Shown here: positions 1 through 34,966 of the stretch, piece by piece
How the letters are laid out: the number at the start of each line of letters is the position of its first letter
Numbering within the stretch: the stretch's first letter is position 1
Source of the DNA: Desulfobacterales bacterium
GTDB lineage: Bacteria > Desulfobacterota > Desulfobacteria > Desulfobacterales > UBA2156
Assembly (NCBI GenBank): GCA_011049715.1
Contig: DRHF01000029.1
Coordinates: 1 to 34,966, forward strand
Direction of reading: 5' to 3'
DNA: 34,966 nt
Program-made: the position numbers and the translations under genes
Notes under the pieces: generated by a model
The model's database searches: none
The model's input: only the letters and a program-made list of their open reading frames with translations
Told to the model about the DNA's origin: nothing

Positions 1-332
1 ATATCAACCCGATTTCCGAGGGCCACACGCTGATCATCCCCAAAGCGCATGCCGAAAACCTGTGGGAAATCTCCGATGAAGACCTGACCGCGATTCATCT
101 GGCTTCAAAAAAAGTTTCCGAAGCGATAAAGAAAGCTCTAGACTCGGTGGGAGTGGCAACACTCCAACTCAACGGCCGGGGGGTTAATCAGGTGGTGATG
201 CATTACCACCTCCACCTGGTCCCCCGTGCCAGCGGAGCCCCGGAGCTACCGATTACCAGGTGGGAGATCAAACCCGGAGACATAGATACCATCCAAGAAA
301 CCGGTCGACAGATTGCCGAAGCGATAAGATAG
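1..332 (+). CDS. HIT family protein, 5'-truncated by the window edge
   Basis: The open frame runs from base 3 to a TAG stop at 330-332, so the N-terminus lies outside the window. The visible part contains the histidine triad HYHLHLV, the nucleotide-binding and catalytic motif of HIT hydrolases and transferases. It is preceded by the usual upstream segment, with IIPKAHAENL near the start. HIT proteins hydrolyse or transfer nucleotidyl groups (AMP-lysine, diadenosine polyphosphates and similar); the substrate here cannot be told. An ATG at 147 lies inside the conserved domain and is not the true start. The gene ends about 60 bases before the PAC2-family gene on the same strand. The family call is firm and the specific function is unknown. 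Confidence 0.9.
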   Translation, partial: INPISEGHTLIIPKAHAENLWEISDEDLTAIHLASKKVSEAIKKALDSVGVATLQLNGRGVNQVVMHYHLHLVPRASGAPELPITRWEIKPGDIDTIQETGRQIAEAIR

Positions 333-393
333 GTTGTGCAAATACTGGAAATAGTCAAGTTGAACCGATTGAAAACAAAAAGCAGTTAAACCG

Positions 394-1266
394 ATGAGTG
401 AAAAAGAGCAGGGAATTCAAATTGAGGAATTACCCAAACTGAACAATCCTATTTTGATTGCGGGTTTTGACGGATGGGGAAATGCGCTTGATATTTCCAA
501 CGGGATGTCCGCCTATCTGATACGCAAGCTAAAGGCTGAATATTTTGCCAAGATAAATCCGGATATTTTTTACCGTTATGACGAAAACCGTCCTATCGCA
601 AATATTAAAGGTGGTAATCTAATAAGCCTGTCACCTCTCGGCGGGTCCTTTTACGCCGCTCGAAATGATGAAGGTATTCACGATCTGATAATCCTGAAAG
701 CAAATGAACCTCATCTCCGATGGGTTCAATTTGTTGACGATTTGTTAACGTTATGTGAAAACCTAAGCGTTGAAACAGTCATTACGCTTGGGAGTATGTA
801 TGACAGCGTCCTCCATACAGATAGAATTGTTTCGGGTATTTCTTCAAACGAAGATCTATTTTTAAAACTAAAACAGAAAAATATCATCCCCATTGATTAC
901 CAGGGGCCAAGTGCGATTCATACCCTGATTCACTCTGAGGCGCAGAAAAGAGGGATGGGTAGTATCAGTTTATGGAGCCACTGCCCGTATTATCTGCAAG
1001 ACACTACCCATTTTGGCATTTTATCTCACCTAGGTGCGCTACTTTCTTTTTTAGGAAATTTTGAGCTTGATACAAAGGATCTCGACGCAGGATGGGAGAC
1101 ACTGAATGAGCAAATTCAGTTGCTTATAAATAAAAATCCTAAACTTCAGACAATTATCGGGGAGCTCAAAGAGGCAAAGGTCAGGGGATCCTGGGAAAGC
1201 GCTAAGGCATCCATAAAAAAGGGTGAAAAGGTTATCGACTTAAAAGATTTCTTTGAAACAAAATAA
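394..1266 (+). CDS. PAC2 family protein (proteasome assembly chaperone-like fold)
   Basis: The 290-residue product opens with the PAC2-family signature: a hydrophobic strand followed by GFDGWGNALDIS (about residues 24-35), then a later strand and glycine-rich segment (ETVITLGSMYD, about residues 128-138). It matches the COG1938/COG2047 group of bacterial and archaeal proteins related to eukaryotic proteasome assembly chaperone 2. Bacterial members have no settled function. There is no signal peptide or membrane segment, so it should be cytosolic. The ATG at 394 has only a weak ribosome site, but no better in-frame start is seen. It follows the HIT gene by about 60 bases and could be cotranscribed with it. 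Neither gene has an obvious link to the methylamine island. Confidence 0.8.
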   Translation: MSEKEQGIQIEELPKLNNPILIAGFDGWGNALDISNGMSAYLIRKLKAEYFAKINPDIFYRYDENRPIANIKGGNLISLSPLGGSFYAARNDEGIHDLIILKANEPHLRWVQFVDDLLTLCENLSVETVITLGSMYDSVLHTDRIVSGISSNEDLFLKLKQKNIIPIDYQGPSAIHTLIHSEAQKRGMGSISLWSHCPYYLQDTTHFGILSHLGALLSFLGNFELDTKDLDAGWETLNEQIQLLINKNPKLQTIIGELKEAKVRGSWESAKASIKKGEKVIDLKDFFETK

Positions 1267-1339
1267 TCTGTCGATGGATGAAATCACCGACTTTCAATAC
1301 CCAAATGTCCAGCCCATCAAAAAAATATTTCCCCCGCAC

Positions 1340-1669
1340 CTATAGGAAATGAATATGCACATCTTTGGGAAGCGCCATTCCCATTGCCACCTCCGCCGCT
1401 TTTAGAACAGCCACAGGAACCGGGCACGAAGAGTGACAGCCTGCCTCTGTTGCGGAAACAAAGGCAGGATTCCGGGGAACAGGCGCAAAAAGTTCATTCA
1501 ATGTCATCTGTCTCAGATGTTCTGACATCTGTTGAATGTGCCGGCATTTCGATTCACTGATCACTACCTTTACCATCCGGGCTTCATGCTGCCATGCTTT
1601 AATGACACATTCAAAACCACAAACCCCCGGATTTACATTCACTTGAACAAAATGAGCATTATCGTTCAT
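1340..1669 (-). CDS. small conserved hypothetical cysteine-containing protein
   Basis: A 109-residue minus-strand product that starts with a strand and the motif VNPGVCGFEC (about residues 12-21). It continues with SESKC near residue 42 and AGCHSSCPVP near residues 76-85. The spacing of these cysteines suggests a metal or Fe-S site, or a redox centre, but I do not recognise a characterised family with certainty. It resembles small uncharacterised proteins with a NPG(I/V)CGF motif that occur in anaerobes. The start ATG at 1669 is preceded by a purine-rich AAGGGAAAG site. It ends in TAG. The TPR gene lies upstream on the same strand about 150 bases away. An overlapping plus-strand frame (1532-1906) is treated as a shadow. 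Confidence 0.6.
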   Translation of the reverse strand: MNDNAHFVQVNVNPGVCGFECVIKAWQHEARMVKVVISESKCRHIQQMSEHLRQMTLNELFAPVPRNPAFVSATEAGCHSSCPVPVAVLKAAEVAMGMALPKDVHIHFL

Positions 1670-1823
1670 CGTTCTTTCCCTTCAATCACATCCTCGATCG
1701 AACAGCTTCATATCCGTCTATCCGGGTGCTTTCCGCCCAACCCGCTGCAGAAGAATTTCAGCAGCGATGTTTTTTACCCGGTGAGGAAACCCGTCCATAG
1801 TTTTTTAAGGATGTTCCGCTTGA

Positions 1824-2591
1824 TTATAAATTCGATGAGCTTAAATAGGTATGATCGATCAGATGCATCAAAAGAATGGCCGCCATCAACCTACCCTCAT
1901 CAGTGAATTCAGGAGGCTTATCCACAATCCAACCGTTTCGCTCCGCCTTTGGAATGAACAACATGCTTTCTTTTAAATGATCATAGGAAAGAACTATTGA
2001 GTCAGGCTGTTTAACCGTTTTTTCAGAAAGGCTTGACAAATTACGCTGAATTATGGTCGCAACGTCCCCTCGTTCGGGTATGGAATTGGAACGTTCCCGG
2101 AGGGCTTCCCGATAAATCCGCCGGGCATCGTGAATTCGATCGGTGCTGTGATACAATTCAGCAAGATTATTAAGCGTACCGGCACGGCCCACATGGAGCA
2201 ACTCTTCATATTTTCTTCGCGCCATCTCATCGTATTTCTTTCGATGTTTGTGTTCCATCCTGAGATGAAACAACGAACTCCGGGCGCGCTGCTCCAGATG
2301 CATTTTTTTGACCCAGTGCAATCCGGATTGCCAACCCTCCAGTGCGCTTTGGTAAAGGCCTTCGGCCTCCTTAAAGTTTTGTCTGATTCGAAAGGCGATG
2401 GCCAGATTGTTCAGGCTGCTGGCCCGCCTAGGATCCCCGGCGTCAAAGCCATGGGTAAAACCATGGGCGGTTTCCCATTTATCTGCAGCGGCGGTAAAAT
2501 GACCGCTTTCAAAATCATGGGCGCCCTCTTCGGTTTTTTGCACCCACTTGAACTCTGGGTCGACATCACCACTTTTGGATAATATTTCCAT
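1824..2591 (-). CDS. tetratricopeptide-repeat protein
   Basis: The product has about 255 residues. Helical repeats of TPR type are visible, including a segment with SSLNNLAIAFRIRQNFKEA (about residues 59-77) and a second with TLNNLAELYHSTDRIHDA (about residues 139-156). This arrangement is typical of protein-protein interaction scaffolds. There is no signal peptide or enzymatic domain. A GTG lies directly before the ATG; I chose the ATG at 2591, but the GTG at 2594 is equally possible. The gene sits downstream of livF on the same strand with a gap of about 80 bases, so it could be the last gene of the transporter transcript. Its partner is unknown. The TPR call is sound; the role in the island is open. 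Confidence 0.7.
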   Translation of the reverse strand: MEILSKSGDVDPEFKWVQKTEEGAHDFESGHFTAAADKWETAHGFTHGFDAGDPRRASSLNNLAIAFRIRQNFKEAEGLYQSALEGWQSGLHWVKKMHLEQRARSSLFHLRMEHKHRKKYDEMARRKYEELLHVGRAGTLNNLAELYHSTDRIHDARRIYREALRERSNSIPERGDVATIIQRNLSSLSEKTVKQPDSIVLSYDHLKESMLFIPKAERNGWIVDKPPEFTDEGRLMAAILLMHLIDHTYLSSSNL

Positions 2592-2672
2592 CACCCCGTT
2601 ACCAATTTGTTTGGCACTTTATCTCAAAAGCCCGAAAGCTCAAAATTCCACAACTGCCCGGTTGATAAAACA

Positions 2673-3380
2673 TCAAATACCAAGGTAGGCTTTGCGGACA
2701 TGCTCATTATCTTTTAACTCATCAGCTTTTCCATGCAGGGCGATCCGACCGGTTTCCAAGACATAACCATAATGGGCGAGGTTAAGGGCGATTTCTGCAT
2801 TTTGTTCAACCAGAATCACCGAAACACCCTTCCGGTTAATTTCGGTTAGAATTCGAGCGATTTCCTGGACCACCAACGGCGCGAGTCCCAGAGAGGGTTC
2901 GTCCAGCATGAGAAGTCTGGGATTTGACATCAGTGCCCGTCCGATTGCGAGCATCTGTTGCTCACCGCCGCTCATTGTCTTGGCTACCTGCCTGCTTCGC
3001 GCCTTGAGCACCGGAAAATGACTCAAAGTTTTTTCTAAATCTCTTTTGACGCCTTCTTTATCAGACCGGACATATGCTCCGGTGTATAGGTTTTCCAAAA
3101 CTGTGAGCCCCGGGAACACCCGTCTACCTTCGGGGACATGGGCGATACCCAATTTGAGAATTTTGTCGGGCGAACGTCCGTCTATTCGCTTCCCATCAAA
3201 CCGGATTTCCCCTGCACTCGGCCGGACAAGTCCCGAAATTGTACGAAGGGTGGTGCTTTTACCAGCACCATTAGAACCGAGAAGGGTAACCAGTTGTCCT
3301 TTTTCGACCCGAAGTGAAATCCCCTGAACCGCGGCAACTTTTTGATAATGGATTACAATATCGGTTAAATTCAATAACAT
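2673..3380 (-). CDS. livF: branched-chain amino acid-type ABC transporter ATPase (LivF)
   Basis: Cytosolic ATPase of a Liv/urea-type ABC importer, about 235 residues, the normal LivF length. Visible motifs are Walker A GSNGAGKST (about residues 35-43), the signature MSGGEQQM, Walker B with LLMLDEPSLGLAP, and the switch histidine in LVEQNAEIALN. The frame is open further upstream to 3464, but that stretch overlaps livG. The ATG at 3380 begins the conserved MLLNL start and lies one base after the livG stop, so it is preferred. It is the last of five transporter genes downstream of mttB. The substrate cannot be read from the ATPase; context suggests a methylated amine. Confidence 0.92.
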   Translation of the reverse strand: MLLNLTDIVIHYQKVAAVQGISLRVEKGQLVTLLGSNGAGKSTTLRTISGLVRPSAGEIRFDGKRIDGRSPDKILKLGIAHVPEGRRVFPGLTVLENLYTGAYVRSDKEGVKRDLEKTLSHFPVLKARSRQVAKTMSGGEQQMLAIGRALMSNPRLLMLDEPSLGLAPLVVQEIARILTEINRKGVSVILVEQNAEIALNLAHYGYVLETGRIALHGKADELKDNEHVRKAYLGI

Positions 3381-3381
3381 T

Positions 3382-4134
3382 TTATGCAGACCCCAGGTAT
3401 GCTTCAATGACTCGATTATTGGACCGAATCTCCTTTGGTGACCCGGTGGCCAGCAATTGACCAAAGTTCAGTACCATCAATTTCTCGCAAAGTCCCATTA
3501 CCGCTTTCATATCGTGCTCCACGAGGATAATGGTCACACCCGACTCTTGGACCTTTCTGACCAGATCCATCATCTGAAATGTTTCTTCGGGATTCATCCC
3601 TGCAAACGGCTCGTCCAGGAGCAACAGTTTCGGTTCAGCAGCCAATGCGATGGCAACGGCCAATGCCCGTTGTGAGCCAAGCGGCAGATTTAATGCCAAC
3701 TGATCTTTACGATCTGTCAGCCCCATGAACTCAAGAACTTCCGATGTTTTGGCTGCCACCGCTTTTTGTCTATCCTTATCCGTGCGGAAAAGCGCCGTAA
3801 ACAGGTTTGAGCGGGCATGCAAATGGCAGCCGACCAGTATGTTTTCATACACGGTGAACTCCTGAAACAGGGTTGTCTCCTGGAAGGTGCGAACCAAGCC
3901 GCGTTCTGCCACAGCGCTTGCACCTTGACTGGTGATGTCTTCGCCTTGGTAAACGATTTGCCCCTGGTTAGGCCGGTAAAACCCGGCAATAATTTTGAAC
4001 ATAACACTTTTCCCAGCGCCGTTTGGACCGATGAGCCCTCGAAGCTCCCCCTCTTCCACCGAAAAGCTGATATCGTTGAGGGCAACAAGCCCACCGAATC
4101 GTTTGGTTATTCCCTTCACATCAAGCAACGCCAT
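3382..4134 (-). CDS. livG: branched-chain amino acid-type ABC transporter ATPase (LivG)
   Basis: A 250-residue ATPase partner of LivF. Walker A is GPNGAGKS (residues 36-43), Walker B is LLLLDEPFAGMNP and the H-loop is VEHDMKAVM. The ABC signature is unusual: where LivG proteins normally read LSYGQQR this one has LPLGSQR, losing the signature serine while keeping the glycine. The following helix reads AVAIALA rather than the usual ARAL pattern. It may still work in a heterodimer, because LivF carries a canonical signature. The start ATG at 4134 follows a good AGAGGTGATC ribosome site. The stop is one base before the livF start, which implies translational coupling. Confidence 0.92.
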   Translation of the reverse strand: MALLDVKGITKRFGGLVALNDISFSVEEGELRGLIGPNGAGKSVMFKIIAGFYRPNQGQIVYQGEDITSQGASAVAERGLVRTFQETTLFQEFTVYENILVGCHLHARSNLFTALFRTDKDRQKAVAAKTSEVLEFMGLTDRKDQLALNLPLGSQRALAVAIALAAEPKLLLLDEPFAGMNPEETFQMMDLVRKVQESGVTIILVEHDMKAVMGLCEKLMVLNFGQLLATGSPKEIRSNNRVIEAYLGSA

Positions 4135-4160
4135 CGGTGATCACCTCTATTTATTCGATA

Positions 4161-5237
4161 TTATGGTTTGCGAAGCAGCCACCAGGATTTTGTTCGCCAT
4201 TTTTTCAAATGCTCTTCCTCTTTTTCCACTTTTTCCATTTTCTCTGGGACATTTACTTCAATCTCTTCTTTGCCGAGCATCCGGTTGATAACACCGCGCA
4301 ACTTGGATGGTAGACTCTCCAACCCCTCGGGCAGAAACATAATGGAGGCGATCAGGACACAGCCGTAAATAAGCGGGCGCCATATCTCAAAGGCGCGAAA
4401 CCATTCATTGACTATCGAGAGGACCGTTACCCCGATGATCGGTCCTGCGAAAGTTGCGGTGCCTCCTACAATCACCCAAATAAGCACATAGACCATTATA
4501 CCCACCGCAAACTGGTTTGGATTGATCGTCCCCAAGTAGTGCGCCAAAAGGGCGCCGGCGATGCCGACAAAAAAAGAGGCCACACCGAATGCGAGGGTTT
4601 TATACCGCCAAATATTGATCCCCACCGACTCAGACAGCACATCACGCCAATGGATGGAATGGAGCGTGAGCCCGATTCGCGAGTTTTCCAGACGATATAA
4701 AATCCACAAACAAATTGTCACCACCGTCAGTGTAAGAAAATAATAGGGAATCGGTTCCCAGATCTCGATGGCCTCCTTTAGTCCGGGAAACGTAAATTTG
4801 GGCGACGGGATGTTTCTGAGCCCTTTCGGGCCCCCAAAGGGAACCTTGAAATATACCCAGGACAGACGGATCGCTTCACCAGCCGCAAATGAACCGATAA
4901 GGAAATAGAACTGTTTCATTCGAAAAAGGGGAAAGCTGAAAAGAAAGGCGACCAGTGTACAGATTACTCCGGACAAGGGCATGGTGAGCCAAAAAGATAG
5001 TCCGAATTTTTTCGCCAACAGTGCACTGGAATAACCACCTACACCCATCAAAACCACATGGATGAGTGACCACTCACCGGTAAGGGTCATGAGTCGATAG
5101 CTAACAACCACCAGAATGTTGATGATTAAAAATATTAGAAAATCCTGTTGATGGAATTTTAGGGTGAATGGAAGCACTAAAAGAAAGGCAAACAGTGCAA
5201 TGAGCCCTAACGCTTTGGATGTTCGTTTTTTAATCAT
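4161..5237 (-). CDS. livM: branched-chain amino acid-type ABC transporter permease (LivM)
   Basis: A 358-residue inner-membrane permease with repeated long hydrophobic segments from residue 10 to about 305. It carries the LivM-type pattern near residues 200-215 (HSIHWRDVLSESVGIN), the cytoplasmic loop that contacts the ATPases, and the sequence GGTATFAGPIIG in the late membrane region. The C-terminal 45 residues form a highly charged K/E-rich tail that is longer than in standard LivM. It follows livH by 19 bases and precedes livG, so it belongs to one transcript. Its partner permease is LivH; together they form the translocation pore. Confidence 0.9.
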   Translation of the reverse strand: MIKKRTSKALGLIALFAFLLVLPFTLKFHQQDFLIFLIINILVVVSYRLMTLTGEWSLIHVVLMGVGGYSSALLAKKFGLSFWLTMPLSGVICTLVAFLFSFPLFRMKQFYFLIGSFAAGEAIRLSWVYFKVPFGGPKGLRNIPSPKFTFPGLKEAIEIWEPIPYYFLTLTVVTICLWILYRLENSRIGLTLHSIHWRDVLSESVGINIWRYKTLAFGVASFFVGIAGALLAHYLGTINPNQFAVGIMVYVLIWVIVGGTATFAGPIIGVTVLSIVNEWFRAFEIWRPLIYGCVLIASIMFLPEGLESLPSKLRGVINRMLGKEEIEVNVPEKMEKVEKEEEHLKKWRTKSWWLLRKP

Positions 5238-5256
5238 TCCTCATTCTCACTCAGAA

Positions 5257-6126
5257 TTACTCGGTGGTTTGCGTTCCCATCAGTCCGGTCGGTTTTATTA
5301 TAAGAACGACCAGCATGATAAGGAGCCCCAATATTGTAGCGATAATGCCGCCATAATAGGTGGTCACAAAAGTGTGGAAAAAGGCGTAGAGGATGGCGGC
5401 CAGTATGGAACCCGAAAGGCTTCCGAGACCGCCGACTATGGTAACAATAAATGCGGCAATGATTACCGAATGACCCATATAAGGCTGCACACGGGTCAAG
5501 GGGGCCATGAGCGCACCGGCGACCCCGGCCGAACCGGCGCCCAATGCCATTGCCAGCATCGAGATCCGGTTGATGCTAATCCCCTGCAGCGCTGCCGCCT
5601 CGCGGTCCTGGGCGGTAGCACGAAGCGCCCACCCGAGTTTTGTTCGGGTAAGAAACAACCAGATAAAGAGTAACAAAGATGATGCCACGATGAGGGCCGC
5701 CAACCGCTGTTTGGAAAGGGTGACGCCTTCAACAATTTGAATGACCCCTGGGAAGGCCGGCGGGATGTGTTTCATCAAACCCAATCCTCCGATCTTGATG
5801 GCCAAAACCTGGAGTATGAACAAGACACCAATGGAATTGATAAGCCCACCAAGGGGGTTATCACGCATCGGTCGGAAAAGGCCCCTCTCCATCAGCAATC
5901 CGATCAACATGACAATCACAAAGGCAGCCAATACCGCCAAGTAAAACGGCCATCCGGATTTCGAATAAAAAAACCAAACAGTATATGCGCCGACCATGAA
6001 AAGCTCTCCATGGGCAAAATTGACGATACCCATCACACCGAATATCAAGACCAGGCCCACGGCGGTGAGGGCAAAAAAACCGCTCGCAACAAACGCGTTT
6101 ACACAGGTCTGTAAAACGACTTCCAT
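5257..6126 (-). CDS. livH: branched-chain amino acid-type ABC transporter permease (LivH)
   Basis: A permease of about 289 residues. Its N-terminal region contains GVMGIVNFAHGELFMVGAY, the LivH hallmark, and it has eight or so hydrophobic segments. A second hallmark appears as LGWALRATAQDREAAALQGI in the ATPase-contact loop. The frame is open 13 codons further upstream (to 6165). The ATG at 6126 is preceded by AGAAAGGGGAC at normal spacing and matches the usual start of the family, so I chose it. It forms the heterodimeric channel with LivM. The gene is 103 bases downstream of the binding-protein gene on the same strand. Confidence 0.9.
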   Translation of the reverse strand: MEVVLQTCVNAFVASGFFALTAVGLVLIFGVMGIVNFAHGELFMVGAYTVWFFYSKSGWPFYLAVLAAFVIVMLIGLLMERGLFRPMRDNPLGGLINSIGVLFILQVLAIKIGGLGLMKHIPPAFPGVIQIVEGVTLSKQRLAALIVASSLLLFIWLFLTRTKLGWALRATAQDREAAALQGISINRISMLAMALGAGSAGVAGALMAPLTRVQPYMGHSVIIAAFIVTIVGGLGSLSGSILAAILYAFFHTFVTTYYGGIIATILGLLIMLVVLIIKPTGLMGTQTTE

Positions 6127-6229
6127 GCCGTCCGTCCCCTTTCTAAATATTCGGGACCGGGACATCTTGTGTCCCGATCCCGTCGATCATTTAATGCATT
6201 GAAATTATACCGCAATCACGATGGTGGCA

Positions 6230-7504
6230 TTACTTCATTTGATACCACATCTGATTCAATTTTTCCATGTGTTTGATATATACAACCTTGTGTTTTGCCC
6301 ACCATTTGGGTATGCTCTTGTACTCCACAATCCTGGCTCTGCCGTTTTGTATGGTCACCACCGGCCAGTTGCCCACAAGCGCATTGTTGATGCCCCAAAG
6401 CTCTTCGCCCCACCACTGTGCAGGTCCGAAAATATGCGGCAGGGTCGGCATGCTCTTCATGGACTTATACACGGCCATAGGCTCTACACTACCCGCTTTT
6501 TCGGCCCCCACCTTCCATAAGTCCATAATGGAGGCATACTCATATGAAACAGCCGTCCAGGAGGCCGGATGCTTTTTGTTGTACTCTTGGAAGAACTTGC
6601 TGGGGTTTTCGAAGCTTATGTTCGGTGCATTTAGGGCCGGGTCATCGAAATCCGGAAACTGGAAGATAAAGCCTTCCAGGAAATCCTTACTCGTTTTATC
6701 GATGATCGCCGGATAATTATCAAGAGTGCAGGATATCATCTTCCCCTTGTACCCCTGTTCATAAAGTTGCACACTCAGCAGGTTGACAAAATCCGAATAC
6801 GACGTATCCATGCAAAAGATATCCGGCTTTTTGGCCAGCAGCGACGTTACGATGGGGGCAAAGTCGGTCGTCGCCATGTCAAAGATATTTTCTCTGACCA
6901 CTTTAATTCCGGCTACTTCAAAAGCTGCCCGATAGGTCGCAACGGATGGAATCCCGAGCTCATCGTCCTGGGCGCAGATGACGGCGGTTTTCAGGCTTGG
7001 AAATTTCTCGGCCAACCATTCTACGCCTGTTACGTTATAGATGGGATGCACCTCGCATGGCGCCAGGTGATATGGAGAATCAGGATTCAGATCGCTGGGC
7101 AGCAAGGTGCTGGTAAGCATTTTTCTCCGTGTAAAAAACTTTTGTACTCCCGGCCATGTAGATCCCCCGAGCATCATGACGAATTTGACATCGTTCTCCG
7201 TAACCATCTTTTTGGCTCCCTGCAAGGCTTTATCCGGGAGGTACTCATTATCAAATGAGACAAACTCCACCATATAGTTGTCACCACCTATCTTAATCCC
7301 GCCGGCGGCATTAATCCATTCTGCCCAGATTTCGCATCCGTAAAGACCGGGCAGACCCCATCCGGCAACCTCGCCGGTGAGCGGTGCCAAAAAGCCGATT
7401 TTAACTGTTTTTTTTGCCCCAAAAACAGTGCTTGGCAGCCCAATTCCGGTTAACACCGCGCCTGCGGCAGCGGCCTTTATAAAATCTCTCCGTGTAATAC
7501 TCAT
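6230..7504 (-). CDS. Liv-type periplasmic substrate-binding protein with Tat signal
   Basis: A 424-residue type I periplasmic binding protein of the LivJ/LivK, amide and urea binding group. Residues 1-30 are a twin-arginine signal (TRRDFIK, then a hydrophobic stretch ending near VFGA), followed by the mature start VKIGFLAPLTGEVAGWG typical of the family. Tat export implies folding in the cytoplasm before secretion. The start ATG at 7504 has a strong GGGAGGGAAAG ribosome site. The gene lies 241 bases downstream of mttB and heads the transporter genes. Its family binds amino acids, amides, urea or similar small polar molecules. A methylated amine or quaternary ammonium substrate is my inference from location only; I did not identify an aromatic cage. 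Confidence 0.88.
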   Translation of the reverse strand: MSITRRDFIKAAAAGAVLTGIGLPSTVFGAKKTVKIGFLAPLTGEVAGWGLPGLYGCEIWAEWINAAGGIKIGGDNYMVEFVSFDNEYLPDKALQGAKKMVTENDVKFVMMLGGSTWPGVQKFFTRRKMLTSTLLPSDLNPDSPYHLAPCEVHPIYNVTGVEWLAEKFPSLKTAVICAQDDELGIPSVATYRAAFEVAGIKVVRENIFDMATTDFAPIVTSLLAKKPDIFCMDTSYSDFVNLLSVQLYEQGYKGKMISCTLDNYPAIIDKTSKDFLEGFIFQFPDFDDPALNAPNISFENPSKFFQEYNKKHPASWTAVSYEYASIMDLWKVGAEKAGSVEPMAVYKSMKSMPTLPHIFGPAQWWGEELWGINNALVGNWPVVTIQNGRARIVEYKSIPKWWAKHKVVYIKHMEKLNQMWYQMK

Positions 7505-7745
7505 AACTTTCCCTCCCTTTCGTCATTTCTGACAATGCCATTTTCGGCGGTAATGGAACGGGTGTGCAAATTCTATAAAATGTGCCGGACAATTTCCATG
7601 GCCTCCTTGGTCAAGAATCCGCCCCCACCTAATTTAAGGAATTTCGTCTCCATTTTATGATGCGCTGTCCTTGCATCATCCGGCAAAATGTAAATTTAAG
7701 ATTAATCAATAAACGGTTACGTTTGTAAAAGGCTTTGCTACGGAA

Positions 7746-9242
7746 TTAACCACTCTCTGCGGCCTTTGCCGCTTCTTCTTTCTCCAAAGCCTCCTGTTCT
7801 TCGATAATGGACCTTAGTTTGGACAACACGTCCTGCGGAAGCGGTGCCGGTTTATGGTTTTCCAAAATGTGTCGGGCTTCTTCACCGGCTGCCTCAGCCA
7901 GATCCTTGCCGCCACGTTTGTTCCATGCGCCCCGCATCCTCCGGTCGATCAGCTTTACTTTGGACTGTTCCGATGCCATAAATTGCCTCGTATGTTTCTG
8001 AGACAAAAAGTCCTTTCCGGCACCGACCTTTTTGATGGTTTCAACCGCCAAAAGATCATCGTTAATTCTCACGCCTTGAACCACCCTTTTTACCATAGCC
8101 GCAATTTCATTATCAATGACGAGCTGGGTCCAGCTGAAAGTCACACCTAACTCCAGCATGCCCATCCCGTATATCAAGTTTGCACCTGCCAAAGCAGGGA
8201 GCAGGGAGGTCATGGTTTTCTCATGTCCGGCCTGAGCATCGGACAGTTTGCTGTCAGCCTAGCTACCCGCTACATAGCTCGGTAGCATGTATTTGCGGGC
8301 CAATGCAACCACCCCGGCACTGATCATCCCCAGTTCCGGAGCCCCCACAGGCGCAGTCGCATAGGTCAGATCAAATGTCGTGGTGGAACTGCCGTAAATC
8401 ACAGGGGCTCCTTTTACCGTTAGCTGATTCAGGACAATACCTGCCAAAACCTCGGCATTGTGAGTGACCAGCGTACCAGCGATCGACACAGGAGCAGAAG
8501 CACCTGACATGGCCATGGACAATACATTTACAGGAATGCCGGCCTTGGCGCATTCAATGATTATTTCAGCTGTATGCGTGTGCAATTCCAGGGGGCTGGT
8601 TGGACAGACGAGAGCAGAAACCAAGGGTCGCTCCCTCAGTTTGTCCATGCCGCCAACAATGGCTGCAGCCATTTCAAAGAATTTTTTTGCGCCTGCGCCA
8701 CCGGTCAGATCGATATGATGGCAGTGCTTTGAAGTGTTGGTCAAAAAAGCCTCAGCCTCGTTTAGATCGGTCGCATACTCTACATCCCTGGCCACAACTG
8801 CACTCGAATAAATATCTACGTTTACCAAAGCATCACAGGCCAGAGCGGTGGCAGCAACATCCTTTTTGTTTGATTCACGATATTCTCCGGTAAAAGGGTC
8901 TATAACCATTACGCCGGCGCCAAACGAAGTAAAACCGACCCTGCCACCCTGAAGAGTTACATCATATTCAGGGGTTCGACCGGCCAACAAGATGGTACTG
9001 GGCGCCGAACGAATGGCATCCTCCACCAGGTGAGGGGCTATCTTAACGTGATTCCTCTCTCGATCCACAGAGGCGCCACCGTTTTCAAAAATATCCAGGG
9101 CCTCATCACAGTGCACACCCACGCCGTAGTTTTGAAGTACATCCAGTGTCGCCAGATGAATTTCACAAAGCTCGTCGTCCGTGAACATGTTCAAGCCCCA
9201 ACCTTCAAAGGTACTTATCCCAGGTTGAAGTCCTCGGTACAT
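7746..9242 (-). CDS. mttB: trimethylamine methyltransferase MttB with in-frame amber (pyrrolysine) codon 328
   Basis: Transfers a methyl group from trimethylamine to the cobalt of MttC, giving dimethylamine. The frame opens at the ATG at 9242 (perfect AAAGGAGGTGAT ribosome site), runs 327 codons to a TAG at 8259-8261, then continues in the same frame to TAA at 7746-7748. The joined product has 498 residues, essentially the size of methanogen MttB (about 495 residues, pyrrolysine near position 334). The residues before the amber (LPSYVAGS) and after it (ADSKLSDAQAGHEKT) fit the MttB active-site loop. Pyrrolysine-lacking relatives such as glycine betaine methyltransferase MtgB have a sense codon there. 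The N-terminal (beta/alpha) barrel pattern is intact, with no frameshift or other stop. The gene directly follows mttC (22-base gap). Confidence 0.95.
8259..8261 (-). other. in-frame TAG read as pyrrolysine in mttB
   Basis: The sense-strand codon is TAG, between AGC (Ser) and GCT (Ala). A small inverted repeat starts three bases after it: GACAG-CAAA-CTGTC (plus-strand 8242-8255). An alternative 6-bp stem pairs plus-strand 8224-8229 with 8240-8245. A downstream stem-loop resembles the PYLIS elements proposed for archaeal mtmB, but bacteria can decode TAG as pyrrolysine without one, so the stem may be incidental. Decoding needs tRNA-Pyl(CUA) and PylS, which are not in the window. Confidence 0.9.
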
Positions 9243-9263
9243 AAAATCACCTCCTTTACAATA

Positions 9264-9908
9264 TCATTTAAGTAGTTCTTTGGCCTTTAAAACCGTCTCA
9301 TTCACGTCCTCGGCATAACAGTCCGCACCGATTTTATTTGCCCATTCCTGCGTGCAGGCTGCGCCGCCGATCATGGTTTTAATTTTGTCCTTGAGGCCTT
9401 CCTTGCTGAGTTTTTCCTCAAGAATTTTTTGCCCACCCATTGTAGTGGTCATTAACGAAGATGAACCCACAATATCCGCATTGGTTTCCTTTGCTTTTTC
9501 AACAAAATCATTGATCGGTACATCCCTGCCCAGGTCATGTACTTCAAAGCCATAGACCCTGAGCATGGTTGCCACAATGCGTTTGCCGATATCATGAATG
9601 TCTCCCTCAACGGTTCCGATGACGATAGTGCCAAGCTTTTTCGCCATATCTTCCTTTGGAATGTGGGGTTCCATGATTTCTATGGCCTTGGTCATTGCTT
9701 CCGCAGCCACCAGAACCCCGGGCAGGGGAATCTCTTCGTTGGCAAAGCCGTCGCCTACCTGAGTCATTGCGGGCGTCAAAGCCTCATTAATGATTTCAAC
9801 AGGGTTGATACCCTCTTTAATGACCTGGTTCGCAACTTCCATGGCAGCTTCCTCATCACCATCGAGCACTGCCTGCATCCCCTGTTTTACCAGTTCTTCT
9901 TTACTCAT
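9264..9908 (-). CDS. mttC: trimethylamine corrinoid protein MttC
   Basis: A 214-residue cobalamin-binding methyl carrier. Residues 1-85 form the helical Met-synthase-type cap domain. The B12-binding domain follows with the base-off/His-on motif DIHDIG (residues 103-108), His105 being the lower cobalt ligand, plus the SSLMTTT and GGAA segments that hold the nucleotide loop. It sits directly upstream of mttB, its expected methyl donor partner, and downstream of ramA. A perfect anti-SD match (AAAGGAGGTGA) precedes the ATG. It accepts methyl from trimethylamine via MttB and passes it to an MtbA-type enzyme. The assignment to MttC rather than MtbC rests on adjacency to mttB. Confidence 0.9.
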   Translation of the reverse strand: MSKEELVKQGMQAVLDGDEEAAMEVANQVIKEGINPVEIINEALTPAMTQVGDGFANEEIPLPGVLVAAEAMTKAIEIMEPHIPKEDMAKKLGTIVIGTVEGDIHDIGKRIVATMLRVYGFEVHDLGRDVPINDFVEKAKETNADIVGSSSLMTTTMGGQKILEEKLSKEGLKDKIKTMIGGAACTQEWANKIGADCYAEDVNETVLKAKELLK

Positions 9909-10054
9909 TCAATCACCTCCTTTCCTATAATTTGGTTCTTTAGTTTTTGACAGCTTGTGTCTGCTTTTCCCACGCATAGCTATGACCAACAAATAGCAGA
10001 TAGACCCCGCTTTTTCAGTAATAATGCCGCCGGATACATAACACAAGGTAAAAC

Positions 10055-10657
10055 TCATCCCTTTTTCGTTTCCAATTCAACACCGACAATGACCGTACCC
10101 AGTCCTTTTTCATCCAGACCCTTGAAGTAATGTGTTTTCAGGTAGGTGTCAGAGGGAGTCGACGGATTGGCATAGATAATGGAATGGCACTTAAATTTTT
10201 TATCCTCTATGACGCACCAGGCCGCAGGGAGTGCCGGAATATCAAAGTGACAAATTTGTTTCATGATATCCTGGGGAAAAGAGATTTTATCCTTATAAAC
10301 AACAAAATTTTGATGCATAAACCAGACATTTTTCTGATTGGAAAGATCGGCAATGACTTTCTTGTCCCGCACTTCCTTCCCCACGATTTCATGCCCCTTT
10401 TTCAGGACCAGGGAGGAATCGCAACCCCAGTCAAAATCCATGTCTGTAAGGGCAATATAAATCAAGTCACATTGCAGTACCTCTTTCACACCCGAGTTGA
10501 CCACCTTGCCCAACCCCATAAGACCCTTTTCTTCCGCGTCCTTTTCAATCTCCAGAATGTTCCGGCGATCTCGGTCTGAAAAGGGGTGTGCTTTTACGAT
10601 TCCGGTTACCCTGTTCAAGGCCGAAATCATTACATCATCTGCTAGGTTTGTATCCAT
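10055..10657 (-). CDS. uncharacterised protein between ramA and mttC
   Basis: A 200-residue soluble protein I do not recognise. It starts seven bases after the ramA stop and precedes mttC, so it is embedded in the trimethylamine operon. No signal peptide or membrane helix is visible. There are cysteines at DFDWGCDSS, QICHF, PAAWCV and KFKCHS, but no regular Fe-S or zinc spacing. The N-terminal third is helical (RDRRNILEIEKDAEEKG) and the rest appears to be strands. Its placement suggests a job in corrinoid activation, trimethylamine sensing or methyltransferase assembly, but the sequence does not prove any of these. It ends in TGA, which overlaps a possible 49-codon ORF filling the space before mttC. 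Confidence 0.75.
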   Translation of the reverse strand: MDTNLADDVMISALNRVTGIVKAHPFSDRDRRNILEIEKDAEEKGLMGLGKVVNSGVKEVLQCDLIYIALTDMDFDWGCDSSLVLKKGHEIVGKEVRDKKVIADLSNQKNVWFMHQNFVVYKDKISFPQDIMKQICHFDIPALPAAWCVIEDKKFKCHSIIYANPSTPSDTYLKTHYFKGLDEKGLGTVIVGVELETKKG

Positions 10658-10663
10658 ATCCGA

Positions 10664-12379
10664 TTAATCCTGGGTCAGGGGGCAATCGTCGGTTGGGGCA
10701 GTAATCAGTTTAATCAAATTAAAGACCTTTTCCGAACAAGCGCGTTCACACCTCATGCAGGCAAACCCGTCGCATAACGCCAGATTTAAGGTGATCTGAA
10801 AGTCTTCCCCTTCTTCTCTCAACGCAAGGGCATTTTCCGGGCAGTCATCGATACAGGCCCTGCAACCTGTGCAACCCGGAAAACCGATGGTCTTTCGTTG
10901 TCCGATATCCGAGATAATCCTAAGGCCCATGGTGCCAAGGTCCGGAATATCTTTTTCTACGGTTTTGATGACCTCCGGATCCACACCGACCTCCTTTAAG
11001 GGAGGAAGCCCGAATTTTTTTAAAAATGTACGATACTGATTCAACGACAACCCTTCGGTCCAATAGGACAACTCTAAAATATAAATTTTTTCAAAAACCT
11101 TTGATTCAGCAAACATGCAGTGGGTTTGTCTCAAATCATCAGCAATCTGTTTCATATGCCAGAGTTCATCCTCATCCTTAACCATATCCCTGGCCATTGC
11201 AAGAGATGTGTTTCCGACCTGAAAGATTTTTTTGACCCCGGAAGGAATCATACCGATCGCCTGCGCTTTTAAAGCATCCACGTAGGTGCCGGAGGCCCCT
11301 GACATATATGCTGTTTCGATGTCTTCCATACGAATGCCCGCTTCCTGGCAGAGGCTCATGTGGCCTGCTCTGACCGCACCGATGGCCTTGCCCGCCTCTG
11401 CAAAGTCTTTTTCAGTAAATTTGATCCTGTTGGGTAGATTAATTTTTCCGTCCGGCGTTTTAATTCGCGGAATGCGAATAAGTCCTGATTTTAACCCCTC
11501 GCTAAGCAAAGCGACGACCCCGGTTCCGGTGATACCCACCGCATCAATCTTGCCTCTAGTGATCAATTTTCCTGTAATCGGGTCGACGGTATCCCCGGGA
11601 AGCGGCTCCATATTGTTATCGAGGACAAAGGTTTCGAGCACGCCACGGAGCGGTTTGTCAATTTCAGTGGTTAATGTCAACTCTGAGTTTATGTGATTTT
11701 CTGATATGAACGCCACATCGGAAATAGCGCCGGGTAATGCTAAAAGTCCATCTTCGATCTGCTGCCCCTCAAGAGCAGGTCCTGCCGCCGTTGACCCGGT
11801 ATAGACCACGCCGTCGACTAAGAGTGCCATCTCGGCATTTGTTCCGTAGTCTGTGGTTATGGCAATCTCTTCTTTTTCGAGCATGCCGGACTGAATCATC
11901 ATCGCCAGGGCATCGGCGCCGATCTCATGACGAATCGCCGGCGGAATCAGGACGTCGGTCTCTTCAGGTAGATCGAGCCCGCGAATTTCCGGGGCCTTTA
12001 CGATTTGGGCATCTCTTTTTGGCGGAACCACCCCAAGCGCTTTCAGTTTACGCTTGCCTGCATAGGCCAGGTCTCTAAACTCAATCTCCTGGAAAAGGGA
12101 AAGCTGGATAGGATTGCCACAGACAGCGACGCGTACGACCTGATCTTTTTTGATCCACAGGTTGTCGATAACTCGATTGATTGCCTGAACCATTACTTCG
12201 TGGGCCCAATTAAGACCCACATCAACAGCAAAATGGAGATGGTCCATGACATTGGCGCCGGGGAGGGGATGGCGGGTTGTAACTGAGGTGGAGAGAATTA
12301 TCCCTTTATTATCCAAATCGATGGCCTGGCCACGAAATCCACTGGTGCCCAGGTCCAATGCAATACCCAGTTTCGGCAT
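10664..12379 (-). CDS. ramA: RamA-type ATP-dependent activator of methylamine corrinoid proteins
   Basis: Reductively reactivates corrinoid proteins whose Co(I) has oxidised to Co(II), using ATP and low-potential electrons. The 571-residue product begins with the ASKHA phosphate loop ALDLGTSGFRG and has a second nucleotide motif TTDYGTNAEMAL and the DUF4445-like core. It ends with two [4Fe-4S] motifs: Cys503/506/509/513 and Cys536/541/544/548. This order (activator core, then C-terminal dicluster ferredoxin) is that of Methanosarcina RamA and unlike bacterial RACo, which has an N-terminal [2Fe-2S] domain. It lies 23 bases after mtbA and seven bases before the unknown 200-aa gene. The start is the ATG at 12379; its ribosome site is weak, so translation may be coupled to mtbA. 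Confidence 0.92.
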   Translation of the reverse strand: MPKLGIALDLGTSGFRGQAIDLDNKGIILSTSVTTRHPLPGANVMDHLHFAVDVGLNWAHEVMVQAINRVIDNLWIKKDQVVRVAVCGNPIQLSLFQEIEFRDLAYAGKRKLKALGVVPPKRDAQIVKAPEIRGLDLPEETDVLIPPAIRHEIGADALAMMIQSGMLEKEEIAITTDYGTNAEMALLVDGVVYTGSTAAGPALEGQQIEDGLLALPGAISDVAFISENHINSELTLTTEIDKPLRGVLETFVLDNNMEPLPGDTVDPITGKLITRGKIDAVGITGTGVVALLSEGLKSGLIRIPRIKTPDGKINLPNRIKFTEKDFAEAGKAIGAVRAGHMSLCQEAGIRMEDIETAYMSGASGTYVDALKAQAIGMIPSGVKKIFQVGNTSLAMARDMVKDEDELWHMKQIADDLRQTHCMFAESKVFEKIYILELSYWTEGLSLNQYRTFLKKFGLPPLKEVGVDPEVIKTVEKDIPDLGTMGLRIISDIGQRKTIGFPGCTGCRACIDDCPENALALREEGEDFQITLNLALCDGFACMRCERACSEKVFNLIKLITAPTDDCPLTQD

Positions 12380-12402
12380 TTGAATATTAAATCCGTGCTT
12401 AG

Positions 12403-13416
12403 CTAGTGGGCTTTGGCCACTTCAACCATGGCCAAAAGATTCTCGGTAGATGTACCCGGTGCCACCGCACATCCGGGGGCCAGAATCTGGATCCCGTCGG
12501 CAATGGACTTCTCACATGCCCGTTTGACCGTTTCAGCATCCTTCAAAAAGAGCGTTTGAGCCGTATCCGCACCACCCAGCATAATGGTATCCGGTCCACA
12601 TTTTTCCCGAGCTAGCCCGGCGTCGGCTTTCGGTTCCAGGCTTAAAATATCAGCTCCGGTCTGCCCCATCCATTCCACAATCCGGTCCACCTTGCCACAG
12701 ATGTGCAGAATTTTAGGGACAGAAATCGCATCGAACTGTTTCTTTTGATATTTCAATTCAACATCCCCGTAAGTTTTAGGAGCTATCAGTTCAGGCGAAG
12801 CGGTCATATCTTCACAGGAAATAATGTCAGCACCGGCCTCAATGAGCGCATTGGCAAGCGCGGTCCCTGCTTGTTCAGCGACATCCAGGAAGGGGGGAAT
12901 TTTTTCCGGTGTTTTAAAGGTTGCCTTAAGAAGAGGAACCGTATCTATGAGCGACCCGGCTATGGTAAAAGGCCCGATAATTCCGCCGATGATCGCCACC
13001 TCATCCCCGAGCTCCCCTTTCAGAATGCGAACCGCTTTAAGCAATTCCGGTATTTTACCCCGGGAAAGAAAGTCATCTGGAAACACAGGCACATCATCCA
13101 GGGTGTAAGGCGGTGGATGTTCAATTCCTGGAATTCCTTCATTCCCATCTACACCGCGCCCGGGTTTTACCTTACAGCCGAACGCCTCTGCCTCAAAGGT
13201 CTGGGAAAAGGGGACCCTAACAGCGTCAAAGCCAAGGACGGTGTAGGCAGCCATGGCCTGCTTGGCCATGGTCTCAGCATTTTCATGGCCTTCGGGCCAG
13301 AAAGCCTGCACTTTTTCCATTTGTTCGTAAGTTACGGTGGAATTGGCCCCTAAGCAGGGCATTCGATCCGGTTTTTGATGATTGATCACAGCCATCACCC
13401 GTTCTTTGGCATTCAT
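12403..13416 (-). CDS. mtbA: MtbA/MtaA-like methylcorrinoid methyltransferase (UroD family)
   Basis: A 337-residue uroporphyrinogen-decarboxylase-fold enzyme. It carries the zinc-thiol activating set HxC...C at His238, Cys240 (HICGK) and Cys316 (APGCAVAPG), as in MtbA and MtaA, which demethylate methylcorrinoid proteins onto coenzyme M in methanogens. A bacterium of this type is not expected to make CoM, so the acceptor may be tetrahydrofolate or another thiol; that is an inference. The gene is followed by ramA after 23 bases and ends in TAG; reading through would add about 34 codons overlapping ramA. A consensus AAAGGAGG ribosome site lies before the ATG at 13416. A true MtbA role is likely but the acceptor is unproven. 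Confidence 0.8.
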   Translation of the reverse strand: MNAKERVMAVINHQKPDRMPCLGANSTVTYEQMEKVQAFWPEGHENAETMAKQAMAAYTVLGFDAVRVPFSQTFEAEAFGCKVKPGRGVDGNEGIPGIEHPPPYTLDDVPVFPDDFLSRGKIPELLKAVRILKGELGDEVAIIGGIIGPFTIAGSLIDTVPLLKATFKTPEKIPPFLDVAEQAGTALANALIEAGADIISCEDMTASPELIAPKTYGDVELKYQKKQFDAISVPKILHICGKVDRIVEWMGQTGADILSLEPKADAGLAREKCGPDTIMLGGADTAQTLFLKDAETVKRACEKSIADGIQILAPGCAVAPGTSTENLLAMVEVAKAH

Positions 13417-13507
13417 TTAACTATCCTCCTTTGAAATGTATTGGCGCTTTCCATATGATGCCACAAGTGAACCCAATTAAATCTTACCGGTTGTTTCCCG
13501 GTTTGAT

Positions 13508-14338
13508 CTAGTTTAAGCATCTCAGAATAGCCCCGGCTATCTCGCTCTCATCCTCAATAAAGGAAAAATTGCCTTTGCCTCTCAGGGACAAACTCCGGAT
13601 TTTCTCTTCCTTGGCCGGTGGAAAACCGATAACATTGAGTTTGTCGAACCGGACTGCCGCTTCTAAGGGATCTCCCCCCCGGTTCCAGGCGCCGTCCGTC
13701 AGTATCAATCCTATTTTCCGCTCAAACTTATCGACATGTTTCAATCCCACTTCTAAAACCGAACGGATATCGGTATCCCCGCAAAGTTCTAAAGCAAACA
13801 GTCTTTCTAAAACCTCTTCAGGGCCTGTCTTTTCATCTATTGCCTTTAAAACAGAAACCCTGTTGCAGAACGCCAGCACCGCATAATCCCTTTTGAAATG
13901 TTGTGCAATGGAAGCGGCGGTGATGGCGGCCAGAATAATTTTCAAGCCTTTCATGGAATAACTATGGTCGAACATCATGACAAAGGCTTTTTTTTCCCTC
14001 TGCCTCTTATACGACACAAGATTTTCCAGTATCCCCCGTTCAGGCGCCTCGGTGTACTTTTCCAAGCTCTGGTCCAGTTCAATTTCGGCGCCGTCTGTAA
14101 AGCCCTGGACCAACTTGAGTTCGCCGGAACGGTATCCGGTATCGGCAATTTGTCTGGCTATTTTAATGATTAGCCGGCAGGCTATTTTTACGGCGAGCGC
14201 CCGCACATCACGTTTCAGCATCCCGAAAATATTAGCAAAAACCTCAAGCGAATCTTGTTTTTCAAAAAAAAGAGGGAGCTTTTCCGGGTGAGCGTTAAGA
14301 AAGGTAGCTATGCGATAAAAATAGGAACAGTGGGCCAT
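13508..14338 (-). CDS. von Willebrand factor A domain protein, partner of the MoxR ATPase
   Basis: A 276-residue soluble protein whose C-terminal half is a VWA domain with a complete metal-ion-dependent adhesion site: DHSYS (residues 124-128), Thr189 within GDTD, and Asp215 in LTDGAWN. The N-terminal 110 residues are helical and carry no known domain. Genes of this type pair with MoxR-like AAA+ ATPases, and the pairs act as chaperones or metal-cofactor inserters (CbbQ/CbbO, NorQ/NorD, magnesium chelatase I/D). The MoxR gene is immediately upstream with a 23-base gap. The role in a methylamine cluster is not established; maturation or activation of corrinoid or Fe-S methyltransferase complexes is a reasonable guess. 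The gene ends in TAG, with TAA seven codons later. Confidence 0.85.
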   Translation of the reverse strand: MAHCSYFYRIATFLNAHPEKLPLFFEKQDSLEVFANIFGMLKRDVRALAVKIACRLIIKIARQIADTGYRSGELKLVQGFTDGAEIELDQSLEKYTEAPERGILENLVSYKRQREKKAFVMMFDHSYSMKGLKIILAAITAASIAQHFKRDYAVLAFCNRVSVLKAIDEKTGPEEVLERLFALELCGDTDIRSVLEVGLKHVDKFERKIGLILTDGAWNRGGDPLEAAVRFDKLNVIGFPPAKEEKIRSLSLRGKGNFSFIEDESEIAGAILRCLN

Positions 14339-14361
14339 TTCATCGCTCAGAAACTGATCCC

Positions 14362-15354
14362 CTACGTAACGATTTTTTTTTTTACCCGTTGTTCCTCTTC
14401 TGATTCTTTTTCTTGAACCCCGTTGTCTAATGACGATTTTGCAGTCGCGTTTTTTTGAGGACGCAGCAGATCAGGGTATTGATTTCGAAGGCCGGCATAG
14501 ACTTCCTCGATGATTTCATCGGCGGTTTTGGACGCCATTTCATTGAGCCAAACTTTATTGGAAATCGCCATAAAAGCCGTTGTCAAAAAATGGCTGTCAG
14601 GTTGATCGTCCAGTTTCTGCATGCCGACAAATAGGTCAACCACGTCAATGGCGCCCCTGATCGAAGCGCCCAATTTGATATCGGGGTGTTCTCTTGTTTT
14701 TCGCACCATCTTGACCGACAGATCGACGATTTCAGACGAATCCATTCCGGTCCGAAGCCGGACAATCTCCCTCTCTTCGGCCTCGTTCTGATAATTCATT
14801 TTAATCAAGCAAATACGATCCATAAATGCCCTGCTGATCCTGACCGTGCCCACATCATCATACGGATTTTGAGCAGCTATCACGGTAAACGGAGATACGG
14901 CCTTAACGGTTCCATACCTGGGAATCGATATTTCTCTCTCTTCCATAGGGGATATCAGCACATTGGAAACATCTGCCGGCATCCGGTTGAATTCCTCGAT
15001 GTAAAAGATTCCACCCTCTTCCATTGCCCTTGTAAGAGGGCCTTTTTCAAAATACTCGGGTTTATAGCTATCCTCCATTACCTGGGACGGGTTGAAATGC
15101 CCAACCAGTTTGGCGGGTGTCAGATCGATGTTGCCTTCCACAAGATAAAAAGGGATCTCGGCTTCATGGGAAATTTTTCGCAGCAAAGTGGATTTGGATG
15201 TTCCGGGCGGTCCTTCCAAAAGGATGTGTTTTCCCGCATTCATTGCCGTTAATATGGATTTGATTTCGATTTCTCTGCCGACTACACCCCGGGCAACCTT
15301 AGCGTGTATTCGAAGCAGATCCATTTTTTTCTGTGATGTTAATGTCAATTTCAA
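14362..15354 (-). CDS. MoxR family AAA+ ATPase
   Basis: A 330-residue AAA+ ATPase with Walker A GPPGTSKS (residues 48-55), a Walker B-like IFYIEE sequence, sensor 1 in AAQNPYDDVG, and an arginine-finger region RISRAFMDR. The Walker B acidic pair is EE rather than DE. The C-terminal 40 residues are charged and low-complexity. MoxR proteins remodel client complexes together with VWA partners; the adjacent VWA gene fits that. The start is probably the TTG at 15354 (AAAGGAAG just upstream); an ATG at 15321 is an alternative. The stop is TAG, followed four codons later by TGA. The gene lies between DUF2284 and the VWA gene, in the middle of the methyltransferase island. Confidence 0.88.
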   Translation of the reverse strand: MKLTLTSQKKMDLLRIHAKVARGVVGREIEIKSILTAMNAGKHILLEGPPGTSKSTLLRKISHEAEIPFYLVEGNIDLTPAKLVGHFNPSQVMEDSYKPEYFEKGPLTRAMEEGGIFYIEEFNRMPADVSNVLISPMEEREISIPRYGTVKAVSPFTVIAAQNPYDDVGTVRISRAFMDRICLIKMNYQNEAEEREIVRLRTGMDSSEIVDLSVKMVRKTREHPDIKLGASIRGAIDVVDLFVGMQKLDDQPDSHFLTTAFMAISNKVWLNEMASKTADEIIEEVYAGLRNQYPDLLRPQKNATAKSSLDNGVQEKESEEEQRVKKKIVT

Positions 15355-15414
15355 ATGCTTCCTTTCCTGCTCAATTGAAGTGAGCTTGATTCCAAGTGTT
15401 GTATCCGGCCTGGC

Positions 15415-15996
15415 TCAGACCAGTACCAACCCGATAAAGCTGACCTGTTTTTTCGGAGGCCATTCCACCATTGCGCCTGCTTCCCTGGCCAGTTCAGTTA
15501 TGTCGATACCAAACCCCTCCGGACTGGGACGGGCTTTGAATGGATGGTGACACCGCTTCCCCGGTGGGGTGCATTCTTTGCACAATTTACAACCGCCTAC
15601 GCACAGGCCTATGGCCAAATAGTAGCCATGTTCAAAGGCGGTTCGTTCCAGATCTGATACAATTTGTGATAGCTTTAATTCAGCACTAAAGTCGTTCCGA
15701 TATATATCGATATCTTTGATTTTTTCTCTTAAAATCACCAAAAAAGCCTTGGTATAGCTTTTTAGGGCTTCACTGAATTCTGTAACACTCGGGATATTCG
15801 GTGGGCAAACCTTACAAACATCGTAGTATTCACACAAAGGGATCTGACATTTTAAGCGAACACTCTGTGCCGGTTTTATTTTTTTGACGTCAAAGGGGTG
15901 GACGTCAACCCCCCGTTGTTGGGCCAGGGCTTTAAAGGAATCCTCTAAAGCGATGTGTTTATCGGTGTTAACCTTATTCAATACCTTGACGGACAT
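15415..15996 (-). CDS. DUF2284 predicted metal-binding protein
   Basis: A 193-residue cysteine-rich protein with the DUF2284 hallmark: KCQIPLCEYYDVCKVCPPN near residues 49-67, and CVGGCKLCKEC (about 131-141) followed by CHHPFKARPSPEGFGID. The cysteine blocks suggest Fe-S clusters or zinc. Family members are frequent in anaerobes and methanogens beside corrinoid methyltransferases, but no activity has been assigned that I can name. It lies downstream of mtbB and upstream of moxR on the same strand, 182 bases after the mtbB stop. It could be an electron carrier for corrinoid reactivation; this is inference only. Confidence 0.85.
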   Translation of the reverse strand: MSVKVLNKVNTDKHIALEDSFKALAQQRGVDVHPFDVKKIKPAQSVRLKCQIPLCEYYDVCKVCPPNIPSVTEFSEALKSYTKAFLVILREKIKDIDIYRNDFSAELKLSQIVSDLERTAFEHGYYLAIGLCVGGCKLCKECTPPGKRCHHPFKARPSPEGFGIDITELAREAGAMVEWPPKKQVSFIGLVLV

Positions 15997-16132
15997 CGGT
16001 TCTCGTTTTAAGAAAAAGGTGCGTTTTCAAGGACCGCAGAATGATGAAAAAAATTTTCGCTCCAAGCCGGATGCGATGCTCCGGTGGATTGGGACTTCGA
16101 AACTTAAGTTATTATTTTTATGTTGAAACAGA

Positions 16133-16176
16133 TCGAGTACAGGCCCCGGCATGATGCCGGAGCCCTTAGAACTCGA
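16133..16176 (-). terminator. imperfect stem-loop just after the mtbB stop
   Basis: A 23-base near-palindrome with one G-T mismatch (plus-strand 16142-16164) is centred on CCGGCAT-C-ATGCCGG. It is flanked by a second arm pair, TCGAGT at 16133-16138 and ACTCGA at 16171-16176. On the minus strand the whole structure begins two bases after the mtbB TAA. There is no U-run behind it, so it is not a standard intrinsic terminator. It may stabilise the mtbB mRNA 3' end or cause partial termination before DUF2284. Confidence 0.45.
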
Positions 16177-16178
16177 AT

Positions 16179-17579
16179 TTAAAATTTCATTTTGTTTTTT
16201 AACCGAGTTACACAATTGATTTCGATCCCTAGCAGTTCGGCGATGCGCACTTTGGCTTCAATTCCCTTGGCACAACCCGGAACGGACGTAATGATTCCAA
16301 TGTCCAGCTCCTCGCGGACCTCCCTCATTACATGCACGTCTGACAGGTCGAAAGGAGATACCTTGAGCTTTTCGGCAACATAGGCTTTGGCATCGTCGAT
16401 CCGCATCCTGCGGGCCATCTGCATACGGACCACCAGATCTCCGGCAGTCCTGATTCCGCCTATTCCGCCTGCTACTACATGAGCTATCGACATCCCCATC
16501 GGATCACCCACACCAACCTACAAACCGTCCACATTGGCGATCTCCACCATGGCTTTCGTGGCCCTGCTCACGGAATCGATCGGGGGAGTTTCAAAGACCG
16601 GCGATCCGCCCACACCCATTCCCATGTTGACATGGATCGGAATGTTGGATGTTTCCACACAGGCCTTAACAAAAGTGACCGCCCTTCCCAGGTTCCATGC
16701 CATGGATTTACTCGGTTTGGTGTTGACAACCGGACCGAAAATATCCGCACCGGCTTTTTCGGCTACCTCAACCTGTTTATGACAGTACAAACCGGCCAGC
16801 CGCTCTCCATCGTATTCCAGTTCGCCGTGCATACCCAGAATAAATTCCCCGGCCATGCCAACTTGAATGCTTAAATTGGTGGTCTTTTTAAGATGCTCTA
16901 CCGCATGCATTGTCGCTTTGAAATCCGGATCGCCCGCAGCTCCGGTCGTGTCAAAGTTGATGCCGTCAATACCGATATCAGACATCGCTTCGGAAATATA
17001 AATCATATCTCTGGTAGCGTGTTCCACAGCACTTTCCTGGGCTTCTTTGGCCTCTTTGATCTTACCCATCGGCAAAAGATCTGAAGGGTTCCCAAAGGGT
17101 CCATCCGGGCTGTAATAAAGGCCCAGGTTTGGCATGGCACCGTAAAATAGCGGTAAGATGGTACTCAACAGGGCATTTTCAGCTTCTTGTTGTTCCATTG
17201 TAATTACCGGCTTTATCGGTTTAAAGCTGTAATCGATATGTCCCAGTTCCATCGAATCAGCGCAAAGCGCTCTTTCGTGGACCTGAATTCCCTGCACCCT
17301 GCCGATCGGAATTCCCACACCGCTGTTGCCCTGATCTCCCATTAATCGTAAAGTGCCGATATCATGTGTTAGCGGTACTTCTTTACCCGGTTCCACACTG
17401 ACAAATTTATTGGGATTGGTGAAAATATCCTGCAAATGGTCGAGTTCATCTTTTGGCAAGGGTGATATCTTCCCCCTATCGGCGGCGTCTTCTGTACCGA
17501 TTTCAAAATCCCGCATCAATTCGTCCGCGGTCATTTCTATAAAGGCCCCGTCACCCCGACGAGTGAGGTATTTCTTCAT
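16179..17579 (-). CDS. mtbB: dimethylamine methyltransferase MtbB with in-frame amber (pyrrolysine) codon 354
   Basis: Transfers methyl from dimethylamine to the corrinoid protein MtbC, yielding monomethylamine. From the ATG at 17579 (AAAGGAGGTG ribosome site), 353 codons run to a TAG at 16518-16520, and the same frame continues 112 codons to TAA at 16179-16181. The joined length of 466 residues matches archaeal MtbB (about 467, with pyrrolysine near 356). The context [13 protein letters not shown] is the MtbB active-site region as I know it. A caller restarting at the GTG at 16511 would report a spurious 110-aa gene. The MtbB family does not share sequence with MttB, so this is a second, independent amber-decoded family. 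No other stop or frameshift is present. mtbC lies 14 bases upstream. Confidence 0.95.
16518..16520 (-). other. in-frame TAG read as pyrrolysine in mtbB
   Basis: The sense-strand codon is TAG, preceded by GAC GGT TTG (DGL) and followed by GTT GGT GTG GGT GAT CCG (VGVGDP). The residues after the stop are as conserved-looking as those before it, the frame is kept, and the true end is a TAA. This is the same arrangement as the pyrrolysine codon of archaeal mtbB. I see no strong hairpin immediately after it, unlike in mttB. Confidence 0.9.
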
Positions 17580-17593
17580 TATAACACCTCCTT

Positions 17594-18238
17594 TCAGCTA
17601 AATATTTCTTTGAGTTTCATCACAGTGTCTGAAGCGCTTTCAGCGTGAAGATCCGCACCAATTTTGGAGGCCCAGTATTCGGTTGTTGCTGCGCCACCGA
17701 CCATAGTCTTAACCTTGTCCCGAAGCCCCTCTTCTTTTAAGGCGGCCTCCAGCTTTTTCTGGCCAACCTGGGTGGTTGTCATCAAAGCCGATGACCCGAC
17801 AACATCCGCACCCACCTCCTTGGCCTTCTGAACAAAATTATCTATCGGAACATCCCGCCCAAGATCAAAAACTTCAAACCCATAAACTCTCAACATTGTG
17901 GCGACAATACCTTTGCCAATGTCATGCACGTCACCTTCAATAGTCCCCAGCACAACTTTGGCCAGTTTTTTACCCACTTGGTCTGCAGGCATGGCCTGCT
18001 CCAGGATTTTTACCGCTGCAGTCATCGCTTCGGAGGCTATGATGAGGTGCGGCAGGAAGATTTCACCCCGATCAAACAGATCGCCCAGTTTTTTAATTCC
18101 TTCGGAAAGCCCGTTTTCGACCATATCTGCTGGATCGAAGCCTCCTTCTAGATACTTTTTAGCCAATTCCACCACACCTTCCTCATCCGCGTCTATGATA
18201 TACTGTGCGGCTTTTTCCATAAATTCTTCTCGATTCAT
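17594..18238 (-). CDS. mtbC: corrinoid protein (dimethylamine MtbC-like)
   Basis: A 214-residue B12-binding methyl carrier, closely similar to the MttC-like protein encoded at 9264-9908. It has a helical cap, then DVHDIG (residues 103-108) with His105 as cobalt ligand, SSALMTTTQ and [11 protein letters not shown]. It is placed directly before mtbB, with its stop 14 bases from the mtbB start, so it is the expected acceptor of the dimethylamine methyl group. A perfect AAAGGAGGTGA ribosome site precedes the ATG at 18238. The 318-base region upstream carries a candidate sigma-70 promoter, so mtbC may begin a separate transcript from the upstream acs genes. Confidence 0.88.
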
Positions 18239-18556
18239 TTTTCACCTCCTTTCTCGTTCGCCCTTTTTCAATATGTTAATCCTCATTGAGGTAAAAGAAT
18301 AAATAAAATAGAGACCATTCATCCTTTTGTCACATACGCTCCCGGGGCTCAAGACCCGGCAATTGAGTTAATTGTGAATAGAGTAAAAATCCCTTTGATT
18401 CAGAAAATATAGAAAAAACAAGGAGTAGGAGTCAAACAGTTTGTTTGTAAGCCTTTGCTCGCCTCGATCGCCTTTGCCGGTAAAGATCACCTTTTTTCCC
18501 TTGCTTTTTTCCATGAAAAACTGGATAAAAAATCGTTTCTCCCGGGCGTGTCTTTT
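18239..18556 (-). other. 318-base intergenic leader upstream of mtbC
   Basis: I find no tRNA, cobalamin riboswitch or convincing protein gene in this stretch. It holds a candidate promoter (18406-18435) and about 160 bases of predicted 5' leader. A short GC stem (CCGGG with CCCGG, near plus-strand 18342-18360) lies inside the leader, and the mtbC ribosome site is at its end. The RACo end of the region is A/T-rich on the RNA strand without a clear terminator hairpin. Confidence 0.5.
18406..18435 (-). promoter_or_regulatory. candidate sigma-70 promoter for mtbC-mtbB
   Basis: On the minus strand a TTGACT (-35; plus coordinates 18430-18435) is followed after 18 bases by TATATT (-10; 18406-18411), each one base off consensus. 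Transcription would start near 18399 and give a leader of about 160 bases before mtbC. It lies between RACo and mtbC, where a separate start for the dimethylamine genes makes sense. This is a pattern match only. Confidence 0.4.
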
Positions 18557-20620
18557 TTACTTTTGATGGAGAATTTCGTCCGCTACTATACCTTTCAGAT
18601 GTGTGAATTCATCCGTCATATGCGGTAGATGCATGGCTTCCATGAACTCATTCTGAAAGTCTTTCTCCACCGTAAGCTCGATATATTCAACATTTCTGGA
18701 AACCCAGTCGGCCTCTTTACGTTTTTCACGGTTCAAGAGTGCTGCCCGGCACCCATCCCCTGCTGCATTGCCCACTGACGATATTTTTTCGATTTCACAA
18801 TCTGGAAACAGACCCATAATCAAGGCTTTCTCACGATCCACATGTGTCCCGAACGCCCCGGCGATTTTCACTTTATCGACTTTTTCCAACCCCATGCGCC
18901 TCATCATGAGCTTGCAGCCCGCATACAGCGCGCCCTTGGCGAGTTGGATTTGGCGCACATCCTTTTGCGTGATCACGATGTCCTTGCTAATGCTCGACTC
19001 TTCGGCCCAGGCCAGCACGAATTCCGGTAGTTTGGTATCCGGATTTTTGCGAAAACGGTTCGACTTTTGTCCTTTCTTGTTAAATCTGCCGCTTTTTTCA
19101 ACTATACCGGTCCTGTAAAGCTCGGCAAGTACATCCAGAATCCCCGATCCGCAGATTCCCTTGGCCTGCATCTCTTTGGGTTCAGAATACTTTCTCCAGG
19201 CATCCCGACCAATGACCTTGTAATTCACCTCGTGCGTTTCCGCATCGATTTCGATCCGCTCGATGGCCCCCGGCGCCGCCCGCATACCAAACTGGAGCTG
19301 CGCCCCCTCCAAAGCCGGTCCTGTGGCACAGGAAGAGGATATCAGCTTGTCACTATTTCCCAGCACCAGCTCACCATTGGTTCCAATGTCGATAATCAGC
19401 TGCATCTCCTCTTTATTGTAAGGTTCCTCTGATATGAGTACACCCACATTATCCGCCCCAACAAACCCCGCTTCGTTGGGGAGCACGAATATATAGGCCG
19501 AAGGGTTGATCTTGATACCCAGATCCCGGGCTTTGATGTTCAGGCTGTGGTGAATCACCGGAGGGAAAGGGGCAAGACCCATATGCTCGGGGTCGAGATT
19601 GAGAAGAATGTGATGCATGGCCGTGTTGCCGCAAAGGGTGATATCCTCAATATCCTCCTTGGTGAGTCGAAGATATGTTTTGCCCTCCTCAGGCGCCTCC
19701 ACGCATTCTTCAGGTCCCTCTTCTCCTTTTTTCTTTTTTTTCTTTTTTTTTGGCGGATGCGTTCCTTCAATGGCCTGGTCGATCAGCCAGTTGAGCCCCT
19801 CGGTGATGTCGTTGTTCATCCTTTCAAGTCCGTCCGGATTCATCATATGGTAGGTAATCCGACTCATCACATCCTCGCCGTACTTGCATTGGGGATTCAT
19901 TAGGGAAACCGTGTCAAGGACTTCCATGGTATTGAGATTGCAAAAGTACCCGGCCACAGTTGTGGTGCCGACATCGATGGCAAGCCCGTAGCTGTTTTCG
20001 CATTTACCCGGTCGCACCCGGATGATTTCCTGATCCATCCAGACACTGACGGTCACCTTCCAACCCTCCTTGCGAAGCGCTGCAGGTAGCTGCCGCAGGG
20101 CGAACAGGTCAATTTTTAAATCCTTAAGACCGTATTGTCCTTCAATCCCCTTGCATATCCGTTCAAAATCGCCTGTCGGTTCTTCAAAAGTCGGTTTTTC
20201 CACTTCCACATAATAAAGCTTGACCGCCGGGTTGTGATCGATGTGGATGTCACGTGCAGCTTTGCTCACCACCTGTTTTCCAGCGCGGGATTCCTCGGGG
20301 ACAAAAACCAGCATATCCCCTTCCACTTTAGCGACACAACCCAACCGGTATCCCTCATCTCTTTGGGCGGCATTAATGAACTTTTCCTCCTCTGCCTGCC
20401 ATTCACCGGCATTTTCCCTTTTGGAGGTAATTCCAAATTTTTGGAAGACCCCTTCTTCGATGCGAACCTTACATTTGCCGCATACTTTTTTCTCGCCGCA
20501 TAGCGCTTCAATATCTACACCAAGCTGCCGGGAAGCCTCAATGATGCTCAATCCCTTATCCACCTCTCCTCGACTTCCGGAGGGCTGAAAGATCACTTTT
20601 ATCTTTCCCTGTTCGCCCAT
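18557..20620 (-). CDS. RACo-type reductive activator of corrinoid proteins, with polylysine tract
   Basis: An ATP-dependent activator of about 687 residues. The N-terminus is a [2Fe-2S] domain (CGEKKVCGKCKV, with the fourth ligand in RLGCV). A linker follows, then an ASKHA core with AIDVGTTTVAG, IDIGTNGELVLGN and ATGPALEGAQ, giving the RACo/DUF4445 layout known from Carboxydothermus, where it reactivates the corrinoid Fe-S protein. The frame opens at 20647, but the ATG at 20620 has an AAGGAG site eight bases upstream and is preferred. Odd feature: residues 291-298 are eight lysines in a row followed by an acidic stretch, encoded by an A-rich tract with a nine-A run (plus-strand 19743-19751). 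This linker inserts between the two halves of the ATPase core. It lies between two corrinoid protein genes. Confidence 0.9.
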   Translation of the reverse strand: MGEQGKIKVIFQPSGSRGEVDKGLSIIEASRQLGVDIEALCGEKKVCGKCKVRIEEGVFQKFGITSKRENAGEWQAEEEKFINAAQRDEGYRLGCVAKVEGDMLVFVPEESRAGKQVVSKAARDIHIDHNPAVKLYYVEVEKPTFEEPTGDFERICKGIEGQYGLKDLKIDLFALRQLPAALRKEGWKVTVSVWMDQEIIRVRPGKCENSYGLAIDVGTTTVAGYFCNLNTMEVLDTVSLMNPQCKYGEDVMSRITYHMMNPDGLERMNNDITEGLNWLIDQAIEGTHPPKKKKKKKKGEEGPEECVEAPEEGKTYLRLTKEDIEDITLCGNTAMHHILLNLDPEHMGLAPFPPVIHHSLNIKARDLGIKINPSAYIFVLPNEAGFVGADNVGVLISEEPYNKEEMQLIIDIGTNGELVLGNSDKLISSSCATGPALEGAQLQFGMRAAPGAIERIEIDAETHEVNYKVIGRDAWRKYSEPKEMQAKGICGSGILDVLAELYRTGIVEKSGRFNKKGQKSNRFRKNPDTKLPEFVLAWAEESSISKDIVITQKDVRQIQLAKGALYAGCKLMMRRMGLEKVDKVKIAGAFGTHVDREKALIMGLFPDCEIEKISSVGNAAGDGCRAALLNREKRKEADWVSRNVEYIELTVEKDFQNEFMEAMHLPHMTDEFTHLKGIVADEILHQK

Positions 20621-20692
20621 TAGACGCACTCCTTCCCAATTCAGCATGATTATCTCAATGCTTTCTGTTGACGAATTCCAATACCATTACAA

Positions 20693-21367
20693 TCACGCCT
20701 GCATTTTCCTCAACTGGCTGATCATTTTGATGGCCTCCTGAACGGCATTCCCGGCGGTTTCCGCGTAGCCATCTGCCCCAAACAGATCTGCCGTGTCCTT
20801 TGTAACAGGTGCTCCTCCCAGCATAATGGCCACATCGGGATTCCTTTCTTTGATCATTTCGATAACCTTTTTCATCCCCATCATGGTGGTGGTCATCATG
20901 GCGGATAACGCCACAATCTCGGAATCGGTACGTAGCTGCTCCTCCACAAATTTCTCCAATGGCACATCCCTTCCGAGGTCATGAACCGTAAACCCGGCGA
21001 CTTCGAACATCAGTTTAATGATGTTTTTTCCGATATCGTGGACATCACCCTGGACCGTCCCGATAACGACTTGGCCTTTGGGCTTGTCACCCAGATCTTC
21101 GAGATTAATATGGGGCTTCAGAATATCCAGACCGATATAAAGCGCATCTGCACACATTAGCAGCTCGGGCACGAAGTACTCTTGCTGGTCATAAAGTTTG
21201 CCGACTTTCTCCATGCCAGCGGCCAAACCGTTCATAACGGCATCGTATGCGTTTACTCCCTCATCCAGCGCCCTTTGAGCGGCTTCCTTTACCTGATCTT
21301 CTTCATATTGGACAACCCCTTCATCCAGGGCTTTGAGAATTTCCTGTCTAACTTCTTCTGTTGCCAT
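20693..21367 (-). CDS. corrinoid protein partnered with a UroD-type methyltransferase
   Basis: A 224-residue B12-binding protein, more diverged than the MttC- and MtbC-like proteins. Helical cap residues 1-90, then DVHDIG (residues 108-113) with His110 as cobalt ligand, LSAMMTTTM and MLGGAPVT. It starts 41 bases after the stop of the UroD-type gene 21408-22457 and precedes RACo. This triad (UroD-type methyltransferase, corrinoid protein, RACo) resembles bacterial O-demethylase or methanol-type systems, but no MtaB- or MtvB-like substrate methyltransferase is beside it. A GGAGGA site precedes the ATG at 21367. Its methyl donor is unknown; candidates are methyl-THF, a methoxylated compound or an amine. 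Confidence 0.87.
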   Translation of the reverse strand: MATEEVRQEILKALDEGVVQYEEDQVKEAAQRALDEGVNAYDAVMNGLAAGMEKVGKLYDQQEYFVPELLMCADALYIGLDILKPHINLEDLGDKPKGQVVIGTVQGDVHDIGKNIIKLMFEVAGFTVHDLGRDVPLEKFVEEQLRTDSEIVALSAMMTTTMMGMKKVIEMIKERNPDVAIMLGGAPVTKDTADLFGADGYAETAGNAVQEAIKMISQLRKMQA

Positions 21368-21407
21368 GGTTTTTCCTCCAATAAATTAAGTTATAATTTG
21401 TCAGTTA

Positions 21408-22457
21408 TTATATTCTTCCTACCGCGGGTGAAGCTTGTTTTCCATAGGTACGTATGGTTTGCACATAGGCATCCACATTCTCTTTTTTCACATCCGGCCA
21501 GAGATCACAACCGGGCCAAACCGCATCCACACCGTCATCAATACATTTTTTTATCACCGGCTCAACATTTGATACATCTCCTTGTACCAGGAGAGCATAG
21601 GGATTAAAATCTCCAAACAAAAGCACATCATCGCCCAGTTTCTTTCTAGATTCAGCAGTTGTATTTTTATGGTCCACGCTGATGGCATCTGCCCCGCACT
21701 CGTTCATCATCTCAATGATCAAGTCGGTTGATCCACAGATGTGATTTACAGTAGGGCAGCTTAAAGCGTCGAAAACGTGTACGAGGTTGGGCTGAATCAT
21801 GTCTTTCCACATGCGTGGCGAAAGCAGGTCGGACCCTGATCCCATCTCCCTGATGCTGATGTAATCCGCCCCCAGGGCTTCATAATGTTTGGCCGCCTTT
21901 ATGACCAAATCGGTCATCTGCCCAAGAAACGCAAGGACCCTTTCTCTATCCTTTCTGAGCCCCTTCAGCAAGAGGTCCAGTTCATATATCTGGCCGGCCA
22001 TGGTGAAAGGCCCAAGCACAAACGCACCCACAGCAAATTTTCCGTCCTCTGATTCTGCCTTCAGCTTTCGAAACGCCTCATCGATCATCGGTAAACGGCC
22101 TTTAGATAGAAAGTCTTCGGGGATCTGCACATCCTCTATTTTATCCCACTTATGGGGTACCGTGGGATAAAGAATCCCTTCCGCATCATCATACAAGCTA
22201 ACGCCTCTCCCCAGAGCTTCCGGTATGTTGCAAAGATCATAGGGGATGATTACCGCGTCAAAATCAAACATCTCTGCCGTAACCATGGCGGACTGGGCCA
22301 GGTATTCAGCGGAAGTATGAACCTGGGCAAAGCGGATCCCCATTTTTTCAATCGCCTGGATGGTAACCATGCCCTGACCACTGAAAACGGGCATGGTATC
22401 AATCGGCTCCTTTTTGAAAAGTTTGGTGATTCTTTCTTTCGGTGTCATCTCAGTCAT
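21408..22457 (-). CDS. UroD-family methylcorrinoid methyltransferase (MtaA-like)
   Basis: A 349-residue UroD-fold enzyme with the zinc ligands His239 and Cys241 (NHICGS) and Cys317 (VWPGCDLWPD). It is a clear paralogue of the MtbA-like protein encoded at 12403-13416 but only moderately similar to it. True uroporphyrinogen decarboxylase lacks this HxC...C set, so heme synthesis is unlikely. It lies downstream of the NuoG-like gene and immediately upstream of its own corrinoid protein. It should move a methyl group between that corrinoid protein and a small acceptor or donor (thiol or pterin). Which direction it runs is not visible. Confidence 0.85.
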   Translation of the reverse strand: MTEMTPKERITKLFKKEPIDTMPVFSGQGMVTIQAIEKMGIRFAQVHTSAEYLAQSAMVTAEMFDFDAVIIPYDLCNIPEALGRGVSLYDDAEGILYPTVPHKWDKIEDVQIPEDFLSKGRLPMIDEAFRKLKAESEDGKFAVGAFVLGPFTMAGQIYELDLLLKGLRKDRERVLAFLGQMTDLVIKAAKHYEALGADYISIREMGSGSDLLSPRMWKDMIQPNLVHVFDALSCPTVNHICGSTDLIIEMMNECGADAISVDHKNTTAESRKKLGDDVLLFGDFNPYALLVQGDVSNVEPVIKKCIDDGVDAVWPGCDLWPDVKKENVDAYVQTIRTYGKQASPAVGRI

Positions 22458-22541
22458 GGTTTTTTCCCTTTCTTTTCTTTATCTTTGAATAATTTACTCG
22501 AGTTTCGCATCTCCAATCCATCGGAACATCCCCTGGGGTGT

Positions 22542-23222
22542 CTAAGTGCTTTCAGACACTTTCTCGACAACCGCCAACTCAGCTTTTAGACCCAACGCGG
22601 CCGTGGGGCAGATGGCGACACACTCCCCACAGTCTTCACATTTTTCCTCCATAAGGGGAATGTTAGAAGAGATGTTGAGTCTGGTATTGCTTCCCCGGTA
22701 AGCAAAATCGATAAAGGTCTCCCCGTTTCTCTTGGTGCAAACCCAGACGCACTTTCCGCAAAGAATGCATCGATTCGGGTCATAAATGATAAAAGGGTTT
22801 GTTTCGTCCAGAGGCAAAAACTCCGTCGGTAGTCTCCGGAAGTCCTCGGGTGTTTTGGCCTTGACCTTAACCTTGGCCGAAAGTCTTAAAAGTTCACATT
22901 TCTTACGCTTCCAGCAAGAAGGGCAATCCAGATCATGGTATGCGATAAGCAGCTTATAGGCGGTTTGCCGAAGTCGTTTAACCGCCGGTGTTTGTGTCTT
23001 TACCACCATCCCCTCGGTAACAGGTTGCGTGCAGGAGGTCACCAACCCCCGTCCCTCAATCTCAACATAACAGAGGCGGCACCCCCCGAAAGGAAGTTCA
23101 GACTCTGGAATATAGCAAAGATTGGGAATATAGATTTCAGCATCTAAGGCTGCCTGTAAGATTTTGGTTCCCTCTTTGGCCTTAACCGGTTTATCATCAA
23201 TTTTTATCTCAACTGAGTCCAT
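22542..23222 (-). CDS. NuoG/HoxU-like Fe-S subunit of an NAD(P)H-linked oxidoreductase
   Basis: A 226-residue protein with an N-terminal [2Fe-2S] domain (Cys36, 48, 51, 64) and a HxxxC-type [4Fe-4S] site (His96, Cys100, 103, 109). Two ferredoxin [4Fe-4S] motifs follow (Cys152/155/158/162 and Cys195/198/201/205). It stops there, without the H-cluster domain of [FeFe]-hydrogenase or the molybdopterin domain of full-length NuoG and formate dehydrogenase. The start overlaps the NuoF-like stop by one base (TAATG). It ends in TAG. It most likely wires electrons between the NuoF-like flavoprotein and a catalytic partner encoded elsewhere (for example formate dehydrogenase, hydrogenase, Hdr or methylene-THF reductase). 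Confidence 0.88.
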   Translation of the reverse strand: MDSVEIKIDDKPVKAKEGTKILQAALDAEIYIPNLCYIPESELPFGGCRLCYVEIEGRGLVTSCTQPVTEGMVVKTQTPAVKRLRQTAYKLLIAYHDLDCPSCWKRKKCELLRLSAKVKVKAKTPEDFRRLPTEFLPLDETNPFIIYDPNRCILCGKCVWVCTKRNGETFIDFAYRGSNTRLNISSNIPLMEEKCEDCGECVAICPTAALGLKAELAVVEKVSEST

Positions 23223-25129
23223 TATTCAGCATCCTTGATCGGTAATTCACTCGCAGGTAGTTCAGTGATCGGTGAGATTTTGATCACCGCGTCATACTCG
23301 GGAGGACATACTTCCAGACAGTTACCACATTTCACGCATTTTTCCTGATCAACGACTTTAAAGCGCTTGGGATGCTCGATGATGGCCTCGGTGGGGCAGA
23401 CGATGACACAATGTTCACAACCGCGATAGCATTTTTTAGGAATGATATAATAGGCGATAAGGTCCCGACAGATCAGTGCCGGACAACGTTTTTCTTTGAT
23501 ATGCGCTTCATACTCATCCTTAAAATACTTGATTGTCGTCAACACCGGATTTGGGGCTGACTTTCCCAGGCCACAAAGGGAACCGGCTTTGGTATCTTCA
23601 CCCAAATGAACCAGCTGATCCAAATCTTCGGGCGTGCCATCACCACCGACGATATCCTCAAGGATCCCCTGCATCTGCTTGGTACCCAAACGACACATCA
23701 CACATTTTCCGCAGGATTCCTCCACAGTAAAGTCGAGGAAAAACCGTGCTGCATCCACCATACAGTTATCCTCATCCATGATGATCATCCCGCCGGACCC
23801 CATCATGGCGCCGGCTTCGGTGAGAGAATCAAAATCAATCGGCGTGTCAAGGAATGTTTCAGGCAAACATCCCCCGGAAGGTCCCCCGATCTGAACCCCT
23901 TTAAATTTTTTGCCGTCCTTTACACCGCCTCCGATATCATAGATGACTTTTTCAAGGGTGGTCCCCATCGGCACCTCGACCAGGCCGACGTTTTCCACTT
24001 TTCCGGCCAAAGCAAAAACAGCCGTTCCTTTGCTTCGTTCACTGCCGATGCTCGAAAAATGTTCACTCCCGCGGGCAAGGATTACCGGTATAAAAGCAAA
24101 GGTCTTTACATTATTGAGTTGAGTGGGTTTTTGACGGAAACCGGACTCGATGGATTGGGGCGGCCTTACCCGGGGAAAACCTCTTTTTCCTTCAATTGAG
24201 TACATCAGGGCGCTCGATTCTCCACAGATGAAAGCGCCTGCACCTTGAAACACTTCGATATCAAAGCAAAAATCCGATCCCAGGATATTTTTTCCCAAAA
24301 ATCCGAGTTCTTTGGCTTGCTCGATGGCTGTTTTTAGACGTTCGACGGCCAAAGGATACTCCATCCGGGTGTAAATGTACCCCTTAGAAGAATTCAATAC
24401 ATAGCCGCAGATAATCATTCCCTCCAAAACCGCATGGGGATCACTCTCCAGTACAATCCGGTCCATAAAAGCGCCCGGGTCCCCTTCATCTGCATTACAA
24501 ATTACATATTTCGGTGTTTGGGAAGATGTATAACATGCCTCCAGCTTTTTCCCCGTCGGAAATCCGGCTCCGCCCCGTCCCCTGAGTCCAGATCGCTTTA
24601 TCTCCTCGACAATTTCTAGTGGGTTCATCTCGAAGGCCTTGTTCAGGGCGCCATAGCCTCCCAGGGCGATATAATGATTTATGTTTTCCGGATCAATAAA
24701 ACCGCAGTTTCTCAGAAGCAGCCTTAATTCATGCTCCGATCGGGGCAACTCGGGAATGTGAGGTGGTGTATCCATGTCACCCTCCAGGGTGCCCAGGGCA
24801 AATTCCATACAGGGGTCATCTTCAATAAGGAACCCTTCCACCAGACGGGGAACCATGTCTGAATTTACATTATTGTAACAGATTCGAGGATAATCAGGTT
24901 TGCTGATGATCACTAAAGGTTCATAATTGCCAAAGCCAACCGAACCGGTCAAAAGAATCCTGGCTTTTACATTTAACCTTGCAAGTTCCTTTTCAAAGGC
25001 TTCGATAACATCCAGTGCCCCGGCCGCCCGATCGCTTGTTGCAGCGCCGATCCGGATAACCGGGATTTCGCTCTGTTCTAAAGATTCCCATTCTTTTATG
25101 GCTGTACGTTTTTTTTCCTCAAAATCCAT
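23222..25129 (-). CDS. NuoF/HydB-like flavoprotein with degenerate N-terminal [2Fe-2S] domain
   Basis: A 635-residue NAD(P)H-oxidising flavoprotein. Residues 181-195 (GLRGRGGAGF...) and CNADEGDPGAF bind FMN and NAD. A [4Fe-4S] site follows at Cys473/476/479 and Cys519, then two C-terminal ferredoxin motifs, Cys567/571/574/578 and Cys598/601/604/608. The first C-terminal motif has three residues between its first two cysteines instead of two. The N-terminal thioredoxin-like domain (about residues 22-95) keeps the fold pattern of HydB/HndC but has lost all four [2Fe-2S] cysteines: AATSDRAAG replaces a GTCGIAAG-type strand and TGSVGFGNYEPLV replaces a TGC-G-C-EPLV type. It lies between nuoE-like and nuoG-like genes with near-zero spacing. 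Confidence 0.9.
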   Translation of the reverse strand: MDFEEKKRTAIKEWESLEQSEIPVIRIGAATSDRAAGALDVIEAFEKELARLNVKARILLTGSVGFGNYEPLVIISKPDYPRICYNNVNSDMVPRLVEGFLIEDDPCMEFALGTLEGDMDTPPHIPELPRSEHELRLLLRNCGFIDPENINHYIALGGYGALNKAFEMNPLEIVEEIKRSGLRGRGGAGFPTGKKLEACYTSSQTPKYVICNADEGDPGAFMDRIVLESDPHAVLEGMIICGYVLNSSKGYIYTRMEYPLAVERLKTAIEQAKELGFLGKNILGSDFCFDIEVFQGAGAFICGESSALMYSIEGKRGFPRVRPPQSIESGFRQKPTQLNNVKTFAFIPVILARGSEHFSSIGSERSKGTAVFALAGKVENVGLVEVPMGTTLEKVIYDIGGGVKDGKKFKGVQIGGPSGGCLPETFLDTPIDFDSLTEAGAMMGSGGMIIMDEDNCMVDAARFFLDFTVEESCGKCVMCRLGTKQMQGILEDIVGGDGTPEDLDQLVHLGEDTKAGSLCGLGKSAPNPVLTTIKYFKDEYEAHIKEKRCPALICRDLIAYYIIPKKCYRGCEHCVIVCPTEAIIEHPKRFKVVDQEKCVKCGNCLEVCPPEYDAVIKISPITELPASELPIKDAE

Positions 25130-25154
25130 TTTGGCCTCTTATTGAAAAATGCCC

Positions 25155-25694
25155 TTATCCTTTTTTGGCTGCTTGCTCTCCGCCTTCTGATTCGGTTTTC
25201 TCTTTGATCTCTATTTTCAGATTCACCAGGACTTCATCCACTTTAGTGGAAGTCATTTTCGGATAGATTTTTTCTCCGATCACCATCACAGGCGCCAGAC
25301 CGCAGCATCCGACGCAGGCGACCCGGTCGAGACTGAACTCTTTATCCTCTGTAATTCCACCCACTTCGATATCCAAGGCCCTTTCCAAACCCTCCAGGAC
25401 CAGACCCCCGCCAACCATATGGCAGGCAGTCCCCATACACATCTGGATAGGATTTTTTCCAAGCGGGGTGAACCGGAAATGGTTATAAAAAGAGGCCACC
25501 CCAAAGATCTGCGCATCGGTCATTTCCAGGTGGGAGCTGACGGCGAGTATCGCCTGTTTGGGAAGATAGCCAAATGTTTCCTGAACCTTTTGCAAAATGG
25601 GTATTAATTGACTTCTATCCTTCTCGCATTGGACAAATATCTCGGTGAGTTTTTCATCTATTTGATCAGCTTCTTCATTTGTCTGGACCGTCAT
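25155..25694 (-). CDS. NuoE/HoxE/HydC-like [2Fe-2S] subunit
   Basis: A thioredoxin-like [2Fe-2S] protein of about 179 residues. Ligands are Cys86 and Cys91 (CMGTAC) and Cys127 and Cys131 (CVGCC), the standard NuoE spacing. A helical N-terminal domain of about 80 residues is present. The ATG at 25694 overlaps the acsC stop as ATGA and follows a GGAAGG site, so I chose it over the GTG at 25706. It transfers electrons to or from the NuoF-like subunit. Since the NuoF-like protein has lost its own N-terminal cluster, this protein may be the only [2Fe-2S] entry point on that side. Confidence 0.9.
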   Translation of the reverse strand: MTVQTNEEADQIDEKLTEIFVQCEKDRSQLIPILQKVQETFGYLPKQAILAVSSHLEMTDAQIFGVASFYNHFRFTPLGKNPIQMCMGTACHMVGGGLVLEGLERALDIEVGGITEDKEFSLDRVACVGCCGLAPVMVIGEKIYPKMTSTKVDEVLVNLKIEIKEKTESEGGEQAAKKG

Positions 25695-27043
25695 GATACC
25701 TTCCACTCCTCTGACAAGAATTTTGGAATATCACTTCCTTCCAGTGGACCAAAAATGATCTCCCACCCGGGAAGCTCTTCTTCCAACTCGTCTTTTAGCT
25801 TTCTGGCCACGCCCGGGATGATAAGTTTGCGATGTTTCACCCTATCCTGGATATTGTGTGTGTTGAGAAAATCGGCAATCGATTCTCCGTTAAACTTACC
25901 GGATGTCCATGCCGCCATGACCCCTAACCCCTCTGTATCCTTTATACATAGATAGGCCGGCATGCCGGTTTCTTCGATGGCCGCAGACACAATAAAAAAG
26001 TCCAATGCATAGTTCGTGGAAATAAGAATAGGTGCATCTTCACCGGGGTTGCTTATTTCGTAAATCTTTTCTTCGACGGTCATCGGTCTGCGGGGATCGC
26101 TGTAGATATTGAACCGGTGGACCAAAAGAGGTAAAAGGAAGTTCGTATCCACCTGCGACAGCACGACGATGCCGGCATATTTTGTAATGAGCGCAGCCGC
26201 CGCCAGGGTTTCCTTAAGCGGGTCCGAGTACATGCTACACGGAAAGGTTATGGTCGGATACCCCAAGGGTCGAAATCCCTTTTTGAGCGCCGCGCGTCTG
26301 ATAAAGGTCTGGTCACCGATTGCCTGCAATATGTTATCGGAGCAAGGATCGAGAAGGGATTCTTCAATACCGGCCGCCTTGAGATCAGCAGTGATCTCGG
26401 CTATCTCATCCAGGTTTTTCCCTTTTACCCCTGCGACAACGCCCAGTTCCTTGAGCTTTGGAATCAAGGTGTCCACATTCTCTTTTGTGATGGGGTAGGC
26501 GAGCGGCTTGCGGTCGGCACAGAGAGTAACTGCCGACAGCAGCACATCGGTATCGTCGGCGATTAAAATCAAACCAAAATCCGTGGTTTCGTAAACTCTT
26601 TTAACCAAAGCCTCGAATCTGTCACGTTTCCCGGACTCAAACGAAAGGGCCAAAAGATTAATCTCAAGTTCCTGCCCGATCCGCTCAAATCGAAACGATT
26701 TTATGGTGTTCAGTCTGGTTTCAATCTCCGATTCATTCTCCTTGTCGGAAATTAAAATGGCAATGCCGGTCTGATGAAAAAAAGTCTTTTCATGGCGGAA
26801 CATGACCTCTTCTTCACCTAGTTCCAGTGCCTTTTGACCGGTCCCGATCGTCACCCGTTTGATGGGGGGTGCCATGGATGCATCCAATTCATTTCTGGCT
26901 TCGGGAGAGAGATGAGGACAAGCTTCAATTTTAATTCCTCCGGTGGCCAGTTTCATCGCAAATGCAAAGCAGGTGGCAAGACCACAGTCTTTGCAGTTGG
27001 TTTTGGGTAATTTTTTCATTATGTCGGCGCCCTTTAGAGCCAT
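25691..27043 (-). CDS. acsC: corrinoid iron-sulfur protein large subunit (AcsC, CdhE-like)
   Basis: A 450-residue gamma subunit of the corrinoid Fe-S protein of the acetyl-CoA pathway. It carries methyl groups from methyl-pterin to acetyl-CoA synthase or back. Near the N-terminus are the [4Fe-4S] ligands Cys17, Cys20, Cys25 and Cys42 (NCKDCGLATC). A TIM-barrel region and a C-terminal corrinoid-binding domain follow; no DxHxxG motif is expected in this family. An AGGAGG site precedes the ATG at 27043. It follows acsD with a 44-base gap and overlaps the NuoE-like gene by four bases. acsA and acsB (CODH/ACS) are not in the window. Confidence 0.93.
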   Translation of the reverse strand: MALKGADIMKKLPKTNCKDCGLATCFAFAMKLATGGIKIEACPHLSPEARNELDASMAPPIKRVTIGTGQKALELGEEEVMFRHEKTFFHQTGIAILISDKENESEIETRLNTIKSFRFERIGQELEINLLALSFESGKRDRFEALVKRVYETTDFGLILIADDTDVLLSAVTLCADRKPLAYPITKENVDTLIPKLKELGVVAGVKGKNLDEIAEITADLKAAGIEESLLDPCSDNILQAIGDQTFIRRAALKKGFRPLGYPTITFPCSMYSDPLKETLAAAALITKYAGIVVLSQVDTNFLLPLLVHRFNIYSDPRRPMTVEEKIYEISNPGEDAPILISTNYALDFFIVSAAIEETGMPAYLCIKDTEGLGVMAAWTSGKFNGESIADFLNTHNIQDRVKHRKLIIPGVARKLKDELEEELPGWEIIFGPLEGSDIPKFLSEEWKVS

Positions 27044-27087
27044 AACGAACCTCCTAATATCAGATAAAGAACAAAATAAACGATTGG

Positions 27088-27990
27088 TTATTCAGATATG
27101 ATTTCTTTTATCAATTTAAGTGCATCCGGGTGCCTCAGTACAATGAGGTTAGCCCCTCCTAAAAGAAACGTCATTCCGGTGATGGCCTCCCAAAGAATTC
27201 CCATGGTTTGACTCTGTTTTGCCTCCTTGGTCCGCCAACAGTCCATTCCAACATCTGCAAAGATCGGCATCAGCATCATTTTATCCCGATCCTTGAGGCC
27301 GAATTGCTTAATTTCTTCAATGATGGAAAAGGTATATTCCATCCCATATCCCAAAGCAGATGATGTCGGATCGATGACAATTTTATCCGCGGGGAAAAAT
27401 TTACAAAGGACAATGTTCAGTTCTTTCGTCAAGTTCGCATCCATGGAAGCCTGAGCAACAACACTGTGGCCATGTTCCAGGGCTGCTTTGGCAATTTCTT
27501 CGTAATTACCTTTCAACATCGGACCCAGCAGAAGATTCTTCTCCGCACACGCCTGTGCCACGGCCGTCAGAACCTCTATGTCCTTTTCTTCGGCCCCTGT
27601 TCCCCATACAATAAGGGGAACATCAACGGCACCGTTCACCCGGGTTACAACCTCGGCTGCATGTTGTGGTGAGGTGTCATGCCCCAATGGATCGGTGCTT
27701 GCAAGACGAAGAAAAAGGATCTCAGCGCCATATAGCTCCACACATTTTTTGGCCCAATCGGCTGGGTCGGAAATGACGTCTGAAAAAGGTTCGAGAATTG
27801 CCGGCGCCCAATTTTCAGGTTCCATGTCCAGGATTTCCATGGCAAGACCCGGTGAATTGGGAAGCAATCCTTCAAAAGAATGAAAGGGAAGCGTGTTTTC
27901 GCCCCCGATCCTCTTAACATTTTTTCCTTGTCCCAGCGCTGTTTCCCTGATGCTCACCGAATATTTTTCCAAGGGTAATTCAAATGTCAT
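27088..27990 (-). CDS. acsD: corrinoid iron-sulfur protein small subunit (AcsD, CdhD-like)
   Basis: A 300-residue delta subunit with TIM-barrel type strands such as VPLIVWGTGAEEKD and DKIVIDPTSSALGYGMEY, the latter near the barrel's C-terminal end as in AcsD/CdhD. It pairs with AcsC to hold the cobamide. No Fe-S ligands are expected or seen. An AAGGAGA ribosome site lies before the ATG at 27990. It is separated from acsE by about 200 bases containing a palindromic repeat-like element, and it is followed by acsC. Identity is based on family motifs and on the gene order acsE-acsD-acsC. Confidence 0.92.
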   Translation of the reverse strand: MTFELPLEKYSVSIRETALGQGKNVKRIGGENTLPFHSFEGLLPNSPGLAMEILDMEPENWAPAILEPFSDVISDPADWAKKCVELYGAEILFLRLASTDPLGHDTSPQHAAEVVTRVNGAVDVPLIVWGTGAEEKDIEVLTAVAQACAEKNLLLGPMLKGNYEEIAKAALEHGHSVVAQASMDANLTKELNIVLCKFFPADKIVIDPTSSALGYGMEYTFSIIEEIKQFGLKDRDKMMLMPIFADVGMDCWRTKEAKQSQTMGILWEAITGMTFLLGGANLIVLRHPDALKLIKEIISE

Positions 27991-28193
27991 TGGGTAGGTC
28001 TCCTTTTATATCTAGTGCCGATCTGCGACTTTAAAATAAATAATAGAGGTGTCCAATTCAGAAATGAGCAATTTTTGTCCTGATCAAGGCCGCACAAGGG
28101 TTTGTGGTAAGGCGTACGTGCTGTACGCCGCAACCGAAAACCCGCGGAGAACGCCGAGCAGGGCAAAAAAGGCCATTTATGGATGGACACTAT
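27991..28193 (-). repeat. intergenic palindrome-bearing element between acsE and acsD
   Basis: This 203-base spacer interrupts an otherwise tightly packed acs operon. It contains a perfect 7-bp inverted repeat with a 5-base loop, GGCGTAC-GTGCT-GTACGCC (plus-strand 28111-28129), in a GC-rich block whose composition differs from the A/T-rich sequence on its acsD side. The look is that of a dispersed intergenic palindrome (REP/MITE-like), and it resembles spacers I associate with Desulfobacterales, but no second copy occurs in the window. Continuing acsE past its TAG would translate most of it. Confidence 0.4.
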
Positions 28194-29072
28194 CTATACT
28201 TCCAGCCAGGAATGTGAATAGAGGCTCTTCCCCATGAGGACCTGAGCCGTTTTAACATATTCCTGTTCCGACTGGTTCAGCGAAGAGAGATCGATGTCCT
28301 CTTCATCCATGGCGCGGTAAATAAGTTCGACGGTTTCCGGCATGTCGCCCTTAACCAGACGAATGAGTTCCTGATCAAAACCGCTTACGATGCTGGAATG
28401 CATTCCGTATCTGCCCACTATCACTAAAAAAGTACGGTTGAGCAAACTTTTTAAGGCCTTCGGTGCACCAAAGCACAGGTTGGACAACCCGCAGGTCGAT
28501 TTGACCCCTGGTCCCAAATCCTGCAGCATCTGGATAAATTCCAAAAATGCCGTTATCTGACGTTGATCGACTCCGATCGGCAGAAGAACCGGATCGACCC
28601 AAATATTCTCATTGGGAATTCCCAGTTCGTTCGCCGCATCAATGGATTCCATAATACTGGCCGCTCTTTCATCTGCATCTGACGGCAGCCCGGCGTCATT
28701 CATGACCGAAAGCACAACGTCGGCCGAGTATTTGGAGGCTAGCGGCAACATGGTTGCCTTGCTATCGGCTGTACCGGAAGCGGAATTGATCAGCGCCTTT
28801 TTTGTGCAAGCTTTAAGGCCTGCCTCCATGGCCACAGGGTTTGTCGTATCCAAGCACAATGGGAGTTCAGTGCAGGCCTGTACCGTGTTCACGATCCAAT
28901 CCATGGCCCCCTCCGGGTCTTTCCTTACCGGGCCCACATTAATATCCAAATAGTCCATGCCATTTTGGGTCTGTTCCTTGACAAGAGTCTGGATCGGTTC
29001 ATCATTTCGCTCTTTTATGGCCTGAGAGATCTGCTTGGACATCACGTTTAAGTCTTCGCCGATTAAAATCAT
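28194..29072 (-). CDS. acsE: methyltetrahydrofolate:corrinoid Fe-S protein methyltransferase (AcsE-like)
   Basis: A 292-residue pterin-binding TIM-barrel enzyme (dihydropteroate synthase fold) that exchanges methyl between methyl-THF and a corrinoid protein. Motifs are MILIGEDLNV at the start, DYLDINVGP (about residues 55-63), LCLDTTNPVAMEAGL, the Asn/Asp-rich barrel ends VLSVMNDAGLP and WVDPVL, and STCGLSNLCFG late in the barrel. It is slightly longer than the 262-residue Moorella enzyme. GGAGGGAG precedes the ATG at 29072. It ends in TAG at 28194-28196, and readthrough would add 68 residues. It begins the acs gene run, just downstream of the two-component pair. Confidence 0.9.
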   Translation of the reverse strand: MILIGEDLNVMSKQISQAIKERNDEPIQTLVKEQTQNGMDYLDINVGPVRKDPEGAMDWIVNTVQACTELPLCLDTTNPVAMEAGLKACTKKALINSASGTADSKATMLPLASKYSADVVLSVMNDAGLPSDADERAASIMESIDAANELGIPNENIWVDPVLLPIGVDQRQITAFLEFIQMLQDLGPGVKSTCGLSNLCFGAPKALKSLLNRTFLVIVGRYGMHSSIVSGFDQELIRLVKGDMPETVELIYRAMDEEDIDLSSLNQSEQEYVKTAQVLMGKSLYSHSWLEV

Positions 29073-29212
29073 AATGGACTCCCTCCGTTAGTTAATAGGT
29101 TAGATTTATCTGCTTATTATGTTTATATAAGAATAAAACCCTGATTCCTATCGTCCAAAGGATGATTTTTTGGATACAAAGGACCATTTTAGGTTCAATC
29201 AAGGTGAACCGC

Positions 29213-29878
29213 TTATGACTGAATTTCCACGATTCCAAGGTGGATGGCGAATTGGACGAGCTGTGAGATATTATTCATCTTCAACTTTTTCATGATATTG
29301 GAGCGGTGGGTTTTAACCGTACTTGTGCTGACGAAAAGGATTTCGGAGATTTCCTTTGAGGATTTCCCTTCGGCGATCATCTGAAACACTTCGCGCTCCC
29401 GGTTGGAAAGTTTACTGTAAAGTAGTTCCTGGGGTGACTTTTTCCTTAAAGAAACATAATCCTCTATAACCCGTCGCGATATCGAGGGACTCAGGTAGGT
29501 GTTCCCGGCTGTGGCCGCATGGACAGCTTTGATAATATCTGTGCCTGTAGAATTTTTTAAAAGATAACCCGAGGCGCCGAGGCTGAAAAGTTCACTGATA
29601 TAGATATCGTGGGAGTGCATTGAAAGGATGATGATTTTTATCTTGGGGCAGACCCTTTTGATCTGTCGGGTTGCTTCAATTCCATTTAGAAGGGGCATCG
29701 CGATGTCCATGATTACAACATTTGGGCGCAATTCCGTCACTCTTTTTACCGCTTCACGACCGTTTTCAGCCTCGCCTACAACCCGAAAGTTCGGCTCCCC
29801 CTCCAGCAACTTGGCCAGACCCTGGCGGACGATGGTATGATCATCGGCCAAAAAAATTGTGATAGTTTTATCCGTCAT
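29213..29878 (-). CDS. NarL/FixJ-family response regulator
   Basis: A 221-residue two-domain regulator. The receiver domain has the acidic pocket ADDH and phosphoacceptor Asp58 (VVIMDIAMP), with the conserved Lys in GYLLKNS. The C-terminal LuxR-type helix-turn-helix has LSNREREVFQMIAEG and STSTVKTHRSNIMKKL. Its start overlaps the end of the kinase gene by 11 bases, so the two form one operon. The next gene downstream on the same strand is acsE, about 140 bases away, which suggests this pair controls the acs and methylamine genes. No binding site could be identified. Confidence 0.93.
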   Translation of the reverse strand: MTDKTITIFLADDHTIVRQGLAKLLEGEPNFRVVGEAENGREAVKRVTELRPNVVIMDIAMPLLNGIEATRQIKRVCPKIKIIILSMHSHDIYISELFSLGASGYLLKNSTGTDIIKAVHAATAGNTYLSPSISRRVIEDYVSLRKKSPQELLYSKLSNREREVFQMIAEGKSSKEISEILFVSTSTVKTHRSNIMKKLKMNNISQLVQFAIHLGIVEIQS

Positions 29879-31820
29879 ATGGGGCCTTTCGGATCGGGAT
29901 CTCTATCCGAATTCGGGTGCCTTTTCCACAAGAGGTGCGAATATTGAAATTTCCGCCCAACATTGCCGCTCGTTCTCTCATAGACAACAGACCCATGGCC
30001 TGTTTATTCTCTTCGAATTTACTGGAATCAAATCCCACACCGTCATCTTCAGCTAGAAAAATAATATGCGGGTAACTTTTAATGATGGAAAGCTTAAACT
30101 GCTTTGCATTCGCGTGCTTTAATGTATTGTTAAGCACTTCTTGGGAGAGGCGATACAAAACACTCTCGATTTCCGGATCGACCCGTTCCTCAAACCCCAC
30201 CATTTTAAAATCTACCCTAAGTTCACTATGTTTCAAAATATTTTTTAGATATGCATCAAGAGCAGGTTCCAGTCCAAGGTCACTCAAGAGTGCCGGATAA
30301 AGTCTGTAAGATATGCGACGCATTTCCTCGTAGGTACGATTAATCTGTTTCTTGATTTCCGAGATATACTCTCTAAGGGCATTCGATTCCGGCCAAACCC
30401 CTTTCTCAATGGTCTCCAAGGTAAAATTAATTCCTGTCAGCGCCTGCCCCGCCTCATCGTGCAGTTCCCGGGCAATTCGTTTGCGCTCCGACTCTTGTGA
30501 GTGAAACAGTCGGGCGGTTAAACCTTTGAGTTCCTCTCGATGTCGGTGAAGGGCTTTGTTGAGGCGGGCATTTTCAATGGCGCCGCCCAGAAAGTTTCCC
30601 AGCGAGCCCAAGAGGTGAAAATCCTGACCGGTTGTCAGGTCTATTCCGGAAGGGACCTCAAATGATAGAAAACCGGAAGCCCTTTCTTTGGCGGTAATCA
30701 AAAAACAGGTGAGTTCAACGGTTTTTGCATTGTTTAGGCTTTTCAAGGTGGCCCTGAAGGGAGGGAAGATCGGTTCGGGTGTAAGGGAAAAATTGCCTTT
30801 GAGTAACGAGTGCGAGAGGGCTTCGTCATGAAGCCGTATCTGGCTGATTTTATTAGATGTAGTGCTTTCCGGAAGACCCTGTTGGGCGTGGAGTGAAAAA
30901 CCCGCTCGTTGATGATCGATTAAAAAGATGCCTCCGGAGGTGAGTTCCAACACTTCCAGAACCTTTTTTAAAGCGGTCATAAGAACGTCATTCAGATCTT
31001 GGGTTTTGTTCATGGCAAACGCTACCGAATTTAAGACCCACAGCTCGCGATGCCGTTGTCGAAAATTTCGAATGGCATCCATGCGGGCGGTAATATCTTT
31101 GGCGATGCCCTCATACCCGATTATCCCATCATCTTCCCCTCTCACGGCGTTTCCACTGAGCAAACAGTGGAGGCGGGTTCCATCCTTTTTCTTGAACCCC
31201 GCCTCAAAATCCTTTACAAATCCATGCCGGTCGATTTGCTTTTTAAATACCTGCCAGTGCATGGGATTTGTGTATATTCCCTCAACGGAGCTCAAGGACA
31301 ATACCTCTTTTTTACTATCAAATCCAAGGAGGTCTACACAGGCCTGGTTCACCTCCTTGATCCTGCCGTTTTTAGCGGTGATAAATATCATGTCTTGGGA
31401 GCCTTCGAAGATTCGACGATACTTGCTTTCTGAAAGTTTGAGATCATCTTCCAAAAGTTTACGTTGGGTAATATCTTTTATCATCCCCTCGAACTCAATC
31501 ATTCGGGTTTTTGGATTTGTATATTGCCAGCTGGAGATCAGAACGTGTACGGGAGAATTGTCGCGTTTTTTGAATTCTGCTTCATAATCCTTAACAAAGC
31601 CTTTCCTGCCCATAAACGAAAAAAATCTTTTTCTCTCCCCTGCCTTACGAAAAAGATCACTGATCGACCCGATCCCCATTAATTCCGCCTTCGCGCGGTA
31701 GCCCATCATTTCGATCCCCGCCTTATTCACATCCAGGAACCGGCCTGTCGAATCAGATGTAAAAATCATATCGTGACTACCATCAAAAAATCGACGATAC
31801 TTGTTGCCTTCGTCCAACAA
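29868..31820 (-). CDS. cytosolic PAS-PAS-GAF sensor histidine kinase (HisKA_3 type)
   Basis: A 650-residue kinase: PAS domain 1 (about 1-120), PAS domain 2 (about 130-248), GAF-like domain (about 265-420), HisKA_3 dimerisation helix with phosphoacceptor His454 in IARELHDEAGQAL, and an HATPase domain with DDGVGFD and GKGTRIRIEIP. There are no membrane helices, so it senses an internal signal, perhaps redox or a small ligand. The start is a TTG at 31820 behind a GAGAGGGAG site. It cotranscribes with the response regulator. Physically it stands between lepA and acsE. Confidence 0.93.
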   Translation of the reverse strand: MLDEGNKYRRFFDGSHDMIFTSDSTGRFLDVNKAGIEMMGYRAKAELMGIGSISDLFRKAGERKRFFSFMGRKGFVKDYEAEFKKRDNSPVHVLISSWQYTNPKTRMIEFEGMIKDITQRKLLEDDLKLSESKYRRIFEGSQDMIFITAKNGRIKEVNQACVDLLGFDSKKEVLSLSSVEGIYTNPMHWQVFKKQIDRHGFVKDFEAGFKKKDGTRLHCLLSGNAVRGEDDGIIGYEGIAKDITARMDAIRNFRQRHRELWVLNSVAFAMNKTQDLNDVLMTALKKVLEVLELTSGGIFLIDHQRAGFSLHAQQGLPESTTSNKISQIRLHDEALSHSLLKGNFSLTPEPIFPPFRATLKSLNNAKTVELTCFLITAKERASGFLSFEVPSGIDLTTGQDFHLLGSLGNFLGGAIENARLNKALHRHREELKGLTARLFHSQESERKRIARELHDEAGQALTGINFTLETIEKGVWPESNALREYISEIKKQINRTYEEMRRISYRLYPALLSDLGLEPALDAYLKNILKHSELRVDFKMVGFEERVDPEIESVLYRLSQEVLNNTLKHANAKQFKLSIIKSYPHIIFLAEDDGVGFDSSKFEENKQAMGLLSMRERAAMLGGNFNIRTSCGKGTRIRIEIPIRKAPYDG

Positions 31821-31907
31821 TATCTCCCTCTCAGATCCTTAAAAGCTATTTTTGTGTATTTTGTGGCAAGAAAATTATACCTGCGCTGCGCGAGCGACAT
31901 CCACAAA

Positions 31908-31944
31908 TATTCAATTATCAGTATTCAATTGTCAATATTCAATT
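31908..31944. repeat. three TATTCAATT repeats with exact 14-base period
   Basis: TATTCAATT occurs at 31908, 31922 and 31936, each followed by five variable bases. This lies in the 150-base gap between lepA (stop at 31971) and the kinase gene (start at 31820), both on the minus strand. It could be a regulator binding array near the kinase promoter or simple tandem duplication. Confidence 0.5.
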
Positions 31945-31949
31945 AGGCT

Positions 31950-31962
31950 CCGGCTCTGCCGG
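31950..31962 (-). terminator. short GC stem-loop after lepA
   Basis: The inverted repeat CCGGC-TCT-GCCGG lies nine bases past the lepA TAG on the minus strand. No U-run follows; the next bases are AGCCTAATT. It may weakly terminate lepA transcription, or simply be a stable mRNA end. Confidence 0.35.
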
Positions 31963-31970
31963 GTTAGGGT

Positions 31971-33767
31971 CTAATCGGTATCTGTTTTTAGAACCGCTAA
32001 AAAGGCGGACTGGGGAATCATGACCTGTCCGACCATCTTCATCCGTTTTTTTCCTTTTTTTTGTTTTTCGAGGAGCTTTCTTTTTCGTGTGATATCTCCC
32101 CCATAACACTTAGCTGTTACATCCTTCCGAAAAGGTGAAATGGTCTTCCGGGCAATGATCTTTGCGCCGATGGCGCCCTGGATGGCTATTTTAAACATCT
32201 GCCTCGGAATTTCATCCCGAAGTTTGCTGCATACTTGTCGGGCTCGCTTTTCCGCTTTATCTCTGTGTGACAGTTGAGAAAGGGCATCCACCCGTTCCCC
32301 GTTGATTAAAATATCCGTTTTCACAAGGTCTGTCTCCCTGAATTCCAACAGATCATAATCGAACGACCCATAGCCCTGGGTAATCGACTTGAGTTTGTCG
32401 TAAAAATCATAGACGATTTCAGCCAGTGGAATTTCAAATATCATTTCCAGACGATCGCTGGTCAGGTACTGATAATTGGTATTGATGCCACGACGATCAA
32501 GACAGAGGTTCATCACCACTCCCATATAACGGTCGGGGACAATGATGGAAGCCCGAATAAACGGCTCTTTTGTTTGCACAATTCCGCTGGGATCCGGGTA
32601 AAGCGCAGGATTGTCGATTGTAAACTCAGAGCCATCACCCATGATCAATTCATACTGGACCGAAGGAGCTGTTAAAATCAAGGAAAGACCATATTCGCGC
32701 TCAAGCCGCTCCTGGACCACCTCCAGGTGGAGAAGCCCCAGAAAACCACAACGAAAACCAAATCCGAGTGCCGTAGAGGAATCCTTCTCATAAATCAGAG
32801 CAGCATCGTTCAACTTCAGCTTTTCCAAGGCAACGGCCAGTTCCTCATATTCATCCGACGCCACAGGGTATATCGAGGAAAAGACCACCGGCTTGGATTC
32901 TTTAAACCCGGCCATTGAACCATCGCAGGGCCGGTCTTTTAGGGTAATGGTATCTCCGCAATGCGTGTCACTGACGGTTTTAATCCCGGCAATGAAATAT
33001 CCTACCTGTCCGGCTGTCAGTTCATTTTGCGGTAAGCGTTCAATCTGAAAAACGCCTACCTCTTCCACTTTGTAGGCCACTTGGTTGGACATAAAAACGA
33101 TTGTATTCCCCACCTTTACTTTTCCTTGAAAAACCCGGATGTGTGCAATCGTCCCCCTGTAGGCATCATAGTGGGAATCAAAAATCAACGCTTTAAGAGG
33201 CGCCCCCGGGTCTCCCGATGGCGGCGGGAGGTTTTTCACGATCTTCTCAAGTACAATTTCAATCCCTGTACCCTCTTTAGCAGAAACAAGAATGGCGGTT
33301 TCAGGGTCCAAGCCAAGGTCTTTATCGATCTGTTTTTTTACCCTTTCAACATCAGCGGACGGCAGATCGATCTTATTGATAACCGGGATGATTACTAGAT
33401 CGTGTTCCATGGCCAGGTAAAGATTGGCCAGTGTTTGCGCTTCCACACCCTGACTGGCATCTACAAGAAGGAGCGCCCCTTCACAGGAAGCGAGCGCCCG
33501 CGAAACTTCATAGGTAAAATCAACATGGCCAGGCGTATCGATCAAATTTAAAAAATAGATGTTTCCATCATTCGCCGTATACGGAAGGCAAACGGTTTGG
33601 CTTTTGATGGTAATACCCCGCTCTCTTTCGATATCCATTGTGTCAAGGATCTGATCTTGAAAATCACGGTCTGCTACGATATCCGTTGCTTGAATCAGAC
33701 GATCAGAGAGGGTGGATTTGCCATGATCAATATGGGCGATGATACTAAAATTTCGAATATTATTCAC
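31971..33767 (-). CDS. lepA: elongation factor 4 (LepA), ribosome back-translocating GTPase
   Basis: A 598-residue translational GTPase of normal LepA length. G-domain motifs are [17 protein letters not shown] and NKIDLP. The LepA-specific C-terminal domain is present ([25 protein letters not shown] is the typical basic stretch, given here only as its position near residues 555-579). The start is the GTG at 33767, because an in-frame TGA lies two codons upstream; no strong ribosome site is seen. It ends in TAG, with a TGA 12 sense codons later. It is a housekeeping gene that marks the chromosomal edge of the island. Confidence 0.96.
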
Positions 33768-34008
33768 AGTTCAATAGCTACATAATCCAATGATTATAGG
33801 TGTTTAAATCTTTTATAATTCTCAATAGTGCTCATCCACAACGTCCTCAGGTCAACCTGTTGTTCAAAAGTCGGTTGACATAGGCTTCCCTAAGGGCTAA
33901 ATATAGGTTTTTAACAAGTTGCATTTGTATTTGTCAATATCGGCACCATACCAATTTTATGCCTGGTTTAAAGGCCTTAATCAAGAATCTTAAGTCAAAT
34001 CGGTAAAA
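33768..34008. promoter_or_regulatory. divergent intergenic region with inverted repeat
   Basis: This 241-base region separates the divergent lepA and GGDEF genes. A 7-bp inverted repeat GTCAACC (33851-33857) and GGTTGAC (33873-33879) covers a candidate -35 TTGACA (33875-33880) facing the GGDEF gene. The -10 (TAAATA, 33898-33903) is poor. A smaller repeat CAGGT-CA-ACCTG lies at 33848-33859. This arrangement could be an operator-controlled promoter. No gene is seen in the region. Confidence 0.35.
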
Positions 34009-34965
34009 ATGATTGCGCAAATTCTAATTGTCGATGACGATCCAGCTATCCGGGACTCATTGAATGAATTCATGGAGATTGTCGGGTATCAATGTTCCGT
34101 AGCCTCATCCGCCGAGGACGCCCTCGAATTGCTAAAGAAAAACACGTATCATGTTGTAATCACCGATATCATCCTCCCGGGAATCGATGGTTTTGAGTTT
34201 ACCGAAGTCATTAAAAATAAATATGACAGCGATGTGATTATCATGACCGGCTACAGCGCAAAGTATTCCTACGAAGAAGCCATCAGTAAAGGTGCCAGTG
34301 ATTTTGTGTTTAAACCGTTTCGCTCCGAAGAGCTGCTTCTGAGGCTCAAGCGGGTATTGAAAGAGCGTGAGCTCGCCCAGGAGCAAAACCGGATAATGGA
34401 AAAACTAAAAAATCTCGCTATCACCGATGGGCTTACGAAACTTTATAATTCCAGACACTTTTATAATCAACTGCTACTGGAGGTTGACAGAACCAATCGG
34501 TATGACCGTCCACTTTCCCTACTGCTGCTGGATATAGATCACTTCAAAGCTTACAATGATACCTTTGGGCACCTCGAGGGCGACGTTGTATTGCTTAGAC
34601 TCGGACAAATCATCAAATCATGCCTCAGAAAAATGGACTCGGCTTACCGGTACGGAGGAGAGGAATTTACCATTATCCTACCTGAAACCGGCGGTGACGA
34701 AGCAAATACTGTTGCACAAAGAATAAGAACGGCAGTCGAAAACGAAAAATATATATCGACCCAGGGAAAGGAAGGTTCCGTCACCATTAGTATCGGAGTA
34801 GCTGAATATCATATCAAAGAATCACCGAAGACATTCATCATGAGATCAGATAAAGCCATGTATAAAGCCAAAAAACAGGGGCGGAACCAGGTGTTTTTCA
34901 TCTCAGCCGACCCCTCCCCGATCATGCCTCAAATTTTGCGTTCTAGAATAAAACCTACCAGATAA
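34009..34965 (+). CDS. response regulator with GGDEF diguanylate cyclase domain
   Basis: A 318-residue protein that should make cyclic di-GMP on phosphorylation. The receiver domain (1-120) has phosphoacceptor Asp53 (VVITDIILPG), with the conserved Thr in IIMTG and Lys in FKPF. The cyclase domain follows a short coiled linker. The active site is GGEEF (residues 216-220), a functional variant. An inhibitory RxxD site, Arg207-Asp210, sits five residues upstream, so product feedback is expected. It ends at a TAA just before the end of the window. No dedicated histidine kinase is adjacent. Confidence 0.93.
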   Translation: MIAQILIVDDDPAIRDSLNEFMEIVGYQCSVASSAEDALELLKKNTYHVVITDIILPGIDGFEFTEVIKNKYDSDVIIMTGYSAKYSYEEAISKGASDFVFKPFRSEELLLRLKRVLKERELAQEQNRIMEKLKNLAITDGLTKLYNSRHFYNQLLLEVDRTNRYDRPLSLLLLDIDHFKAYNDTFGHLEGDVVLLRLGQIIKSCLRKMDSAYRYGGEEFTIILPETGGDEANTVAQRIRTAVENEKYISTQGKEGSVTISIGVAEYHIKESPKTFIMRSDKAMYKAKKQGRNQVFFISADPSPIMPQILRSRIKPTR

Positions 34966-34966
34966 C

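Follow-up and report, generated by a model that had tools for sequence, protein, structure and literature searches.

The gene mtbB, for a dimethylamine--corrinoid methyltransferase, lies at 16179..17579 on the minus strand of the window, by which we mean the whole 34,966-nucleotide stretch of Desulfobacterales DNA that was analysed. Read from 17579 to 16179 with TAG taken as a residue, it yields 466 amino acids and contains a single TAG, at codon 354 (16518..16520, minus strand), where homologues and reading frame alike place a putative pyrrolysine (Pyl); this codon sits between ...NVDGL and VGVGDPMGM. The original prediction gave the right coordinates, length, amber codon and flanks; it left out the strand, and the plus strand across 16179-17579 is interrupted by many stops. 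The product matches TIGR02368 with 635.8 bits (cut-off 369.1) over residues 3-461 and PF09505 with 735.9 bits (cut-off 25). Its AlphaFold2 model has a mean pLDDT of 90.0 and places residue 354 within a strand formed by residues 352-355. The best matches of this model in the PDB are mostly barrel proteins and are weak (TM relative to query length 0.30-0.35, 8 with E <= 0.001). No Pyl enzyme is among the 50 PDB matches listed, and a sequence search of solved structures with MtbB gave no match at E <= 0.01.

The corrinoid-protein, methyltransferase, RamA and CODH/ACS genes around mtbB are also encoded on the minus strand. Directly upstream lies a gene for an MtbC-type corrinoid protein (17594..18238), which scores 248.2 bits against TIGR02370 (cut-off 215.3) and 248.6 bits against the MtbC equivalog NF041607, below the cut-off of 350. 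Further along the island we found genes for an MttC-type corrinoid protein (9264..9908; TIGR02370, 246.3 bits), a RamA-type corrinoid activase (10664..12379; TIGR04270, 763.7 bits) and a methyltransferase assigned by its profile to the MtaA/MtbA family, whose frame ends in TAG (12403..13416). Homologues of the CODH/ACS gamma subunit (25691..27043) and delta subunit (27088..27990) are accompanied by a homologue of methyl-THF:corrinoid methyltransferase, whose frame also ends in TAG (28194..29072). The interval from the MtaA-like gene to mtbB (13508-15996) encodes a MoxR-type ATPase, a CoxE-like VWA protein and a DUF2284 protein, and positions 10055-10657 encode a 200-aa protein to which no Pfam or NCBIfam profile matched. 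As had been claimed, mtbB is one of two candidate amber-decoded genes in the island: mttB, for a trimethylamine--corrinoid methyltransferase (7746..9242, read from 9242 to 7746; TIGR02369, 737.3 bits), has its own single TAG, at codon 328, the predicted Pyl residue. BLASTP between MtbB and MttB found nothing (best E 0.078), so that the two are unrelated in sequence, again as claimed; the archaeal proteins likewise lack mutual similarity, according to PMC9842639.

In order to follow the amber codon across the family, we aligned 91 distinct full-length mtbB genes (67 bacterial and 24 archaeal rows), drawn from 61 named-genome loci and from further genome loci; 5 longer partial hits and fragments under 200 codons were left out. 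The amber column holds TAG in 90 genes and TCG in one. The proposed alignment to archaeal MtbB thus places TAG in one column in 90/91 homologues, 24 of the 91 rows being archaeal, and upholds the argument that the amber is not a chance mutation. The TCG (Ser) copy is a full-length gene (locus L130, 2157-3545, plus strand, G353:C365) in which Val replaces Asp351, a residue conserved in the other rows. No PylS was detected in its genome, which is 81% complete, and the TCG may stem from a sequencing error.

Selection was compared before and after the TAG in 64 close pairs drawn from the 90 TAG rows (53 distinct rows, from bacteria and archaea; rows are shared between pairs, which are thus not independent). 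The median omega was 0.080 before the TAG and 0.124 after it (range 0.044-0.564), and omega after the TAG was below 0.5 in 63 of the 64 pairs. An initial run over 457 pairs (median 0.456 before and 0.392 after, maximum after 0.811) was dominated by divergent high-GC pairs, and the analysis was therefore repeated on these closer ones. Saturation of its synonymous sites upstream of the TAG keeps the window mtbB out of all 64 pairs; compared with the six rows nearest to it, it differs at nonsynonymous sites by 0.100-0.128 before the TAG and by 0.094-0.113 after it. Together with the omegas of the pairs, these values indicate that the part beyond the TAG is constrained about like the part before it; the loss of downstream selection that had been named as grounds for rejecting read-through is not seen. 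That the TAG is a true stop or an inactivating mutation, with only a 353-aa fragment made, might be read from the neighbouring genes, which appear to use TAG as an ordinary stop; this explanation is nevertheless scarcely credible in view of the TAG common to homologues across domains, the low omega beyond it and the full pyl set in the genome.

The host genome is a metagenome-assembled genome (MAG) of 5.38 Mb in 461 contigs, 94.78% complete with an estimated contamination of 5.35%. Neither its pyl genes nor its tRNA-Pyl are in the window; they are located on contigs C240 and C42. Contig C240 encodes PylSc (332.8 bits), PylB (489.5), PylC (433.8), PylD (232.3) and PylSn (128.4), each above its NCBIfam cut-off. 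The tRNA-Pyl on contig C42 was found by a motif search and then called by ARAGORN with the anticodon cta (CUA); its cloverleaf fold has an energy of -36.7 kcal/mol (z -4.0). The original prediction would have fallen with an absence of pyl genes, and the genome has the five proteins and the tRNA. An ARAGORN scan of the window and of four other stretches (L007-L010) called no tRNA, and Rfam RF01858, tried as the tRNA-Pyl family, was rejected as it turned out to be another family. In the class sample of 389 genomes, an MtbB match (fragments included) was found in 37 and PylS at E <= 1e-30 in 55. PylS occurs in 30 of the 37 MtbB-matching genomes; of the 7 in which it was not found, one (G268) is 96% complete and the others are 69-84% complete.

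Six full-length mtbB genes are present in the host genome, with exactly one TAG each, along with a 52-residue end fragment located where a contig stops. The genome also has at least 7 mttB-family genes with TAG, three of which were seen through the stem-loop motif described below; the two most distant of these three share 40% and 43% identity with the window MttB across almost the full length. The genome thus holds at least 13 methyltransferase genes with TAG. A protein tree places the window MtbB beside three Desulfobacterota-type sequences (support 0.971), and the enclosing clade also takes in sequences titled as Firmicutes and Actinomycetota (0.982). These clade relatives are 72-82% identical to the window MtbB, while the other copies of its own genome are only 52-62% identical; judging from the tree and these identities, horizontal transfer of the window mtbB is likely.

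A reduced version of the island occurs in a genome of the same genus, G005 (locus L131, G005:C26, about 3400-15187), with the gene order around ramA unchanged. It lacks mttB and its corrinoid gene, the adjacent transporter genes and the CODH/ACS part; mtbB retains only its first 120 or so residues, and the following DUF2284 gene is likewise broken. The MoxR-type ATPase and CoxE-like VWA genes are retained, and the 200-aa protein adjoins ramA there too. Elsewhere, G005 carries two other full-length mtbB genes with TAG, and PylS. As the break near residue 120 lies far upstream of the TAG, the loss of mtbB at this locus is irrelevant to read-through. These data also bear on the provenance of the contig. 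A MAG in 461 contigs with 5.35% contamination, and with 5.38 Mb against 2.9 Mb for G005, could include a mis-binned contig foreign to the genome that carries the pyl genes. We consider this highly improbable here, since G005 shares the gene order around ramA, a remnant of mtbB with its corrinoid gene, and PylS, and since five other full-length one-TAG mtbB genes lie on other contigs of the host genome.

We put at about 93% the joint probability that the window carries a functional bacterial mtbB, that its codon 354 TAG is read as Pyl by the cell's own machinery and that the enzyme has a role in methyl transfer, a reading built on sequence comparison. The TAG would be read by the cell's tRNA-Pyl together with PylSc/PylSn, and Pyl would be supplied by PylB, PylC and PylD. 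MtbB would hand the methyl group of dimethylamine to the adjacent MtbC-type protein, RamA would hold the corrinoid in its reduced state, and the methyl group would probably enter the island's Wood-Ljungdahl enzymes, a pathway drawn from the families of the encoded proteins. The protein resembles known MtbB with Pyl (TIGR02368 / PF09505) in its length, its match to the whole profile, the archaeal position of its TAG and its adjacent corrinoid gene. It differs in its bacterial host, in a PylS split into PylSc and PylSn and in the Wood-Ljungdahl homologues of the island. As a gene it is not new, because deltaproteobacterial Pyl versions have already been reported: according to PMC8318568, most of the listed Deltaproteobacteria that use both Pyl and Sec have a dimethylamine methyltransferase with in-frame Pyl.

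In the host, TAG seems still to serve as an ordinary stop codon. The stops of 100 long non-overlapping mechanical ORFs from contigs of the host genome are 40 TAA, 33 TAG and 27 TGA, Pyl codons being counted as stops in this tally. Six family-supported genes of the window end in TAG, as judged by the extension of the frame when the TAG is read through. Several MtbB genes carry another in-frame TAG close to the C-terminus, for example an own-genome copy with TAG at codons 349 and 462. We infer that the cell must distinguish both uses of TAG or tolerate competition between them.

Synonymous codon choice was profiled in six MtbB clades of at least 4 rows. In three of them the peak falls at codons about 369-395, with values of 0.259 (null 95% maximum 0.141), 0.345 (0.172) and 0.303 (0.231). 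The archaeal clade has its peak on the TAG (0.204, null 0.150), and two clades of 7 and 4 rows did not exceed the null. Measured against the genes' own codon use, the four most biased of 115 conserved columns in bacterial mtbB are 380, 353, 381 and 382. Codon 380 is GGA in all 67 rows (expected 0.18), codon 381 is GAT in 64/67 and codon 382 is CTG in 61/67 (expected 0.43 for each). Codon 353, directly 5' of the TAG (16521..16523, minus strand), is TTG in 55 of the 64 bacterial rows with Leu (expected 0.14), and the codon before the TAG in archaeal mtbB is ATA in 20/22 rows (expected 0.23). This codon is thus nearly fixed in mtbB, far from the genes' own codon use; in mttB it is variable.

Codons 378.3-383.3 form a conserved 6-bp hairpin with an AGAU loop (16431..16446, minus strand), located +74 to +89 nt from the T of the TAG. 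All 6 pairs form in the window copy. The loop is AGAU in 64 and AGAC in 3 of the 67 bacterial rows; the pair 379.3-382.3 is CG in 54 rows, TG in 7, GC in 3, TA in 2 and CC in 1, and the pair 378.3-383.3 is formed in 59. Of the 8283 6-bp hairpins that mtbB could form, this one alone (with its loop-6 register) has all pairs in at least 80% of the 67 rows. Its mean paired fraction of 0.957 (66 rows) was reached by none of 100 synonymous permutations, whose maximum was 0.836. The covariation score (0.239 versus 0.080) and the number of double-change cells (15 versus 3.0) lie above all 500 shuffles in 54 thinned rows, although these shuffles, like those used for mttB below, do not preserve relatedness; the count of pairs with double changes is not above the shuffles (147/500 as high). 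The pair 378-383 ranks first of 2509 third-position pairs in covariation, with 25 and 22 parsimony changes on its two sides, and the pair 379-382 ranks 36th.

Folding energies point in the same direction. On a coarse grid of 149 windows in 30 sampled rows, the hairpin came first, narrowly, in stabilisation relative to synonymous recoding (-1.27, next -1.16 kcal/mol); the exact window, codons 377-384, gave -3.42 over 66 rows, 61 of them lying below their own recodings. RNAalifold predicted four pairs of the hairpin unprompted. Newer loci supplied 23 further mtbB rows, 5 of them identical to the first set and 18 with at most 88% DNA identity to it. All 18 of these out-of-set rows have GGA; 14 are fully paired, and the other 4 lack the outer pair only. 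On comparative grounds, these data show selection at synonymous sites on the bacterial mtbB hairpin 74-89 nt 3' of the UAG, and we consider it very probable that the hairpin is a real selected RNA structure. Two other readings of the motif were rejected. An internal Shine-Dalgarno start at GGAG is disfavoured because the next Val codon is GTG in only 39/67 bacterial mtbB rows and because position four of the mttB hairpin loop is not constant; pairing of the motif with the nucleotides immediately 3' of the TAG is disfavoured because these vary.

In mttB, the equivalent position is +68 to +83 nt from the TAG (8178..8193, minus strand in the window), where the window copy forms 4/6 pairs around an AGGU loop. 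This hairpin has 6 bp, and its loop starts with AGG (AGGN) in 89 of 102 bacterial Pyl rows. Among 190 columns compared in 48 such rows, codon bias is strongest at 351, which is TTG in 43/48 (expected 0.18), and 352, which is GCA in 43/48 (0.22); the sliding maximum of codon bias falls at these same columns (0.144 versus 0.113). Of 8859 possible hairpins in the 48 rows, two have all pairs in at least 80%: the one at +68 and a weaker one at -310. The best hairpin has a mean paired fraction of 0.907 over 102 rows, against a synonymous-permutation maximum of 0.830 (0/100 reached it). Its covariation score (0.122 versus 0.086) and double-change cells (17 versus 5.4) exceed all 500 shuffles in 80 thinned rows, whereas the number of pairs with double changes (145/500) and of pair types (374/500) does not, and the outer pair 350-355 ranks only 46th of 2661 in covariation. 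Relative to synonymous recoding in 30 sampled rows, the hairpin window is the most stabilised of 233 (-2.71, next -1.00 kcal/mol); RNAalifold, unprompted, predicted no mttB pairs.

At least 5 of the 6 mttB pairs form in 40/43 Desulfobacterota-type, 31/32 Actinomycetota-type and 15/27 Firmicutes-type rows, and 39, 20 and 12 rows respectively are fully paired; the groups were set by source, namely the class of the window genome, the class of G393 and the phylum of G389, plus named loci. The Actinomycetota-type genes have a mean GC content of 67%, and TTG makes up 6% of their Leu codons and GCA 6% of their Ala codons, yet TTG stands at column 351 in 28/32 of them and GCA at column 352 in 32/32. 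A search of the host genome for the exact stem-loop gave 6 occurrences; in 5 of these, the stem-loop follows the TAG of an mttB-family gene at a distance of exactly 69 nt. One mismatch added 7 more, including the window mttB; a reversed control pattern gave 8 matches in total. A similar hairpin at 68-83 nt is thus shown, by sequence comparison, in most of the bacterial mttB rows examined, and quite probably it too is a real selected RNA structure.

We weighed whether a constraint at the DNA level, such as a binding site or a recombination hot spot, explains the synonymous conservation without any RNA structure. The mtbB core, GGAGATCT, includes a short palindrome, which speaks for such a constraint. 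Third positions nevertheless co-vary in a way that keeps the pairs, with a U-G wobble as the outermost pair in 15/54 rows and standard pairs of four kinds at 379.3-382.3, and the mttB core differs in sequence from the mtbB core. A DNA-level constraint is therefore very unlikely.

Parts of these structures are covered by existing models. Rfam RF02509 (PYLIS_2) matches 16421..16520 on the minus strand with 76.6 bits (gathering 36), and its consensus already holds the mtbB hairpin, with the loop at model positions 81-84; the difference is that codon use and covariation here back the hairpin in bacterial and not in archaeal mtbB. RF02510 (PYLIS_3) matches a 100-nt region of the window mttB (8162..8261, minus strand, 85.2 bits, gathering 38), but its consensus structure is without the +68 hairpin. 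A 2013 comparative study describes canonical structures for mtbB and mtmB, unlike each other, and none for mttB (PMC3639795). Among the titles and abstract openings returned by our searches of open literature, none reports a hairpin common to mtbB and mttB. What is new is a hairpin of one build 3' of the TAG in the unrelated mtbB and mttB; the original prediction had noted neither of the two.

The same scans were applied to related and neighbouring genes. In archaeal mtbB (24 rows), no 6-bp hairpin has every pair in at least 80% of rows, no covariation was detected in 17 thinned rows (440/500 shuffles as high), and the hairpin window is less stable than its recodings (+0.49 kcal/mol, 9/24 rows below their own recodings). 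None of 3 archaeal mttB rows has at least 5/6 pairs, and none is fully paired. Among the Pyl-less MttB relatives, 0/10 rows are fully paired and one forms 5 of 6 pairs; their hairpin window differs from recoding by +0.33 kcal/mol, with 5/10 below. One Pyl-less relative lies beside the pyl cassette (L007, 4801-6285, plus strand) and has GCT (Ala) at the Pyl position; because it scores 592.1 bits against TIGR02369 (cut-off 525), this profile does not separate Pyl from Pyl-less MttB.

No conserved hairpin was found in the MtbC/MttC-type corrinoid genes of the bacterial loci (32/60 permutations as good; two queries with 45 rows each, mostly of the same family) or in PylSc (22 rows, 53/60). For PylB (12 rows), 1/60 permutations reached the best hairpin. 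The controls with MtaA-like genes (5 rows, 14/60), PylC (3 rows, 24/60) and RamA (1 row) are too small to tell. Bacterial mtmB (6 rows) has no common hairpin, so that the hairpin is not in all three bacterial families of Pyl methyltransferases. Three mtmB rows (L178, L172 and L076) could form a hairpin with an AGGU loop and conserved codons at about +111 to +124 nt from the TAG, which is absent from 4 other bacterial and 6 archaeal mtmB rows. In six genomes we also observed members of the MtmB family whose genes lack a TAG (L008, 6363-5011, minus strand, G000:C213, and loci L173-L177). Proteins of this Pyl-less branch are 66-97% identical to the host's own copy and 34-37% identical to Pyl MtmB, have His at the Pyl position and, in L008, adjoin a corrinoid gene.

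The role of the hairpins can be viewed in two ways. They may serve a purpose other than decoding, for instance in mRNA stability or processing, as a site for a regulator of methylamine genes or as a translational pause for folding, and we give this explanation about an even chance. The stretch covered by a ribosome paused at the UAG ends short of 68-90 nt downstream, and the hairpins thus lie past it; mtmB, the third Pyl family, is without a common hairpin, and the TCG copy of mtbB in L130 retains its own. A non-decoding purpose accounts less readily for a hairpin in two unrelated Pyl families at a near-equal distance from the UAG, for its lack of full pairing in the Pyl-less MttB relatives and for the corrinoid-protein genes without a conserved hairpin at the same loci. 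Alternatively, the hairpins would act in cis in UAG decoding, favouring Pyl insertion over termination, a possibility that we advance tentatively. Bacterial SECIS elements, which are likewise hairpins 3' of a recoded stop codon, are bound by SelB and lie closer to their codon than 68-90 nt; we know of no dedicated factor for the mtbB and mttB hairpins. PMC8318568 describes the bacterial SECIS as a hairpin of about 50 nt next to the UGA, in contrast to the hairpins here, which lie 68-90 nt from the UAG.

A more specific form of the decoding role can be proposed, which we regard as rather doubtful when its parts are taken jointly. An AG-initial tetraloop hairpin about 70-90 nt 3' of the UAG would mark the mtbB and mttB messages in bacteria that use UAG both as Pyl and as a stop. 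The mark would have arisen separately in mtbB and mttB, and would have been kept in Desulfobacterota, Firmicutes-type and Actinomycetota lineages while missing in archaea and in Pyl-less relatives. A factor acting in trans would bind the mark and favour insertion over termination.

It has long been asked whether the message must carry a signal for the insertion of pyrrolysine, as it must for selenocysteine. A hairpin of like build in two unrelated bacterial families, with the negative controls described above, provides a specific and easily tested candidate for such a signal. It could aid genetic-code-expansion systems, and it could explain how at least 13 TAG-bearing methyltransferase genes remain usable amid the ordinary TAG stops of this genome.
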